Origin: a candidate division WOR-3 bacterium
GTDB lineage: Bacteria; Hydrothermota; Hydrothermia; Hydrothermales; JAJRUZ01
NCBI GenBank assembly: GCA_039803925.1
Contig: JBDRZL010000003.1
Location: 1-64,000, forward strand
Reading direction: 5' to 3'
Length of the DNA stretch: 64,000 bases
This document shows positions 1-64,000 of the stretch, one piece after another (within the stretch, counting starts at the first letter, position 1; each line of letters opens with the position of its first letter). The translations under genes were made by a program, and so were the position numbers. The notes under the pieces are model-generated. The model had not been told where the DNA came from. It did not search any database and saw only the letters and a list, made by a program, of their open reading frames with translations.

Positions 1-113
1 CCCTGAACCTCCCTATACTCCTCCCACCAATACCTTGTACAAGATAACACAAAAAATAATAAAATCATTAAACTAACCCTAAAAAAAATTAACACTTTAT
101 AAATTCCTAACAT
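1..113 (-). CDS. Lipoprotein, N-terminal part (runs off the window)
   Basis: Reading leftward from an ATG at 113, preceded by a strong AAGGAGGG ribosome-binding site about five bases away, there is an open frame to the window edge. The first 37 residues contain a basic/hydrophobic leader and then a lipobox ending in V-L-S-C (Cys near residue 24), typical of signal peptidase II substrates. After the Cys the chain is rich in Trp, Tyr, Glu and Arg. The start codon overlaps the end of the upstream broken ORF by 17 bases, so the two were probably co-transcribed. Function cannot be told from this fragment. Confidence 0.6.
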   Translation of the reverse strand, partial: MLGIYKVLIFFRVSLMILLFFVLSCTRYWWEEYREVQ

Positions 114-419
114 ACTTTCCCTCCTTTTCAAATAAACAACTTTTCTTTTCAGAATTTTCTAAATCCACACACCTTGATAAAGATGCACCCATAGAATAAA
201 CAATAACCACAACTTCTATATTAAGGTTATCTTGCCAGTTATTTCCATAATATTCTTTAAGAACATTTTTTATCCTCTCCCCTATCTCATATCCCCATCC
301 TTTCTGACTTTCATAAGGAAATATAATATTCCCTGCCTCCTCATCTATTGAACTTAAAGGATAATCAGCTCTTTTCTTTTATCAATCAGGAAGTTATTTT
401 CAAAATATAAATTGAATTT
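97..419 (-). pseudogene. Broken ORF with hydrolase-like Y-S-M-G-A segment
   Basis: The minus strand has an open frame at 378-97 (93 codons) without ATG, GTG or TTG near its start; in-frame stops lie just upstream at 379-384. A second frame carries plausible coding sequence from 419 to about 365 and then stops, so one frameshift around 365-378 would join the two into one chain. The joined reading contains hydrophobic V-V-V-I-V followed by Y-S-M-G-A-S-L-S-R, which resembles the nucleophile elbow of lipase-type alpha/beta hydrolases, but only about 30 residues follow, so the catalytic Asp and His would be absent. It reads as a truncated remnant upstream of the lipoprotein. The hydrolase assignment is weak. 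Confidence 0.4.
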
Positions 420-441
420 TTAAAAAATGGGGGAGTATAAT
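412..441 (+). promoter_or_regulatory. Predicted sigma70-type promoter of the cytochrome cluster
   Basis: TTGAAT (412-417) and a perfect TATAAT (436-441) are separated by 18 bp. The predicted start of transcription is near 448, giving a leader of about 30 bases that ends in a GGAGGGG ribosome-binding site just before the ATG at 479. It is the only good promoter seen before the long run of overlapping cytochrome genes. Confidence 0.6.
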
Positions 442-478
442 TAAACATAATTAACTAATTTAAATTCTGGAGGGGATT

Positions 479-886
479 ATGAAAAAAATTGACTTTATTA
501 AACTTTTTTTCTGGTTTTTTATTTTTTTCTGGATAATTGTCCTTTTTGGAACTTCTTTAACATATTTAAGCTCAAGGGATGAGAAAAAACCCCTGTGGGT
601 TATTATAGATGAACTAAAAAATTTTCATGAACCAAAAGTAAATTTTTATAAATTAGAGAAACCTATTTTTTTATACTTTAATGGCTCAGAATTTTTTTCT
701 ATCTCAGCTATTTGCACATTCAGAAGGGCTATACTTGAATACAAGGAAAATGAAAATGTTTTATTTTGTCCTGTCCACGGAGAAAAATTTGACCTTAACG
801 GTAATCCTTTAAATAAAAAATTAAAAACACTCAAAAAGTATCAAGTTAGAATAAAGGGAGGAAAAATATATGTCCTTATTGAATAA
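479..886 (+). CDS. Degenerate Rieske-like protein
   Basis: A 135-residue membrane-anchored protein (hydrophobic helix about residues 8-28) with the Rieske fold signature in its C-terminal half. Box II reads C-P-V-H-G, keeping the two usual cluster ligands but with Val in place of the disulfide Cys. Box I reads C-T-F-R-R-A where the family, and the paralog at 14567, has C-T-H-L-G-C, so one histidine ligand and the other disulfide Cys are missing. The N-terminus begins M-K-K-I-D-F and has no twin-arginine motif, unlike the paralog. Its end overlaps the cytochrome b gene by 17 bases. A normal 2Fe-2S Rieske cluster looks unlikely (inference); it may be structural or hold a different centre. The ribosome-binding site GGAGGGG fixes the start. 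Confidence 0.75.
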   Translation: MKKIDFIKLFFWFFIFFWIIVLFGTSLTYLSSRDEKKPLWVIIDELKNFHEPKVNFYKLEKPIFLYFNGSEFFSISAICTFRRAILEYKENENVLFCPVHGEKFDLNGNPLNKKLKTLKKYQVRIKGGKIYVLIE

Positions 887-1958
887 AATACTTGAGTTTC
901 TTGAGAAAAGAATTTCCCTCAATGAGCTTGTATCATTTATAACTTCCTTCGGAATTTTCTATACACCCCTTCCCCACGATAAACCTGTTAAAGAAGCAAT
1001 AAAAGACGCAATGGAAACTCCTTCTCCATCATATACAAGATGGCCATATCTTCTCGGAATTCTAACTTTTATCTTATTTATCTTCTGTGTAGTATCAGGA
1101 ACTATGCTCCTTTTTTATTACATTCCATCAAAGGAAAATGCATACTCTTCCACTGTGGATACAATAATAAATAAACCCTTTGGCTTTTTCATATTTAATT
1201 TCCATTACTTTTCAAGCATAACACTACTTGTTATACTTATCTTCCGCCTTATAAGATTTATTTATCATAAAGTCTTCTCCCCACCCAGGGAATTTTTCTG
1301 GATTTTAGCATACCTTCTTTTTCTTTTGATTGTGTTTGAGTATATTACAGGAATTTCCTTACCAATGGACGGAAGCTCAGGATTTATGAGTTATAGAATT
1401 TATGAAATAATTTCACCAATACCAATTATCGGGAGCCTTTATAAAATTTTTCTATTTGCAGGCGAACTTTCAGATTTTTTCCTTTTAAGAAGCTACATTT
1501 TTCACATAATTATCTTACCTTTTTTTATTTTTTTCCTTTTCTATCTACATTTTCTTTCTGTAAGAAAACTGGGTTTATCAGATGGTTACTTTAGGGGCGA
1601 TAAAGTTTTCCCTGGATACTTTTTTGAAATTTTAATAATAGTGTTCCTTGCTTTTGCTATAATTTTCACACTCAGCAACATTTTCCCGAGAAAAATCTCA
1701 GAACCTTTTGTTCCTTATAAAAACTATGTAAATTATAAAGTTCCCTTCTTTTTACTGTTTTTTGATTTTCTGAGAACAAACCTTAACCAGATTTCTTATT
1801 CAATTTTATCCTTTATCCTTATTATTTTTCCATTCTTTCTCCCTTGGATTGATAGAACCCCACCAATTCCCCTCATAAAGAAACCACTTACATTTTTTCT
1901 TTATATCTTCTTTTTCAGTGTATTAATTTTTATATCCCTTTTAGAATTCCTGAAATGA
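870..1958 (+). CDS. Divergent cytochrome b (b6/IV-type) lacking a heme bH ligand and PEWY
   Basis: A 362-residue polytopic protein homologous along its length to the cytochrome b at 15014; both share the segment around Y-Y-I-P-S and the closing I-D-R-x-P. Helix D keeps both histidines at the 15-residue spacing seen in b6-type proteins. In helix B the first His is kept (N-F-H-Y-F-S), but the position 14 residues later, His in the paralog, is Arg (I-F-R-L-I-R). The PEWY tetrapeptide of the quinol oxidation site aligns with K-V-P-F. These are residues on which the Q cycle depends, so this subunit probably binds one b heme or binds the second differently (inference). Its ends overlap both the Rieske-like gene and the 9-heme gene. 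Confidence 0.8.
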   Translation: MSLLNKILEFLEKRISLNELVSFITSFGIFYTPLPHDKPVKEAIKDAMETPSPSYTRWPYLLGILTFILFIFCVVSGTMLLFYYIPSKENAYSSTVDTIINKPFGFFIFNFHYFSSITLLVILIFRLIRFIYHKVFSPPREFFWILAYLLFLLIVFEYITGISLPMDGSSGFMSYRIYEIISPIPIIGSLYKIFLFAGELSDFFLLRSYIFHIIILPFFIFFLFYLHFLSVRKLGLSDGYFRGDKVFPGYFFEILIIVFLAFAIIFTLSNIFPRKISEPFVPYKNYVNYKVPFFLLFFDFLRTNLNQISYSILSFILIIFPFFLPWIDRTPPIPLIKKPLTFFLYIFFFSVLIFISLLEFLK

Positions 1959-3082
1959 AAGGAATAATAATTTATTTATCATTCTTATCACAGATAGATT
2001 CAACAGGTTGCTTTTTGTGCCACAGTGAAATAAGACTTAACTACACAAAGAGCATTCACTATTATGAGAATGTCTACTGTTCTGATTGCCATGGTGGAAA
2101 TGAAAAATCCCTTGACATAAAAAAAGCCCATTCAGGGAATTTTAAAGGCAAATTCTCAAAAAAAGAAATTTTAAATTTATGCTCTAAATGTCATTCCTCA
2201 GCAGAAAAAATGGCTCCCTACGGCATAACCTTTGATCAATTTGAACTTTATATGCTTTCCGCTCACGGGAAATCTTTAAATAAAAAGAATAACATTCCTG
2301 TCTGCTCCGATTGTCACAATTACCATAATGTTTACAAAGCAAATGATATAAATTCTCCTGTAAATAAATCAAAGGTCTCATATTTATGCGGAAATTGTCA
2401 CAAAAAAGAATTTGAAGAATATTCTAAAAGCATACATTTTGAATATGTTAGAAGAGGAATAAAAGACTCTCCCACATGTCCTGATTGCCATGGTTCCCAT
2501 GGAGCCTATCCACCAGGTTTCAGAGATATTGATAAAATTTGTGGTAAGTGTCATGAAAATGTAAGAGCAAATTTTTTGAAAAGTCCCCATTATAAGGTAT
2601 TTGTTGAGATAAAAATTAAAGAATGCGAAGTATGTCATGGAAATCACAATATAGTCAAAGCCGATCTTACCACTTGGGATAAAAGCTGTATAAACTGTCA
2701 CGAAAAAGATAATAGTTCCTTAAAATTAAAAGAAGAGATCAAAACACTTCTTATTGAAACTGAAAATTCCTATAAAGATGCAACTGAATGGATCTCAAAA
2801 ATAGAAAAAATTCCTCTTGAAACAAAGGATTTAAAGGAAAGAATTAATGATGCAAATAATTCTCTTGCAGAAGAAATAGGTATTCTTCATACATTAAATA
2901 TTGAAAGAATAAAGGAAACCTATCTTCAATACAAGGGAGTTTATGACGATGTAAAACATGAAGCAATAAATAAATATAAACTGTTCCAGACAAGATACAT
3001 AATAATACCTGTTTTATGGATTTTAATTATAGTTACAGTTTTTTTAATTTTTGAATTCAAAAGGAGAGTAGAAAAAGCATGA
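1955..3082 (+). CDS. Nine-heme c-type cytochrome with C-terminal membrane anchor
   Basis: The 375-residue protein has nine CxxCH motifs, the first at residue 19 right after a very short hydrophobic leader. The heme part ends near residue 250; a helical, probably coiled-coil stretch then leads to a transmembrane helix at about 348-368 with a basic cytoplasmic tail. The layout (heme head, helical stalk, C-terminal anchor) matches the pentaheme protein at 16063, which sits in the same position after the intact cytochrome b. It is therefore probably the cytochrome c1/f replacement of the degenerate bc-like complex (inference). The start overlaps the preceding stop as ATGA, and its own stop overlaps the next start. 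No match to a named enzyme family is evident. Confidence 0.85.
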   Translation: MKGIIIYLSFLSQIDSTGCFLCHSEIRLNYTKSIHYYENVYCSDCHGGNEKSLDIKKAHSGNFKGKFSKKEILNLCSKCHSSAEKMAPYGITFDQFELYMLSAHGKSLNKKNNIPVCSDCHNYHNVYKANDINSPVNKSKVSYLCGNCHKKEFEEYSKSIHFEYVRRGIKDSPTCPDCHGSHGAYPPGFRDIDKICGKCHENVRANFLKSPHYKVFVEIKIKECEVCHGNHNIVKADLTTWDKSCINCHEKDNSSLKLKEEIKTLLIETENSYKDATEWISKIEKIPLETKDLKERINDANNSLAEEIGILHTLNIERIKETYLQYKGVYDDVKHEAINKYKLFQTRYIIIPVLWILIIVTVFLIFEFKRRVEKA

Positions 3083-4728
3083 GAAAAGTCTACATAATAA
3101 TCTTTTTTTCTTTCCTTACCTTCACAATTTTTATAATTTTTATAATTTTTTCATTTCAAATTACCTCCCATCCTAATTTTTGTGGTTCCTGTCATTATAT
3201 GAGACCTTACTTTGAATCCTGGAAAACATCATCCCATAATGGCATTCCATGCGTTGAATGTCACATTCCCCCTGGTATAACTTCTGAATTTAGAAAAAAA
3301 TATGAAGCCCTTGCAATGGTTGTAAGGTATTTTACAGGAACTTATAGCACAAATCCATGGGCTGAAATTGAAGATGCTGCCTGTTTAAAGTGTCATGAAA
3401 AGAGACTTTTATACGGGAAGGTGTATTTTAAAAATATTCTTTTTGACCATCAACCCCACTTGACAATGCTAAGGAGGGGGAAAAAATTGAAATGCACCTC
3501 CTGCCACTCTCAGATTGTTCAGGGAGCACATATAAAAGTTACTGAAAGCACATGTTTTATATGCCACTTCAAGGGAACAGAACTGGGGAAAGGAACAGCA
3601 AAATGCACAATGTGTCATGGTATGCCAAGAAAAAAAATAGAAATCGCCTCTTTTACATTTGATCACTCCGATGTTGAAAAATACAGTATGGATTGCCTCT
3701 TATGCCATGCTCATTCTGTTGAAGGATCTGGCTCAGTTCCTGAAGAAAGATGTTTTACATGTCATAATGAACCAGCAAGAATATCGGAGTATAAAAACAA
3801 TGAAAAAATACACGAAATTCATGTCACTATACATAAGGTGGAGTGTTTAAACTGTCATCAGGAAATTTATCATGGAAAACCAAGGGAAATAGAAGAGGTA
3901 ATAAAAACTCCATGCTCCACATGCCATTTGGAGGGACATACCCCGCAGAAAGACCTTTATATGGGAATTGGAGGAAAAGGTGTAGAACCAACTCCTTCAG
4001 TTATGTTTCTTTCAGGTGTAAGATGTGAGGGATGCCATATAATAGATAAAGAAGGGAAAATAAAAAAATCAGGTCCTTTTTCCTGTATGAACTGTCATGG
4101 TGCTTCCTACTACAGAATCTACAATTCCTGGAAAGAAAATATTGAAAAAAGAATAAAGGAGACTGAGAAAATCATAGATGAAGCAAAAAGTAAATTGAAG
4201 GACTCAGAATATTTAGAAAATGCTGAATATAATCTCAAACTTGTAAAAGAAGGAGGTGGTTTGCACAATGTTTTGTATTCTGAAAAATTATTGAAAAAAG
4301 CAGTTGATTTTATTAATGAAGGTTTAAAGGAAAAAGGAATTAGCCTTTATAAAACTGAAACTTTTCTTATAACAGAAGCAATAATTGAATGCACAAGATG
4401 CCACTACGGAGTTGAAAGGAAAATAAGCATCTTTGATGGAAAAACTTTCTCTCACTATATACATATTTTAAATAAAATAGAATGCAATAACTGCCACAAA
4501 GAAAATAAGGAAGAAAAACCACACATGATAACCCTTTTGAAAGAAAAAAAAGACTGTTTGCCCTGCCATCATAAAGAGAATATAAAAAAAGATTGTATTA
4601 CCTGTCATGGTAAAGAAATAAACTCCTACCACAACATCCATGTAAAGGAAATGGAGTTAAAATGTAATGAGTGCCATGGTAAAAATCTTTTAATAAAAGA
4701 AGATACCTGTTCACAGTGTCACTCTTAA
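3079..4728 (+). CDS. Eighteen-heme cytochrome with NapC/NrfH-type N-terminus
   Basis: The 549-residue protein has an N-terminal membrane anchor (about residues 5-26) followed by C-G-S-C-H-Y-M at residue 35. This CxxCHxM first heme is typical of NapC/NrfH quinol dehydrogenases, where the Met can ligate heme 1. Seventeen further CxxCH motifs follow, 18 in all. Between hemes 12 and 13 lies a charged helical insert of roughly 90 residues containing G-G-G-L-H-N, a helix-hairpin type seen in other multiheme proteins. It probably takes electrons from quinol or a cytochrome b and carries them along a periplasmic wire (inference). It is paralogous in layout to the protein at 8118. It overlaps its neighbours at both ends, indicating translational coupling. 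Confidence 0.85.
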   Translation: MRKVYIIIFFSFLTFTIFIIFIIFSFQITSHPNFCGSCHYMRPYFESWKTSSHNGIPCVECHIPPGITSEFRKKYEALAMVVRYFTGTYSTNPWAEIEDAACLKCHEKRLLYGKVYFKNILFDHQPHLTMLRRGKKLKCTSCHSQIVQGAHIKVTESTCFICHFKGTELGKGTAKCTMCHGMPRKKIEIASFTFDHSDVEKYSMDCLLCHAHSVEGSGSVPEERCFTCHNEPARISEYKNNEKIHEIHVTIHKVECLNCHQEIYHGKPREIEEVIKTPCSTCHLEGHTPQKDLYMGIGGKGVEPTPSVMFLSGVRCEGCHIIDKEGKIKKSGPFSCMNCHGASYYRIYNSWKENIEKRIKETEKIIDEAKSKLKDSEYLENAEYNLKLVKEGGGLHNVLYSEKLLKKAVDFINEGLKEKGISLYKTETFLITEAIIECTRCHYGVERKISIFDGKTFSHYIHILNKIECNNCHKENKEEKPHMITLLKEKKDCLPCHHKENIKKDCITCHGKEINSYHNIHVKEMELKCNECHGKNLLIKEDTCSQCHS

Positions 4729-5600
4729 TTTTAATTTTTTCTATAAACTGTTTAGACTGCCACCTTAAAAGCATTTATGATTCCCTTATGCAATCTCCCC
4801 ATAGAATTTTAAATTGTCTTGACTGCCATATATCCTTTGATAAATATCCGCATCCAGAAAAAGATAAAATTTGTGAAAATTGTCACACAGATGTTGTTGT
4901 GTTTTTCTACAGAAGTGACCATTTTGAACATCTTAATTGCTATTCCTGTCACGGAAGTCACAAAACTTTATCATTTAAAATTTACGGCTCTAAAATCATA
5001 ATTTCAGAAAAATGTTCAACCTGTCACTTGAAAGAGGGAGATGATTACAAAAAAAGTATCCACTTTTTATCTCTTAAAAAAGGCATAGAGGATGCACCAT
5101 CCTGCATTGATTGTCATTCAGAGCATTATATTTTATCCCCCTTAAAAAAAGAATCACCTGTTTACTACAAAAATGTTCCAAAAACATGTGCTAACTGTCA
5201 TGAAAATAAAGCCATAACCGAAAAATATGGATTACCACCTAGAAGATTTTCAACCTACCTAAAAAGTTATCACGGTCTTTATTTAGAGGAAGGCATTTTA
5301 AAATCTGCCAATTGTGCTTCCTGTCATGGAAATCACCTGATTTTACCAGCGGAGGACGAAAAAAGTCCGATACACCCCTTAAACCTTCCAAAAACCTGCG
5401 GAAAATGTCACCCTGTTGCAGATATAAAATTTACACAGGGTAAAATCCATGTGGAAGCCAAAAGAGAAATAGCACCCTATGTTTACGCAGTCAGATTATT
5501 TTATACAATTTTTATTTCAATTCTTGTTTTTGGTTTTATTATGCATATAATTTTTGATATTATAAGATACAGAAAAAAAAGGAGGGAAAATGAAAAATAA
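4716..5600 (+). CDS. Nine-heme c-type cytochrome, membrane anchored
   Basis: The 294-residue protein carries nine CxxCH motifs and a C-terminal transmembrane helix (about residues 258-280) with a basic tail. The leader is only about ten residues long (M-S-L-L-I-L-I-F-S) before the first heme motif. The last five heme segments (S-C-I-D-C-H, T-C-A-N-C-H, N-C-A-S-C-H, T-C-G-K-C-H with their K-S-Y-H-G and K-I-H-V spacers) closely resemble those of the proteins at 6255 and 10051, so the three share a domain. The gene begins inside the end of the 18-heme gene and ends inside the start of a cytochrome b gene. It is probably the periplasmic electron acceptor of that cytochrome b (inference, supported by the fusion at 10051). 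Confidence 0.85.
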   Translation: MSLLILIFSINCLDCHLKSIYDSLMQSPHRILNCLDCHISFDKYPHPEKDKICENCHTDVVVFFYRSDHFEHLNCYSCHGSHKTLSFKIYGSKIIISEKCSTCHLKEGDDYKKSIHFLSLKKGIEDAPSCIDCHSEHYILSPLKKESPVYYKNVPKTCANCHENKAITEKYGLPPRRFSTYLKSYHGLYLEEGILKSANCASCHGNHLILPAEDEKSPIHPLNLPKTCGKCHPVADIKFTQGKIHVEAKREIAPYVYAVRLFYTIFISILVFGFIMHIIFDIIRYRKKRRENEK

Positions 5601-6258
5601 AATATTAAGATTTTCAAGGTCATGGAGAGTTCAGCATATGCTTTTAATGATAAGCGTTTTATTACTCATTCTTTCAGGTTTTTCCCTAAAATATTCCCAT
5701 ACCACTTTCGGTAAAATACTGATTTTTCTTGAAGGAGGATTTGAAGCAAGGGGAGCACTTCACAGAATGTCAGCTTTTTTATTAATTTTTACAACAATAT
5801 ATCATTTTATTTACATACTTTTTACAAAAGAAGGCAGAAAGGAATTTAAATTGCTTTTACCATGCAAAAAGGATTTTAAAGATTTCATTGATAGTATTTT
5901 ATATGATATAGGAAAAACAGATAAAAAACCCGAATTTGATAGGTATTCCTACAAAGAAAAAATGCAATACTGGGTAATTTCCCTTTTAATACTTATAATG
6001 GTTCTTTCTGGTATAATTCTTATTTTTCACAACTACTTCTTTATCATTTTTCCAAAATGGATTATCGACTTTTCCCTTTCCCTTCATTCATGGACTGCTA
6101 CAATTGTTATAATATTTTTAATTTTGTGGCATTTTTATATAGTCCATCTTTCACCTTCAAATTTTCCTATAAACTTTTCCTTCTGGGATGGTTATGTAGA
6201 CGAAGACTGGTTAAAAGAAAATCATTATTTAGAATATAAAAAGATAAAGGAGAAATGA
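5590..6258 (+). CDS. Membrane cytochrome b (FdnI/HydC-like four-helix type)
   Basis: The 222-residue protein has four predicted membrane helices and histidines in the pattern of di-heme cytochrome b subunits of formate dehydrogenases and hydrogenases: V-Q-H in helix 1, A-L-H-R and I-Y-H in helix 2, S-L-H and L-W-H-F-Y in the last helix. Such subunits pass electrons between the quinone pool and a periplasmic partner. The partner here is presumably the nine-heme protein at 4716, with which the gene overlaps by 11 bases. It is paralogous to 7264 and to the C-terminal third of 10051, sharing the loop L-F-T-K-E-G-R. The direction of electron flow cannot be told. Confidence 0.8.
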   Translation: MKNKILRFSRSWRVQHMLLMISVLLLILSGFSLKYSHTTFGKILIFLEGGFEARGALHRMSAFLLIFTTIYHFIYILFTKEGRKEFKLLLPCKKDFKDFIDSILYDIGKTDKKPEFDRYSYKEKMQYWVISLLILIMVLSGIILIFHNYFFIIFPKWIIDFSLSLHSWTATIVIIFLILWHFYIVHLSPSNFPINFSFWDGYVDEDWLKENHYLEYKKIKEK

Positions 6259-7274
6259 GCTTAATTTTAGTTTTTATTTTTATTTTACAGGCACCTTTAG
6301 AAGAAGATAGAAGGTGTCTTTTATGTCACGGTAAAAAAGATTTTGGAATTGTTGAGGAAGGTAAATTTAAAAGTCTATATGTAAGTTATGAAGAACTTAA
6401 AAATTCTGTCCATAAAAAATTTTTATGTCAACAATGTCACAATGATGTTAGAGTAATACCTCACCTTATAAAACCAAAAAAAATTCACTGTTTGCAATGT
6501 CATTTTGAAGGAAATGTTGTTGGAGCACCCACTGAGAAAAAACCTGAAAAATATAAAGAAAGTATTCATGAAAAGGGAAAAAGGGAAGGAAAAAAAGTCC
6601 CTGAATGTATGGATTGCCACGGAATTCACAATGTAAGAGCACCTGAAGATAGCCTTTCAAGTGTATATAAAAAGAATGTTCCCTCAACATGCGGAGAATG
6701 TCATATGAATCAAAGGGAAGAATATGAAACATCAATTCACTGGCAGGGTATAAAGAAAGGGATAATTGGATCTGCTGTTTGTAATGATTGTCATAGAGAA
6801 CATGATGTTTTGCCACCTGAGGATCCGAGGTCAAGTTTAAATCCAAAGAATGTTATAAAAACCTGTGAGAAATGCCACGCAAATGTTGAGTTAATGAAAA
6901 AAACCGGTGTACCTGTAAAACAGGTAGAAGCTTACAAGGAAAGTTTTCATGGGATTGCCCTTGAGTTTGGTGTTTTAAAAGCTGCAAACTGCACTTCCTG
7001 CCATGAACACCACAAAATTTTACCTCAAAGAGACCCCAGATCTCCAATTCATCCTGACAATTTACCCAAAACATGTAGCAAGTGTCACCCCAATGCTTCA
7101 CAGAATGTAGCAAAAGGAAGAATTCATGTTTTACCTCAAGAAAAGGAATCAGGTATTATATTTTATGTTTATAACTTTTTTAAAATCTTTACCTTTCTTG
7201 TTATAACAGGTCTTATAATCCACATATTACTTGACCTCTATGGTAGATTAAGGAGGAGAAAGCATGGAGAATAA
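6255..7274 (+). CDS. Nine-heme c-type cytochrome, membrane anchored (paralog of 4716)
   Basis: The 339-residue protein has nine CxxCH motifs, a short leader (residues 1-12, no basic n-region) and a C-terminal transmembrane helix (about 303-325) ending in R-R-R-K-H. The spacing of hemes 4-9 and motifs such as V-P-S-T-C-G-E-C-H and D-P-R-S-P-I-H-P repeat those in 4716 and 10051. The start overlaps the preceding cytochrome b stop (ATGA) and the end overlaps the following cytochrome b start, so 6255 and 7264 form a second nine-heme/cytochrome b pair copied from the first or from a common ancestor (inference). Confidence 0.85.
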
Positions 7275-8121
7275 AGAATTAGAGGAAAAATTTATTGAAG
7301 AAATTGAAAAGGAAGAAAAAATTGAAATAGATGAAAAATTGAAGGAAAAAATAAAAAGGGAAATCAAGGAAAAATATAAAAAAGAGTTTGAAAGGTTAAA
7401 AAAGGAAAAAGAAAAAAAAGAAAAGGAAGAAAAGATAAAAGAAGAATATTTTATAAGATTCAGCTTAAATGTAAGACTTCAGCACTTATTTCTTGCTATT
7501 GGTGTTTTGATTCTTATATTTACAGGTCTACCTATAAAGTTTCATGAAGCAGGATGGGCCAAGATGTTCCTTAAAATAATGGGTGGAATACAGGTATCAA
7601 GGTTGCTTCATAGAATAGGAGCAAGTATACTTATTTTCGTTTCCTTCTGGCATATTTTCTACATTCTTTTTACAAAAGAAGGCAGAAGGGAATTCTGGGA
7701 ACTTTTACCCAGAATAAAAGATTTTAAAGATTTCTTCCAGAACATTAAATATTTTCTTGGACTTAAAGGGGAAAAACCAAAATTCGGAAGATTTTCATAT
7801 GTGGAAAAATTTGATTACTGGGCTGTTTACTGGGGTATGGTGATAATGGTTTCTACTGGTTCTATTCTGTGGTTTCATAACTTTTTTATTGGTATTCTTC
7901 CAAAATTTGTAATAGATATTGCAAAAGAAGCACATTCAGATGAAGCAATGCTTGCAACTCTTGCCATTGTTATATGGCACTGGTATAATGCCCATTTTAA
8001 CCCTGAGGTATTTCCCTTCAATCCCACCATTTTTACAGGAAAAATTTCAAAAGAGAGAATGCTAAAAGAACATCCCCTTGAATACGAAAGAATAATGAAG
8101 GAAAAAGAAAACAAAAAATGA
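7264..8121 (+). CDS. Membrane cytochrome b with charged N-terminal coiled coil
   Basis: Residues 1-60 of this 285-residue protein are almost entirely Lys, Glu and Ile and form a predicted cytoplasmic helix or coiled coil absent from the paralog at 5590. Residues about 65-270 form the four-helix cytochrome b module with the same histidine pattern: L-Q-H, L-L-H-R, F-W-H, E-A-H and I-W-H-W-Y. It pairs with the nine-heme gene at 6255 (11-base overlap) and its stop overlaps the start of the second 18-heme gene. It probably transfers electrons between quinone and the nine-heme partner (inference). The N-terminal extension could dock a cytoplasmic partner, but no such partner is evident here. Confidence 0.8.
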
Positions 8122-10031
8122 GAAAACTTGCTTTCATTTCTTTGTTATTTTTCCTGATCCTTTCTTACCTTTCAATAATTTTCTTTAAAGCTACCGATAA
8201 TCCTGATTTTTGTAATACCTGTCACTTTATGAAACCCTATTATGATAACTGGGCAAGTTCTTCACATAATACAGTCCCATGTTATAAATGCCATTATGGA
8301 CCAGGAAAAAAGGAATACATAGGGGGAAAATTGAGGTTAACGGGTGAAATATTAAGATACTTTGCAGGATTTTACTCAAAAGAAATAAAAACAAAAGTAA
8401 AGGACGATGCTTGTTTAGAATGCCATAAAAAAGAAGAATTTTTAAATAAGGAAATTAAATTTACTGAGAAAGAAATAAGTTTTAACCACAATTTCCATTT
8501 AAATGATAAAACAAATAACCTTAACTTCAGGTGCCAGAACTGTCATTCAGAACTTGTTCAGGGAAAACATACTGCAGTTTCAATCAAGGTATGCATTTTA
8601 TGTCACTTTATTGGTGGAGAATTTGGGAAAAAAGGTGAATGTGGAATCTGTCACGGACCGCCAAAGGAAGAACTTCTTATTTGGGGGGTTCCTTTTAAAC
8701 ACTATGAATATATTAAAGGTGGCGTTGATTGTCTAACTTGTCACTTAAATGTTATATCTGGCAGAGGAGATATAAAATCAGAAAAATGTCTTGAATGTCA
8801 CATTGAAGTTAAAAGAGAATTTCTTGATAAAAGAAAAATACACGATATTCATGTCCATGGAGAAAATATTTCCTGTTTCAGGTGTCATGAGGAAATTAAA
8901 CACGGAAAAATATTAGTGACACAGGTTTTCTCACCACAATGCCAGGAATGTCACGGAAATGCCCACTTTGTTCAGGAAAAAATTTATTCAGGAACAGGAG
9001 GAATTGGAGTACCAAATCTTCCTGATAGAATGTTTATTGCAGGTGTTATATGTCAGGGCTGTCATAAAGTTAATTTAGAAAGAACTTTAACTGGTCCTCA
9101 TTTTAAACTACCAAAGGCTAATCCTTCTGAATGTGTTTTCTGCCATGGAAAAAATTTTGATAAACTCCTTTTAAAATGGCAAAACCTTGTAAAAGAGAGG
9201 ATTGAAAGAATAAAGAAGAGAGAAAAAATTTATTCCCTGTTAAAAGATTTAAAAATTCTTCAATATGATTCAAAAAAGATTGAATTAAATCTTGAACTTG
9301 TTAATAAGGATAAAAGTTTCGGAGCTCATAATATAAGATATATAAATCTTTTACTTGATGAAGTTGAAAAAGAATTAAAAATTGATACAAAAAAACCAGA
9401 TATTGAAAAAATTTATAGTAACAATCCAAAATGTATTGAGTGTCATTTCGGTGTTGAAAATAAAAATTTATATTTTAAAAATAAAGAATTTTTACATGGT
9501 CCCCATCTATTTAATTATAAATGTAATGACTGTCATATAGAAGATGAACCTTCAAAGGATCTTCACGGCAATTTAAAAAAAATATCGGAAGACTGTAATT
9601 CCTGTCATCACCAAAAGGAAAAAAATTGTGAAGATTGCCATAAAATACAGAAAGAATTTTATAGTGGTGAATATCTTTCAGAATCAATGGATGTAATGAA
9701 AGAAGCTGGAATAGATTGTTCGGATTGTCACATTGAAGAAGGAAAAATTATAAGACCAGAACCATCTATTTGTTCAAATTGTCATGAAACAAGTTATGAA
9801 AAAGATTTTGCTGAAAAATTAAATTTTATTAAATCAGAAATAAAAAAATTTGAATTTAGAATTGAAGAAATAGTAAATAAATTAAAGGAAAAAGGAAATA
9901 AAAAAGAAATTATTGATTTTTACAATTTTCTTGAAGAATATGAAAAATTTAAAAAAGAAGGTTCCTACGGAACACACAATATAATGTTTATGGAGGAATT
10001 TTTTAGAAAAATTAAAAAGTACAATTATTAA
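8118..10031 (+). CDS. Second eighteen-heme cytochrome with NapC/NrfH-type N-terminus
   Basis: The 637-residue protein starts with a membrane anchor (about residues 4-23) and C-N-T-C-H-F-M at residue 32, the same CxxCHxM first-heme motif as in the protein at 3079. It has 18 CxxCH motifs in the same order, and a helical insert with F-G-A-H-N-I after heme 12. It is longer than its paralog because a second helical hairpin with Y-G-T-H-N-I is added at the C-terminus. The segments around hemes 9-12 ([18 protein letters not shown]) align easily with 3079, so the two arose by duplication. The role as a long periplasmic electron conduit is inferred. Confidence 0.85.
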
Positions 10032-10050
10032 TTAAAAGGAGGAGGGGAAA

Positions 10051-12213
10051 ATGATTTTAATCTTTTTTTTAATTTTATTTGAAAACAGTGATTGTTTAGT
10101 ATGTCACGAAGATATAAAAATGCCAGGAAGAGCCCATGAAAAGGTAAAGTGCAGTGATTGTCATACAGGAATCAAAGAATTACCCCATGAAGTACCCTTA
10201 AGTAATGTCAACTGTGGACTATGCCACAAAGAGGAAATGGGAGTTTTTGAAATGGATCCACATGAGAGGGCAAGGAAAAAGGGAAATTTGAAAGCTCCAG
10301 GTTGCACTGATTGCCATGGAACCCATGATATAGAACCTGTAATAGAAGTAAAATCAAAACTTCACCCCCTTAATCTGGATAAATTTTGTGCAACATGCCA
10401 TCCTTCAGTTTCTGTTCCTGAAAAATACCATGCTGTTTTGTACCCTTCGGAAAAATGTCTTGAATGTCACGACAAAGAAATAAAAGAAAAACTAAGAAAA
10501 TCAGTTCACAAAAATCATGAGTGTGTTGATTGTCATAGAACTGTATACAGTCTTGAACCTGACGGAAAACATGTAAAAAAATTAAACTGTAAGGATTGCG
10601 GGTTATGCCACAGGAAGGAATGTGAGGAACATGAGATAAGCATACATGGAATGGGCATAAAGGAAAAAAAGCCTGCTGCAAAATGCTGGGACTGTCATGA
10701 TAGCCACGAAATTCTTGAAGCTTTTAATAAAAATTCAAAAGTTTATTATGTAAATTTACCTGAAACTTGTGGAAAATGTCATTCAAAACCTGAATTTGCT
10801 GAAAAATGGGGAATCACAATAAAAAATCCCTATGCTTTATATGAAGAAAGCATTCATCATGAAATGCTACTTAAAGGTGAAAGAGCAGCAACCTGTTCTG
10901 ACTGTCATGGAGTTCATAATATAGTTCCCCATAGAGATATCTTATCAACAATTTATAAACAGAATGTTCCTAAAACCTGTTCAAAATGTCATGAAAAGGA
11001 ATACATGGAATATGTAAAAAGTGACCATTTCCGCGCAATAAGATTTGGAAACTTTGATGCTCCCTCCTGCATAGACTGTCACTCAGAACACAGAATACTT
11101 CCTCCCTGGGATCCAAAATCTCCTGTTTATCCCTTGAACATACCAAAAACATGTGCTGATTGTCATGAAAGTGTAAAACTGAGTGAAAGATACGGAATAC
11201 CTGTTATGGAATTAAAAAGTTACCTTGCAAGTTACCATGGTGTAAAACTTGGAGCAGGTAATATCAAAGTTGCAAACTGTGCATCCTGTCATGGTAATCA
11301 TTCTATACTTCCTTCAAGTGATCCTGAATCACCTGTAAATAAGAAAAATTTACCAATTACCTGTGGAAAATGTCACAAAGGTATTGCGGAAAAAACAGGT
11401 TTCATTGGTCCTATTCATGAGCGGATAGATAGAAATATTCAAATAATAAAAAAGATTGTGTCCCTTATTTACATATTGCTCATAATAGTCACAATAACAT
11501 CAATGATAATTTATTGCTTTTTTGATTACTGGAAGAAAAGAAAGGAATTTTTTATAAAAGGATTTAGAGAATTTAAACTTGAAAAGGTTGAAAATACTAA
11601 ATTTTCCTATTTTGAAAGAAGATTGCATTTAATCCACATAATTTCTTTCTTTATTCTCGTTTATACAGGTTTTGCACATCATTATCCAGAAAATTTCTTT
11701 TTCAGCTTTTTTGTTAAAATAGGAAATGGTGCCTTGAGAGCATATTTACACAGAATTGCAGGCACTTTAACGATCATTTCTTTTATAATTACGGTCTTAC
11801 TTATGTTATTTACAAAAAAAGGGAGAGAAAAATTTTCAAAAATTTTATTTAATCTTAAGGACATCTCAGATGCAATAAATTTACTTTTATATAACCTGAA
11901 TATAAAGAAAGAAAAACCAGAACTGAACCACCCATTTACCTTTTATGAAAAATTTGAATTCTGGGCTTTGGTATGGGGAACTATTGTAATGAGTATAACA
12001 GGTATTGCTCTATGGTTTAAGGATTTCTTTTTAAATTTCATGCCCTCATTTATACTTGATATATTCCTTTTGATTCACTTTTATGAAGCTATCCTTGCAA
12101 CTCTTGCAATATTAACCTGGCATTTCTACTGGGCAATTTTTGATCCTGAAGTTTACCCTATGAATCCTTTGATGTTTGAGGACAGAGTTTTCTCATATTA
12201 TCTAAAAAAATAA
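10051..12213 (+). CDS. Sixteen-heme cytochrome fused to a membrane cytochrome b
   Basis: The 720-residue protein has a very short leader (M-I-L-I-F-F-L-I-L-F), 16 CxxCH motifs over residues about 15-450, a transmembrane helix near 468-490, a basic linker, and then the four-helix cytochrome b module (about 510-715) with R-L-H, Y-L-H-R, I-H-F-Y-E-A and T-W-H-F-Y. The last hemes match the nine-heme proteins at 4716 and 6255, so this single chain corresponds to the separate pairs 4716+5590 and 6255+7264. One His present in helix 2 of both stand-alone cytochromes is Thr here. A ribosome-binding site GGAGGGG precedes the ATG. A quinone-linked multiheme oxidoreductase subunit is the likely role. Confidence 0.85.
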   Translation: MILIFFLILFENSDCLVCHEDIKMPGRAHEKVKCSDCHTGIKELPHEVPLSNVNCGLCHKEEMGVFEMDPHERARKKGNLKAPGCTDCHGTHDIEPVIEVKSKLHPLNLDKFCATCHPSVSVPEKYHAVLYPSEKCLECHDKEIKEKLRKSVHKNHECVDCHRTVYSLEPDGKHVKKLNCKDCGLCHRKECEEHEISIHGMGIKEKKPAAKCWDCHDSHEILEAFNKNSKVYYVNLPETCGKCHSKPEFAEKWGITIKNPYALYEESIHHEMLLKGERAATCSDCHGVHNIVPHRDILSTIYKQNVPKTCSKCHEKEYMEYVKSDHFRAIRFGNFDAPSCIDCHSEHRILPPWDPKSPVYPLNIPKTCADCHESVKLSERYGIPVMELKSYLASYHGVKLGAGNIKVANCASCHGNHSILPSSDPESPVNKKNLPITCGKCHKGIAEKTGFIGPIHERIDRNIQIIKKIVSLIYILLIIVTITSMIIYCFFDYWKKRKEFFIKGFREFKLEKVENTKFSYFERRLHLIHIISFFILVYTGFAHHYPENFFFSFFVKIGNGALRAYLHRIAGTLTIISFIITVLLMLFTKKGREKFSKILFNLKDISDAINLLLYNLNIKKEKPELNHPFTFYEKFEFWALVWGTIVMSITGIALWFKDFFLNFMPSFILDIFLLIHFYEAILATLAILTWHFYWAIFDPEVYPMNPLMFEDRVFSYYLKK

Positions 12214-12272
12214 AAATTAATATATTTTCTTTTTGAAATTAAATAGTTAAAAAAATTAAAATTATAAAAATT

Positions 12273-13388
12273 ATGATAAGAATCTTAAAAATTCTTTCTC
12301 TTTTTTATTTTTTGGGCTGTGGTAGAAATATTAATATTTATTTTTTGGTATCTCTTTCTGGACCTGAAAAAGTTTACGGAAAAGAAGCAGAAAAGGGAAT
12401 AAAGCTTTTTTATGAGAAGATTAAAGACAAAAAAATTAAAGGAAAAAAAATAAATGTAATAATAAGGGATACAGAAAGTGATATAAATAAAATAAAAAAA
12501 ATTTTTGAAGAAATTAAAGAGGATAGAAACTCTTTTATTATAATCGGACCCGAAATTTCTAAATTTGCTATTTTTGCATCCTTAATTGCTGAAAAGAATA
12601 AAATCCCCATCATAACTCCCACAGCAACTAACCCACTTGTTACAGAAGGTAAAAATTTTGTTTTCAGATTAACCTATACAGATATTGCTCAGGGTTCATA
12701 TTTGGCAAAATTTGCTATTCGTAATTTAAAAAAGAAAAAGGCTATAATTCTATTTGAAGCTCAAAATCCTTATTCAGAAGAACTTTCAAAACAGTTTGAA
12801 GCAGTATTTAATAAAGAGGGGGGAGAAATTTTATTTAAAACCTTCTATTTAAAAGGAGATACCTCTTTTTCTAAACAGATAGAGAATTTTAAAAAATATA
12901 AACCAGATCTTATTTTTATTCCAGGATATGTTAAAGAAGTAAGTATGTTTATTAAAGAAGCATATAAAAAGGGATTAAATATTACTTTTTTAGGTGGTGA
13001 TGGATGGTATTCTCCCCTTTTAATAAGTTCCCTTAAAGATATATGGAAGGAAGGTGTAGAAGCATTTATCACTTCTCCCTTTTCTCCTTTTGATACATCA
13101 AAAAATGTAATAAAATTTTTAAATGATTTTAAAAATAAATATAAAGAAACTCCTTCCTTTGTTTCCGCACTTTATTATGATGCTTTTAATCTTTCTGTTT
13201 ATATAATTGAAAATTTGCAAAAAATTGATAGGGAAGAATTTGTAAAAAATCTTACTAATCTAAAAAATTTCATAGGAGTAACAGGTAGAATAAGTTTTAA
13301 TGGTAAAAAAGACCCTGACAGGGAGGTATTTATTTTAAAGCCAGAAGAAGAAGGATTTAAGTTTATTACAAAACTTTATTTTGAATAA
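12273..13388 (+). CDS. Leu/Ile/Val-binding-type solute-binding lipoprotein (orphan)
   Basis: The 371-residue protein has a leader ending in a lipobox (Y-F-L-G-C, Cys near 16), then a type I periplasmic binding fold: S-L-S-G-P near residue 30, G-P-E-I-S for the first lobe, the hinge region P-I-I-T-P-T-A-T-N and later L-G-G-D-G-W-Y-S. It belongs to the receptor family that includes LivJ and amidase regulators. No permease or ATPase genes accompany it; it lies between two cytochrome genes on the same strand, six bases before a pentaheme gene. It could be a ligand sensor or substrate carrier for the respiratory cluster, but this is only inferred from position. No ribosome-binding site is visible at the ATG. 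Confidence 0.75.
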   Translation: MIRILKILSLFYFLGCGRNINIYFLVSLSGPEKVYGKEAEKGIKLFYEKIKDKKIKGKKINVIIRDTESDINKIKKIFEEIKEDRNSFIIIGPEISKFAIFASLIAEKNKIPIITPTATNPLVTEGKNFVFRLTYTDIAQGSYLAKFAIRNLKKKKAIILFEAQNPYSEELSKQFEAVFNKEGGEILFKTFYLKGDTSFSKQIENFKKYKPDLIFIPGYVKEVSMFIKEAYKKGLNITFLGGDGWYSPLLISSLKDIWKEGVEAFITSPFSPFDTSKNVIKFLNDFKNKYKETPSFVSALYYDAFNLSVYIIENLQKIDREEFVKNLTNLKNFIGVTGRISFNGKKDPDREVFILKPEEEGFKFITKLYFE

Positions 13389-13394
13389 AGGAAT

Positions 13395-14564
13395 ATGATA
13401 GCTATATTAATATTAAATTTTACATTAGCATCAAAATGTGGTGAGTGTCATACTGATATATATAAGGAATGGAAAAATTCACTTCACGCACAGAGCTTTG
13501 AAGACCCAGTATTTCAAGATGCTTACAAAAAAATCATAAATACCGAAGAACAAAAACTCTGTTTAACCTGTCATGTTCCCACTGTTTCTGAAACAAAAGA
13601 TTATATGATAAAACAGGAAATATCAAAGGAAGGAATAACATGTGATTTCTGTCACAGTGTAAGGGATGTTAAAAATGGAAATTTTGAACTTGAAATAGGT
13701 AACATAAAATTTGGTCCAATTTCAGATATTCCTGAAAATTTAAATATAGGCCACAAGAATAAATATTCTGAAATTTTCTCAAAAGCTGAATTCTGCAAAA
13801 CCTGTCATGAATTTAAAAATAAGTATGGAGTTTATGTTCTTGATACTTACAATGAATGGAAAAACAGTGAATACAGTGCAAAGGGAATTCATTGTCAAAA
13901 CTGTCATATGACAGAAATACCTTTTACAAAAATTGTGGATCCAAAAGTTTATCCTTCAAAAAGACACATAACGGATCACAAGTGTTTAGGTGGACATTCA
14001 GAAATAAGATTAAAAAAAGCAGCATCTCTTAATGTCTTATATAAGGTTGAAAATAAAAAAATAATAACAAGTGTATATGTTACAAATAATGAGTCAGGAC
14101 ATAAATTACCAACAGGGATACCTATAAGAAAATTAATTCTTGAAGTCTCACTTGTTAATAAATTTGGAGAAATTATTAAAAAGCAAAGCAAAATTTATCA
14201 AAGGGTTTTAGTGAATAAAAATAATGAGGTAATAGATGAAATAGATAAAATTTTCACAGAGGCTTATAGGGTTTTTGATGATAATAGAATTTCTCCAAAA
14301 GAGACAAGAAGAGAAGTTTTTACCTTTGATATAAAAGATAAGGGTCCCTATTTTTTAAAAACGCAACTTAAATATGAATACAGGATCCCTTCCCTTGAAC
14401 CTGATGTAATGCTTTTTTTAATACAGGAAAAGGAATTATTAATTGAAACTGAAAAACCATTGAAAATTGGAAAACTAAGTTTTATAATATTTTCTTTAAT
14501 TATTTTTTTAATTTTTTTTTATATACTTATATCATTTTTAAAAACATTTAAAAAGGAGGGATAA
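13395..14564 (+). CDS. Pentaheme cytochrome of the c554-like multiheme family
   Basis: The 389-residue protein has a nine-residue hydrophobic leader and five CxxCH motifs in residues 15-175. The first, K-C-G-E-C-H followed by W-K-N-S-L-H-A, is typical of c554-like multiheme cytochromes. The motif C-L-G-G-H near residue 197 is not a heme site but the usual glycine-rich H-x-x-x-G-G-H element of this family. A beta-rich domain follows with N-E-S-G-H-K-L-P-T-G, another family hallmark, and a C-terminal transmembrane helix (about 362-382). It lies two bases before the Rieske gene, so it probably belongs to the bc-type complex as an additional electron carrier (inference). Confidence 0.8.
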   Translation: MIAILILNFTLASKCGECHTDIYKEWKNSLHAQSFEDPVFQDAYKKIINTEEQKLCLTCHVPTVSETKDYMIKQEISKEGITCDFCHSVRDVKNGNFELEIGNIKFGPISDIPENLNIGHKNKYSEIFSKAEFCKTCHEFKNKYGVYVLDTYNEWKNSEYSAKGIHCQNCHMTEIPFTKIVDPKVYPSKRHITDHKCLGGHSEIRLKKAASLNVLYKVENKKIITSVYVTNNESGHKLPTGIPIRKLILEVSLVNKFGEIIKKQSKIYQRVLVNKNNEVIDEIDKIFTEAYRVFDDNRISPKETRREVFTFDIKDKGPYFLKTQLKYEYRIPSLEPDVMLFLIQEKELLIETEKPLKIGKLSFIIFSLIIFLIFFYILISFLKTFKKEG

Positions 14565-14566
14565 AA

Positions 14567-15001
14567 ATGGAAAATAAAAGAAGAAATTTTTTAAAAAATT
14601 TAGCCTGGTTTTTACTATCAATAACAAGCTTAATTTTTATCTTTCCGGTTTTTTTTTATCTTTTACCTAAAAGGGAGGAAAAGAGACTCAACATTTTTAC
14701 AGATAAAAATGGAAATCCAATACCTGAAAACATAGTTAAGGAGGGAAGTTACGAGCTTGGTCTATCCCAGGATGGTCCAACTATTTTAATAAGAAGAGAA
14801 GGAAAGCTTTATGCCTTTTCAGCAGTATGTACTCACTTGGGATGTATTGTTAAATGGGTACCTGAGAAAAATGAATTTTTCTGCCCATGTCATGCAGGTA
14901 GATTTGATGCCAATGGAGCTGTTATCTCCGGACCTCCACCTTCTCCTTTAAAAAAATATAAAGTAGATATAACATCTGAAGGTATTATTGTCCTTTCTTA
15001 A
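14567..15001 (+). CDS. Rieske iron-sulfur protein of the bc-type complex
   Basis: The 144-residue protein has a twin-arginine leader/anchor (K-R-R-N-F-L-K then a hydrophobic helix to about residue 31), consistent with Tat export of a folded protein. Box I C-T-H-L-G-C and box II C-P-C-H-A-G contain all four cluster ligands and both disulfide cysteines, and the G-P-P-P-S-P-L proline loop is present. It should carry a normal 2Fe-2S cluster that accepts electrons at the quinol oxidation site of the cytochrome b encoded 12 bases downstream. An AAAGGAGGG ribosome-binding site precedes the ATG. It is the intact counterpart of the degenerate protein at 479. Confidence 0.93.
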   Translation: MENKRRNFLKNLAWFLLSITSLIFIFPVFFYLLPKREEKRLNIFTDKNGNPIPENIVKEGSYELGLSQDGPTILIRREGKLYAFSAVCTHLGCIVKWVPEKNEFFCPCHAGRFDANGAVISGPPPSPLKKYKVDITSEGIIVLS

Positions 15002-15013
15002 AGGGAGGGAAAA

Positions 15014-16066
15014 ATGAAAAATTTATTCAAGGCAGTTGATGAAAGATTAAAATTAAGCGAGCTTTATGAAAAATATCTATCAGGTTATATGGTTCCTGAA
15101 AACCTGAATTTCTGGTATTCAATGGGCGCTGTATGTCTTACTTTTTTCCTGATACAGATTGTAACAGGAATTCTTCTCCTTATGTATTACATTCCATCAG
15201 TTGAAAAAGCTTTTGAAAGTGTCACCTTTATTACGAATGAAGTTACCTTCGGATGGCTTATAAGAAGGGTTCATGCAGTAGCAGCAAACATATTTGTTCT
15301 TGCCCTATTTTTTCACATGCTTTCAACCTTAATAATGGGATCATACAAAAAGCCAAGGGAGATACACTGGATTACAGGATGTTTACTTTTTGCTCTTGTT
15401 CTTGTTGAGTGCCTGTCAGGTTACCTTCTTCCCTGGAGTCAGCTTTCCTACTGGGCAACTTCAGTTGCTACAAGTTTTCCTGGTGCTTTTCCCTTTATAG
15501 GTGAGTGGCTTGTTTATTTAATAAGGGGCGGAGAAAAAATAACTCAATTCACCCTCGGAAGATTCTTCTCAATCCATGTCTCCTTTATACCTTTCACAAT
15601 CTTTGTTTTAATTGCCATACATATTTTCGTTATGAGAAGAACGGGAATATCCTATCCTCCCGGAACTGATGAAACAAAGGTTAAAAAGATACCCTTCTTT
15701 CCCCATTTTGCTCTTAAAGATTTAAAAATTATATATTTATTTTTAGCCTTAACATTATTCATTGTATTCTTTTTCCCTCAACTTGTTATACCTCATGATG
15801 CCCTCATTCCTGCTGACCCACTTTCAACACCAGAGCACATAAAGCCGGAATGGTATTTTCTTGCCAACTACCAATTTTTAAAATTGATTCCCAATGAATT
15901 TCTCGGAATTTTCTTACAGATTTTGATAGCTCTTCTTATCTTTCTAATTCCTTTTATTGATAGAAATCCAGAAAGGAGAATATGGAAAAGACCCCTATTT
16001 TTCGGAGCTGTGGTTTTTGGTATAGCTTTTTATATTTTATTAACAATCTGGGGGTACTTATCATGA
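15014..16066 (+). CDS. Cytochrome b of the bc-type complex (b6 and subunit IV fused)
   Basis: The 350-residue protein has eight predicted helices. The four b-heme ligands are visible: R-V-H-A-V-A-A-N and F-F-H-M in helix B, S-I-H-V and A-I-H-I-F in helix D. The helix D spacing of 15 residues matches b6-type rather than mitochondrial cytochrome b. K-P-E-W-Y, the conserved quinol-oxidation motif, is present, as is the closing F-I-D-R-N-P. It should oxidise quinol with the Rieske protein and pass one electron across the membrane. The stop overlaps the start of the next cytochrome gene (ATGA). The fused length is typical of bacteria whose cytochrome c1 is replaced by multiheme proteins. Confidence 0.93.
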   Translation: MKNLFKAVDERLKLSELYEKYLSGYMVPENLNFWYSMGAVCLTFFLIQIVTGILLLMYYIPSVEKAFESVTFITNEVTFGWLIRRVHAVAANIFVLALFFHMLSTLIMGSYKKPREIHWITGCLLFALVLVECLSGYLLPWSQLSYWATSVATSFPGAFPFIGEWLVYLIRGGEKITQFTLGRFFSIHVSFIPFTIFVLIAIHIFVMRRTGISYPPGTDETKVKKIPFFPHFALKDLKIIYLFLALTLFIVFFFPQLVIPHDALIPADPLSTPEHIKPEWYFLANYQFLKLIPNEFLGIFLQILIALLIFLIPFIDRNPERRIWKRPLFFGAVVFGIAFYILLTIWGYLS

Positions 16067-16854
16067 AAAATAAATTTATAATCTTATTTTTTTTAATATA
16101 CCCTTTAAAACTTTTATCTTATGAAAAAACTGTGTGTATAAAATGTCATCTTGAAAGTGGTGATGAATATTTAATTAAACCTGTCCATGAATGGGAAAAA
16201 AGTATACATGCTGAAAATGCTATTTCCTGTCATAACTGCCATGGTGGTAATCCAAAGGATGAGGAAACTGCCATGAGTGAAGAATTTGGCTTTATTGGAA
16301 AACCTAAATATGAAGAAGTTCCTGAATTCTGCGGAAAATGCCATGCGGGTGTTAAGGAAAATTATTTAAAAAGTGCTCATGGACAAACTCTCCCTGATGG
16401 TCCAAACTGTGTTACCTGTCATACAGCTCACAGTCAGCAAAAAGCCGGACTTTTCCTAATTAATCCAGAACTATGTTCAACCTGTCACGATTATGAAAGA
16501 GCTGAAAAAATCAAATTTGCACTTATGAATACTGAAAATACAATTTTAAAATTATCTAAAAAAATAGAAGAACTATGGATAAATGGATTCAATGTAGATG
16601 AATTGAATAAAAATCTCTTTGCAACAAGAAACTCTTTCAGGAGATTAACCCACATTGTCGAAGTTGATTACATTCTTGAACAAACCGGAGGAATTTATTC
16701 AGATCTTGGAAAAATTGAAGAAGAAATTAAAAAGAAAGAAGATATACTTAATAAGAGAAAATTATTAGGTGCTATAGTTATAATTTTCCTTTTAATCTCT
16801 GCATATGTTTTTGGAAAAATTTATGAGGAATTAAAAAAAGAAATAAAATCTTAA
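16063..16854 (+). CDS. Pentaheme cytochrome c, C-terminally anchored (c1/f replacement)
   Basis: The ATG at 16063 overlaps the cytochrome b stop as ATGA and begins a normal 20-residue signal peptide, so it is preferred to an upstream in-frame start inside cytochrome b. The 263-residue product has five CxxCH motifs between residues about 29 and 145, then a helical stalk, a transmembrane helix (about 232-252) and a basic tail. The same head-stalk-anchor layout occurs in the nine-heme protein at 1955. It is probably the electron acceptor from the Rieske protein in place of cytochrome c1 or f (inference from gene order and architecture). Its stop shares one base with the next start. Confidence 0.85.
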   Translation: MKNKFIILFFLIYPLKLLSYEKTVCIKCHLESGDEYLIKPVHEWEKSIHAENAISCHNCHGGNPKDEETAMSEEFGFIGKPKYEEVPEFCGKCHAGVKENYLKSAHGQTLPDGPNCVTCHTAHSQQKAGLFLINPELCSTCHDYERAEKIKFALMNTENTILKLSKKIEELWINGFNVDELNKNLFATRNSFRRLTHIVEVDYILEQTGGIYSDLGKIEEEIKKKEDILNKRKLLGAIVIIFLLISAYVFGKIYEELKKEIKS

Positions 16855-17660
16855 TGTTACCCAAAATAAAACTGGGTAAAACTAAAGAGGAGATCCCAAT
16901 TTTTTCTCTTGGAACATGGGGAATAAGAAATGAAAGGGAAATGATAAAGGTTATTCAGTATTCAATTGATACAGGTTTAAACCATATAGATACAGCTGAA
17001 ATGTATACTGGAGCGGAAGAAATTGTCGGTAAAGCCATTAAAGGATACGATAGGAAAAAAATTTTTATAACAAGTAAAGTTTTACCCTCAAATGCTTATT
17101 TTAAGGGTGTAATTAAAAGTTGCGACAATTCCCTTTTAAAATTAAAAACTGATTATATAGATCTTTATTTACTTCATTATTATACAGGGGAATACCCTTT
17201 AAAGGAAACATTTGATGCCTTCAATTATTTGATTGAGAAAGGAAAAGTTAGGTATGTAGGTGTTTCCAATTTTGAAGTTAAAGAATACGAAAAATTCAAA
17301 ACTTTTTTAAAAGAATATAACATTCAAAATAATCAGATAGAATATAACCTTTCAAACTGGCAATATGTAGAAGAAAAAATTTTACCACTTTATGAGAATG
17401 AAGATATCACTTTATCAGGTTATTCACCTTTATGGCAAAATAATCCTCCTAAGGGAACTAAAGGTTTTAAAGTTCTTGAAGAAATTGGTAAAAAATACGG
17501 GAAATTACCCTTTCAGGTTGCTCTTAATTTTTTAACAAGACATAGAAAAATATTCATAATATTCAAAACAGAAAATATTGAGCATTTGAAAGAAAACATT
17601 GAATCTCTAAATTTCAATTTAGAAGAAGAGGATATTAAAAAAATAAAAGAAAATTTTTAA
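16854..17660 (+). CDS. Aldo/keto reductase
   Basis: The 268-residue protein is an NAD(P)H-dependent aldo/keto reductase of TIM-barrel type. The catalytic tetrad is visible: Asp in H-I-D-T-A-E, Tyr in E-M-Y-T-G, Lys in T-S-K-V-L and His in L-L-H-Y-Y. G-V-S-N-F and the closing cofactor loop I-I-F-K-T-E-N-I-E are also present, though the usual P-K or P-G before the cofactor loop is altered. It starts on the last base of the preceding cytochrome stop codon and thus ends the long operon. Its substrate is not evident, and a link to respiration is only positional. Confidence 0.85.
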   Translation: MLPKIKLGKTKEEIPIFSLGTWGIRNEREMIKVIQYSIDTGLNHIDTAEMYTGAEEIVGKAIKGYDRKKIFITSKVLPSNAYFKGVIKSCDNSLLKLKTDYIDLYLLHYYTGEYPLKETFDAFNYLIEKGKVRYVGVSNFEVKEYEKFKTFLKEYNIQNNQIEYNLSNWQYVEEKILPLYENEDITLSGYSPLWQNNPPKGTKGFKVLEEIGKKYGKLPFQVALNFLTRHRKIFIIFKTENIEHLKENIESLNFNLEEEDIKKIKENF

Positions 17661-17662
17661 AT

Positions 17663-18775
17663 TTACTCAAAAACTATAAGTGAATAACTTACAAGGGAAT
17701 CAGTTAATTCCTCATAATATTTTTTATAATCAATTAAAGTTCCCCTTTTTATATCAAGATTTTTTAATATTTCAAGAAAAAGAAAATTTGTATTTTTCCC
17801 ATCAATTTTTGTTATGTTCTCATTTTTTTCTAAAAAATCAAAAGCTTTCTCATTTTCAAGATTTAAAAGATAATCAATGTATTTTATATCAATCTCTTCA
17901 GGGTCAAAACTTTTTTCATCACCAAACTTTTTTCCTACATGGGATAGATCAATACTTGATATAAAGAAAAATTCTCCTTCAAATTCTTTTATAACCTCTA
18001 ACAATTTTTTGGCTATTTCCCTTAATTTTTCTTTATTACTTTCAGAAACAAGAAAAGCAAGAACTTTTTTATCCTCTTCAAGAAAACTTATGAAAATGAG
18101 GGGAAATTCAATTGAATGTTCTCTTTTAAATGAAAAATAATCTGATGTTATATCGTAATCAAATTTTTCTTTAATTTTTTCAAGAAAATTTATATCTGTC
18201 TCAATTATTTTTTCTTCTACCTTAAAATTTTTTGGGAATAAAGAAAAGGGAATTTCAAACCAGAAATGAGGGACACCAAATATTACTATTACTTTCTCTC
18301 TAACATTTTTTAAAAAAGCAAAAACTTTCTGATATGTTTCTTTTGCTACAAAAATATCAATATGAGGTATTATCATTCCCTTTATTTTTTTAGTTATTTC
18401 TAAATTTTTATCTTTTAAAAATTTAGTAAGTTCTTTTAATCTATTATTAATTTTAATTTCCTTAAATTCTAAACTTTTCATCTTCTCCTTCTCCTCATTA
18501 ATCTTCTTAAAAAACCTTTCATTATAAAGAAGATAATTTCTGTCAAGTTCATTTATAAAGCTAGCTATCTCAAAATTCGACAAAATTATACCTGTCATTT
18601 TTAAAAATTCTGATTTTATATCTGAAATAGTTCTTTTACCATCAATAAGTGTTAAAAGCAAAAAACTTTCCCTTGAAAAAAACATCTCCTTTGATATTGA
18701 AAAGGGATCAACTACAATAAAACCTCTTTTGTCAGGAATAACATCAAAGTATCTTAACTTTGGTCTTTCTTCCAT
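17663..18775 (-). CDS. Memo-family (AmmeMemoRadiSam protein B) protein with N-terminal extension
   Basis: Residues about 130-370 carry the Memo fold: G-M-I-I-P-H, an F-G-V-P-H segment, R-E-H-S-I-E-F and S-S-I-D-L-S-H, matching the conserved His, Glu and Asp positions of MEMO1-like proteins. Residues 1-90 form an added alpha/beta segment with L-I-D-G-K-R-T-I-S-D-I, similar in pattern to the small winged PqqD-like units often fused to such proteins; this part is a guess. Partners of the AmmeMemoRadiSam group (the AmmA-like and radical SAM proteins) are not in the window. The gene is convergent with the aldo/keto reductase, two bases apart, and lies just downstream of the phosphodiesterase gene. 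Confidence 0.7.
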   Translation of the reverse strand: MEERPKLRYFDVIPDKRGFIVVDPFSISKEMFFSRESFLLLTLIDGKRTISDIKSEFLKMTGIILSNFEIASFINELDRNYLLYNERFFKKINEEKEKMKSLEFKEIKINNRLKELTKFLKDKNLEITKKIKGMIIPHIDIFVAKETYQKVFAFLKNVREKVIVIFGVPHFWFEIPFSLFPKNFKVEEKIIETDINFLEKIKEKFDYDITSDYFSFKREHSIEFPLIFISFLEEDKKVLAFLVSESNKEKLREIAKKLLEVIKEFEGEFFFISSIDLSHVGKKFGDEKSFDPEEIDIKYIDYLLNLENEKAFDFLEKNENITKIDGKNTNFLFLEILKNLDIKRGTLIDYKKYYEELTDSLVSYSLIVFE

Positions 18776-18792
18776 TTTTTATTTTCTTATAT

Positions 18793-20166
18793 TTAAATTA
18801 AACTCTTACCCCTGAAAGGTATAATTTCTTCATCACTTACATCAAATATTTTTAAAATTGTATTGGCTACATCATAAATTTCCGCATCTTTCCTACCTTT
18901 AAGATTTCCATCAGGACTTTTTAAAATATAAACTCCTTCATAGGAATGATTTGCATCATCAGGTCCTGTATCATTTTCAAGAGTAAAAATTTTATTTATT
19001 CCTACTGAACCAACGCTCCTGTAATCAAGATTCCCGAATATAACAATTAAATCAGGAGGAAAACCTTTAACTTCGGGATATATTTCCTCAGGATAAAAAG
19101 CCTTTGTTCCTATATTTTTACCCTCTTCATTTTCTAAATTTTCAAAAATTTCCCTTAACTCTTTCCTTACTTTTTCATAATCCCTTTTATCTAAAATACC
19201 CTCTTTATCTCTACCTTTAACATTTAAAAAAACTCTTGAATAATAACCGCCTTCACCGTATGCAAAAGTTTTATTAAAATCAATCATCTCGGGTTCAAGA
19301 CGCCTTTGCTCTTTAAAATTTTCCTTTAATTTTAAATAACCCTCTTTAATCAAAAGTTCATTAACAGCAACACAACCCTCTATTTTTTTTGCACCATGGT
19401 CTGAAACAACCATTATCCATGTATCCTCAGGTAATATTTCAAGAATCTCTCCTATTTTTTTATCGAGGAAAGCATAATATTCCGGTATTACATCTTGGTA
19501 CTCATTATTTTCTTCATACATTTTGTGTTCCCTATCAAAGAACCTCCAGAATCCGTGATGAATTCTATCTGTCCCCATTTCAACAAAGAAAAAAAAGTCA
19601 AAATTTTCTTTTTTTAAAAAATATTTTACAATCTCAAATCTCTGTTCCGTTAATTTATAGATTTCTTTTTTTAACCAGTCTTTTTTCTCTGTTCTAAAAC
19701 CCTTTGCATCAAACATATATTCACCAAAATTTTTTTCAATTTCTCTTTTTATTTCTTCAGGATAGGCATATTTACTTTCAGGTCCTGGTGTTAAAAAGCA
19801 GGAAATCCTTATACCGTTAATTGGTTTAGGTGGATAGGAAGGCGGAATTCCAATAGATATAATCCTTTTTCCTTTTCTTGAAAGTATTTCCAAAACAGTA
19901 TCAGAGTTTAAATCATGAGATGTTAAAACCCTTAATTTATAATCTTCTTTCTTTCTATTCCTGAAACCATAAATTCCAAGGTCTCCTGGTGTTTTTCCAG
20001 AAAGCATGCATGCCCATGCAGGAACAGTTATAGGGGGAGTTATACTCTTTAATATACCATACTGGGAGTTTTCCATTAGATTTTGAATATTCGGTGTTTT
20101 CCCCTTCAACTTTTTATCAAAAAAATCAAAGGGAACTCCATCAAGACCAAAAACAAAAAGTTTCAT
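18793..20166 (-). CDS. Type I phosphodiesterase / alkaline-phosphatase-superfamily hydrolase
   Basis: The start at 20166 is chosen over an in-frame start 57 bases upstream because AGGAGG lies four bases before it and the protein then begins directly with the core strand K-L-F-V-F-G-L-D-G. The 457-residue product has the metal-binding and nucleophile pattern of the alkaline phosphatase superfamily: the Asp in G-L-D-G, the Thr in P-I-T-V-P-A-W, V-S-D-H-G-A and a late His in D-A-N-H-S-Y. No signal peptide is seen, so it probably acts in the cytoplasm on a nucleotide or phosphodiester substrate (inference). The Memo-family gene follows on the same strand after 17 bases. Confidence 0.8.
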   Translation of the reverse strand: MKLFVFGLDGVPFDFFDKKLKGKTPNIQNLMENSQYGILKSITPPITVPAWACMLSGKTPGDLGIYGFRNRKKEDYKLRVLTSHDLNSDTVLEILSRKGKRIISIGIPPSYPPKPINGIRISCFLTPGPESKYAYPEEIKREIEKNFGEYMFDAKGFRTEKKDWLKKEIYKLTEQRFEIVKYFLKKENFDFFFFVEMGTDRIHHGFWRFFDREHKMYEENNEYQDVIPEYYAFLDKKIGEILEILPEDTWIMVVSDHGAKKIEGCVAVNELLIKEGYLKLKENFKEQRRLEPEMIDFNKTFAYGEGGYYSRVFLNVKGRDKEGILDKRDYEKVRKELREIFENLENEEGKNIGTKAFYPEEIYPEVKGFPPDLIVIFGNLDYRSVGSVGINKIFTLENDTGPDDANHSYEGVYILKSPDGNLKGRKDAEIYDVANTILKIFDVSDEEIIPFRGKSLI

Positions 20167-20193
20167 TTTTCCTCCTATTTCAATGTATGTAAT

Positions 20194-20223
20194 AATATAC
20201 TTTTTAAAAATATTTAAAATCAA
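20194..20223 (-). promoter_or_regulatory. Predicted promoter of the phosphodiesterase gene
   Basis: Reading on the minus strand, TTGATT (20223-20218) and TATATT (20199-20194) are 18 bp apart, about 28 bases before the ATG at 20166, which has its own AGGAGG site. The match is fair and AT-rich background makes chance hits possible. Confidence 0.4.
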
Positions 20224-20486
20224 TAATTAGATCTTTCAACATAGAAATTTTTTCATAAAATTTTTGTATTCAACCTCTTAAAGATTATTAATTTTAAAAC
20301 CTTTTTTAATTTTTTATGATTTTTATATCTCTTCCAGATTAAGGGAAAACAAAAATAATTGTTTTAAAAATACCATATAAAATAGAGTATTTGTAGGGTC
20401 TTATTATATATATAAAAATTTAGAAAGCCTTTTCGGTTTTTTTTAACGAATCTGAGATTTTGTTATGATTAAAAAATTTTTAGTTT
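20224..20486. other. AT-rich intergenic region without recognised gene
   Basis: This gap between divergent genes shows no convincing ORF or RNA gene. At about 20434-20450 there is a weak hairpin (A-A-A-G-C-C paired with G-G-T-T-T-T through one G-U pair) followed by a run of T on the plus strand, which could be a small terminator, but nothing upstream on that strand needs one. A 7-bp inverted pair, TAGGGTC near 20393 and GACCCTA near 20489, is about 90 bp apart and may be chance. Confidence 0.4.
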
Positions 20487-20516
20487 TTGACCCTAAATAA
20501 ATCTTTATTTTAAAAT
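20487..20516 (+). promoter_or_regulatory. Predicted promoter placed for a leaderless mRNA
   Basis: TTGACC (20487-20492) and TAAAAT (20511-20516) are 18 bp apart. The ATG of the coiled-coil gene lies only seven bases after the -10 element, so transcription would begin at or next to the start codon. No ribosome-binding site precedes that ATG, which supports the leaderless reading. Confidence 0.5.
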
Positions 20517-20523
20517 TGAAAAT

Positions 20524-21012
20524 ATGACAACAGAAACAGTGAATATTCTTGCACTTATTTTAGGAGTCCTTGCTTTAATTCAACCCCTTATTCTATCTTA
20601 TTTTACAAACAAACTTATACAAAAAGAAGATGAAAGAGCGAAGAAGATGATTGAAGAAAGTAAAAAAGATACAGAAAGGATAATTGAAACAACACAAAGG
20701 ATGATTGAAGAAAGTAAAAAAGATACAGAAAGAATGATTGAAATAGCACAAAAAATGATTGAAGAAAGTAGAAAAAGTACTGAAAAGATGATTGAAACAA
20801 CACAAAAAATGATTGAAGAAGGTAGAAAAAGTACTGAAAGGATGATTGAAGAAAGTAAAAAAGATACAGAAAAAATACTTGAAAGAACACAAAAGATGAT
20901 TGACGAAGGAAATAAGAGACTTGAAAAATTTATAATGGAAACACAAAGAATGATTGACGAAGGAAATAAAAGACTTGAAATACTCCTATCAGAAGTTATT
21001 AAAAGAGTCTAA
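20524..21012 (+). CDS. Membrane-anchored coiled-coil repeat protein
   Basis: The 162-residue protein has one N-terminal membrane helix (about residues 7-27) and then a long charged helix built of repeats from residue 42 to 160. Six of seven units are 18 residues long and begin M-I-E-E or M-I-D-E (for example M-I-E-E-S-K-K-D-T-E-R); the fourth is shortened to 11 residues. Eighteen residues equal five turns of an alpha helix, so the Ile/Met face stays in register, as expected for a helical bundle or coiled coil. I do not recognise a family function. Its DNA repeats are nearly identical in places, indicating recent unit duplication. The gene converges on a small minus-strand gene that also encodes a coiled coil. 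Confidence 0.7.
   Translation: MTTETVNILALILGVLALIQPLILSYFTNKLIQKEDERAKKMIEESKKDTERIIETTQRMIEESKKDTERMIEIAQKMIEESRKSTEKMIETTQKMIEEGRKSTERMIEESKKDTEKILERTQKMIDEGNKRLEKFIMETQRMIDEGNKRLEILLSEVIKRV
20647..21003 (+). repeat. In-frame 54-bp tandem repeats
   Basis: Seven in-frame units encode the repeats of the coiled-coil protein. Units 1, 2, 3, 5, 6 and 7 are 54 bp; unit 4 is 33 bp (11 codons), a loss of 21 bp that keeps the frame and the heptad-like phase. Units 1-5 share long stretches of near identity around ATGATTGAAGAA, while units 6 and 7 form a diverged pair that begins ATGATTGACGAAGG. Confidence 0.8.
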
Positions 21013-21042
21013 CTAATTAAACTATCTCAAATGCTTTATAAT

Positions 21043-21189
21043 TTAAAATATTTCCCTGTGCCTTTCTTCAGCATTCTTTTCCATAACCTTTAAAGTTTCA
21101 TCCATTTTATAAAGCATCTCACTTATTTTTTCTAACATTTCTGTTTGTCTGTTTAAAATCTCAGTATGTTTATTTAAAATTTCTTTCAT
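21043..21189 (-). CDS. Small coiled-coil protein (48 residues)
   Basis: An ATG at 21189 on the minus strand opens a 48-codon frame that ends at 21043. The product (starting M-K-E-I-L-N-K-H-T-E) is fully helical with Ile/Leu/Met repeating every three to four residues, consistent with a short coiled coil. A GGAG lies about 14 bases upstream, so the ribosome-binding site is poor. Codon use resembles its neighbours and the frame fills the gap between the repeat protein and nuoD. Function unknown; it may pair with the convergently encoded coiled-coil protein, which is only a guess. Confidence 0.5.
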   Translation of the reverse strand: MKEILNKHTEILNRQTEMLEKISEMLYKMDETLKVMEKNAEERHREIF

Positions 21190-21264
21190 CTATTTACCAT
21201 TACTCCATGCAAGAAATAATGATAAAATGAATTAATTGTAATAACTTTCAAAAAATATCTTCCC

Positions 21265-22431
21265 TTATCTATCTACCTCACCAAATACAGGATCTAAAGA
21301 ACCAACAATTGCAACAAGATCAGAAATTAAATGCCCTGGCAATATCTTTTCTAAAATCTGTAAATTTGCAAAGGAAGGGGATCTTATATGAACCCTGTAA
21401 GGCTTATTTGACCCGTCGGATACAATATAAACTCCAAACTCACCCTTTGCACTTTCAACAGAAGCATAAACCTCCCCTTCAGGAACAGGAAAACCTTCTG
21501 TAACAAGTAAAAAGTGATGAATCATTTCCTCAATTGAATCATAAATCTTTGTTTTTGGGGGTGGAACAAATTTATAGTCATTTATTAAAACATCGCCCTC
21601 CGGAATCATTTCAATAGCCTGTTCTATTATTTTAATTGACCACTTCATTTCTTCAATCCTTACCCTATATCTTGAATAAACATCACCATCATAAAAAATA
21701 GGGATTCCAAAATCAATTTTATTATAGACAGAATAAGGAAAATTTTTCCTAACATCATATTTTATACCCGAACCCCTTAATACAGGACCTGTAACATTAT
21801 ATTCAACTGCCATTTCAGGTGGAATTACTCCTATACCTTTTGTCCTCCTTTCAAAAATTAAACTTTTCTGTATAATTTCATCCATTTCAATAATTTTATT
21901 TAATGCCTCAGGAAGGAAATTTTTAACTTTATTAAGCCATCCATGGGGTGTATCAGCAGCAACACCACCTATTCTAAAAAAGGAAGGGTTCATTCTCTGT
22001 CCTGATATTTCTTCAAAAAAATCCAGTATCTTTTCCCTTAATTCAAAGGCATACATAAAAATTGTCATTAAACCTAAATCAAGTAAATGGGTTCCAAGCC
22101 ATATAAGATGTGCAGCAATTCTTTGAAGTTCTCCAAGAATTACCCTTATATACTCAGCTCTTTCAGGAACTTCTATTTTTAAAAGCTTTTCAACTGCAAG
22201 AACATAAGCCCAGTTCTGTAATATAGGCGCAGTATAATCCATTCTATCTGTCCATACCATTGCTTTTTGATAGGGCAAATTTTCCATAATTTTTTCCGAA
22301 CCCCTATGGAGAAAACCTATTATTGTCTCTGCTTTTTTAACCCTCTCACCATCAAGATAAATTTTAAGCCTCATAACTCCGTGGGTTGCAGGATGCTGTG
22401 GACCAATATTAAGCTCAATTAACTCTTCCAT
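21265..22431 (-). CDS. nuoD: NADH-quinone oxidoreductase subunit D
   Basis: The 388-residue protein matches the 49-kDa/NuoD subunit: G-P-Q-H-P-A-T-H-G near the start, G-F-L-H-R-G, and the closing D-P-V-F-G-E-V-D-R. The nickel-binding CxxC pairs of the related hydrogenase large subunits are absent, so this is complex I rather than a group 4 hydrogenase. It helps form the quinone site at the junction with the membrane arm. It ends the nuoB-nuoC-nuoD run and shares a base with nuoC. The other complex I genes are not in the window. Confidence 0.95.
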   Translation of the reverse strand: MEELIELNIGPQHPATHGVMRLKIYLDGERVKKAETIIGFLHRGSEKIMENLPYQKAMVWTDRMDYTAPILQNWAYVLAVEKLLKIEVPERAEYIRVILGELQRIAAHLIWLGTHLLDLGLMTIFMYAFELREKILDFFEEISGQRMNPSFFRIGGVAADTPHGWLNKVKNFLPEALNKIIEMDEIIQKSLIFERRTKGIGVIPPEMAVEYNVTGPVLRGSGIKYDVRKNFPYSVYNKIDFGIPIFYDGDVYSRYRVRIEEMKWSIKIIEQAIEMIPEGDVLINDYKFVPPPKTKIYDSIEEMIHHFLLVTEGFPVPEGEVYASVESAKGEFGVYIVSDGSNKPYRVHIRSPSFANLQILEKILPGHLISDLVAIVGSLDPVFGEVDR

Positions 22432-22913
22432 TAGTAAATATCTTCAAGAGTTGGAATAGGACCTTCTTCTTCAAGTTTATAATCTTTTCTTAAAGGAAAA
22501 CCAGGGAAACTCTCCCATAATAAAATTCTTTTTAAATTAGGATGATTTAAAAACTTAATTCCGAAAAGATCGTAAACTTCTCTTTCAAACCAGTTAGCAC
22601 CAGGATAAATTGAACACACTGATTCAATTTCAGGTCTCTCCCTTTCAAGTTCCACTTTTACTCTTATCCTTTCATTTCTTATAAAAGACAAAAGGTGATA
22701 AATAACTTCAAAAATATTTTTTTCTTTATAATCACAGGCTGTTATATCTATTAAATAATCAAATAAAAGCTCCTCAGAATATCTCAATATTTTAAATACT
22801 TTTAATAAATTCTCCTTATTTATTTTTAAAGTTAAAATATCTTTTATTTCTAAACTAAATGGAATTTTTTCTTTACTTAGTTTATGCTCTATTAAATTTA
22901 TAAGACTTTTCAA
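22431..22913 (-). CDS. nuoC: NADH-quinone oxidoreductase subunit C
   Basis: The 160-residue protein carries the 30-kDa subunit signature: [16 protein letters not shown], followed by H-P-N-L-K-R-I-L and the F-P-L-R-K-D-Y segment. It is a separate subunit, not fused to NuoD. It overlaps nuoB by four bases and nuoD by one, so the three are translated together. It lies in the peripheral arm next to NuoB and NuoD. Confidence 0.92.
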
Positions 22914-23365
22914 ATTTTCTTTTCTATTTTTTCCTGTAACTTCTGAATGGCATATAAAAGGGCTTCAGGTCTCGGAGGACATCCTGGAACATAAACATCA
23001 ACTTTTATTATCTTATCTATACCTTTTAAAACTGAATAACTCCTGTAATAGGGACCACCAGTTGAAGCACATATTCCCATTGATATAACCCATTTTGGTT
23101 CAGGCATTTCTTCATAAAGTCTTTTAATAACAGGTGCCATTTTTAAAGTTACTGTTCCTGCAATTATAAGTAAATCTGCCTGTCTCGGTGAGGGTCTAAA
23201 AACTTCTGCTCCAAATCTTGAAAGGTCAAATAATGGATCAGTTGTTGCCATCATTTCAATTGCACAACAGGCAAGACCAAAGGTTAAAGGCCATAAACTG
23301 TACTTTCTACCCCAGTTAATCACATCTTCTACTCTGGTTAAAATAAAAGGAGGTAAATCTTTCAT
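22910..23365 (-). CDS. nuoB: NADH-quinone oxidoreductase subunit B
   Basis: The 151-residue protein has the four N2 cluster cysteines: the tandem pair in L-A-C-C-A-I-E, one in M-G-I-C-A-S and one in P-G-C-P-P-R-P. N2 is the 4Fe-4S centre that reduces quinone. An AAAGGAGG site precedes the next frames, and the gene is first in this short run; no nuoA lies upstream, where instead a divergent MCE gene begins 35 bases away. This partial operon means the rest of complex I is encoded elsewhere. Confidence 0.94.
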
Positions 23366-23383
23366 TTTTAATTTTAAAAACCT

Positions 23384-23389
23384 TATAAT
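23384..23389 (+). promoter_or_regulatory. Candidate -10 element close to the MCE start codon
   Basis: A perfect TATAAT ends 11 bases before the ATG at 23401, implying a 5' leader of only about five bases. No clear -35 hexamer sits 17 bp upstream (TTCATT is the nearest). It lies in a 35-bp gap between divergent genes. Confidence 0.35.
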
Positions 23390-23400
23390 CTAAAATTCAA

Positions 23401-24180
23401 ATGGAAAAAAAGAAATTACTCGCTGGTCTTTTTGTATTTATCTCCATTCTCGTTCTTTTTTTTCTTTATATATTTTTTACTGAATTCAAGATAGCAAAAA
23501 ATAGATTCTATTATGAAGCAGTTGTTCCTGATGCCTCATGGCTTGAAAGAGGTGATATAGTAACAGTTATGGGAATAAATATGGGAAGAGTTGAAAAACT
23601 CTGGATTGAGGGAGATAAAGTCATTATAAGATTTTTTATTGATGGTCTAAAATTAAGAAAAGGCGCAAAAATTATTGTTGAAAATCAAGGGTTCCTTGGA
23701 AGAAAAAGACTTATTATTAAACAGGGAAATGGAGAAGAATACCCACCTTTATCCCGAATTGAAGGACAAACTGGATGGGATATAGGTAATCTGATATCAG
23801 AAGGTGAAAAACTTATAGATTCTTTAAATTTAATTTTGAAAGGAGTAAAAGAGCTTGTTTTAACTTATGATAAAACAGGCAATGAAGTATTAAAAGAAAT
23901 TAAAAATGTTTCTAAGGACTTATCAAGATTTTTAAATACATGGGAAAAAACAGGAGAAAGTGTATCTGAATTTACAGAAAATTTAAAGGGTTTATCTTCC
24001 CTTATTGAAAGGTCTGATACCCTTTTAAAAAAGATTGAAAAAAGTGAAGGAACACTTAAAAAATTAATTTTAGAAGATACAACTTATAGAAAAGTTGACT
24101 CCCTTTTAACTGAAATTAAAAATTTATTAAAGGATATAAAGAGTGATCCGAGGAAATATTTTAAGTTTTCAATATTTTAA
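23401..24180 (+). CDS. MCE/MlaD-domain membrane protein
   Basis: The 259-residue protein has an N-terminal membrane helix (about residues 6-26), then an MCE domain (about 35-120) with R-G-D-I-V-T-V-M-G-I and F-L-G-R-K-R, and a long helical C-terminus with repeated D-S-L and K-I-E-K segments. Such proteins form rings that carry lipids between membranes with an MlaEF-type ABC transporter, which supports a two-membrane envelope. No mlaE or mlaF partner lies next to it. radA starts immediately after its stop, so the two are co-transcribed. Confidence 0.82.
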   Translation: MEKKKLLAGLFVFISILVLFFLYIFFTEFKIAKNRFYYEAVVPDASWLERGDIVTVMGINMGRVEKLWIEGDKVIIRFFIDGLKLRKGAKIIVENQGFLGRKRLIIKQGNGEEYPPLSRIEGQTGWDIGNLISEGEKLIDSLNLILKGVKELVLTYDKTGNEVLKEIKNVSKDLSRFLNTWEKTGESVSEFTENLKGLSSLIERSDTLLKKIEKSEGTLKKLILEDTTYRKVDSLLTEIKNLLKDIKSDPRKYFKFSIF

Positions 24181-25503
24181 ATGAAAAAGGAAAAAGTAAT
24201 CTACATATGTGAAAATTGTTCCTATGAATCTTATAAATGGCTTGGAAGATGTCCTGTATGCGGTTCATGGGACTCTTTCAGGGAATTAAAAAATAAAAAT
24301 TTAAAGGAAAAAGAAAAAGGTGAAGTTTTTAAATTCACTGATATTAAACTCAAAACTAAAAAATTTATCGAAACAGGAATAAATGAGGTGGATCGGGTTT
24401 TAGGGGGAGGTCTTGTTGAAGGTGGTTTATATCTACTTGGTGGTGACCCTGGTATAGGTAAAACAACCCTTTTACTTATTATTGCTGAAAAAATTTCAAA
24501 TAAGGGAAAAAAGGTTCTCTTTGTTTCTGCTGAGGAATCAGGGGAACAACTTAAAATGAAGGCAGAGAGGCTTAAAATTGAAGGTGAAAATATATGGATA
24601 TCACAAAGTTCTGACACTGAATCAATAGAAGAAGAAATTAGAGAAATAAAACCGGAATTTTTAATTATTGATTCAATTCAAACGGTTTTTAACCCCCTTA
24701 ATCCCTCTTCTCCTGGAAGTGTTTCTCAAGTTAGAGATGTAGGTTCCTTTTTTTTGAAAATTTCAAAGAGGGAAAATATTACAACCTTTTTAATAGGTCA
24801 TGTAACAAAAACAGGAGAAATTGCAGGACCCAAAACCCTTGAACATATGGTGGATTGTGTTTTATACCTTGAGGGCGAAAAAAGGGAAAACTTAAGAATT
24901 TTAAGACCTTTTAAAAATAGGTTTGGCTCAACTGATGAGATAGGAATTTTTGAAATGCTGGAAGAGGGACTTTTGGAAGTAAAGGATACCTTAGGGTTAT
25001 TTGTTTCTGAATTAAAAGCACCTGGAGTTATAATTTTCCCAATGGTGGAGGGTAAAAGGGTAATAATGGTTCAGATAGAATCCCTTGTTTCAAAAACTTT
25101 TTTCCCTGTTCCTAAAAGAGAATCTCAAGGGTTTGACATAAGAAGGCTTTCAATGATTTTAACCTGCTTAGAAAAATATCTGAATTTACCCTTTTATCAA
25201 TACGATGTTTATGTTAATGTAACAGGGGGGATAAGGATAAATGAAACTGCTGGTGATTTACCTCTTGCCCTTTCCATTATCTCCTCCTATAAAAATATTG
25301 AACTTCCAGAAAATTTCATAAGTTTTGGTGAAATTGGACTTGCAGGTGAAATAAGAAATGTAAGGGATTATAAAAAAAGAATTCAAGAAGCAAAAAGAAA
25401 AGGGTTTAATAGGGGAATTATTCCCTATATTGAAAATTCTGATAAAGATTTTTTAAGCATAAAAAACTTAAAAGATGTTTTAAGAATAAATGTTTTTTCT
25501 TGA
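24181..25503 (+). CDS. radA: DNA repair protein RadA (Sms)
   Basis: The 440-residue protein contains, in order, a zinc finger (C10, C13, C24, C27), a RecA-like ATPase with Walker A G-D-P-G-I-G-K-T-T, the RadA-specific K-N-R-F-G motif, and a C-terminal Lon-protease-like domain. RadA processes branched recombination intermediates as a helicase. It directly follows the MCE gene and overlaps the YacL-like gene by 14 bases. The radA-yacL neighbourhood is also known from Gram-positive genomes, where disA often lies between them; disA is absent here. Confidence 0.95.
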   Translation: MKKEKVIYICENCSYESYKWLGRCPVCGSWDSFRELKNKNLKEKEKGEVFKFTDIKLKTKKFIETGINEVDRVLGGGLVEGGLYLLGGDPGIGKTTLLLIIAEKISNKGKKVLFVSAEESGEQLKMKAERLKIEGENIWISQSSDTESIEEEIREIKPEFLIIDSIQTVFNPLNPSSPGSVSQVRDVGSFFLKISKRENITTFLIGHVTKTGEIAGPKTLEHMVDCVLYLEGEKRENLRILRPFKNRFGSTDEIGIFEMLEEGLLEVKDTLGLFVSELKAPGVIIFPMVEGKRVIMVQIESLVSKTFFPVPKRESQGFDIRRLSMILTCLEKYLNLPFYQYDVYVNVTGGIRINETAGDLPLALSIISSYKNIELPENFISFGEIGLAGEIRNVRDYKKRIQEAKRKGFNRGIIPYIENSDKDFLSIKNLKDVLRINVFS

Positions 25504-26164
25504 TTATATAGGTTTTTACAGTAATTACCTTATAATTTTTCTTTTAATTTTATTGATAATACTCTTATTTTTAATTTCTAAAAAAAGAGAAAAAATTCCT
25601 CAATTTATAATTGACTTTGAAACACTAAAAGATGAAAGGTTTCTTGAACTTTTTGTTAAGGATCTATTTTATTTTAAAATTATCCTGTCAAAAATTGATT
25701 ATCAAAAATTTGAAGAATACATAAAAAATCTTACTGGTGAAGAAAGGGAAAAATTTATTTTTTATTTTAAGGAAATTGAGAAAAAGAAAAAAAATAAATT
25801 TTTAAAGTTAGTAAACAAAAATATTGAAGATTTAATTTTTAAAGGAAAAAAGAAAAAAATTATCATATCCGATCAGAAACTTAAAGAAAAATTAGAAGAA
25901 TCAGGTATTCAATTTTTTTATTTTCCAGAAATTGTAAAAATATTTAAAATAAAACTTAAAGAAGGAGATGTTATCAAAATAAAAATTGTAAAAAGGGGAA
26001 GACATTTTGATGAAGGAATAGGATTTTTACCGGATGATACCCCAGTAATAGTTAAAGATGGAGCAAATTATTTAGGAGAAGAAATTACCTGTGTAATAGA
26101 AAAAGTAAAAGATACTTATGCAGGAACTATTTTAGAGGCTAAAATCTTTAAAGGAAATACCTAA
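25490..26164 (+). CDS. YacL-like PIN/TRAM membrane protein with eroded PIN site
   Basis: The 224-residue protein has one membrane helix (about residues 10-30), a degenerate PIN-like region and a C-terminal TRAM domain (about 160-222) with E-G-D-V-I-K-I, E-G-I-G-F-L-P-D-D-T and V-K-D-G-A. The gene position after radA and the TRAM pattern point to YacL-type proteins. The usual PIN acid motif D-T-S is D-F-E, the long acidic middle of the PIN fold is replaced by a Lys/Glu-rich stretch, and the later T-N-D-x-N-L reads I-S-D-Q-K-L. Nuclease activity is therefore doubtful (inference). The family usually has several N-terminal helices; here there is one. Confidence 0.6.
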   Translation: MFFLDYIGFYSNYLIIFLLILLIILLFLISKKREKIPQFIIDFETLKDERFLELFVKDLFYFKIILSKIDYQKFEEYIKNLTGEEREKFIFYFKEIEKKKKNKFLKLVNKNIEDLIFKGKKKKIIISDQKLKEKLEESGIQFFYFPEIVKIFKIKLKEGDVIKIKIVKRGRHFDEGIGFLPDDTPVIVKDGANYLGEEITCVIEKVKDTYAGTILEAKIFKGNT

Positions 26165-26371
26165 TTTTTTCTCTGAAACTAATTTATTTAACTCTTCAAG
26201 AAGTTCTTCAAGGTTTTTGACCCCGTATTTGAGAGCATTTTCCTTTATTGTTCCCCATATAGGCTCTCCGCAGGAAATAGCAGGAATTCCATATTTTAAA
26301 AAGATAGAAACACTATCAGGATAAAGGGTTAAAATTTCTTCTATATTTGTATCCTCTGTTATCTTTTTCAT
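26132..26371 (-). CDS. DUF1858-type small protein
   Basis: The 79-residue protein has the pattern of the DUF1858 domain found alone or fused in hybrid-cluster and ScdA-like proteins: I-T-E-D-T-N-I-E-E-I-L, Y-P-D-S-V-S-I-F and a single Cys in I-S-C-G-E-P. The conserved Cys and preceding Gly-Ile-Pro suggest a sulfur or redox role, but the biochemical function is not established. Its 3' end overlaps the convergent YacL-like gene by 33 bases. It is monocistronic as far as seen. Confidence 0.65.
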   Translation of the reverse strand: MKKITEDTNIEEILTLYPDSVSIFLKYGIPAISCGEPIWGTIKENALKYGVKNLEELLEELNKLVSEKKLGISFKDFSL

Positions 26372-26437
26372 ATTTAATTAATACTTTTTCTATTAAGAAA
26401 TTGCAAAAACTTAAAAATTATTATAAAATTAAAAAAT

Positions 26438-26511
26438 GCCCCCGTAGCTCAGGAGGATAGAGCGGCAGTTTCCTAAACTGCAGGTCGGGGGTTCAAGTCC
26501 CTCCGGGGGCA
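26438..26511 (+). tRNA. tRNA-Arg (anticodon CCU)
   Basis: The cloverleaf folds with acceptor GCCCCCG/CGGGGGC, discriminator A, D arm with AGCTC...GAGC, anticodon stem GCAGT/ACTGC with loop TTCCTAA giving CCT, and T arm with GTTCAAG. CCA is not encoded. The stems are much richer in GC than the surroundings. A TATAAA lies 10 bases upstream. Confidence 0.95.
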
Positions 26512-26524
26512 TTTAATAAAAAAT

Positions 26525-27097
26525 TTGGAACTAAAGGTAAGAGGTAGTCTATTTTTGGTTACGAGGATTTTCTTAATAGAGAAACTTGGAGAAAAAAACT
26601 ATAAGGAAAAGTTAAAGAAATTTTCTCAAGAAATTTCAAAATTTCTTGAAGGTGAAATAATAGAAACTCTCTTTTACCCATATGAGCTTTTAAAACTTTT
26701 ACATAAAGAAATTTTTGATAAAATTTTTAAAGGTGATATAAAAAAATTTAGAGAAATTGGAAAATATTCAATAAAAAGGGAATTTGAAATAGGTTCTTTC
26801 AGAGAATTAATAAAAAAAGTTGATATAAAAAATTATATTTATCAAGTTGGAAGTATGGTTTATAACTATTTTTATAGTTTTGGTAAATTTGAAATAAAAA
26901 GTGCAGATCTTGAAAATAAAAAAATTGTTATTCATATAACAGATATGCCTGATATTGATTTTTTTTTCGAGGAGAGAATAAGAGGTGCTCTGGAGGCTGC
27001 AGGTGAAATAAAAGGTTTTAAAGGTTTAAAAGTTGATATCACAAAAAGAGTTTCAAAGGGTGATAATCTCTTAGAGTATGTTATAACATATAAATGA
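26525..27097 (+). CDS. Conserved hypothetical protein (possible TIGR02265/DUF2378-like), first of tandem pair
   Basis: The 190-residue protein starts at a TTG 13 bases after the tRNA-Arg gene, with no ribosome-binding site, so it may be translated from tRNA read-through. The start is supported by similarity to the next gene (both begin E-L-K-x-R-G). The pattern, K-V-R-G-S near the N-terminus, G-E-I-I-E-T-L-F-Y-P, an I-G-K-Y-S segment and a final K-G-D-N-L-L-E-Y, resembles the paralog family known from myxobacteria as TIGR02265 or DUF2378, related to heme-NO-binding-like folds. That assignment is tentative. It overlaps the second copy by four bases. Confidence 0.6.
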   Translation: MELKVRGSLFLVTRIFLIEKLGEKNYKEKLKKFSQEISKFLEGEIIETLFYPYELLKLLHKEIFDKIFKGDIKKFREIGKYSIKREFEIGSFRELIKKVDIKNYIYQVGSMVYNYFYSFGKFEIKSADLENKKIVIHITDMPDIDFFFEERIRGALEAAGEIKGFKGLKVDITKRVSKGDNLLEYVITYK

Positions 27098-27675
27098 ATA
27101 AAAAAGAATTAAAAATAAGGGGTATTGCCTTTACAAATCTAAAATTATTTATAAATGAAAAGTTAGGAATTAATACATTTAAAAAATTTTTTGAAATTAT
27201 TCCACAGGAATTAAAAAAATTTTTTAGTGAAGAGATTATAGAATCCCAATTTTATGACCTTGAAGACTTTTTAAAAATAATTGATTATCTTTTAAAAATT
27301 TATGAGGGCAATAAAGAAGAATTAATGTTTAAGATAGGTGAATATTCTGTTCAGAGAGCCTATGAAGGTCCTTTTAAAATAATATTTGATGTATCAGACT
27401 TTCAAGGTTTTGTAAATAGTATCCTTGAATTTGCTTTTAAGTATTACTTTAATTTTGGAAATTTTAAAATAAAAGAATTTGAGCCAGAAAAAGGTAAGGT
27501 TAAAATTATTGTAAGTGACATTCCTTTTAAAGACCCTTTTTTTGAAAAAAGGCTTGAAGGAGGAATTTATTCTGCCTTCAAAATTAGAGGATTAAAAAAT
27601 TTAAAAAGTAAAATAACCAAAAGTATTGCAAAAGGTGATGATGTTATAGAAATAACTTTAGAATGGGAAGTTTAA
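27094..27675 (+). CDS. Conserved hypothetical protein, second of tandem pair
   Basis: The 193-residue product aligns with its upstream neighbour over its whole length: [26 protein letters not shown] and K-G-D-D-V-I-E-I share position and spacing. Identity is moderate, so the duplication is old. No membrane segment or metal motif stands out. The start overlaps the previous stop (ATGA) and the end overlaps mnmG, encoded on the other strand, by four bases. A binding or sensor role is possible from family resemblance only. Confidence 0.6.
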
Positions 27676-29537
27676 TTATCCCTTTTTGTTTCTCTTAAAT
27701 AGTAATAAAGTGAAAGAGCATCTGTAATTCTTATACCAGGAACTCTCAATGCCTGAGCAAAAGTTCTTGGTCTAATTTTACTCCACTTTTCCTTTGCCTC
27801 ATAGGAAACATTTGGAATTTTCCAGAAATCTATTTTTTCCGGTATTTCCCTTACTTCAATCTTACTTACTCTTTTTGCTTCCTTCATTTCCCTTTGGATA
27901 TAACCATCATAATGAATTTCACTTATGATTCTTTCCTTAATATTATCCTTAACCTTCCTTATTATTCCCTTTTCCTCTAAAATATCATAAATTTTATTAT
28001 CCCTTTTAATAAGATCAAATAGGGTTATTGATTCCGGTAAATCTTTAATTTTCAAAAATTTCTCTGCCTCTTTTCTTTTTATCCTTTTTTGTTTTAAAAA
28101 ACTTATAATCTCCTCAAAAACTCTTTTTTCTTCTAAAAATTCCTCCCATTCCTTTTTCTTTATTAGTCCGAATTTATAACCATAAGGCAAAAATCTTTCT
28201 TTCGCTGTATCCTGTCTTAAAGTTAATCTGTATTCCACTCTTGATGTAAACATCCTGTATGGCTCATCAACTCCCTTTGTTACAAGGTCATCTATCATAA
28301 CACCTATATATCCCTCATTTCTTTTTACAATAAAGGGGTCTTTATTATCAAGATATAAAACAGCATTTATCCCTGCAACAATTCCCTGGGCAGCAGCCTC
28401 TTCATAACCTGTTGTTCCATTTATCTGACCTGCCAAAAATAAACCTCTTATTTTCTTTGTTTCAAGCCACGGATTGAGTTCCTGAGGATTTATAAAATCA
28501 TATTCTATTGCATATCCAGGAACTAAAATTTTTGCATTCCTTAAAGGAGGTATTGTTTTTAAAATTTTATACTGAATTTCCTCTGAAAAAGATGTGGATA
28601 GTCCACTTATATAAACGATATTAGAATTTCTTCCGTCAATTTCAAGAAAAAGTTGATGCCTTTCTTTATCAGGGAAATTAACAACCTTTAATTCAAGAGA
28701 AGGACAATACCTTGGACCAATTCCGGTTATATCACCTATAAAAAGGGGACACTCATTTAAATTCTCCCTTACAATCTTATGAGTTTCTTCATTTGTATAA
28801 GTTATCCATGCTGGAATCTGCTCAACTTTTAAATAAAAATTTCTGAAGGAAAAACCCCTTGGAGGCTCATCACCTTTCTGTTCCTGAGCAAGGGAAAAAT
28901 CAACACTTTCTATATCTATCCTTGGTGAGGTTCCTGTCTTTAATCTACCTATTTCAAATCCAATATTTTTGAGAAATTCAGATAACTCATAAGAAGGATC
29001 CTCCCCAATTCTTCCTGCTTTTATTTTTTTCTTTCCTATATGAATGAGCCCCCTTAAAAATGTGCCTGTTGTTAAAACACAGGAAGCTGAAAAAAATTCT
29101 CCATTTTTTACTGTAATTACTCCCTTATAAAACTTTTCTTTATTCCTTTCTTCAATTATAAAACTTTTAACTTCGTCTTCAAGAACATATAAATTTTTTT
29201 GACTGAATAAACAATTTTGCATTCTTTTTTTATATTCTTGTCTATCTGCTATTGCCCTTAATGAGTGCATTGCAGGTCCCTTTTTAATATTTAAAGTCCT
29301 GAACTGTGTGCCTGTTTCATCTATATTCATACCCATTTCACCACCAAGAGCATCGAGCTCCTTAACAAGTTGAGCTTTTCCAACACCCCCTATTGAAGGA
29401 TTACATGACATCTGTGCAATCTTATCTTTCCTTATTGTGATTAAAAGTGTCTTTGCTCCCATTCTTGCAGATACAAGAGCTGCTTCACACCCAGCATGAC
29501 CTCCACCTATAACAATTACATCAAAGTAATTTCCCAT
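27672..29537 (-). CDS. mnmG: tRNA uridine 5-carboxymethylaminomethyl modification enzyme MnmG
   Basis: The 621-residue protein has the N-terminal FAD-binding motif [10 protein letters not shown], the segment [10 protein letters not shown], and G-Y-E-E-A-A-A-Q-G of the GidA family, in a full-length chain. With MnmE it installs the 5-carboxymethylaminomethyl group at U34 of certain tRNAs. mnmE is not in the window. The gene follows the DUF4340 gene on the same strand with a one-base overlap, so it is read with the ABC system upstream. Confidence 0.96.
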
Positions 29538-30535
29538 TACTTTTTCTTTTTTGTTTCTTGCTTTTTAACTTCCTCTATTTTCTTAACCTCTTCTTTCTCT
29601 CCTTCATAAGTAAACCAATCCTTATCCTTTTTTAAAGATGTTTCCACAAAGTTTTTAGCAAGAGTATACAGAGTAAAATCGTCACCCTCCCTCTTTACAA
29701 CATACTTATTCTCATCAAGTTTCTCAATTACTTTAAAGCCCTGTTTTTCTCCATTTTTTAATGTAATATTTAGGGATAAAAAGGGATCTTTTGATGAATA
29801 TTCTTTAACATTAAGTGAATCTATAAAATTCATTGAATAAATAGAACTGAGCACTCTTATGTAGTTCTGAATTTTACTCTGAACTGCATTAATTTCAGGG
29901 GAATCAAGAATCCATTTATCACCTTCCCTATAAAACATAAATCTCTGCTCTTTATCTATGTACTCAACCCTTTCTACATCCTCTGGTTTAAAATCTGTTA
30001 TTCTTCTATTTCTCCAAGCCTCAATATCAAGATTTGACACATGAGGTTTAATTGATTTTTCAACAAGAATAACTTCTTTTTTCCCTGGAATTCTTACAAA
30101 GTTTGTTAAATAATCAGGACCATTTTTACCAACTATAATTTCAAGTAATTTTTTTCCCCCTATATCAAAAAGACTTACATATGTTCCCTTTTTATCGTCA
30201 ACCTCGTAAGAAGGGAACTCTGATTCACTTTTTCCAATAACTTTTCCTTTAAGAGAACCCAAATTCTCTATAAGACGATTGATTTTTTCCTTATCAGCAG
30301 TTTTAATCAATGTGTCTTTAGTAACTGTCCATAATCCATTTATTTTTCTTAATTCGAGATTTTGATTTTCCCTACTTAAAACAATTTTCCCTATATTTTC
30401 TTCTTTAAATTCTCCTGAGACTTCAATTTCCTTAGGCATTCTTGCCTTTTTAAAAGCAGGACTTTCAGTCAAAAGAACAAGGATAAAAAGTATTAAAAAA
30501 GTAATACCTAAAATCCTTATATGTTTTTCAATCAT
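29537..30535 (-). CDS. DUF4340-domain membrane-anchored protein
   Basis: The 332-residue protein has an N-terminal membrane helix (about residues 7-25) and an extracytoplasmic region with repeated beta units resembling the DUF4340 repeats: [12 protein letters not shown] and [14 protein letters not shown]4340 proteins often follow GldG-like genes in ABC systems of gliding-motility type, as here (eight-base overlap). Its Lys/Glu-rich C-terminal tail is low complexity. Its biochemical role is unknown. Confidence 0.75.
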
Positions 30536-32114
30536 TTTTTTCCTCCTTTTTAATTTCAGAGAATTTTTTCTTTTTTATCCTTCTAATTGAAGACCTAACT
30601 ATTCCAAAAATAAATACAATTAAGGGTATTCCAAAAGTTATCCCATTTTGGAAAAGAAACTTCTGCATGTTATTTAAGTTCTTAATGGGTCTTTCACTTA
30701 TTTCTCTTGCTTTAATTTCTGAAATATCTTTACCAAGAGCAAATGCATTCACAATATTCATAAGGAATATACCATTGTCAGGGTACATCTGAACAAAGTT
30801 ATCCTGAAGAAAGATAGCATTTCCAACGAAAACTATTTTATTTTCCTCCTTTGATTCTTTTATAAATCCTGTCGTATCCTCATTTTTAAAATCAGTCCAG
30901 TTTTTAAATAAACTTGTATCATTTAAGAAAACTGATTTAAATTTTGAACTCACCATAAGGCTAAATAAATATTTTTTAAGTTCTTCCTTGGGTGGAGGAG
31001 GCTCTTGAGCAAAAGGATGAATAGAAAATCCTCCTTCCTTTCTATAAGCATTCTTTGTTGATGTAAAAATGTAGGTATATTTAAAAGCTTTATTTTCATT
31101 TGAAAGTGTATCAATTGCAGAAGGCCAAGTTAAAACAAGTTGTTCAAGATTTCTTGCAAATTGATGTTTTATGTTTTTAGGTAAAATTTTTACAAAATAA
31201 TAGTAAGGAACAAGAAGCGCCCTACCTTCTGACATCATAGGAATAAAGGGAATTGTTGGATCTTTAACAAGATTAGGTTTTAAAGAAATTCCATAATTTC
31301 TCAAAAATTCAAGATCTTTTTCAAACATTGGTTTTGTTACAAAATTTTCATAATTTATATCTACAGGCTGTAAGAAAAATACAGCTTTTCCTCCTCTTAA
31401 AATAAACTGATCAAGATAAAAGAGTTCCTTCGGTAAAAGTTTTTTAATACCAAAAATTAAAAGTAAATTTATATCCTCAGGTATTTTACTTATAAGACTA
31501 ACATTTCTGACTCTGTATAATTTTTCCAGTTCTCTTCTTATTATGTTATAATTTTCCTGCTTTAAACCAAGAAATAAAAGTCCCACTGTTCTTAAATTAT
31601 CTCCTTCCTTCATTTTTAAAATTTTAGAAGTCAAATCATACTCAAGATTCTCGGTTTCTGTTAAAACAGGGATAGTTTCCTTTTTGTCCTTATAAAATAT
31701 GAGAAGTCCAAAATTTCCATTAACAACTTTAACCTGATCCTTTTCAACCACATTAAAGGTAATTTCAGGGATACCAAGCCTTCTTGCTTTTGACTGTATA
31801 TTCGGGTCTTTATCAGGATAAAATACAGTATATCTCAAAAGACCATTGGAATAGTTTCTGTATTCTTCCAGTAAATCAAATAAATCCTGTTTATAAGGAT
31901 TCATCTCAGGAGGAAGTTTACTTGACATATAGATTTCTATATTCACAAAATCCTTTAATTCTCTTAATACTTCTTTGGTTACAGAATGGAGAGTGTAAAT
32001 CCTGTTCTGTGTGATATCAACTCTATATACAAAATTTCTAAAAAATATATTTAAAAGAATTAAATTTAAAAAGGCAAGTATTCCCGCAATCAAAAATAAT
32101 CTTTCCCTTTTCAT
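30528..32114 (-). CDS. GldG-like auxiliary membrane protein of an ABC system
   Basis: The 528-residue protein begins with a membrane helix, has a large extracytoplasmic domain and ends with a second helix (about 495-512) plus a basic tail. The opening segment with Y-R-V-D-I-T-Q-N-R-I-Y-T-L and the Rossmann-like V-N-G-N-F-G-L-L-I-F-Y match the family annotated as the auxiliary component of gliding-motility-type ABC transporters (GldG, ABC_transp_aux). Such systems also occur in non-gliding bacteria, so motility cannot be concluded. It overlaps the permease gene by four bases. Confidence 0.82.
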   Translation of the reverse strand: MKRERLFLIAGILAFLNLILLNIFFRNFVYRVDITQNRIYTLHSVTKEVLRELKDFVNIEIYMSSKLPPEMNPYKQDLFDLLEEYRNYSNGLLRYTVFYPDKDPNIQSKARRLGIPEITFNVVEKDQVKVVNGNFGLLIFYKDKKETIPVLTETENLEYDLTSKILKMKEGDNLRTVGLLFLGLKQENYNIIRRELEKLYRVRNVSLISKIPEDINLLLIFGIKKLLPKELFYLDQFILRGGKAVFFLQPVDINYENFVTKPMFEKDLEFLRNYGISLKPNLVKDPTIPFIPMMSEGRALLVPYYYFVKILPKNIKHQFARNLEQLVLTWPSAIDTLSNENKAFKYTYIFTSTKNAYRKEGGFSIHPFAQEPPPPKEELKKYLFSLMVSSKFKSVFLNDTSLFKNWTDFKNEDTTGFIKESKEENKIVFVGNAIFLQDNFVQMYPDNGIFLMNIVNAFALGKDISEIKAREISERPIKNLNNMQKFLFQNGITFGIPLIVFIFGIVRSSIRRIKKKKFSEIKKEEKND

Positions 32115-32821
32115 CTTGCCACCTCCAGATGAAGATAATTAGCGTATATAAAAAGGGATATAAAGGAAAAATAATAAATTATATCTCTTAAATCAATTAC
32201 ACCCCTTGAAATGCTTTCAAAATGAGTTTTAACTGAAAAATTCTGCAAAAGTTCAGCCCAGAATCCTGATATAAAAGAAAGTATAGCCTCTTCACCTATT
32301 ATGTAAAGTATAAAAGAAAAAGCTGCAGCAAGAATAAAGGCTACTATTTGATTTTTAGTAAACCCTGATAAAAACATACCCAAGGATATAAAGGTTGAAC
32401 CAAGGAGAAAAGCACCAAGATAACCTGATAAAACTCTCCCCCAGTCTAAATTACCGAGAAATGATAAAATAATTGGAAGAGGTAATGTCAAAAGTAAAGA
32501 GAGACCGAAGAAGGAAATAGCTGCAAGAAATTTCCCAATTATTATTTCTTCAATTCTTAAGGGAAGAGATAAAAGAATTTCAATGGTTCCGAGTTTTTTC
32601 TCTTCTGCCCAGAGTCTCATTGTAATTGCAGGTATAAAAATTATAAATAAAACAGGGAACATATTAAACATAGGTCTTAAGTCAGCTTCAGGCATCAAGA
32701 AAAATCCTCTGAAAAAAAGCCAGAAATTTAACCACGAAAATACTATAAGCCAGAGATAACCGATTGTAGAATTAAAATATGATAAAAATTCTTTTTTAAA
32801 TATTGCTTTTATACCCTTCAT
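32111..32821 (-). CDS. ABC-2 type permease (GldF-like)
   Basis: The 236-residue protein has six predicted membrane helices and the ABC-2 pattern: F-K-K-E-F-L-S-Y-F near the start, the loop R-L-W-A-E-E-K-K-L-G-T-I-E-I-L-L-S-L-P typical of GldF/NosY permeases, then A-A-A-F-S-F. It lies between the ATPase and GldG-like genes on the same strand, with one base between it and the ATPase. The substrate is unknown. Confidence 0.9.
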   Translation of the reverse strand: MKGIKAIFKKEFLSYFNSTIGYLWLIVFSWLNFWLFFRGFFLMPEADLRPMFNMFPVLFIIFIPAITMRLWAEEKKLGTIEILLSLPLRIEEIIIGKFLAAISFFGLSLLLTLPLPIILSFLGNLDWGRVLSGYLGAFLLGSTFISLGMFLSGFTKNQIVAFILAAAFSFILYIIGEEAILSFISGFWAELLQNFSVKTHFESISRGVIDLRDIIYYFSFISLFIYANYLHLEVAR

Positions 32822-33745
32822 TTATCCTTCCTCCTTCATCAATTCAACAAAAACTTCTTCAAGCCCAAGAGATTTTGAATAAAGTTCAAGTATCAAAAAT
32901 TTATTTTCATAGGCAAATTTTGCAAATTTTTCTCTTGGATCTCCATTTTCCTTAGGCAAAAATTTACCGTAAACTGCTTCACCTCTTTTTTCAATCTCAT
33001 AAGAGGAAATAAAATCTAATTTATTCATCTTTTCCCTTATTTCTTTTTCATCTCCTTTTAAAGCAAAATATATTTCCTTTGATCTGAATTTCTTTGAAAG
33101 TTCACGAGGATTTCCCTCAGCTCTTATTATTCCCTTATGAATTATTATAACTCTGGATGCAAGCATTTCAACTTCAGGAAGTATATGGGTAGAAAGTAAA
33201 ATTGTTTTTTCCCTTGATAATTCTTTAATTAAATTTCTTATTTCAATTATCTGAACAGGATCAAGACCTGTTGTGGGCTCATCCATTATAAGCACTTCAG
33301 GGTCATGTAAAAGAGCTTGAGCTATTCCGACCCTCTGTCTATAACCCTTTGAAAGTTCACCTATTGGTTTTTCCCACACTTCTTTTATCTGGGTTTTTTC
33401 CATCACCTCTTCCAGTTTTTTATTCTTGTTTTCAATTCCCCTTGCTTCTGCACAGAAACTTAAATACTCTCTTGGAGTTAAATCGGTATAAAGGGGATTA
33501 TCCTCAGGTAAATAACCAAGCTTCTTTTTACAGTATAAAGGGTCTTCCTTAATCTTTTTTCCATCAATAAGCACTTCCCCGCTTGTTGGATAAAGGAATC
33601 CTGTAATTATTCTTAATGTTGTCGTTTTACCTGCTCCATTGGGTCCCAAAAATCCTAAAATTTCTCCCTTTTCCACATTAAAGGATATGCCAAGAAGAGC
33701 AGGATCCTCACCGTAATATTTATAAAGGTTTTTAACTTCAATCAT
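32822..33745 (-). CDS. ABC transporter ATP-binding protein (GldA-like)
   Basis: The start is placed at 33745; the open frame continues 42 bases upstream but would run toward the tRNA-Ser gene. From there the 307-residue protein begins with M-I-E-V-K-N-L, the usual ABC start. Walker A G-P-N-G-A-G-K-T-T, signature L-S-K-G-Y-R-Q-R, Walker B V-L-I-M-D-E-P and the switch His in S-T-H-I-L are all present. It drives the GldF/GldG-like membrane part encoded directly downstream. No ribosome-binding site is visible. Confidence 0.93.
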   Translation of the reverse strand: MIEVKNLYKYYGEDPALLGISFNVEKGEILGFLGPNGAGKTTTLRIITGFLYPTSGEVLIDGKKIKEDPLYCKKKLGYLPEDNPLYTDLTPREYLSFCAEARGIENKNKKLEEVMEKTQIKEVWEKPIGELSKGYRQRVGIAQALLHDPEVLIMDEPTTGLDPVQIIEIRNLIKELSREKTILLSTHILPEVEMLASRVIIIHKGIIRAEGNPRELSKKFRSKEIYFALKGDEKEIREKMNKLDFISSYEIEKRGEAVYGKFLPKENGDPREKFAKFAYENKFLILELYSKSLGLEEVFVELMKEEG

Positions 33746-33762
33746 AACTTTAAATTGGAAAA

Positions 33763-33852
33763 CGGAGGGTGTGGGACTCGAACCCACAATCCCGATATAA
33801 TCGGGATATCGGATTTCAAATCCGACGCCTTAGCCAGTTCGGCCAACCCTCC
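33763..33852 (-). tRNA. tRNA-Ser (anticodon UGA)
   Basis: The minus strand folds as a class II tRNA: acceptor GGAGGGT/ACCCTCC, discriminator G, anticodon stem TCGGA/TCCGA with loop TTTGAAA giving TGA, a long variable arm (TCCCGAT...ATCGGGA) and a T arm with GTTCGAG. CCA is not encoded. Confidence 0.96.
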
Positions 33853-33871
33853 GGTTTTTGATGATTATAAT

Positions 33872-33900
33872 ATTATACTGATACCCTATATCTTATTCAA
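33872..33900 (-). promoter_or_regulatory. Promoter of the tRNA-Ser gene
   Basis: On the minus strand TTGAAT (33900-33895) and a perfect TATAAT (33877-33872) are separated by exactly 17 bp, about 20 bp before the tRNA 5' end. It is one of the best promoter matches in the window; it overlaps the very end of the tryptophanase-side intergenic space. Confidence 0.65.
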
Positions 33901-33909
33901 GTTAAAATT

Positions 33910-35253
33910 TTATAATAACACAAATTCAGCACTAAAATGTCTCAAATATGGGCTTTCCTTTATTAATTTAACTCCTTTCCATTTATTTTTATTTTCTAAA
34001 ACCACTTTTGAAATTTCTGCAACATATCTTAAATGAGATTCAGTATAAACTCTTCTCGGTATAGCATATCTTACAAACTCAAATTTTGCATCCTTACCAT
34101 GCATAAGAGAACCAATTTCACAGACCCTTATACCTCCTTCAAGATATAAAGCTATTGAAAAAACCTGTCCAGGAAAATTTTCCCTTTTAATGTGATCAAA
34201 AACCCTTTCTGCAAGAACATAAACAGCATGGCCACCTGTTGGTTTATATACAGGAACTCCTCTTTTAGAAAGTTCCTCACCAAGGAATTCCACCTCTTTT
34301 ATTCTGAATTCAAGGTATTTCTCATCAGTAGCTTCCTTTAACCCTTGAGCAACAGCTTCAAGGTCTCTACCTGAAAGTCCTCCATAAGTGGGAAATCCCT
34401 CCCATAGTATAAGATACATAGAAAGTTCTTCATATAATTTTTTATCTCTAACAGCAATAAAACCTCCTATATTACTTATTCCGTCTTTTTTTGCACTCAT
34501 ATAACATAGATCTGAATAAGAAATTATTTCCCTTATTATTTTTTTTATACTCTTATTTTTTTCTTCTCTTTTTTTAATAAAATAAGCATTTTCTGCAATC
34601 CTTGATATATCAAGAAATAAGGGGATCCCAAATTTTTCACATATTTCCCTTGTTTCCTTAACATTCTGAAAGGAAACAGGTTGACCAGCCATTGAGTTAT
34701 TGGTAAGAACAAGAAAAACAGCAGGTACTCTTTTATGATATTTTTTCAAAAAAATTTTTAAATTGTCAGTATTCATATTGCCTTTGAAAGGAAAGTATTT
34801 TTCAGGATCAAGAGCTTCATTTATCACAAAGTCTGGAGTTTCTGCACCTATATAATTTAAATTTGCTCTTGTTGTATCAAAATGAGTATTTGAAGGAACT
34901 ATCGGGTTTTTGATTTTTTTTGAAAAATACTCTGCCAAAATTCTTTCAGCACCTCTTCCTTGATGACAAGGTAAAACATAATCCATTCCAGTAAAACTTT
35001 TTACCTCTTCACAGAATCTTTCAAAACTTTCAGCACCTGCGTATGATTCGTCAGCTTCCATAATTTTTGACCATTGATGTTCACTCATTGCATTTGTTCC
35101 TGAATCAGTTAAAAGGTCAATGGTTATTTTGTTTGCAGGAATTTTAAAGATGTTATAAAAGGCCTTCTCAAGAATTTTTTTCCTTTCCCTTTTTGAAGTA
35201 AAAAAAATCGGTTCAACTACTTTTATCTTATAAGGTTCAAAAAAGAAAGTCAA
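33910..35253 (-). CDS. tnaA: Tryptophanase (beta-eliminating lyase)
   Basis: The 447-residue PLP enzyme matches tryptophanase/tyrosine phenol-lyase over its full length: D-L-L-T-D-S-G-T-N-A-M, H-Q-G-R-G-A-E, the PLP lysine in M-S-A-K-K-D and P-R-R-V-Y-T. Two sites point to tryptophanase: F-D-T-T where tyrosine phenol-lyases have a Thr for the Asp, and E-I-G near the end where phenol-lyases have an Arg for the Ile. The reaction would be L-tryptophan to indole, pyruvate and ammonia. The start is a TTG at 35253, eight bases after a TATAAT and just 15 bases after the tRNA-Leu gene; there is no ribosome-binding site. Confidence 0.82.
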   Translation of the reverse strand: MTFFFEPYKIKVVEPIFFTSKRERKKILEKAFYNIFKIPANKITIDLLTDSGTNAMSEHQWSKIMEADESYAGAESFERFCEEVKSFTGMDYVLPCHQGRGAERILAEYFSKKIKNPIVPSNTHFDTTRANLNYIGAETPDFVINEALDPEKYFPFKGNMNTDNLKIFLKKYHKRVPAVFLVLTNNSMAGQPVSFQNVKETREICEKFGIPLFLDISRIAENAYFIKKREEKNKSIKKIIREIISYSDLCYMSAKKDGISNIGGFIAVRDKKLYEELSMYLILWEGFPTYGGLSGRDLEAVAQGLKEATDEKYLEFRIKEVEFLGEELSKRGVPVYKPTGGHAVYVLAERVFDHIKRENFPGQVFSIALYLEGGIRVCEIGSLMHGKDAKFEFVRYAIPRRVYTESHLRYVAEISKVVLENKNKWKGVKLIKESPYLRHFSAEFVLL

Positions 35254-35267
35254 TTATAAAAATTATA

Positions 35268-35351
35268 TGCCGGGGGCGGGACTTGAACCCGCACGGGATT
35301 AATCCCACATGGCCCTCAACCATGCGCGTCTGCCAATTCCGCCACCCCGGC
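35268..35351 (-). tRNA. tRNA-Leu (anticodon GAG)
   Basis: The minus strand folds as a class II tRNA: acceptor GCCGGGG/CCCCGGC, discriminator A, anticodon stem CATGG/CCATG with loop TTGAGGG giving GAG, a variable arm with GGGATTAATCCC and a T arm with GTTCAAG. CCA is not encoded. It lies directly upstream of tnaA on the same strand. Confidence 0.95.
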
Positions 35352-35361
35352 TTTAAATATT

Positions 35362-35391
35362 ATGATATACAATTTATTAAGGAAATTTCAA
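35362..35391 (-). promoter_or_regulatory. Predicted promoter of tRNA-Leu (and possibly tnaA)
   Basis: On the minus strand TTGAAA (35391-35386) and TATCAT (35367-35362) are 18 bp apart, about 10 bp before the tRNA 5' end. The -10 match is imperfect. Confidence 0.45.
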
Positions 35392-35415
35392 ATTCTCTTT
35401 TCTTAATATTTTTAT

Positions 35416-36231
35416 ATGTTTTTTTCTGAAAAACAGAATAAAGGGACAGAACTAAGAATAAAAGCCAAAAAAATCCTTTTTAAAAAAAAATCAAAATTCC
35501 AGAAAATTGAAATATTTGAAAGTTACGATTGGGGTAAAGTTTTAATGCTTGATTCCCTTTTTATGCTAACTGAAAGGGATGAATTTTTTTACCATGAATC
35601 CTTAGTTCATCCAATCTTATCAAGTATTAAAAATCCTGAAAATGTTCTTATAATAGGAGGAGGAGACTGTGGAACCTTAAGAGAGGTTCTAAAACATCCT
35701 GTTAAAAAAGTTATTCAGGTTGAAATAGATGAACTTGTATTTAAAGCATCCCTAAAATATTTTCCATGGGTTAAGAAAATTTATAAAGATAAGAGGGTGA
35801 GCTTTATTTTTGAAGACGCAAAGGATTTTATTAAAACTGCAGAGGATAAATTTGATGTTGTAATATTAGATACTTCTGATCCAGTTGGACCTGCAAAGGT
35901 TTTTTATAGAAAGGAATTTTATGAGGATTTAAAAAAAATTTTAAAGAAAAACGGGGGACTGGCTATACAGGCAGAATCTCCGATTCACCACTTAAAGAGA
36001 ATTAAAAAACTTTATGAAATTTTAAAAGATAAATATAAAAGCATTTTACCTTATCTTTCACCTATGCCTACTTATCCTGGGGGAATCTGGCTTTATTTTT
36101 TTGTTTTTAAGAAAAAAATAAAAAGGCTGAGACCATTTAGAATTCCAGAGAATACAAGATACTATAATAAGGAAATACATTTTGCAGGATTTAAAATACC
36201 TGAGTTTTTAAAAAGAATTTTTGGTATATAA
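35416..36231 (+). CDS. speE: Spermidine synthase-like aminopropyltransferase
   Basis: The 271-residue protein has an N-terminal beta domain and a Rossmann methyltransferase-like domain: D-E-F-F-Y-H-E, the nucleotide loop I-G-G-G-D-C-G-T and the catalytic D-T-S-D-P-V-G-P-A are all present. These place it in the spermidine synthase family, which transfers an aminopropyl group from decarboxylated S-adenosylmethionine to a polyamine. The usual L-D-G-x-x-Q motif before D-E-F reads L-D-S-L-F-M, so the substrate-side Gln is Met, and the acceptor may differ from putrescine. No speD or agmatinase gene is present nearby. Confidence 0.82.
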   Translation: MFFSEKQNKGTELRIKAKKILFKKKSKFQKIEIFESYDWGKVLMLDSLFMLTERDEFFYHESLVHPILSSIKNPENVLIIGGGDCGTLREVLKHPVKKVIQVEIDELVFKASLKYFPWVKKIYKDKRVSFIFEDAKDFIKTAEDKFDVVILDTSDPVGPAKVFYRKEFYEDLKKILKKNGGLAIQAESPIHHLKRIKKLYEILKDKYKSILPYLSPMPTYPGGIWLYFFVFKKKIKRLRPFRIPENTRYYNKEIHFAGFKIPEFLKRIFGI

Positions 36232-36256
36232 TTTTAAATATAAAAGGAGAAAAACT

Positions 36257-36721
36257 ATGAACTTTATTTTTACTTTTTTTATTTTAACAAAATTGATTGA
36301 GGTTGAGGTTTTTGACTTAATACCTCAAAGGGAAGGTGGTTATACTCTTGTTCTTAAAGAAATTAACTCCAACTCTTTATTACCCATTTCCATAGGAGAA
36401 AATGAAGGAATATCAATTTTAAGGGAACTTAATAAAATGGAATCAAGAAGACCCCTCACCTATGAACTTGTTAATAACATAATAGAAAAACTTGGAGCTA
36501 AAATTGAAAAGGTCACTATTGATAAATTTGAAAATGAAACATATTTTGCAACTCTACATTTAAAACAGGGAAAAAGAAAAATTTTAATTGACTCAAGACC
36601 TTCTGACGCAATTAACCTTGCTATAAGAAAAAAAGCTAAAATATATGTTGATGAAAAAGTTTTTGAAAAAATGAAAATTGAACTTAAAGAGGAAAAAAGA
36701 GAAAAAGGATTTAAAATTTAA
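36257..36721 (+). CDS. Bifunctional nuclease (BFN/DUF151) family protein with hydrophobic N-terminus
   Basis: The start at 36257 follows AAAAGGAG by six bases; an earlier in-frame start at 36221 would overlap the previous gene. The 154-residue protein carries the DUF151 core: E-V-F-D-L, L-P-I-S-I-G-E-N-E, S-R-P-L/R-R-P-L-T-Y-E-L and D-S-R-P-S-D-A-I-N-L-A. Unlike most members it begins with a hydrophobic stretch (N-F-I-F-T-F-F-I-L) that could be a signal or anchor. A Lys/Glu-rich tail ends the chain. The cellular role of the family in bacteria is poorly known. Confidence 0.82.
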   Translation: MNFIFTFFILTKLIEVEVFDLIPQREGGYTLVLKEINSNSLLPISIGENEGISILRELNKMESRRPLTYELVNNIIEKLGAKIEKVTIDKFENETYFATLHLKQGKRKILIDSRPSDAINLAIRKKAKIYVDEKVFEKMKIELKEEKREKGFKI

Positions 36722-36737
36722 ATTTATTAAAATAAAA

Positions 36738-36768
36738 CCCCTGCAAAGGAGAGGCTCCTTCACAGGGG
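36738..36768 (-). terminator. Strong hairpin terminator after the octaheme gene
   Basis: CCCCTG (36738-36743) pairs with CAGGGG (36763-36768), and AAGGAG (46-51) with CTCCTT (55-60), leaving a three-base loop and a small internal bulge. Read on the minus strand, the hairpin is followed by TTTTATTTT, so it suits termination of the minus-strand cytochrome gene ending at 36792. It may also slow transcription from the plus-strand gene ending at 36721. Confidence 0.75.
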
Positions 36769-36791
36769 GGCACTTAACTCAATTACTTTAA

Positions 36792-38006
36792 TTACTTTTT
36801 ATGTTCCCTTTTGAGTTTTTCTGCTTCGTCCTTAATTTTCTGTAAGGATTCCTTCATCTTTGCCCATCCGTACCAGTGCATATAGTCAGGATTAGCATGG
36901 AAGGCACCCTGAAATGTTCTCATTCTGTATTCAAGAAACATAACATAGAGTTCCTGTTCAATTGACGATTTTGCTTCATAAAACTGTAACAAATCAGGCG
37001 CAAATTTCCAATTTTCAGGTTTCTTTAAAAATCCCTTATCATAGAGTTCCTTTACAGTTTTTATTGCTTCAGCCATAAGTTTATCTGCTTCTTTTAAAAC
37101 CGCATCAGAAGCTTCAAGTTGCTCTCTTACATATTTTTGTGAATGACAGTTAGAACAAACCTTTAACATTTTATCTCTTTCCTTTTCCCAATCTTCTTTT
37201 GTCAATCTTGCAACTTTTGCAGCTTTAACAGCTTCAAATCTTTCAGTAGGATTATTCTTATCATCAAGAACCCCAAGAGCCTTTAGTATAGTTACCCTAT
37301 TATCCCACCATTCCTTATCATCTTCAGGAACCCTTAAAGCAAGAAATCCCCAGGCAGTCATAACAGCATGGTTCCCATCAGGCATATGACAGGTTTGGCA
37401 AGTCGGTGCTCTTCCAGAATTTCCCTCAATTTCCCAAATTGTCCCATGCTTTGAAGTTGACCACATCTCCCACTGAGGATGATCAAATCCCATATGACAT
37501 GTTCTACATGCTCTTGGATCTTTTGCTTCCTCAACACTGAATTTGTGCCTTGTATGACAGGCATCACAGGAACCTGTTCCATAATAGAATTTTGCTTCCT
37601 TAAGTTCCTCTTCTGATTTTAATCCTATTTTGTGACATCCTGAACAACCCTTAAATCCCTTTTCTCCTCCCACCTGTATTGGCTGGTGCATTACCATTGG
37701 CATAGCCTTCATTGCTATCCACCCTAAGGCATGCTTTCCTTCTTTAAATTCCTTAACTCTTTGCTCATGACAGTTAGCACAGGTTTCAGGGGTAGGCATT
37801 TTAAGTTTATCTATATCCTTTGCTCCTGTATGCTCACCATGACAGACTGAACAATCCACATCATTTTGAGAGTGCTTACTTAATTTCCATTCTTTTACAA
37901 TTTGCGGAGTAACTTTTTCATGACAGGTTACACATTTACTTGCTTTTAGACCAAACGGAAACAAAATTCCCGCTATTATTAAAGAAAAGATTGTTTTTTT
38001 AACCAT
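36792..38006 (-). CDS. Octaheme cytochrome c of the hydroxylamine oxidoreductase (HAO) family
   Basis: The 404-residue protein has a normal signal peptide (cleavage near residue 22), eight CxxCH motifs and a long helical C-terminal region, the HAO architecture. Segments such as K-H-S-Q-N-D-V-D-C-S-V-C-H, C-R-T-C-H-M-G-F-D-H-P-Q-W and H-A-N-P-D-Y-M-H-W-Y-G-W fit the family. There is no CxxCK motif, which argues against NrfA or octaheme nitrite reductase. Whether it oxidises hydroxylamine or hydrazine, or reduces nitrite or hydroxylamine, depends on a crosslinking Tyr that I cannot assign without alignment. It has no C-terminal anchor and is probably soluble in the periplasm. AAAGGAGG precedes the ATG, and its own promoter and terminator make it monocistronic. 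Confidence 0.82.
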   Translation of the reverse strand: MVKKTIFSLIIAGILFPFGLKASKCVTCHEKVTPQIVKEWKLSKHSQNDVDCSVCHGEHTGAKDIDKLKMPTPETCANCHEQRVKEFKEGKHALGWIAMKAMPMVMHQPIQVGGEKGFKGCSGCHKIGLKSEEELKEAKFYYGTGSCDACHTRHKFSVEEAKDPRACRTCHMGFDHPQWEMWSTSKHGTIWEIEGNSGRAPTCQTCHMPDGNHAVMTAWGFLALRVPEDDKEWWDNRVTILKALGVLDDKNNPTERFEAVKAAKVARLTKEDWEKERDKMLKVCSNCHSQKYVREQLEASDAVLKEADKLMAEAIKTVKELYDKGFLKKPENWKFAPDLLQFYEAKSSIEQELYVMFLEYRMRTFQGAFHANPDYMHWYGWAKMKESLQKIKDEAEKLKREHKK

Positions 38007-38035
38007 ATTAACCTCCTTTTTAATTTGGACTTCTA

Positions 38036-38064
38036 ATTATATAATAGAATTTAAGAAAAATCAA
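38036..38064 (-). promoter_or_regulatory. Promoter of the octaheme cytochrome gene
   Basis: On the minus strand TTGATT (38064-38059) and a perfect TATAAT (38041-38036) are separated by 17 bp. The predicted leader is about 23 bases and contains AAAAAGGAGG just before the ATG at 38006, so strong expression is expected. Confidence 0.65.
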
Positions 38065-38079
38065 ATAGAAAAAGTTTAA

Positions 38080-38166
38080 TTATTCCTTTATTTTGTTATG
38101 GAGATAAAGAAGGTAAAATATTAACCCTATCCATACAACTAAATAGGAAAAATATAAATATTTCAT
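38080..38166 (-). CDS. ccmD: CcmD-like small membrane protein (28 residues)
   Basis: An ATG at 38166 overlaps the ccmC stop as ATGA, and GGAGG lies seven bases upstream of it. The 28-codon frame gives M-K-Y-L-Y-F-S-Y-L followed by one membrane helix and a basic end, with the Tyr/Trp pattern and position (directly after ccmC) of CcmD, which holds the CcmC-CcmE heme complex together. CcmD proteins are always small and poorly conserved, usually 40-70 residues, so this is a very short version. Too short for usual ORF searches. Confidence 0.65.
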   Translation of the reverse strand: MKYLYFSYLVVWIGLIFYLLYLHNKIKE

Positions 38167-38825
38167 AAAGTTTCCTCCAATTTTTTTAATTCTCTTTTAG
38201 CAATCTTGTATCTAAGCAAAAATATTAATACAAAGAGAAAAACATAGGGAATAACATTAAAAAATAAAGCATATCTCATTGATGATGTTATCAATACATC
38301 ACCAGGCGTAAAAGCAGAAGGATGGACTGATCTCCATAATTTCACAGAAAAATAAACAAGAGGAACATCAATATAAATTATTATTCCAAGAACTGAAGCA
38401 AATCTTGCCCTTTTGTCAGGTGTTTCAATAAATCCCCTAAAAATCATATAAGCAGTGTAAAGAAAAAATAAAATCAAGGTTGTAGTTAATCTTGGATCCC
38501 AAACCCAGAAATGACCCCAAACAGATTTTGCCCATAACATTCCTGTAATAAGTGTAAGGATTATAAACAAAACACCAATTTCGCCTGAGACTTCAGCAAG
38601 TATATCCCATTTTAAATTTTTTTTCAAAAGATAAATAATACTGAAAATAAAAACCAAAGTAAAAGATAAAAAAGAAAGCCATGCTTGCGGAACATGAATA
38701 TACATTATTCTCACAAGATCCCCCATCTTTCTTTCAGGAGGTGTCCCTAAAAGTGAAAGGTAAAAAGTAAAAAAACCTGTTAAAAGGGCTAAAAATGCCA
38801 AAATGTATTCCTTTTTTATTTTCAT
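38163..38825 (-). CDS. ccmC: Heme exporter protein CcmC
   Basis: The 220-residue protein has six membrane helices and the tryptophan-rich WWD-type segment W-G-H-F-W-V-W-D-P-R-L-T of heme-handling proteins. Two further histidines (Y-I-H-V-P and S-V-H-P-S) match the conserved pair flanking that segment in CcmC. It loads heme onto CcmE for c-type cytochrome maturation, which this organism needs on a large scale. CcmA, CcmB, CcmE and CcmF are not in the window. It overlaps the GTPase gene upstream and the ccmD-like gene downstream, each by four bases. Confidence 0.93.
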   Translation of the reverse strand: MKIKKEYILAFLALLTGFFTFYLSLLGTPPERKMGDLVRIMYIHVPQAWLSFLSFTLVFIFSIIYLLKKNLKWDILAEVSGEIGVLFIILTLITGMLWAKSVWGHFWVWDPRLTTTLILFFLYTAYMIFRGFIETPDKRARFASVLGIIIYIDVPLVYFSVKLWRSVHPSAFTPGDVLITSSMRYALFFNVIPYVFLFVLIFLLRYKIAKRELKKLEETL

Positions 38826-40141
38826 AATTTACCAAGAAATTCCTTTATTAAATCTTCAAGGGTTGGTTCGCCTATTTCTTGTAACTCATACCTAACCCTT
38901 GCAAAAGGTTTTCCTATATCAAAAAGACTCGCTAAATTAATCGGAGTTCCAATAACAACAGCTTCACAGGGGGTTCTATAAATAGTTTCTTTAAGTTCTT
39001 CTATCTGCTTTTCACCATAACCCATTGCAGGAAGAACTTTTTGAGTTTGTGGATACTTTTCAAAGGTTTCCTTTATTGAACCAACAGCATAGTTTAAAGG
39101 AGATACGATCTCTTTTGCACCAAATTTTTTCGCTGCAATATAGGCAGCACCTATATCCATTTCACCATGGGTAAGAGTTGGACCATCCTCAATACATAAA
39201 ACTCTTTTACCTTTTATAACTTCTTTATTTTCAACAAAAATAGGAGAAGCTGCCTCAATAATTATTGCTTTTCTGTTAAGTCTTTCTATATTCATCCTGA
39301 GTTTATAAATATTTTCAAAAGGAGCTGAATCAACTTTATTTATTACTATAACATCTGCCATTCTTAAATTTGTTTCTCCTGGATGGTATGTTTCCTCATG
39401 ACCTAACCTAAGAGGATCCGCAACAACTATATGTAAATCAGGTTTATAAAAAGGAAAATCATTATTACCCCCATCCCATAAAATAATATCGGCTTCTTTT
39501 TCCGCCTCTTTTAAAATTTCAAAATAATCAACACCTGCATAAACAATAGAACCTCTTGTAATATGGGGTTCATACTCTTCCCTTTCTTCAATAGTAACCT
39601 TATACTTATCTAAATCCTCTATTGAAGCAAACCTCTGAACCTTCATTTTTTCAAGATCACCATAGGGCATAGGGTGTCTTATAACTGCTACTTTTTTTCC
39701 TAAATTCCTCAAAATTTGAGCAACTTTCCTTGAAGTCTGACTCTTTCCGCTTCCTGTTCTCACAGCACATACTGAAATAACAGGTTTATTTGATTTTATC
39801 ATTGTGCTTTCAGGACCTAAAAGCCAGAAATCAGCACCCGCTGAAAGTGCCCTTGAAGCCCTATTCATAACATATATATGGGAAACATCAGAGTAAGCAA
39901 ATACAACAATATCAACTTTCTTTTCCTTTATGATTTTTTCCATATCTTCCTCTAAATAAATGGGAATGCCTTGAGGATAAAGTTTACCAGCTAATGTAGG
40001 AGGATATTTTCTTCCCTCTATACCAGGTATCTGTGTTGCTGTAAAACCAACAACCTCGTAATCTGGATTATCTCTAAAAAAAACATTAAAATTATGAAAA
40101 TCTCTTCCAGCAGCACCAAGGATTAAAACTCTTTTTGCCAT
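38822..40141 (-). CDS. Predicted GTPase, cyclic 2,3-diphosphoglycerate synthetase-like
   Basis: The 439-residue protein has an N-terminal Rossmann-like part (R-V-L-I-L-G-A-A-G-R-D), a P-loop of the form R-T-G-S-G-K-S-Q-T-S, W-D-G-G-N-N-D-F and a G4-like V-I-N-K-V-D. This matches the family that includes archaeal cyclic 2,3-diphosphoglycerate synthetase and many uncharacterised bacterial GTPases. In Methanothermus-type archaea the product is a thermoprotectant; whether this enzyme makes it is unknown. It is the first gene of a tight operon with ccmC and ccmD, and AGGAGG lies upstream of its ATG. Confidence 0.75.
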   Translation of the reverse strand: MAKRVLILGAAGRDFHNFNVFFRDNPDYEVVGFTATQIPGIEGRKYPPTLAGKLYPQGIPIYLEEDMEKIIKEKKVDIVVFAYSDVSHIYVMNRASRALSAGADFWLLGPESTMIKSNKPVISVCAVRTGSGKSQTSRKVAQILRNLGKKVAVIRHPMPYGDLEKMKVQRFASIEDLDKYKVTIEEREEYEPHITRGSIVYAGVDYFEILKEAEKEADIILWDGGNNDFPFYKPDLHIVVADPLRLGHEETYHPGETNLRMADVIVINKVDSAPFENIYKLRMNIERLNRKAIIIEAASPIFVENKEVIKGKRVLCIEDGPTLTHGEMDIGAAYIAAKKFGAKEIVSPLNYAVGSIKETFEKYPQTQKVLPAMGYGEKQIEELKETIYRTPCEAVVIGTPINLASLFDIGKPFARVRYELQEIGEPTLEDLIKEFLGKL

Positions 40142-40143
40142 AT

Positions 40144-40172
40144 TTAAGACCTCCTTAAATTTATCATATAAT
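40144..40172 (+). promoter_or_regulatory. Predicted promoter placed for a leaderless mRNA
   Basis: TTAAGA (40144-40149) and a perfect TATAAT (40167-40172) are 17 bp apart; the GTG start codon lies seven bases after the -10 element, where transcription should begin. The 38-bp gap is shared with the divergent GTPase gene, whose ribosome-binding site overlaps it. Confidence 0.45.
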
Positions 40173-40179
40173 TTTAAAA

Positions 40180-41727
40180 GTGTTTAATTTTATTAAAAAA
40201 ACAATTTTAAATGCTTATGAGAAAGATTTTCAAAAAGAACATTTCCTTTTTCTTATAAGTATATTTTTTTTAAGAGATTTACTTGAAAGTGCCTTAGAAG
40301 GAGATTTTAAAATATTTAGAACACCTTCTCTTTATGATTCCCTTTTATTTACAATTCACCACCTCTTTTTTTATTCCTCACTTTTTTTAATTCTTGTTAT
40401 TTCTGTTTCATTAATTTTAAAAGAAAAAAAAGAAAAGGTATTAACTCTTTTTACTTATTTTTCCTTTCTCCTTCTTCTTGCACCTTTAATTGATTTTATT
40501 TTTGGTGGAGGAAAAATGCTTGCTTATCCCACTTCAATTAAAAACCTTTTAATAAGCCTTTTTAAAGGAGAATTTGAAAGAGAAAACATATCAAAAGGAC
40601 AAGTCATTGAGGTTTTTATAATTTGTTTTTTTATCTCTATTTATGTTTTCTTTAAAAGTGAAAATATTTTAAAATCTATCTTTTCTTTTGTTTTTTCTTT
40701 CTTTATTGTAATAACAGTTGGTGGTATTCCAGGTTACTTTTTAAATTATTTCAGTGAAGGCGGTTATATCTTCGATTACAACTCAAAACAGGGATTATTT
40801 TATGCAATATTAACAATTTCTCTTATTCCTTTCATTTTTAAAATAAAAATCAAATATAACGAAATTTTAAGTTTTTCAATATGGGGCTATCTTTCCGCAA
40901 TTATAAAAATTTTATATTTAAAAACAAAGTATGATATTACGTCTCTTTACTTTCCCTTTGATTACATATCAATAATAATACTTCCTGTTTTTGTTTTAAT
41001 TGAGAATAAGAAAAATATTTATTACATAACAATTTCTCTTATGACAGTTTTTCTTCTTGGTGAACTTCCCTTTATTTTCTTCACAATTTTTATTTTTTTT
41101 GACAATACCTTTTTAAATAAAAAAATTAAAAATTTTATAATGGCAAATCTAATTTTTTTATCAGGTTCTTCAATATTTTTTGGTAATTTTTCTCATCTTA
41201 TTTATCCTTATCTATATCCCTTTTTATTAACCTTTCTTTTATTTATCAAAAATAATAAGATAAGAGAAATTCTTTTAAATTCTACTTTTTTAATTTTAAC
41301 ATTTTTATTTTCAAATAGAAGCTTCTGGGTATCAAAAGAAAATTTAAAGGAAATTTTTGTCTTAAAAAGTTCTGAAAGGGATATATATCTTTTTGAAAAA
41401 TACAAGGATATATCGAAAGGTGTAAAAATTTTAAATTTTTTAATCAAAATAAAAAACTATGAAAAAATCCCAGAACTTCTAACAAAATTTAAAAAAGAAA
41501 AATCTCCTGGAAACTATTATTTTTACAGAGCTCTTGCTGGTGCTATGTTTAATGAAGATATTTTAGAAGTGGAAAATCTTTCAATAGTTTCACTTATAAC
41601 TGGAAATCCTCTTGCTTTACCTTTAATTGTAAAAATTTATGAACTAAAAGGAGAATACAAAAAAGCAGAAATTTTTCTAAAAAGAAGTTTGAAACACAAC
41701 ATAAAGTATGAATATAATAGTTTTTAA
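40180..41727 (+). CDS. Polytopic membrane protein with C-terminal helical (TPR-like) part
   Basis: The 515-residue protein starts at GTG, has about ten hydrophobic helices from residue 20 to 385, and ends in a roughly 110-residue charged region containing Y-R-A-L-A-G-A-M-F and Y-E-L-K-G-E-Y-K-K-A, which look like TPR helices. The N-terminal 200 residues with F-G-G-G-K-M-L-A-Y-P and G-I-P-G-Y resemble YIP1-type membrane proteins loosely; I do not recognise the family. It is followed after 29 bases by the subtilase gene. Very high Phe and Ile content reflects the membrane region. Confidence 0.65.
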   Translation: MFNFIKKTILNAYEKDFQKEHFLFLISIFFLRDLLESALEGDFKIFRTPSLYDSLLFTIHHLFFYSSLFLILVISVSLILKEKKEKVLTLFTYFSFLLLLAPLIDFIFGGGKMLAYPTSIKNLLISLFKGEFERENISKGQVIEVFIICFFISIYVFFKSENILKSIFSFVFSFFIVITVGGIPGYFLNYFSEGGYIFDYNSKQGLFYAILTISLIPFIFKIKIKYNEILSFSIWGYLSAIIKILYLKTKYDITSLYFPFDYISIIILPVFVLIENKKNIYYITISLMTVFLLGELPFIFFTIFIFFDNTFLNKKIKNFIMANLIFLSGSSIFFGNFSHLIYPYLYPFLLTFLLFIKNNKIREILLNSTFLILTFLFSNRSFWVSKENLKEIFVLKSSERDIYLFEKYKDISKGVKILNFLIKIKNYEKIPELLTKFKKEKSPGNYYFYRALAGAMFNEDILEVENLSIVSLITGNPLALPLIVKIYELKGEYKKAEIFLKRSLKHNIKYEYNSF

Positions 41728-41756
41728 GGTTCTAATCCTTTAATTTTTCAAGATTT

Positions 41757-44084
41757 ATGATATTTTTAATTATCGCCTCATATATATCCTTAGGTGGGTT
41801 CAGATGGGATCCACCTTCAAATTTACCTATGATAAAAGAAGAGTTAACAAAAAAATCAGCAAATGTATATATAGTCCTTTTAAAACCACCGATATACGAT
41901 TTTTACAAAAATGAAATTGAAAATAATGGTGGAAAAATTCTCCATTATGTTCCTCAAAATGCCTTTGCTGTTAGAATAAAGGAACAATCAGTTATTGAAA
42001 ATATTAAAAAACTTGAATTTGTTGAGGGAATCTATATATATCAGCCTGCCTTTAAAATATCACCCAATATAGGGAAAAAGATAAAAGTGAAAGGGGAAAA
42101 ATACGAAAACATATATAAAAACATATTTTATGTTCACTTTTTTGAAGATGTTGATTTTAGTAAAGCAGAAAATTCTTTAAAAAATTACGGAGCCCAAATT
42201 ATTGAAGAAATTAAATCCTTAAAACATCCTGTTTTTGTAATAAAATATGAAGGTGATATTAAAAATTTAGCCTTTGATGATGATATATTCTGGATTGAGG
42301 AAAAAAGACCTTTCTTTAAAATGAATGATAGAACCTACTGGGTAATTCAGAATAATGTTCAAAATACATCACCTATCTGGAACAAAGGAATTCATGGAGA
42401 AAATCAGGTGATAAATATAATGGATACAGGTGTTGACACTGCCTCCTGCTTTTTTGGATCTGATAAAATAGTATGGAAGGAAAGTTATACTGGATTTTAC
42501 ACTGATGCCTGTGATTTAGGACATGGAACACATGTTGCAGGAACAGCTTGTGGTTATGATCAGACAAATAATCTAAATCAGTTTAAGGGAATGGCTTACA
42601 ATGCTAAATTAACTGTCCAATATACAGGAGATAATTTCTTTACCTGCTGGTTAGGAGCTCTTCAGATTCCTGATGACTTATTTACAGCCTTTTCAAATGC
42701 TTATAATCACGGAGCAAGAATTTTCTCCAATTCATGGGGAGGTGTTGATACAACAGTTTATACAACATTTGATGAGCAGGTTGATAACTTTATGCACAGT
42801 TTTCAGGATGCAATTTGTGTCTTTGCTGCTGGTAATTCAGGAGGTGAGGTCGATCAGGCAACAGGGCAGGTTCTTGATGTTGTCCATTACAGAACAGTTG
42901 GACCCCCAGGAGCTGCTAAAAATGTAATAACAGTTGGAGCGACACCTCCACCTCCAAAACATGACATTTCTGCCTTTTATTCAAGTAAAGGACCCGCTTT
43001 TGATAACAGAATTAAACCTGATGTAATGGCTCCAGGTGGAGATTGCGGTAATAGTATTTATAATACTGATCCTAACTTATATATAAGATCAGCAGATAAT
43101 GACACTGTTTCAAATCCAACCTGTGATACAATAGCCTACCCCTTTATGGGAACAAGTATGGCAACTCCTGCAGTTGCAGGTGCGGTTGCCCTTGTAAGGC
43201 AATACTTCACTGAAGGATGGTACCCTTCAGGGGTTAAAAATCCTTCTGATGCTTTTATTCCATCAGGTGCACTTTTAAAAGCAATGATAATAGCTTCTGC
43301 TGAACAGATGAATGGAACTGATCCAGACCAGATAGATTCAAGGGAGGTTCATCCTATACCGGATTCTTCACAGGGATGGGGAAGAATAAAACTTGAAAAC
43401 TCTTTATACTTTCAAGGTGATCAGGATAAGCTCTATGTAGATGATAATTCTGAGCTTTCTACAGGAATTTCAAAGTTTTACTATGTAAATGCAAGTGGGG
43501 GTAAATTAAAAATTGTTCTGGTATGGACAGATTATCCTGCAACTGCTGGATCCAATTTTGCACTTATCAATAATTTAAATTTAATTGTTCAGGGACCAGG
43601 CGGGACTTATTATGGAAACAGATTTTCAAATGGTGAATCTCAAACTGGTGGAACAAAGGATAATATAAATCCAGTTGAAGTATTTTATCTTTCAAATGCA
43701 CCAGCAGGAACTTATACAGTTCAGGTGGAAGGTGAAAATATCCCACATGGACCGCAAAAGTTTGCACTTGTTATTACAGGAAGATTTTCATCAGTTGGTA
43801 AGGATAAGGAAGGTTTAGTTAAAAATTATTATCTAATGAAACCTGTATTTTCTCCAGCTTCAAATTCCTATATAATAAGATTTGGAATTCCCGAAAAGGA
43901 AAAAGTAAAACTTTCTCTAATTGACATTTCAGGAAGAGAAATTGCTATCATTAAGGAAGGAATAATGGAAAAGGGTTCTTATAAGATTCTATGGAATTCA
44001 AAAGAAATTAAAAAGGGAACTTATTTTATTTATTTGGACACTGAAAGGAGAAAAATAAAGGAGAAATTGTTGAAACTTGATTGA
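41757..44084 (+). CDS. Secreted subtilisin-like serine protease with C-terminal sorting domain
   Basis: The 775-residue protein has a short leader, a propeptide-like region to about residue 190, and a peptidase S8 domain with the triad in [15 protein letters not shown] and G-T-S-M-A-T-P. A jelly-roll P-domain-like region follows (about 560-680). The last 75 residues form a FlgD/T9SS-type beta unit with [10 protein letters not shown] and Y-K-I-L-W-N, ending in a Lys-rich tail. Such tails direct secretion or surface attachment in FCB-like bacteria; no Por/Gld secretion genes are seen apart from the ABC set at 29537. The role is probably extracellular protein degradation. Confidence 0.9.
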
Positions 44085-44119
44085 CTTTACTATTAAAATT
44101 ATTTTTAAGGGAGGAATAT

Positions 44120-44872
44120 ATGGCTGGACACTCTAAATGGGCACAGATAAAACATAAAAAAGCAAAAGTTGATGCTCAAAGAGGGAAAATTTTTAATAAA
44201 TTAATAAGGGAAATACAGGTTGCTGCAAAACTTGGTGGAGGGGATCCTGAAAATAATCCAAGGCTCAGACTTGCTATTGAAAAAGCAAGAGAACACAACA
44301 TGCCCTGGGATAATATAGAAAAGGCAATAAAAAGAGGAACAGGTGAAATAGAAGGCGTAAAATATGAGGAAGTGTATTATGAAGGTTACGGTCCGGGCGG
44401 TGTTGCTATATTCATAAAAGCAACCACTGATAATAAAAATAGAACTACTTCAGAAATAAGGCATCTTTTCACAAAATATGGAGGAAACCTTGGAATAACA
44501 GGAAGTGTAAAGTGGCAATTTGAAGAAAAAGGAATTATACGGATTAAAAAAGAAAATATAGATGAGGAAAAACTTATTGAAATTGCCCTTGAAGCAGGAG
44601 CAGAGGATGTGAAAACAGAAGAAGAATATTTTGAAGTATACACATCACCTTCAGAATTTTTAAATGTAAAAAAGATTCTTAATGAAAAGGGAATAGAAAC
44701 TGAAGGAGAGGTGAGGCTAATACCGAAAAACCAGGTAAAAGTTCAGGGAAAAGATGCAGAAAAACTTATGGGTCTTTTAAACTCCCTCGAAGAACACGAT
44801 GATATTCAAGAGGTGGTTGCCAATTTTGAAATGTCTGAAGAAGAATTTTCAAAACTTGTAGGAACAGCATAA
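44120..44872 (+). CDS. YebC/PmpR-family protein
   Basis: The start at 44120 follows GGGAGG and gives the typical [14 protein letters not shown]; a frame opening 39 bases earlier overlaps the protease gene and is rejected. The 250-residue protein contains [19 protein letters not shown] and N-R-T-T-S-E-I-R, diagnostic of the YebC/TACO1 family, variously described as transcription regulators or translation factors that help ribosomes through difficult stretches. It precedes ruvC and ruvA, a classical bacterial gene order. The stop overlaps the apparent ruvC start. Confidence 0.94.
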
Positions 44873-45336
44873 GGGAAAAAAGAAAAAAATACTTTATAGG
44901 GATTGATCCAGGTCTTAAATATACAGGAGTAGCAATTATTGATGAATATAAAAATATAATAGATTTCAATAAAATTAATTCTGAAAAAATTGTAAAATTG
45001 GGAGAAGAAATCGAAAAAATTTTGAAAAAATATAAACCAGAATTAACTGCTATTGAAAAGGTATTTACAAAAATTAATCCAAGAGATGCAATAAAACTGG
45101 GAGAATACAAAGGTGTAATAATTTATTTACTTGAAAAAAATAAATTAAGATATATTGAAACTTTATCTTCAAACTGGAAAAAGGCAATAACAGGTTCTGG
45201 AAGAGCGAAAAATTATCAGGTTGAATTTATGATAAAAAACCTTCTCAAGGGAAATTTTAAAGAAAAAATTTCAGAACATGAAGTTGATGCCCTTTCCCTT
45301 GCTTATTTTGCTCTATCAAGATGTATTACAGAATAA
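44869..45336 (+). CDS. ruvC: Holliday junction endonuclease RuvC (non-standard start codon)
   Basis: The frame from 44869 to 45336 gives a 155-residue RuvC with catalytic acids in G-I-D-P-G, A-I-E-K-V and H-E-V-D-A, all at normal spacing. The first conserved Asp lies upstream of every ATG, GTG or TTG in frame (the first TTG is at 44998), so translation must start at a rare codon. ATA at 44869 is favoured: it overlaps the yebC stop in the manner of ATGA, has AGGA five bases upstream and would give M-R-E-K-R-K-K-Y-F. An upstream in-frame stop at about 44830 and an ATT shortly after it are the only other limits. RuvC cuts Holliday junctions with RuvAB. Confidence 0.85.
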
Positions 45337-45881
45337 AAGGTAAACTTACCCTTAAAAGAAGTTTTTTCTGTGCCATTGAAGCAGGAGGTATCGAATATGG
45401 AATAACAACTCCACTTAAAGTAATGGAGAAATTACCTCAGGAAGGAAGTGAAGTTTCTCTTTATATTTTACCAATAATTTCAGAAGAAAAAATTGAACTC
45501 TTTGGATTTTTAGATGAGAGGGAAAAAAATCTTTTTGAAAAACTTATATCAATAACAGGGATAGGTTCAAAAGTTGCTCTTCAGATTCTTTCCCATTATG
45601 ATTGGGATGAATTTCTTGAAATAATAAAGAGGAATGAGGAAAAAATGATTTCTAAAATAAAAGGTGTTGGGAAAAAAAGAGCAAGTTTAATTTTACTTGA
45701 ATTTAAAGACTATATCTTTGAGGGGATTAAAGAAGGAATTAATATAGAAGAAGCAATCTCTGCACTAACAAAACTCGGTCTAAAAAGAAGTGAAGCAAAA
45801 GAACTCGTATTGAAAAAATTAAAGGAGAAAAAATTTGAAAAAACAGAAGACTTAATCCAGGAAATTTTAAAGGGAGAATGA
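45321..45881 (+). CDS. ruvA: Holliday junction branch migration protein RuvA
   Basis: The 186-residue protein has the OB-fold N-terminus with G-I-E-Y-G-I, two helix-hairpin-helix units (I-S-I-T-G-I-G-S-K-V-A and I-K-G-V-G-K-K-R-A) and a C-terminal domain with A-I-S-A-L-T-K-L-G. RuvA binds the four-way junction and loads RuvB, which is not in the window. The gene overlaps ruvC by 16 bases. The region after it is decayed (see the pseudogene). Confidence 0.94.
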   Translation: MYYRIKGKLTLKRSFFCAIEAGGIEYGITTPLKVMEKLPQEGSEVSLYILPIISEEKIELFGFLDEREKNLFEKLISITGIGSKVALQILSHYDWDEFLEIIKRNEEKMISKIKGVGKKRASLILLEFKDYIFEGIKEGINIEEAISALTKLGLKRSEAKELVLKKLKEKKFEKTEDLIQEILKGE

Positions 45882-45896
45882 TAAAGGAGAAATAAA

Positions 45897-46287
45897 AAAT
45901 AAAGAAGACTTAGAAAGCCTTTTGAAGGAATTCTACAAAATTATTTAAGATTTGATTACAAACCAGAAGATACAGATGAATATAAGGGATGAAATAAAAT
46001 TATTTAAGGATGAAGAAAAACTTATTAAAAAGGAAGTTATTGAAATTCTATATAAAAATAAAAGTCTTGATTTAATGGCAATGTAACCTGGTACAAACAG
46101 CTTCATATATTCCTATACCCGTTTTATTACATAGATTATGGGATTGCTTTGCTCAGTGCAATCAGGTTATGGGGAATGTCTCTTGGTGGAAAAAAAAGAA
46201 CTTTTTAAAAGCACAGGAATTGAATTCTCTTTAAATGAAAGAAATATTCTTAATTTATCTTATTTCTCTTTTAAGGAGTTCATCTAA
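45897..46287 (+). pseudogene. Decayed M3-family oligoendopeptidase gene
   Basis: From 46086 one frame encodes W-Y-K-Q-L-H-I-F, then Y-P-F-Y-Y-I-D-Y-G-I-A and A-I-R-L-W, a clear match to the C-terminal catalytic half of M3B oligoendopeptidases of the non-PepF type. After this the expected middle is missing, and following a frameshift near 46190 a second frame gives K-E-L-F-K-S-T-G-I-E-F-S, the usual end of the same protein, stopping at 46287 inside the 3' end of pstS. The zinc-binding HExxH part is absent. The stretch 45897-46085 has only short broken frames and may be more of the same gene. It cannot make an active enzyme. Confidence 0.75.
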
Positions 46288-47238
46288 ACTTATACCCCCT
46301 TTTGAACCTTCTCCCCCAAATACTGTTCCTTTTACTCTGTTTTTAAATCTTTTTAAAACAAGTTCATAGGCTTCATCAGAAAGGGGGATATAGCCAACTT
46401 CGGATACAAGTTTCTTTGCATTTTTAATATAAAACTCAACAAACTTTTTAACCTCTTCCCTTTCAAGTGATTTTACATTTACATATATAAAAATAGGCCT
46501 TGAAAGGGGAAAGTATTTACCTCTTCTTATATTTTCAATTGTGGGATAAACAGGACCTCTACCATCTTCAGGATCAATAGCCACTGCCTTCAGTCTATCT
46601 TTATTCTGCTCGTAATAAGCATAACCGAAGAACCCAAGAGCAAGGGGATCACTTGCAACACCTTGAACTAAAACATTATCATCCTCAGAAGCAACATAAT
46701 CACCCCTTGAAGCACCTTCTTTTCCAACAACAGCCTCTGTAAAATAATCGTATGTACCTGAATCCACACCAGGACCATAAAGGTGAATTTCCTTTTTAGG
46801 AAAACTCTCTCTTATTTGTGACCACATTTTTATTTTGTCCTGAGCAGCAGGTTCCCAGAGTTTTTTAAGTTCACTTACTTTAAGTTCGTTGCAGAAATTG
46901 TTTGAAGGATTAACAACAACTGTAAGTCCATCGTAGGCAATTGGTAATTCAATAAACTCTATACCACTTTTTTTTGCAATTTCATATTCAATTTCCTTTA
47001 TTGGTCTTGAAGCATTATTTATATCTGTTTCATTCCTTAAAAATTTTTTAAAACCACCACCTGTTCCTGAAATTCCCACAACCACCTTTATATCCTTATA
47101 AACTTTCTGAAATTCCTCTGCTACAGCTTCTGTTATAGGAAATACTGTTGAGGAACCATCTACACGAACTATCTTTTGAGAGATTAGAGCTTTTGCACAT
47201 AAAGCTATTATTAATGAATTTTTTATAAAGTGTTTCAT
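46255..47238 (-). CDS. pstS: Phosphate-binding protein PstS
   Basis: The 327-residue exported protein has the PstS/SphX pattern: [20 protein letters not shown] and G-P-G-V-D-S-G-T-Y, which supply phosphate ligands. It captures phosphate in the periplasm for a PstCAB transporter, whose genes are not adjacent. AAAAGGAG precedes the ATG, and a Pho-box-like repeat array lies upstream (47293-47331), implying induction under phosphate limitation. Its last codons overlap the remains of the peptidase gene on the other strand. Confidence 0.92.
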
Positions 47239-47272
47239 ATAAACTCCTTTTTGTTTTTGGATTTGAACCTTA

Positions 47273-47278
47273 TTTATA
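47273..47278 (-). promoter_or_regulatory. -10 element of pstS
   Basis: TATAAA on the minus strand, 14 bp downstream of the Pho-box-like array and about 35 bases before the ATG. No -35 hexamer is seen at the right distance, as expected for a promoter activated by a PhoB/PhoP-type regulator. Confidence 0.5.
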
Positions 47279-47292
47279 AGATAAAAGGGAAA

Positions 47293-47331
47293 TATTAAAA
47301 AATCATTAAATTTAGGTTAAAAAACTGTTAA
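47293..47331 (-). promoter_or_regulatory. Pho-box-like operator: four direct repeats with 11-bp period
   Basis: On the minus strand the hexamers TTAACA, TTAACC, TTAATG and TTAATA begin at 47331, 47320, 47309 and 47298, exactly 11 bp apart. This matches the known layout of PhoP/PhoB binding arrays (TTAACA-like hexamers separated by about 5 bp) and sits where the -35 region of pstS would be. AT-rich background could give such hexamers by chance, but four in perfect phase before pstS is hard to explain that way. Confidence 0.65.
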
Positions 47332-47341
47332 TTTAAAAAAT

Positions 47342-50300
47342 TCATTCAACAAGACTCTCAATCCTATTTTCCCCAAATAGTTCATTAATTTCATCAAAAA
47401 ACTCTTCCTTAAAAGAAACTTTAAAAACCATTGACTTATAAATTCTCCTTTTCTCTCCTGTATCAAGAGATAAATAAAGATCAAATTTTCCCTTAAATTT
47501 ATTTACTATTTCCTTTAACCTTTTAATTTTTTCTTCATCAAGTTCTTTTAAATTTAATTTTATTAGTATTCCCTTCAATTTTTTAGAAATTGCTTCCTTT
47601 AAAGGCATAATTTCTCTTGCAAATATTTTTGAAGAACCCTTAACAACATCTCCTTCAACATAAAAAGGAGCAAGTTTATCAAGGTATTTTTCAATTTTAT
47701 TCTTCAATTCATCAAATATAACAACTTGAAAAGAACCTTCAAAATCCTCAAGATGCAGAATATAATAATTTCTTTTCCCATCAATATTAATTTTTGACTC
47801 CACTTTGCTCAAAACCCCACACATTCTTACATTTCTAAGTTCTATCTCCTCCTCTTCCTGTATATCAATTGATGAGTGGGTTGAAAGAATCTCTGCAAAT
47901 TCTGAATAGGGTTCAAGAGGGTGGTTTTTAAAATACATGTTTAAAACCTCCTTTTCCCACTCCATAACTCTTATAACATCTTTCTCTTCCTGAATTTCCT
48001 CCACTTTATTTGTAAAAAGTGAGGGAACTGATTTTTTAACAAGTTTATTTTCAAAAATATTCATCAATTTTTCTCTATCTGGATCAAAAATATCAAAAGC
48101 ACCAGCTTTAATCAATGCTTCTATAACTTTTTTGGTAACCTTTTTTGAAGAAGCCCTTCTAACAAAATCCTCAAAAGAGGTAAATGGTTTTTGTCGTCTT
48201 AATTCTATAATATGCTCACAGGCATTAACTCCTACATTTTTAATCCCTAAAAGCCCGTATCTTAATTTATTTTCCCCCTGAACTTTAAAGAATTTATCAG
48301 AATTTAAAATACAGACAGGTAATATTTCTATACCATCCCTCTTTGCGGTTTGAACAAAGTAAGAAACTTTCTCAATTTTATTTATTTCACTGTTTAAAAC
48401 AGAGGCATAAAATTCTGTTTTATAATTTGCCTTGAGGTATGCTGTTATATAAGAAAGAAGTGCATAACCTGTAGAATGAGACTTATTAAAAGCATACTTT
48501 GCAAAGGAATGTATTTTTAAAACAATATCCTTTGCCATATCTTCAGGAATACCTCTTTCTACCATACCACTTACAAATTCCCTCATTATACTTTCACTCA
48601 TTAGCTCTTCCTTCTTCTTACCCATAGCCTTTCTTAAAATATCAGCTTTAGCAAAGGAAAAACCTGCAAGCTCATGGGCTATAAGCATAACTTGTTCCTG
48701 ATATACAATGAGACCAAAGGTCTCCTTTAAAATTTTCTCAAGTTTTTCATGGGGATAACTCAAAGGAACAAGTCCTTTTTTCCTCCTTACATATTCTTCA
48801 GTTGCTCCTGCCTCAATTGGTCCGGGTCTATAAAGTGAAAGAATTGCAATTAAATCCTTAAATTCATCTGGTTTTAATCTTTTAAGAAGTTCCCTCATCC
48901 CCCTTGATTCCAGCTGAAAAACTCCCTGAGTTTTACCTTTTGATAGAATTTCAAAAGTTTTTTTATCATCAAGAGGCAAATTGTAAGGATCTATCTCAAT
49001 CCCTTTATCTTTTAAAAGCTTACATGTATCTTCAATTACAGTTAAAGTTCTCAAGCCTAATATATCTATTTTTAAAAGTCCAACAGCTTCAAGAGAATTC
49101 ATTTCATACTGGGAACAGATGGTTCCTTTTGAATCCATATAAAGAGGCACATAATCAGTTATTTCAGATGGTGCAACAACAACTCCTGCTGCATGAACTG
49201 ATGCATGTCTTGCAAGTCCCTCTGCTTTTTTTGCATACTCATATATCTTCCTGTAATCTTCATTCTCATCAACAAGTTTCTTAAAAACCGGATTTTCCGA
49301 ATATGATTCTTCTAAAGTTCCCTCAATACATTCTCTTGCAAGTTTATCAACAAAGGAATATTCATAACCTAATACTCTACCCATATCCCTTATTGCCTGT
49401 CTTGCCTTCATTCTCCCGAAAGTTATAATCTGGGATACATTTCTTTCTCCGTATTTTTTTCTTATATAGGATAAGACTTCATCTCTCCTTTCATCACCAA
49501 AATCTATATCCACATCAGGCGGAGATATTCTTTCAGGGTTTAAAAATCTCTCAAAAAGAAGATCATATTTTAATGGATCAATCCTCGTAACACCAAGTGA
49601 ATAAAGAACAAGTGAAGAAACTGCTGAACCCCTGCCAGGACCAACAGGTATTCCTTCCCTTTTTGCGAAATCAACTATGTCCTTTATGATCAGGAAATAA
49701 CCTTCAAAGTTTAATTTTTGTATTATTGAAAGTTCCTTTTCTAACCTTTCAATATACTTCTTTTTTATATCACCCTTAAAAATTTCTTCAAGCCCTTTAT
49801 AACTTAAATATTTTAAATATTCAAAATTACTATCAAACTGATGTGGTATTTCAATTTTTGGTAGATAAAAATTTTCGTTGAGCTTCAAATCAATATCAAC
49901 CATTTCTTCTACTTTTCTTGTATTTAAAACTGCCCTTTCATCATAACTGAAAATTTGCTTCATTTCCTTTTCACTTTTAAAATAAACTTCCTTTGTTTTA
50001 AATCTGAATCTTTCCTTATCCTTCAATGTCTTCCCTGTTTGAAGTGCAAGAATTGCTTCATGAAATTCATAATCTTCTTTATCAAGATAATGAACATCAT
50101 TTGTAGCTATATACAAGAGGTCATATTTTTTGGCAAATTCGTAAAGGACCTTATTTACAATTATGTTTTCTTCCATATTTAGATCCATAAGTTCAATAAT
50201 ACAATTTTCTTTTCCGAATATTTCCATGTATATTTTTAGAAGATCTTCTGCCTCTTTTATCTTACCCTGTAATATTAGCTGTGGTAGTTCTCCTTTAATA

Positions 50301-50713
50301 CAACCTGTCAGAAAGAAAAGTCCTTCAGAATTATCTTTAAGAACTTCCCTATCAATTCTTGGCTTATAATAAAATCCTTCAAGATATCCTATTGAAGATA
50401 GTTTCATTAAATTCTTATATCCCTTTAAATTTTTGGCAATTAAGGTTATGTGATTATAAGGATCATAACCTCCTGAAACCACCTTTTCCTTTCGTGATTT
50501 TGCTATATAAAGCTCAGCCCCGATTATTGGTTTTATGCCCCTTTCTTTAGCTTTTTTGTAAAACTCTATAACACCAAATAAAGCACCATGGTCTGTTATG
50601 GCACAGGCAGGCATCTTCTCTACAACACACTTATCAAGAAGCTTATCAATGGGAATTATCCCGTCAAGAAGGGAATACTCCGTATGAAGATGTAAATGAA
50701 CAAAATCGCTCAT
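47342..50713 (-). CDS. dnaE: DNA polymerase III subunit alpha
   Basis: The 1123-residue protein has an N-terminal PHP domain (H-L-H-L-H-T-E-Y-S), the catalytic palm with P-D-V-D-I-D-F-G-D, the finger segment G-R-G-S-A-V-S-S-L and a C-terminal OB-fold region, in the normal order and length for DnaE. It is the replicative polymerase. The gene follows purN on the same strand after 22 bases. Confidence 0.96.
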   Translation of the reverse strand: MSDFVHLHLHTEYSLLDGIIPIDKLLDKCVVEKMPACAITDHGALFGVIEFYKKAKERGIKPIIGAELYIAKSRKEKVVSGGYDPYNHITLIAKNLKGYKNLMKLSSIGYLEGFYYKPRIDREVLKDNSEGLFFLTGCIKGELPQLILQGKIKEAEDLLKIYMEIFGKENCIIELMDLNMEENIIVNKVLYEFAKKYDLLYIATNDVHYLDKEDYEFHEAILALQTGKTLKDKERFRFKTKEVYFKSEKEMKQIFSYDERAVLNTRKVEEMVDIDLKLNENFYLPKIEIPHQFDSNFEYLKYLSYKGLEEIFKGDIKKKYIERLEKELSIIQKLNFEGYFLIIKDIVDFAKREGIPVGPGRGSAVSSLVLYSLGVTRIDPLKYDLLFERFLNPERISPPDVDIDFGDERRDEVLSYIRKKYGERNVSQIITFGRMKARQAIRDMGRVLGYEYSFVDKLARECIEGTLEESYSENPVFKKLVDENEDYRKIYEYAKKAEGLARHASVHAAGVVVAPSEITDYVPLYMDSKGTICSQYEMNSLEAVGLLKIDILGLRTLTVIEDTCKLLKDKGIEIDPYNLPLDDKKTFEILSKGKTQGVFQLESRGMRELLKRLKPDEFKDLIAILSLYRPGPIEAGATEEYVRRKKGLVPLSYPHEKLEKILKETFGLIVYQEQVMLIAHELAGFSFAKADILRKAMGKKKEELMSESIMREFVSGMVERGIPEDMAKDIVLKIHSFAKYAFNKSHSTGYALLSYITAYLKANYKTEFYASVLNSEINKIEKVSYFVQTAKRDGIEILPVCILNSDKFFKVQGENKLRYGLLGIKNVGVNACEHIIELRRQKPFTSFEDFVRRASSKKVTKKVIEALIKAGAFDIFDPDREKLMNIFENKLVKKSVPSLFTNKVEEIQEEKDVIRVMEWEKEVLNMYFKNHPLEPYSEFAEILSTHSSIDIQEEEEIELRNVRMCGVLSKVESKINIDGKRNYYILHLEDFEGSFQVVIFDELKNKIEKYLDKLAPFYVEGDVVKGSSKIFAREIMPLKEAISKKLKGILIKLNLKELDEEKIKRLKEIVNKFKGKFDLYLSLDTGEKRRIYKSMVFKVSFKEEFFDEINELFGENRIESLVE

Positions 50714-50735
50714 TATTTTTAGCTTTTTTTATATT

Positions 50736-51350
50736 TTATAATATTTTAACTCTTCTACCCTCTATCTTCAACCTTCCCTCTGCATAAAGCTTAATTGCTT
50801 CAGAATAAATCTTATGTTCTTCCTTAAGGATTCTCTCAGCAAGGGCTTCAGGTGTATCATCTTCAAGCACAGGAACACATCTCTGGAGTATAATCGGACC
50901 CCCATCAACTGTCTCATCCACAAAATGAACAGTGCATCCTGCAACCTTTACTCCATACTCTAAGGCCTTTTTTTGAGCATTTAACCCTTTAAAAGCAGGA
51001 AGAAGGGAAGGATGTATATTCATTATTCTATTTCTAAACTCCCTTAAAAGTGCTCCTTTTAAAATCCTCATAAATCCTGCAAGAATTAAAAGTTCAACAC
51101 CTTCTTCTTTCAGAATCCTTGCATACTCTTCTTCCTTCTCTGGGTCAAGGGTATGTTTTCTTTCTCCCGGATAAACATACAAAGCCTTTACACCGTATTC
51201 TCTTGCAATTTTTAATACAGGTGCATCCGGATTATCAGAAATTAATATTTTCATTTCACAGGGAAGATAACCAGTTTTAATATTTTTCAAAATAGCCTCT
51301 ACATTGGAACCCCTACCTGAAGCAAGGGCTCCTATTTTTAAAAGCTTCAT
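50736..51350 (-). CDS. purN: Phosphoribosylglycinamide formyltransferase
   Basis: The 204-residue protein has G-R-G-S-N-V-E-A at the phosphate-binding end, the catalytic N-I-H-P-S-L-L-P-A-F and the Asp in V-D-E-T-V-D-G-G-P. It transfers a formyl group from 10-formyltetrahydrofolate to GAR in purine synthesis. It overlaps the solute-binding protein gene by four bases and precedes dnaE. No other purine gene is present. Confidence 0.95.
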   Translation of the reverse strand: MKLLKIGALASGRGSNVEAILKNIKTGYLPCEMKILISDNPDAPVLKIAREYGVKALYVYPGERKHTLDPEKEEEYARILKEEGVELLILAGFMRILKGALLREFRNRIMNIHPSLLPAFKGLNAQKKALEYGVKVAGCTVHFVDETVDGGPIILQRCVPVLEDDTPEALAERILKEEHKIYSEAIKLYAEGRLKIEGRRVKIL

Positions 51351-52303
51351 TTTACCTCAAAAAGATTTGCTAAATCTGGCTCAGTAAAAATAAATCCTGA
51401 ATTTTTTAAAATTCTTACAATAGTTAAATAATTTAAATCACTAACTTCTTCAGTTTTTTTATATCTTGGAAGTTTTAATTCATAGTTTTCTAAATCTTCT
51501 TTAAGGAAATCAGCATCAAGATATTGAACACAGTAAGCAATATATAAATTCTTTGCCTCGTCAGGATTATTTTTTATGTAATCAACAGATTCATCCCATA
51601 TTACTTTAAATCTCTCATATGCTCTCCTGTTATACGCAAGGGTTACCTTTGAACACAAAACACTTCCAATAACTGAACCCTCCCCAAAAAATTCCTTGAA
51701 AACATCATCAATTAAAACTTTTACATTTCTTTTCAGGAAAAATAACCTGTAAGGTTCGTAAACAAGAGCTAAACCCTCTATAATCTGAGGAAAAACTGTT
51801 TGATATTCAAAGATATTGGAAATATTTAAACCAAAGTTTTCAGAAAGTTTTTTCCCAATAAACTTTCCCTCCATTCTCTGTGAAGGATAATAAAATAAAG
51901 AATTCTTTATGTCCTTAATTTCCTTCAATTTTCCAAAACCAAAAAGGGAAGCATATACAAAATCTTCATTATCCTCAACATCCGAAATGATTTTATAGTT
52001 TTCAATCTCCTCCTTTTGCCTTATAAAGAAATCAATTGGCGAATAACCTACAACTATATCCACCTTACCCCTTTTTAATTCATCTATAACTTCCGGTAAA
52101 GAAGTCTTTATAATTTCAGCATCCACTTTTTCCTTTTCAAAAAATCCTTTTTCCTTTGCAACAAAAACCGGAAAACTAGCAGGAGAAGGGTAAAAGGCAA
52201 TTTTTGTTTTAACAATTTTACCCTGTTGTATTTTAGGATACTGTATTATGTAAATCAGAATTAGAACAAGCACAATGTTTAAAATATAAAATAGTTTTTT
52301 CAT
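51347..52303 (-). CDS. Orphan NMT1/SsuA-type solute-binding protein
   Basis: The 318-residue protein has an N-terminal membrane helix (about residues 5-20) rather than a lipobox and then the type II binding fold of nitrate/sulfonate/thiamine-precursor receptors: I-A-F-Y-P-S-P-A-S-F-P, A-K-E-K-G-F-F, and G-K-V-D-I-V-V-G-Y. No ABC permease or ATPase gene lies beside it. Its four-base overlap with purN suggests co-translation, though the functional link is unclear. The ligand cannot be predicted. Confidence 0.78.
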   Translation of the reverse strand: MKKLFYILNIVLVLILIYIIQYPKIQQGKIVKTKIAFYPSPASFPVFVAKEKGFFEKEKVDAEIIKTSLPEVIDELKRGKVDIVVGYSPIDFFIRQKEEIENYKIISDVEDNEDFVYASLFGFGKLKEIKDIKNSLFYYPSQRMEGKFIGKKLSENFGLNISNIFEYQTVFPQIIEGLALVYEPYRLFFLKRNVKVLIDDVFKEFFGEGSVIGSVLCSKVTLAYNRRAYERFKVIWDESVDYIKNNPDEAKNLYIAYCVQYLDADFLKEDLENYELKLPRYKKTEEVSDLNYLTIVRILKNSGFIFTEPDLANLFEVK

Positions 52304-52355
52304 ATTAGGGATTTTCTTAAAGGAATAGAACCTATTTTTTTGATTTTAAATTATT

Positions 52356-52384
52356 TTGAAGTTAATTATCAAGTTCTTTATAAT
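52356..52384 (+). promoter_or_regulatory. Predicted promoter placed for a near-leaderless mRNA
   Basis: TTGAAG (52356-52361) and TATAAT (52379-52384) are 17 bp apart; the ATG at 52394 is nine bases after the -10 element, so the leader would be two or three bases. No ribosome-binding site precedes the ATG. Confidence 0.55.
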
Positions 52385-52393
52385 TATTTTTAA

Positions 52394-53083
52394 ATGAAGA
52401 AAGAATTTTGCGTAATTGGTATTGGAAGGTTTGGAAAACTTCTTGTTCAAAATCTCTCAGAACTTGGTGCAAAGGTTGTAGCTGTTGATAAGGAAGAGGA
52501 AAAAATTCTTTCTATTCAGGATTTTGCTTTTGAAACTTACATAATGGATACAACAAATGAAAAAGCACTTGCCACACTTGATATAAAAGATTTTGAAGCA
52601 ATTATTGTTACAATTAATAATGAAATTGAAGCAAGCATTTTAACATGCCTCTTATTAAAGGAAATGGGAGTAAAAAGAATAATAGCAAGAGCAAGGGATG
52701 AACTGCATGCAAAAATTCTTGATAAATTAGGTGTTACAAAAATAATATTCCCTGAAAAGGAAATAGCTGAAAAACTTGCTAAGAACCTTTATTCACCGGG
52801 TTTATTTGAAATTATAGAAGTTTCCGACAGCTATGTTCTTGAAGAAAGAGCTTCACTTTCTGAATTTTCAGGGAAAAAACTCTCTGAGCTAGAATTTCGA
52901 ACAAAATATGGTGTAAATATAGTGGCAATAAAAAGAAAAGTTCCAGAGGTTAATGAAAAGGGGAAAACTGTCTTAAAGGAGGAACTTATAATAGGTCCAG
53001 GAGGGGATGAGGAGATAAAGGAAGGTGATGTGCTTTTTGTTTTAGGTGAAAGAAAAAAGGTTGAAGATCTATTTTCAAAATGA
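52394..53083 (+). CDS. TrkA/KtrA-type potassium-channel regulatory protein
   Basis: The 229-residue protein has an N-terminal RCK Rossmann domain starting F-C-V-I-G-I-G-R-F-G with a conserved acid in V-D-K-E, and a C-terminal TrkA-C domain (about 140-228) with G-P-G-G-D-E-E-I. Such proteins bind nucleotides and gate Trk/Ktr potassium transporters. No membrane subunit gene is nearby. It is the first gene of a run ending in two-component proteins; the TPR gene starts within its stop codon. Confidence 0.85.
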   Translation: MKKEFCVIGIGRFGKLLVQNLSELGAKVVAVDKEEEKILSIQDFAFETYIMDTTNEKALATLDIKDFEAIIVTINNEIEASILTCLLLKEMGVKRIIARARDELHAKILDKLGVTKIIFPEKEIAEKLAKNLYSPGLFEIIEVSDSYVLEERASLSEFSGKKLSELEFRTKYGVNIVAIKRKVPEVNEKGKTVLKEELIIGPGGDEEIKEGDVLFVLGERKKVEDLFSK

Positions 53084-53328
53084 AAGAAGATCTTTTTGAT
53101 CAAGCAAAGCTTTTAATGCTCTCGCAAAATTATAAAGAAGCAAGAGAAATTCTTGAAAAACTATACAAAGAGAATCCATCTGATCCAGATATAATATACC
53201 ATCTTGCACTTTTAATGGATATTCTCAACGAAAACGAAGAAGCTATAAACCTTTATAAAAAACTTTTAGAAATTATACCTGAGCATAAGGAAGCAAAGGA
53301 AAGACTTCAAAAATTGATGGAGGATTGA
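53080..53328 (+). CDS. Small TPR protein
   Basis: The 82-residue protein consists of about two tetratricopeptide repeats: A-K-L-L-M-L-S-Q-N-Y-K-E-A-R and A-L-L-M-D-I-L-N-E-N-E-E-A-I-N-L-Y, with the usual Pro at the turn. It overlaps the TrkA-type gene by four bases and ends one base before the histidine kinase start. It is probably an adaptor, perhaps for the kinase downstream (inference from position). Confidence 0.75.
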   Translation: MKEDLFDQAKLLMLSQNYKEAREILEKLYKENPSDPDIIYHLALLMDILNENEEAINLYKKLLEIIPEHKEAKERLQKLMED

Positions 53329-53329
53329 A

Positions 53330-55897
53330 ATGGAATTAATTGATTTATTAAATGAATCAAAAGGTATAGCAGAAGTAATTAAAAACTTGAAAAATTTTCT
53401 TGAAGAAAAAATTAATTCTGAAATAAATCTTATTGAACCAGAAAAAATAAAAGGTTTTCTTGAAGTAAAGGAATTGAAAAAATTATTGTTTGATAAAGAG
53501 GAAGTTATAAAAAATGGAAATATTTATATTCCTCTTCATGACAATGAGAAAATATACACAATAATTTCTTTTTCTTTAAAAGAAGATGTAAAAATAGGGG
53601 AAATAAAGAAAATACTCTATACAACATCTATTTTTATAAAAAATTATAGACTTTTTGAAGATGCCAAAAATGAAATATTTAAACTGAACTTTCTCTTCAA
53701 TTTCCATAGGTCCTTAGAAGCTCAAATAAGGGAGAATATTGAAAATTCTTTAAAAGAACTATCCTATCTTTTAAATTTAAATGGAATCTATTTTAAAACT
53801 AAAAATTTTAATATAAAAATTGGAACTTTAGAAAAATTAGATGAGGAGAAAATTCAAGAAATAATTCCCCCTTTTGAAACTCACGGAGAAAGTATTATTT
53901 ATGAGGAAAAAAAGTTATTTTCCTTTTCAAAAAGTAAAACAATACTTTTTGTAGATAAAGAATTTTTAAATGAAGAGGAAAAGGAATTTTTAAATTCAAT
54001 CGTTAATCTATCAGAGGAGTGGTATGAAGAAAAACTCTTATTTTCATCAGACTTTTTTGAAAAAATTATCTCTTTAAACTTTAATGAATCCTTAAAGTTT
54101 TTCAAAAGTTACCTTAGTGAAAGATTTAATGTTTATGAAACAAAAGTTTTTATAAAAGAGGAAGAAAAATATAAGTCCCTTGAGGATAGAACAGAATTTA
54201 AAGAAAAAAAAGATTTTAATATCTTTGAATTAAAAACCTCTCAAGCTGAATACCTTGTTTCTTTCAAAGGAGAAAAAAGTTATATAAATCCGGTATTTCT
54301 ATCCCATATATTAGATATTTTAAATTTAAAGAAAAAAACTGAAAATTTAAATAAACTTAACAGGGTATTGATGCGAATAATAGATATAGTGCCTTATCAT
54401 CAAAATATTGAAGATCTCTTATACAATGTAGGTTATATAATAAAAGATGAATTAGACATTTTATATGTTGGTTTTCTTTTAAGGGAAGAAGAGGATTATT
54501 TAAGAATGAAAGTTGGAATTGGTTATGAGGATTTTGAGGAGCTCTCAAAGAGGAGACTAAAAATAGGTGTTGAGGGACTTTCAGGACATGCTGTTCAGAG
54601 AAAGGAGATTATTTACGCACCTGATGTTTCAAAAGATATAAGGTATATTCCAGCATCACCCCTTGTTAAATCAGAGGTTGTTTTGCCCTTAATTGTTGAT
54701 AAAGAAGCAATTGGAGTGATGGTAATTTCTTCACCTAAGATTGATGGTTTTTCAAAGGAAGATATTGAAATTTTTGAAAGAATATCAAAATTGATTTCGA
54801 GTTTTTTGGCTTATAGAAAGGCTATAGATGAATACAAAAAGGAATTATCTATTTTAAAAGGAGAAGAAGAATTTATAGATATAATTTTAAAAAATATTCC
54901 AGTTGGTATAATTTATGCAGATAGAGACCTTTATGTTAAGAGGGTGAATTTTGCTGCAATTTATACTTTAAAGTTAAAAGAGGAGGAAATAAAGGGAAGC
55001 ATTCTTTGTAGGATATTTGAAGAACACGAACCAGGAGGTTCAAATTGTATTTTTAGAAGAAGTATTGAGGAGAGAATCCCCCTTATAAAGAAAAATGTAG
55101 AAATAAAAAGAGGTGAAGAAAAAATTCCTCTTTCCCTTTCTTCAACTTTCATTTATGAAAAAGAAAGAATAAAGGGTTTTATACTTATGATTGAAGATAT
55201 AAAAGAAGTGGTTGCACTTGAAGAACAGTTAAGAAGAACTGAAAGACTCTCAGCAATTGGAAGGATTGCAGCTCACATGGCACATGAGATTAAAAATCCA
55301 CTTGCAAGTATATCAGTTGGTATTGAGTATATATATTCCAGTTTACAGGATGATGATCCAAAGAAAAAACATCTTGGAGTTATATTAAAGGAAATTTCAA
55401 GGCTTGATAGATTGATTAAAAACCTATTATCCTTTGCAAGGAGACCCCCTCTTAAAAGGAAAAGGATAAATATAAAAGAAATGATTGAAGAAATCGTAAT
55501 TTTTTACAGTCAGGAATTCAGAGAGAAAAAAGTTGATTTTTATCTCAGTTTACCCAAATACGAGCTTATAGCCTATATTGATGAAGACCAGATGAAGGAA
55601 GTATTGGAAAATTTAATAAGAAACGCATTAGAAGCAATGCCAGAAGGAGGAAAACTTACCTTACAGGCAGGTGAAAAAACAGGAGGTATAATATTTATAA
55701 GTATAGAAGATACAGGTGTGGGAATTGAACCCTCTGAACTTGCCCATATATTTGAACCCTTTTATACAACAAAAAAGGGAGGATCCGGTTTGGGGCTTGC
55801 AATAGTCCACAGAATTATTGAGGATCACGGAGCGAAAATATATGTAGAAAGCGAAAAAGGAAAAGGAACCAAATTCTTAATTGAATTACCTAAATAA
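53330..55897 (+). CDS. Soluble sensor histidine kinase (GAF-PAS-HisKA-HATPase)
   Basis: The 855-residue protein has an unassigned N-terminal 340 residues, a GAF domain (about 345-500), a PAS domain (about 515-635) with two cysteines (S-I-L-C-R and S-N-C-I) that could sense redox state, a HisKA domain with His652 in A-H-E-I-K-N-P-L and a HATPase with N-L-I-R-N-A, D-T-G-V-G-I and G-S-G-L-G-L. No membrane helix is seen, so it senses cytoplasmic signals. The family is NtrB-like. It probably phosphorylates one or both receivers encoded downstream (inference). The start is one base after the TPR stop. Confidence 0.9.
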   Translation: MELIDLLNESKGIAEVIKNLKNFLEEKINSEINLIEPEKIKGFLEVKELKKLLFDKEEVIKNGNIYIPLHDNEKIYTIISFSLKEDVKIGEIKKILYTTSIFIKNYRLFEDAKNEIFKLNFLFNFHRSLEAQIRENIENSLKELSYLLNLNGIYFKTKNFNIKIGTLEKLDEEKIQEIIPPFETHGESIIYEEKKLFSFSKSKTILFVDKEFLNEEEKEFLNSIVNLSEEWYEEKLLFSSDFFEKIISLNFNESLKFFKSYLSERFNVYETKVFIKEEEKYKSLEDRTEFKEKKDFNIFELKTSQAEYLVSFKGEKSYINPVFLSHILDILNLKKKTENLNKLNRVLMRIIDIVPYHQNIEDLLYNVGYIIKDELDILYVGFLLREEEDYLRMKVGIGYEDFEELSKRRLKIGVEGLSGHAVQRKEIIYAPDVSKDIRYIPASPLVKSEVVLPLIVDKEAIGVMVISSPKIDGFSKEDIEIFERISKLISSFLAYRKAIDEYKKELSILKGEEEFIDIILKNIPVGIIYADRDLYVKRVNFAAIYTLKLKEEEIKGSILCRIFEEHEPGGSNCIFRRSIEERIPLIKKNVEIKRGEEKIPLSLSSTFIYEKERIKGFILMIEDIKEVVALEEQLRRTERLSAIGRIAAHMAHEIKNPLASISVGIEYIYSSLQDDDPKKKHLGVILKEISRLDRLIKNLLSFARRPPLKRKRINIKEMIEEIVIFYSQEFREKKVDFYLSLPKYELIAYIDEDQMKEVLENLIRNALEAMPEGGKLTLQAGEKTGGIIFISIEDTGVGIEPSELAHIFEPFYTTKKGGSGLGLAIVHRIIEDHGAKIYVESEKGKGTKFLIELPK

Positions 55898-55918
55898 AAA
55901 CTTTAAAATATATATTGT

Positions 55919-57403
55919 ATGAAAGAAGAAAAATGGAGAATACTTGTGGTAGATGATGAAGAGACACTGGCTAATTTTATTGTAAAAAACATTACACAGG
56001 ATAATCTTGATTATGAGGTGAGAGTAGCCTATAATGGCTCTGATGCTCTAAAAATAATTGAGGGGTTTTTACCTCATCTTATATTACAGGATATAAGACT
56101 ACCTGATACAACGGGAATTGAAATTTTAAAGGCAGCAAAGGCTCTTGATCCTGATATTCAGGTAATTATGATGACTGCTTATGCATCTCTTGAAAGTTCA
56201 ATTGAAGCCTTAAAGGCTGGTGCTTATGATTATTTAATAAAACCCTTTAAAGTTGAAACCTTAAAAAATGTTATTAAAAATGCACTGGGAAAAAGAAAAT
56301 TACAGGAAGAAAATAAAAGACTTCTTAATGAATTAACTAGGTTAAACAAGGAACTTTCAATTGCAAATGAAAAATTAAAAGCTCAAAAAGCAGAAGTTGA
56401 TAAAAAACTGGAAGAAAAAATTAATAAGTTATCAATTCTGCACCACTTAAGTGAGAAACTTCAATCCGAACTTTACCTTGAAAAACTTATACCCCTTATA
56501 ATTGAAGGAGCAATGGAAATAGCAGGTAAAAAAGACTGTGCCTTTCTTTTAAAAGAAAACTCTTACTTTTTTGTTAAAGAAGTTTATGGTTTTGATAATT
56601 TAATTAAAAGGGATGATAAACTTAACCTTGAAACAGAAAAGGAAAGTTTCATAATTAAATATAAGGAAGGGGATATAAGAGAAATAATGATGATTCCCCT
56701 TGAAACAAATGAAGGGGTTATTGGTGCTTTAATGATCGGTAACAGGATGGAAGAGAGTTTATCAGAGTTAAAAGAAGAACTATCAATTTATGCGAATCAT
56801 GTTTCAGTCTCAATTCAAAATGCCTTTCTCTTTAAAAAACTTGAAAGAAGCTATATAGAATCCCTTATGGCTCTTGTTAAAGCAACAGAGGCAAAGGATC
56901 CTTCCTTAAGAGGTCATTCACAGAGAGTATCTGAGCTTGCTGTTAAATTTGCTAAAAATTTAAATTTAAACGAAGAAGATATTAAAAATATAAGATATGC
57001 AGCACTTCTTCATGATGTTGGTAAAATTGGAATAAGGGAATATTTACTTGATAAACCTGGCACTTTAACAAGAGAAGAAATGGAAATGATGAAGGAACAC
57101 ATTCAAATAGGCCTTGATATACTAAAGCCTATTGCCTTTTTAAAACCTGTACTTCCCTTTATAAAATATCACCATGAAAACTGGGACGGTTCTGGTTATC
57201 CTGATGGGTTAAAGGGTGATGAGATTCCATTAGGTGCACAGATTATTTCTTTATGTGATGTTTATGATGCAATCACTCATGAAAGAAGTTATGCAGATAA
57301 ATTAGATAAAAAGGAGGCAATAAAACTTTTAAGAGAATTAAAGGGATACAAATTTAAACCTGAACTTGTTGAAAAATTTATAGAAATGATGGAGGAGATT
57401 TGA
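55919..57403 (+). CDS. Response regulator with GAF-like and HD-GYP domains
   Basis: The 494-residue protein has a receiver domain with Asp58 (Q-D-I-R-L-P-D), a coiled-coil linker (about 125-175), a GAF-like middle (about 180-310) and an HD-GYP domain with H-D-V-G-K-I-G and H-H-E-N-W-D-G-S-G-Y-P. HD-GYP proteins hydrolyse cyclic di-GMP, and the key residues are intact, so activity is likely. No diguanylate cyclase lies in the window. It follows the kinase by 21 bases and overlaps the single receiver downstream. Confidence 0.92.
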   Translation: MKEEKWRILVVDDEETLANFIVKNITQDNLDYEVRVAYNGSDALKIIEGFLPHLILQDIRLPDTTGIEILKAAKALDPDIQVIMMTAYASLESSIEALKAGAYDYLIKPFKVETLKNVIKNALGKRKLQEENKRLLNELTRLNKELSIANEKLKAQKAEVDKKLEEKINKLSILHHLSEKLQSELYLEKLIPLIIEGAMEIAGKKDCAFLLKENSYFFVKEVYGFDNLIKRDDKLNLETEKESFIIKYKEGDIREIMMIPLETNEGVIGALMIGNRMEESLSELKEELSIYANHVSVSIQNAFLFKKLERSYIESLMALVKATEAKDPSLRGHSQRVSELAVKFAKNLNLNEEDIKNIRYAALLHDVGKIGIREYLLDKPGTLTREEMEMMKEHIQIGLDILKPIAFLKPVLPFIKYHHENWDGSGYPDGLKGDEIPLGAQIISLCDVYDAITHERSYADKLDKKEAIKLLRELKGYKFKPELVEKFIEMMEEI

Positions 57404-57765
57404 TGAAAAAATTAAAAATTCTTGTGGTGGAGGATGAGGGTCCTTTATCTTTTTTTGTTTCCCAGACATTAAAAGAGGAGCACGATGTAATCCTCGCAAG
57501 AACAGGAGAAGAAGCCCTTGAGAAATTTGTTCCAGGGGAGTATGATCTTATTATAACTGACATAAAATTACCAGGAATTTCAGGCCTGGAACTTTTGGCA
57601 AAAATTCAGATGCAGGACCCTGATATAAAATCAATAGTTGTTACAGCTTATGATTCTTTTGAAACAAGAGAAAAAGTTAAAAATTTAAACGCAGATGCCT
57701 TTTTACCTAAACCATTTACAGTACAGACTCTGAGAGAAGCAATTAAAAAAATATTTAAAGAATAA
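57403..57765 (+). CDS. Single-domain response regulator
   Basis: The ATG at 57403 shares a base with the preceding stop (TGATG) and has GGAGGAG upstream, so it is preferred over the TTG three bases earlier. The 120-residue product is a receiver domain alone with the acidic pocket V-E-D-E, phospho-acceptor Asp53 in T-D-I-K-L-P, Thr in V-T-A-Y-D and Lys in L-P-K-P-F. It may act as a phosphate relay or sink for the kinase at 53330, or signal to a partner elsewhere. Confidence 0.9.
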   Translation: MKKLKILVVEDEGPLSFFVSQTLKEEHDVILARTGEEALEKFVPGEYDLIITDIKLPGISGLELLAKIQMQDPDIKSIVVTAYDSFETREKVKNLNADAFLPKPFTVQTLREAIKKIFKE

Positions 57766-57770
57766 CTCAA

Positions 57771-57799
57771 TTGAAAAAAAAAATTTTTTATATTATAAT
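57771..57799 (+). promoter_or_regulatory. Promoter of the tRNA-CAU gene
   Basis: TTGAAA (57771-57776) and TATAAT (57794-57799) are separated by exactly 17 bp, 11 bp before the tRNA 5' end; a second TATAAT overlaps 57801-57806. This is among the best promoter matches in the window. Confidence 0.65.
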
Positions 57800-57809
57800 T
57801 TATAATTAA

Positions 57810-57882
<73 letters not shown>

Positions 57883-57895
57883 TTTATTATTTTTT

Positions 57896-58738
57896 GTGAA
57901 TTTCTCTTTTAAAGAAGGTGAATTAATTCTTTCAGAACCAAAAATAATGGGTATTTTGAATGTAACTCCTGATTCCTTTTATGATGGTGGAAAGTATTTT
58001 GATTTAGATAAAGCTCTCGAAAGGGGTAAAGAAATTTTTGAGCAAGGTGCAGATATAATTGATATAGGAGGTGAGTCTTCAAGACCTTTCTCGGAGCCTG
58101 TTTCTCTTGAAGAAGAATTAAAAAGAGTGATACCAGTTATTGAAAGATTAAGAAAAAAAATAGATATTCCAATTTCAATAGATACAAGAAAGTCAAAGGT
58201 GGCTGAAGAAGCTTTAAAAAGAGGAGCAAATATAGTTAATGATATTTCAGGATTAAGGGATGATCCAGAAATGATTAAAGTTATAAAAAAATTTGATGCA
58301 GGTATAATAATAATGCATATAAGGGGGACACCAAAAAATATGCAGGAAAACCCATTCTATGAGGATACAATAAAAGAAATTAAAGAGGAACTTAAAGAGA
58401 AAATAGACTTTGCCTTGAAAAATGGGATTAAAAGAGAAAAAATAGTTATAGATCCAGGTATAGGTTTCGGAAAAAGGGTAATTGATAACCTTTTAATTTT
58501 GAAAAATATAGATGAATTTAAAAAGTTTGGGGTTCCTATATTAGTGGGTCATTCAAGAAAGTCCTTTATAGGGAAAATACTTGAATTAGAAAAACCTGAG
58601 GATAGATTAATAGGTACTCTTGCAGTTACTGCCTATTTATTTTTAAAAAAAGTAAACATAATAAGAGTACATGATGTACTTGAAACTAAACAAGTTTTTA
58701 GAATTTTAGAATCTATACTAAATCCTAATGGGCATTAA
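57896..58738 (+). CDS. folP: Dihydropteroate synthase
   Basis: The 280-residue TIM-barrel protein starts at GTG 13 bases after the tRNA gene. It has I-L-N-V-T-P-D-S-F, D-I-G-G-E-S-S-R-P, I-D-T-R-K-S and G-H-S-R-K-S, the pterin- and p-aminobenzoate-binding motifs of FolP. It makes dihydropteroate for folate. The gene appears to be read from the tRNA promoter, and its end overlaps the convergent dnaN by 21 bases. Confidence 0.95.
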   Translation: MNFSFKEGELILSEPKIMGILNVTPDSFYDGGKYFDLDKALERGKEIFEQGADIIDIGGESSRPFSEPVSLEEELKRVIPVIERLRKKIDIPISIDTRKSKVAEEALKRGANIVNDISGLRDDPEMIKVIKKFDAGIIIMHIRGTPKNMQENPFYEDTIKEIKEELKEKIDFALKNGIKREKIVIDPGIGFGKRVIDNLLILKNIDEFKKFGVPILVGHSRKSFIGKILELEKPEDRLIGTLAVTAYLFLKKVNIIRVHDVLETKQVFRILESILNPNGH

Positions 58739-59806
58739 AAGATAAAAGTAATTATTAGCGCCTATGCCCTTTATTAAACTTGCACTTTCACTTCCAGTAA
58801 TACCTATTTCTACCACATCTTCATCTATATGTCTTAAAATATCAAGCAAATAATGAGAGTTAAAACCAATTTCAATTTTATCTCCTTCATAGAAACCTTT
58901 TAACTTTTCGTATCCTTCTCCTACCTCACCTGAGACTGCCCTTATAATTAATGATTCAGGCGTAAGGGAAAATTGTACAGGATGATTAGGAGGTGTAGTA
59001 AAAACTGATAGTCTCCTTAAACTTTCTATTAAATCTTCCCTTACGATTTTTAATCTGTAAGGAGTTTCTGAGGGGACAACTGCCCTGTAATCAGGAAATT
59101 TATCATCCACAAGATTTACTATTTCATATCCATTACTGAAATTAAATTGAACTTTGGTTTCAGAGAAAAATATTTTAATTGTTTCATTTTTGTAATCTTT
59201 AAGAAAATCAAAACTCTTTGGATCTAGTAAATATTCGCCTTCTATACCTTTATTTTCAATTTCTATCTCATAGACTCCGAGTTTATGTGAATCAGAGGAA
59301 ACAAAAGAAAGTTTATTCTTCTTTAAGTCCAGTAAAATATTATTTAAAAATTGTCTTGAATCATTCTTTGCTACACAGAATGAAACTTTTTCTATACCTT
59401 CTAATATTAAATTTGATGGGACCTCAATCCCTTCCTTTAAATCTATCTCCTCAATTGAGGGAAACTCTTCAGGTGGCTGAATAAAAAAACTGTATTCACC
59501 TAAGGAAGTATGAATTAAAAGCTCCCTTTCATCTCTTTTTTCTATTAAAATTTTTTCATTTTTAAGTCTTGAAGCTATTTCCTTTAATTCTTTTCCTTTT
59601 ATACAAATTGCTCCTTCCTCCTCAACATCTGCCTTTCCCTTAACTTTTAAAGAAAAGTTTAAATTTGTGGAAAAAAGATTAACTTCGTTTCCCTTTGTTT
59701 CTAACTTTATGTTTTCAAGAATTGGCAATGCTGCCTTTGAAGGAATAGCATGATATACACTTTCAATCATTTTCAGAAAGTCTTCCTTTAAAATTTTAAA
59801 TTTCAT
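58718..59806 (-). CDS. dnaN: DNA polymerase III beta sliding clamp
   Basis: The 362-residue protein has the clamp pattern: L-P-I-L-E-N-I near the start, an F-V-S-S-D-S-H-K-L-G-V-Y segment in the middle, F-P-D-Y-R-A-V-V-P and the closing Y-L-L-M-P-I. It forms the ring that holds polymerase on DNA and binds DnaE, encoded at 47342. It lies downstream of dnaA on the same strand, the usual order near bacterial origins, with a 157-bp spacer that contains DnaA-box-like sites. Confidence 0.95.
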   Translation of the reverse strand: MKFKILKEDFLKMIESVYHAIPSKAALPILENIKLETKGNEVNLFSTNLNFSLKVKGKADVEEEGAICIKGKELKEIASRLKNEKILIEKRDERELLIHTSLGEYSFFIQPPEEFPSIEEIDLKEGIEVPSNLILEGIEKVSFCVAKNDSRQFLNNILLDLKKNKLSFVSSDSHKLGVYEIEIENKGIEGEYLLDPKSFDFLKDYKNETIKIFFSETKVQFNFSNGYEIVNLVDDKFPDYRAVVPSETPYRLKIVREDLIESLRRLSVFTTPPNHPVQFSLTPESLIIRAVSGEVGEGYEKLKGFYEGDKIEIGFNSHYLLDILRHIDEDVVEIGITGSESASLIKGIGANNYFYLLMPIRI

Positions 59807-59963
59807 AATTAGTTTTATATTTTAAGGGTTTGAACCTCCTTAAATATATATTTATAATTATATTATTAAGATTGTGGAAATTTAAAATCATTAAGTGTAT
59901 CTAAAAAAAATTCAATGTGGAAAAATATTGGAAAAATTAATAAAATACTTTTCCACATTTTTT
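59807..59963. promoter_or_regulatory. dnaA-dnaN spacer with DnaA-box-like sites
   Basis: Three nine-mers match TTTTCCACA or ATTTCCACA: 59873-59881 (-), 59916-59924 (-) and 59949-59957 (+), with a one-mismatch TTTTCTACA at 59960. They resemble the DnaA box TTATCCACA with the third base changed. The spacer also holds the dnaN leader, with AAGGAGG about 40 bases before the ATG. Confidence 0.55.
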
Positions 59964-61289
59964 CTACACTCTTTTCAACATTTTTTCAATTTCCATAATA
60001 TCTTCTTTTAACTTTTCATTTTTCTGAATCTGGGATTCAATTTTGTTTATTGCATGTAAAACAGTTGTATGGTCTTTATCAAAGTATTTTGCAATTTCCA
60101 CTACAGTCATATTGAAAACATTTTTCATTATAAACATGCTTACCTGCCTCGCTTGAACCAGCTCTTTTTTTTGTTTCTTTCCAGTTATTTCAGTTTTTGG
60201 AATATTGTAATATTCAGAAACCACTCTTACTACATCATCAGGCTCATTTATAGCGGCTGAAGAGAATATATCACTTAGATATTTTTGAGCCATTGGGAGA
60301 GTTATTTTTATTCTTTTAAGAGATTGTATTGCGTATAATTTTGCTATACAACTTTCAAGAAGCCTTACATTCTTCTTTACATTTCTTGCTATTAATTCTA
60401 AAACATCCTCAGAAATTTCAAGCCCCTTCTCTTCAGCCTTAAGTTTTAAAATAGCGAGCCTTGTTTCATATTCAGGAGGTTTTATATCAGTTACAAGACC
60501 CCAGGAGAATCTGTCCACAAGTCTTTCTGCTATATTATCCATTTCCCAGGGTGCTCTGTCTGCAGTGAATACTACCTGTTTTTTTTCATTATAAAAAGAG
60601 TTAAATATATGGAATAAAGCTTCCTGGGAAAATTCAGCTCCGGAGAGAAAATGAATGTCATCAATCAAAAGGACATCAAAGCTTCTTACTTTGCTTCTAA
60701 ATTCATTCATTTTTCTTTTTTGAATTGCATCAACAATTTTAGATATGAGCTCCTCAGTTGTTATTAATAAAATCTTAAAGTTCTTTTTTCTTTTTAAAAT
60801 ATCATTACCTATAGCGTGCAGAAGATGTGTTTTTCCAAGACCAACCCCACCATAAATAAATAAAGGGTTGTACTCCTTACCAGGTGCATGAGCTACAGCC
60901 CTGGCAGTAGTATAAGCCATTTCACTATTTTTCCCTGGAACAAAATTTTCAAAAGTATAAACTGGATTTAATCCATAATGAATTCCCTCCTTTTTGATTT
61001 CTTCATCTTTGAATTTTATATTCTTGATTTCCTCAGCTTTTCCATCCCCTTTAATTTCAAAAACTAACTCAATCATTGGATAATCAAGATCTGAAAGTAT
61101 TCTTTTTAACTTAGCCCCAAAAGCCTTTTCTATTATGTCCTTGGTATACTCATCAGGACAGAAAATTTTGAGCTTATGATCTTCCTCAATATCTCCACCA
61201 TTTACCTTTTCAAATAACCTGAATTCCTGTTCAGAAAGCTCCTTTTTCAATTTTTCAACTATTTTTTCCCACAGGGTTTTACCTTTCAT
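59964..61289 (-). CDS. dnaA: Chromosomal replication initiator protein DnaA
   Basis: The 441-residue protein has domain I at the N-terminus, the AAA+ core with Walker A G-G-V-G-L-G-K-T-H and Walker B L-I-D-D-I-H-F-L, and the C-terminal DNA-binding domain with D-H-T-T-V-L-H-A-I. It binds DnaA boxes and opens oriC. Candidate boxes lie on both sides of the gene. The short linker between domains I and III and the Lys-rich composition are in keeping with neighbouring genes. Confidence 0.96.
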   Translation of the reverse strand: MKGKTLWEKIVEKLKKELSEQEFRLFEKVNGGDIEEDHKLKIFCPDEYTKDIIEKAFGAKLKRILSDLDYPMIELVFEIKGDGKAEEIKNIKFKDEEIKKEGIHYGLNPVYTFENFVPGKNSEMAYTTARAVAHAPGKEYNPLFIYGGVGLGKTHLLHAIGNDILKRKKNFKILLITTEELISKIVDAIQKRKMNEFRSKVRSFDVLLIDDIHFLSGAEFSQEALFHIFNSFYNEKKQVVFTADRAPWEMDNIAERLVDRFSWGLVTDIKPPEYETRLAILKLKAEEKGLEISEDVLELIARNVKKNVRLLESCIAKLYAIQSLKRIKITLPMAQKYLSDIFSSAAINEPDDVVRVVSEYYNIPKTEITGKKQKKELVQARQVSMFIMKNVFNMTVVEIAKYFDKDHTTVLHAINKIESQIQKNEKLKEDIMEIEKMLKRV

Positions 61290-61562
61290 TTATTTACTCC
61301 CTTTTATTTGAGGAATTGAACCCCTTTAAATTTATTTTTAAATTTTTCCACAAAGATTTCCACATTATATTTTATAAAAATCTAACTCTCTTACAATCAG
61401 ATAATTAAAATATTCAAAAAATTTCCACATGTATACTTTTGTTATTTTTTTAAAATCTTGTTGTTTTACAATTTTTTTTATTATTTTTTTCTTTAGAAAA
61501 AAAATTTTTTTATATCCACATTTCATAGATAATTATTAATGTTTTTTAGTTTAATTTGTCAA
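61290..61562. other. Probable origin of replication (oriC) upstream of dnaA
   Basis: This 273-bp AT-rich region has four plus-strand DnaA-box-like nine-mers: TTTTCCACA (61344-61352), ATTTCCACA (61356-61364 and 61421-61429) and ATATCCACA (61512-61520). Between the third and fourth lies a tract of almost pure A and T (about 61430-61510) that could serve as the unwinding element. With three further sites in the dnaA-dnaN spacer, the layout resembles a bipartite origin. No gene is seen here. Strand-composition data would be needed to confirm it. Confidence 0.6.
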
Positions 61563-62456
61563 TCAGATATAAAGAAGATTGAATTTTATATCTGAGATCT
61601 TTGCTTTTATTTCATTATCTTTAAGTTTAAAAACCTCTCCATCCAATTGAATGAATATTTCTTCTTTTAATTTTAGATTTATATCTTCTCTTTTAAAATA
61701 AATACACTCTGGTAAAGAAAGGTGTGTTCCCTTAATTGCATGGGGCAATTTTTTAAAAACATTTATCTTATCCATATCTTTAATAATACATATAGAAAGT
61801 TTATTATCAAAGGGAGAAGCATCTGGAAATAAATAGAAACCACCACCCAAATATTTCCCTATACCTAAACCCAGTATCAAATATTTTCCCTTTAAAACTT
61901 TCTCCCTATCTTCTATTTCCATCTCATAGGAAATTTTTCCCCTTAACTCTATAAAAAGTGAAAGAAGATACCTCAATAAACCCCTTAGAGACCTTATTTT
62001 AAGAGCTCTTTTTGCAATTTTAGCGTCAAAACCAATCCCTGCTGCGTTCACAAAAAAATATCTTTTATTTTTAGTTATTACTTCACCCGTATAGGTACTT
62101 TTAATAATTCCTCTTTTAAAAACTTCATAAAAAAAGGAAATATCCTTTTTATTTCGAAAAATTGTTTTTATAAAATCATTACCTGAACCAGAAGGAAAAA
62201 GAGAAAAAGGAATATTAAAATTTTTTGGTATATTATTTATAATGTGAAAAAGTGTTCCATCACCCCCTAAAACAATTATTTTGCTTACCTTTTTCTCCCA
62301 TAACCTTAATAAATTTTCCCTAATACTTTTACCTTTTTCCAGAATTTCAATAAAATAACTATATCTATCACCTTTTAATTTTTCTTTTAACCATCTTAAA
62401 ATTTTATTAGATTTTCCTGAACCTGAATAAGGGTTAAGAATTATTCCGACTCTAAT
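61563..62456 (-). CDS. Diacylglycerol/lipid kinase family protein (non-standard start codon)
   Basis: The full frame runs from 62456 to 61563 (297 codons) and gives a complete DagK/LCB5-type lipid kinase: N-P-Y-S-G-S-G-K-S, the catalytic G-G-D-G-T and P-S-G-S-G-N-D-F, then N-A-A-G-I-G-F-D-A. No ATG, GTG or TTG precedes N-P-Y-S-G; an in-frame stop lies 15 bases upstream. ATT at 62456 is the likely start: it overlaps the recA stop by three bases, has AAGGAAG upstream and yields M-R-V-G-I-I-L-N-P. Starting at the GTG at 62051 would delete the whole catalytic domain. It follows recA and probably acts on membrane lipids. Confidence 0.8.
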
Positions 62457-63465
62457 CTTTTTTCTCTTCCTTTATATCCTTTTCAAAAAGTTCTTTTTTT
62501 AACTCTTTTTCAATTTCCTCAAATAGTTTTTTATCTTCTTCAAGAATTTTTCTTACATTATCTTTTCCCTGACCAAGTTGTCTCCCCTTATAAGCATACC
62601 AGGCCCCTGATTTCTGAATAATTCCTTTTTCCACAGCAAGATCAATTAATTCACTTTCTTTTGATATTCCCTTTCCATATAAAATATCAAAAGTAGCCTC
62701 TTTAAAAGGTGGTGCGAGTTTATTTTTAACAACCTTTACCTTCACCCTATTTCCTATTACTTCCTCATCTGATTTGATTGTTTCAACTTTCTTTATTTCA
62801 AGCCTTAAAGAAGCATGGAACTTTAAAGCAAGACCCCCTGGAGTTGTTTCAGGATTTCCATATAAAACTCCTATTCTATGTCTTATCTGGTTTATAAATA
62901 TCGCACAGGTTTTTGATTTATTTAATACTCCTGCAAGTTTTCTCATAGCCTGGGACATAAGCCTTGCCTGAAGTCCCACATGAGCTTCTCCCATTTCACC
63001 TGTTATTTCTGCTTTTGGAACAAGGGCAGCAACTGAATCAACAACTATTAAGTCCACAGCTCCTGAACGAACAAGAGTTTCTGCAATTTCAAGAGCCTGC
63101 TCCCCTGTATCTGGTTGAGAGATCCATAATTCAGAAAGATTAACACCAAGTTTTTCAGCATAAACAGGGTCAAGAGCATGTTCAGCATCTATAAAGGCTG
63201 CAATCCCACCCTCTTTTTGAACCTCAGCAATTGCATGTAATGCAAGGGTTGTTTTTCCCGATGCCTCAGGTCCAAAAATTTCAATTATTCTTCCCCTTGG
63301 ATAACCACCTATTCCAAGTGCAAGGTCAAGGGATATTGAACCCGTAGAAATTACAGGTACTTTTATTAATTCTTTCTCTCCTAATCTCATTATTGCTCCC
63401 TTACCATGAATTTTTTCTATTTGCTTTATAGCTATCTCGAGTGCTTTTTTTCTATCATCCTTCAT
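62452..63465 (-). CDS. recA: Recombinase RecA
   Basis: The 337-residue protein has Walker [10 protein letters not shown], the conserved I-F-I-N-Q-I-R segment and G-G-L-A-L-K-F of RecA. It catalyses strand exchange. The gene begins two bases after fabF on the same strand, so no space for a separate SOS-box promoter exists and expression probably depends on the fabF transcript. The Lys/Glu-rich tail ends within the start of the lipid kinase gene. Confidence 0.97.
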
Positions 63466-63467
63466 AA

Positions 63468-64000
63468 TTATTCCTCAAATTTTTTAAATAAAAGGGAACA
63501 GTTATGCCCCCCGAAACCAAAAGAATTTGAGAGAGCATACCTTATATCTACTTCTCTTGAACCCTCTTTAACATAATCAAGATCACATTCAGGATCAGGA
63601 ACTTCAAGGTTAATTGTAGGGTGGACCTTTTTGTGATAAATTGAAAGGGCAGTAACAGCTGCTTCAAGGGCACCTGCTCCGCCTAATAAATGTCCTAACA
63701 TACTCTTTGTTGAATTTATAGGCACCTTATATGCTCTTTCTCCCATGAGTTTCTTGATCGCAAGGGTCTCAGCTACATCACCTCTTGGTGTTGCTGTTCC
63801 ATGAGCATTTATATAATCTATTTCTTCCGGATTTACTTTTCCATCCTCACAGGCCATCTTCATGGCTCTATAAGCTCCCTCTCCATCAGTACAAGGGGCT
63901 GTGATATGGAATGCATCTGCTGTTGCTCCATAGCCTATTAGTTCTGCATAAATTCTTGCTCCCCTTTTTATAGCACTTTCCTTTTCCTCAAGTATTAGAA
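63468..64000 (-). CDS. fabF: 3-oxoacyl-ACP synthase II, C-terminal part (runs off the window)
   Basis: The frame is open from the window edge, so the start is outside. The visible 177 residues include [11 protein letters not shown] with the first catalytic His, [13 protein letters not shown] with the Lys and second His, and N-S-F-G-F-G-G-H-N, the closing motif of FabF-type condensing enzymes. The active-site Cys would lie beyond 64000. It elongates fatty acids. recA follows after two bases. Confidence 0.93.

Follow-up and report, generated by a model that had tools for sequence, protein, structure and literature searches.

A run of multiheme cytochrome c and cytochrome b genes near the start of the 64,000-nt stretch of WOR-3 DNA analysed here (the window) is interpreted, with moderate confidence, as a conserved operon encoding a number of quinol:multiheme-cytochrome oxidoreductases that would work side by side. 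These would be of CbcL/CbcBA-like and NapC/NrfH-like types, and they are probably the point at the inner membrane where extracellular electron transfer begins. The operon is modular, with four modules designated M1 to M4. The array is unusual in composition and holds a richer set of modules than Geobacter, although the kinds of module are already known.

Heme content and operon layout

Counting of CxxCH motifs in the translations gave 9, 18, 9, 9, 18, and 16 in six adjacent proteins (1955-3082, 3079-4728, 4716-5600, 6255-7274, 8118-10031, and 10051-12213), or 79 in total, whereas composition-preserving shuffling of the six proteins (2000 trials) produced a mean of 0.5 motifs and a maximum of 5. 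Two pentaheme proteins, at 13395-14564 and about 16063-16854, raise the cluster to 89. An earlier note on this DNA had given the same counts, which proved exact. The FdnI-like cytochromes b that it described as alternating with the multiheme proteins were recovered as PF01292 matches at 5590-6258, 7264-8121, and the C-terminus of 10051-12213, and NapC/NrfH-like N-termini are present in the 18-heme proteins that it had called NapC-type. Its overlapping run is real, but the unit also includes Rieske/cytochrome b pairs at 479-1958 and 14567-16066. Genes overlap by 4-17 bases throughout 479-10031 and the later gaps, up to 16854, are of 59 bases or fewer; a single operon of about 479-16854, wider than the array first noted, is therefore likely.

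Modules were assigned from HMM scans and hydropathy. M1 comprises the Rsk1/cytb1 pair, 9hA, and 18hB; M2 the 9hC-cbD and 9hE-cbF pairs with 18hG; M3 the 16-heme/cytochrome b fusion H; and M4 the canonical Rieske/cytochrome b/5-heme trio Rsk2/cytb2/5hJ, which is preceded by a LivK-like lipoprotein and the c554-like pentaheme protein 5hI. The features are as follows.

479..886, + strand: Rsk1, Rieske-fold protein with one N-terminal TM helix, M1 (PF00355, 9.2e-8; alignments)
870..1958, + strand: cytb1, cytochrome b6-type, M1 (PF13631, 8.6e-23; aligned to PDB 1vf5 cytochrome b6)
1955..3082, + strand: 9hA, 9-heme periplasmic protein with C-terminal TM anchor, M1 (motif count, HMM scan, TM scan)
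3079..4728, + strand: 18hB, 18-heme protein with N-terminal TM and NapC/NrfH-like domain (CxxCHxM), M1 (PF03264, 1.1e-11, over cutoff)
4716..5600, + strand: 9hC, 9-heme protein with C-terminal TM, M2 (motif count, HMM scan, TM scan)
5590..6258, + strand: cbD, FdnI/b561-type di-heme cytochrome b, M2 (PF01292, 8.6e-15; 1kqf_C profile match, 3.9e-12)
6255..7274, + strand: 9hE, 9-heme protein with C-terminal TM, M2 (motif count, HMM scan, TM scan)
7264..8121, + strand: cbF, FdnI/b561-type di-heme cytochrome b, M2 (PF01292, 8.4e-13)
8118..10031, + strand: 18hG, paralogue of 18hB with C-terminal helical extension, M2 (motif count, HMM and profile comparison)
10051..12213, + strand: H, 16-heme domain, TM helix, and FdnI-type cytochrome b, CbcL-like architecture, M3 (PF01292, 4.7e-12, residues 518-699)
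12273..13388, + strand: Peripla_BP_6 (LivK-like) lipoprotein (PF13458, 4.7e-41)
13395..14564, + strand: 5hI, pentaheme cytochrome c554-like protein with C-terminal TM (PF13435, 9.2e-12)
14567..15001, + strand: Rsk2, canonical Rieske protein (CTHLGC/CPCH, Tat RR), M4 (PF00355, 9.5e-14)
15014..16066, + strand: cytb2, canonical cytochrome b, M4 (PF00033, 1.3e-56; PF00032, 1.7e-19)
16063..16854, + strand: 5hJ, pentaheme c subunit with C-terminal TM, M4 (PF14537, 2.9e-8; alignment with 9hA)
36792-38006, strand opposite to the array: HAO-like octaheme protein (PF13447, 1.1e-26)

The place of 5hJ in the M4 trio is that of 9hA in M1, and the LivK-like lipoprotein gene is a recurrent neighbour of the array in two relatives, G003 and G004 (below).

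Distribution and gene order in relatives

The host, an uncultured thermophile, falls in the same order as Candidatus Hydrothermus (candidate phylum WOR-3; NCBI: Caldifarciminota). When GTDB genomes were searched with the 9hE alignment, five loci were returned, from Candidatus Hydrothermus pacificus JdFR-72, two further genomes of WOR-3, and two of Kryptonia. Among 147 genomes of the phylum, 9hE matches at 1e-10 were obtained in nine, and full-length 9hE was present only in the window's genome (G000), G001, G003, G004, and G014. G001 and G002 are from the window's genus, G003 is from its family, and G004, Ca. Hydrothermus pacificus, is from its order.

The gene order, when compared among these relatives, was collinear in two, split in one, and decayed in another. 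The whole series Rsk1-cytb1-9hA-18hB-9hC-cbD-9hE-cbF-18hG-H is collinear in G001, where it covers two contigs with overlapping ends, and in G004, which has an FeS-NrfD pair ahead of M1. The genes of G003 lie in three separate places and the cuts fall exactly at module borders (8-heme-FeS-NrfD-Rsk1-cytb1-9hA-18hB-Rsk2-cytb2-5hJ; 9hC-cbD-9hE-cbF-18hG; LivK-H). The NrfD of the G003 and G004 M1 loci was found in 2 of 17 genomes, namely these two. G002 retains, beside an intact M4, only 9hC, cbD, and 18hG in truncated form; full-length M1 and M3 are gone, and it has a single cytochrome b of the Rieske-partner type. G014 carries 9hE-cbF-18hG only, plus a distant M1, and G007 and G012 have an M1-type set with no full 9hE match. 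A homologous ten-gene array is found in the Kryptonia member Ca. Kryptonium thompsonii, and the Kryptonia run (H'-cbD-9hE-cbF-18hG-18hB-4heme-Rieske-cytb-11heme-porin-like) is contiguous but rearranged. It differs from that of the window in gene order, in its intact Rieske ligands and PEWY, and in the absence of 9hC; its last protein is weakly Porin_4-like.

The earlier note had proposed a single large assembly. One giant supercomplex, with all modules in a single quinol-driven multiheme machine, would suit the overlapping genes, the collinearity in G001 and G004, and the contiguity, though reordered, in Kryptonia. It is nevertheless decidedly improbable: M1 (with M4), M2, and H occupy three places in G003, and together with the partial or dispersed sets of G014, G007, and G012 this indicates that modules persist separately. 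The conservation pattern points to functionally linked but modular units rather than to a single obligatory complex, and any contact between modules is presumptive. The suggestion of growth by duplication fared better, as the cbD, cbF, and H clades of the cytochrome b tree each contain sequences from WOR-3 and Kryptonia, which places the duplications before the split of the two phyla or before a transfer.

Predicted quinol-oxidising modules and the possible route outward

All four heme-ligand histidines are kept in cbD and cbF when aligned with E. coli FdnI (1kqf_C, E 3.9e-12), and cbF is the best conserved protein of the array (72-82% identity in relatives). The C-terminal domain of H matches 1kqf_C at 0.0013 with the ligand histidines aligned, and its hydropathy shows one linking TM helix and about five peaks. 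A search of a plasmid collection with H gave no match. 18hB passes the curated cut-off of the NapC/NirT family PF03264 (45.2 versus 24.1 bits) and has a TM helix at 6-24; 18hG falls under it (20.3 versus 24.1 bits) but is still homologous to 18hB, and neither 18-heme protein reaches the NrfH equivalog TIGR03153 (51.5 and 52.1 versus 134.2 bits). The 18-heme profile matches NrfH (2j7a) at the N-terminus and OcwA (6i5b, E 1.1e-22) across residues 192-423, and the OcwA/NrfA-like region is followed by helical hairpins with a GxHN motif. A PDB fold search with an 18-heme protein returned OcwA alone (E 2.4e-3), and the AlphaFold2 model of 18hG (pLDDT 58) was too poor for heme placement. In M4, the alignments show the Rieske ligands, the four b-heme histidines, and PEWY all present, so that this module is predicted to be able to run a Q cycle.

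FdnI-type cytochromes b and NapC/NrfH anchors pass electrons from menaquinol to multiheme partners. Quinol would be oxidised in the array by cbD, cbF, and the C-terminus of H, with further entry through the anchors of 18hB and 18hG and through the M4 trio. Electrons would then enter the 9-, 16-, and 18-heme periplasmic arms, which may serve as wires and capacitors, and pass on to periplasmic, probably outer-membrane or extracellular, cytochromes.

The earlier note knew of no described respiratory complex with such a composition, and no cluster of this kind was found in the literature consulted on CbcL-type and related systems. Its parts, however, have known counterparts: CbcL (a fused 9-heme/cytochrome b protein of Geobacter), the two-gene c-type/b-type inner-membrane complex CbcBA, described as CbcL-like (PMC6148476, PMC12307469), and the common NapC-type quinol dehydrogenases (PMC6295460, PMC9129911, PMC6148476, PMC12307469). 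Members of the CbcL/MtrH/MtoC family join a periplasmic multiheme domain of 3-23 CxxCH motifs to an FdnI/HydC-like di-heme b membrane domain (PMC6295460, PMC9129911). H, compared by architecture, is built in the same way, with 16 N-terminal motifs and a C-terminal FdnI/HydC-like b domain with conserved histidines and about six TM helices; 9hC/cbD and 9hE/cbF look like two-gene versions. The operon differs from CbcL in that three such modules are joined by two NapC/NrfH-like proteins of 18 hemes each and by two Rieske/cytochrome b pairs, and from CbcBA, to which it is likened by description, in having two pairs with 9-heme partners. 18hB and 18hG share with NapC, NrfH, and CymA an N-terminal TM helix and NapC-type first hemes (CxxCHxM), but contain 18 hemes instead of 4-5, with the OcwA/NrfA-like region and GxHN hairpins in addition. 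Geobacter runs CbcL, CbcBA, and ImcH as parallel routes matched to the potential of the acceptor (PMC12307469, PMC6148476, PMC9129911), a precedent for the arrangement proposed here.

Such modules could also work in reverse and load the quinone pool with electrons drawn from Fe(II) or a partner cell outside. Fe(II)-oxidising organisms have homologues of CbcL/MtrH/MtoC (PMC6295460), and reversed operation of CbcBA has been proposed for the bacterial partners of ANME (PMC10553843); there is, however, no sign of lithotrophy in the host, and although direction is not readable from sequence, reverse flow is considered quite unlikely.

For the outward flow that is preferred here, candidate components lie elsewhere in the host genome. 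One locus (L036) encodes 4-heme, 525-aa, 9-, 8-, and 7-heme proteins and an NHL propeller, a second (L040) 8- and 6-heme lipoprotein-like proteins, a 359-aa protein, and a 12-heme protein, and a third (L037) a 12-heme protein. The 525-aa and 359-aa proteins are strand-rich, porin-like candidates adjoining multiheme genes; no Pfam barrel domain was matched in either, and the AlphaFold2 model of the 525-aa candidate had a pLDDT of 30, too low to support a porin fold. Among 60 genomes, the 525-aa protein was found in three (G000, G001, and G003, all carriers of the array) and the 359-aa protein in two (G000 and G001), and neither was found in G002, with its decayed array, or in G004. This co-occurrence of the candidate barrel proteins with the array is suggestive, and is phylogenetically confounded. 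Iron respiration via a unique pathway has been predicted for Kryptonia (PMC4737851), a pathway with which the array may coincide. By contrast, of the two Fe(III) forms tested with the WOR-3 isolate sy37, ferric citrate and ferrihydrite, neither was reduced (PMC12285271); this isolate may or may not carry the array.

Alternatively, the array might feed a periplasmic terminal reductase, for example the HAO-like octaheme protein encoded in the same window, and the 18-heme proteins do contain an OcwA/MccA/NrfA-type region. The octaheme gene is, however, separated from the array by about 20 kb and lies on the opposite strand, the array loci of the relatives showed no copy of it, and the porin-like gene closing the Kryptonia array points outward; such a supply line is unlikely. 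O2 is another possible electron sink of the host, because alternative-complex-III-like and heme-copper-oxidase-like genes (L039; recognised by eye, except for the FeS domains) are present in its genome.

The degenerate Rieske/cytochrome b pair of M1

The degeneracy of the Rsk1/cytb1 pair adjoining the multiheme run was absent from the earlier note. Rsk1 has CTFRRA and CPVH in place of the canonical CTHxxC and CPCH boxes, and lacks a Tat twin arginine. The ligand loss is common to the window and G001 (CTFRRA) and G003 (CTFRRG), all with CPVH, and is partial in the M1 Rieske protein of G012 (CTFAPC); the ligands are intact in M1 of G004, G007, and G014. The twin arginine is missing from all four ligand-lost Rieske proteins (window, G001, G003, and G012) and present in 12 of 13 ligand-intact ones (by eye, with ARRKFF in G054a counted), an association that represents at most two independent loss events; Rsk2 of G002 has KK in its place despite intact ligands. 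Because Tat exports folded cofactor proteins, loss of the signal is an independent sign that the Rsk1 cluster is really gone.

Alignment with cytochrome b6 (1vf5 and others) showed that cytb1 keeps the heme bL ligands H112/H212, whereas the helix-B heme bH ligand position is occupied by Arg126; the other bH histidine, H227, is kept. Arg126 is invariant in four genomes (window, G001, G003, and G004), and the bL ligands are kept in all six class-level M1 cytochrome b homologues. Both bH ligands are lost in G014 and kept in G007 and G012. None of the six M1 cytochromes b has PEWY, which those of M4 and Kryptonia contain. In the tree, a fully supported branch (100/100) sets the six M1 sequences apart, so that the bH losses in the Hydrothermus order and in G014 were probably independent. 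With the bH ligand, PEWY, and (in the window's family) the Rieske ligands gone, M1 is predicted to be unable to run a Q cycle. The papers listed by a literature search for naturally occurring cytochromes b that lack bH or PEWY all dealt with engineered or canonical bc1.

The M1 genes have open frames with no stop codons, and the dN/dS of cytb1 is 0.14 against G003 (with dS near saturation) and 0.25 against G001; on this basis M1 is under constraint and its genes are not pseudogenes. Sequencing error or a pseudogene was thus rejected as the source of the changes, which are also common to G001 and G003. That M1 is a decaying bc complex without function would agree with its faster evolution than M4 (cytb1 59% and cytb2 83% identical between the window and G003). 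This explanation is very improbable given the open frames, the low dN/dS, the retained place beside 9hA and 18hB, the invariant Arg126, and the bL ligands kept in all six homologues. A hetero-dimer of cytb1 with cytb2 cannot be general, because G004 carries cytb1 without cytb2.

M1 would instead be a Rieske/cytochrome b complex remodelled to a non-Q-cycle device, most likely passing electrons via heme bL straight to 9hA/18hB or having an anchor role only. Tentatively, as a joint proposal with rather less than an even chance, M1 is viewed as a natural cytochrome bc descendant that abandoned the Q cycle but held on to heme bL, having lost PEWY and a bH ligand and later the Rieske cluster together with Tat export, and that now acts as a linear quinol-to-multiheme oxidase or a heme-bL relay within the multiheme operon. 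Rieske and b6-type cytochrome b proteins with multiheme instead of monoheme c partners are also found in anammox bacteria (Kuste4569-4574 and Kustd1480-1485) and in the Nap-linked complex of Caldithrix (PMC12954380, PMC5317091); M1 differs in lacking the bH ligand, PEWY, (in the window's family) the Rieske ligands, and an NAD(P) module, and in its 9- and 18-heme partners.

The array adds a thermophilic phylum that has received little study to the known range of the inner-membrane part of multiheme, probably extracellular, respiration. It is shared with Kryptonia and has more types of quinol-oxidising module per operon than the Geobacter and Shewanella systems compared. The M1 series, in which the Rieske protein is canonical-looking in G004, G014, and G007 and ligand-less in G012 and the window's family, is a stepwise natural experiment on what a cytochrome bc complex can shed and still be retained.

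Rieske ligands and the Tat signal

Loss of the Rieske cluster ligands and loss of the Tat twin-arginine motif co-occur in the window protein (479-886) and its homologues in G003 (same family) and G012 (another genome of the phylum). The motif was missing from all four Rieske proteins without cluster ligands, these included, and was present in 12 of 13 with intact ligands.

Further cytochrome genes and their neighbours

Both 18-heme proteins (window 3079-4728 and 8118-10031) carry a GxHN motif on helical hairpins, with one such hairpin lying within the OcwA-like region. The following features were also recorded, of which the octaheme cytochrome is possibly a periplasmic reductase:

window 36792-38006 (-), octaheme cytochrome resembling HAO (match to Multi-haem_cyto at 1.1e-26)
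L036 6428-11926, candidate porin-cytochrome-like locus, window's own genome
L040 3150-8089, candidate porin-cytochrome-like locus, window's own genome
window 12273-13388; L024 1673-2797; L030 509-1348; L023 17138-18963, LivK-like Peripla_BP_6 lipoprotein

Strand-rich proteins of 525 and 359 aa adjoin multiheme proteins in L036 and L040, and an NHL propeller was found in one of these two loci. The LivK-like lipoprotein is a repeated neighbour of cytochrome modules across three genera. The first helix-B His of cytochrome b is replaced by Tyr in one Kryptonia genome (L033 16952-18070), whereas it is kept in the other.

Divergence within the genus

In the congeneric species G002, array remnants (truncated 9hC, cbD, and 18hG; L028 9267-11139) adjoin an intact M4, the Rieske/cytochrome b/5-heme trio. 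Between the window and congeneric G001, synonymous divergence was 0.03-0.05 for M1 (479-4728), 0.08 for LivK, and mostly 0.1-0.2 for the genes downstream of M1; judged from the lower sequence divergence of M1 relative to these genes, it looks as if this module had been recently exchanged by recombination.
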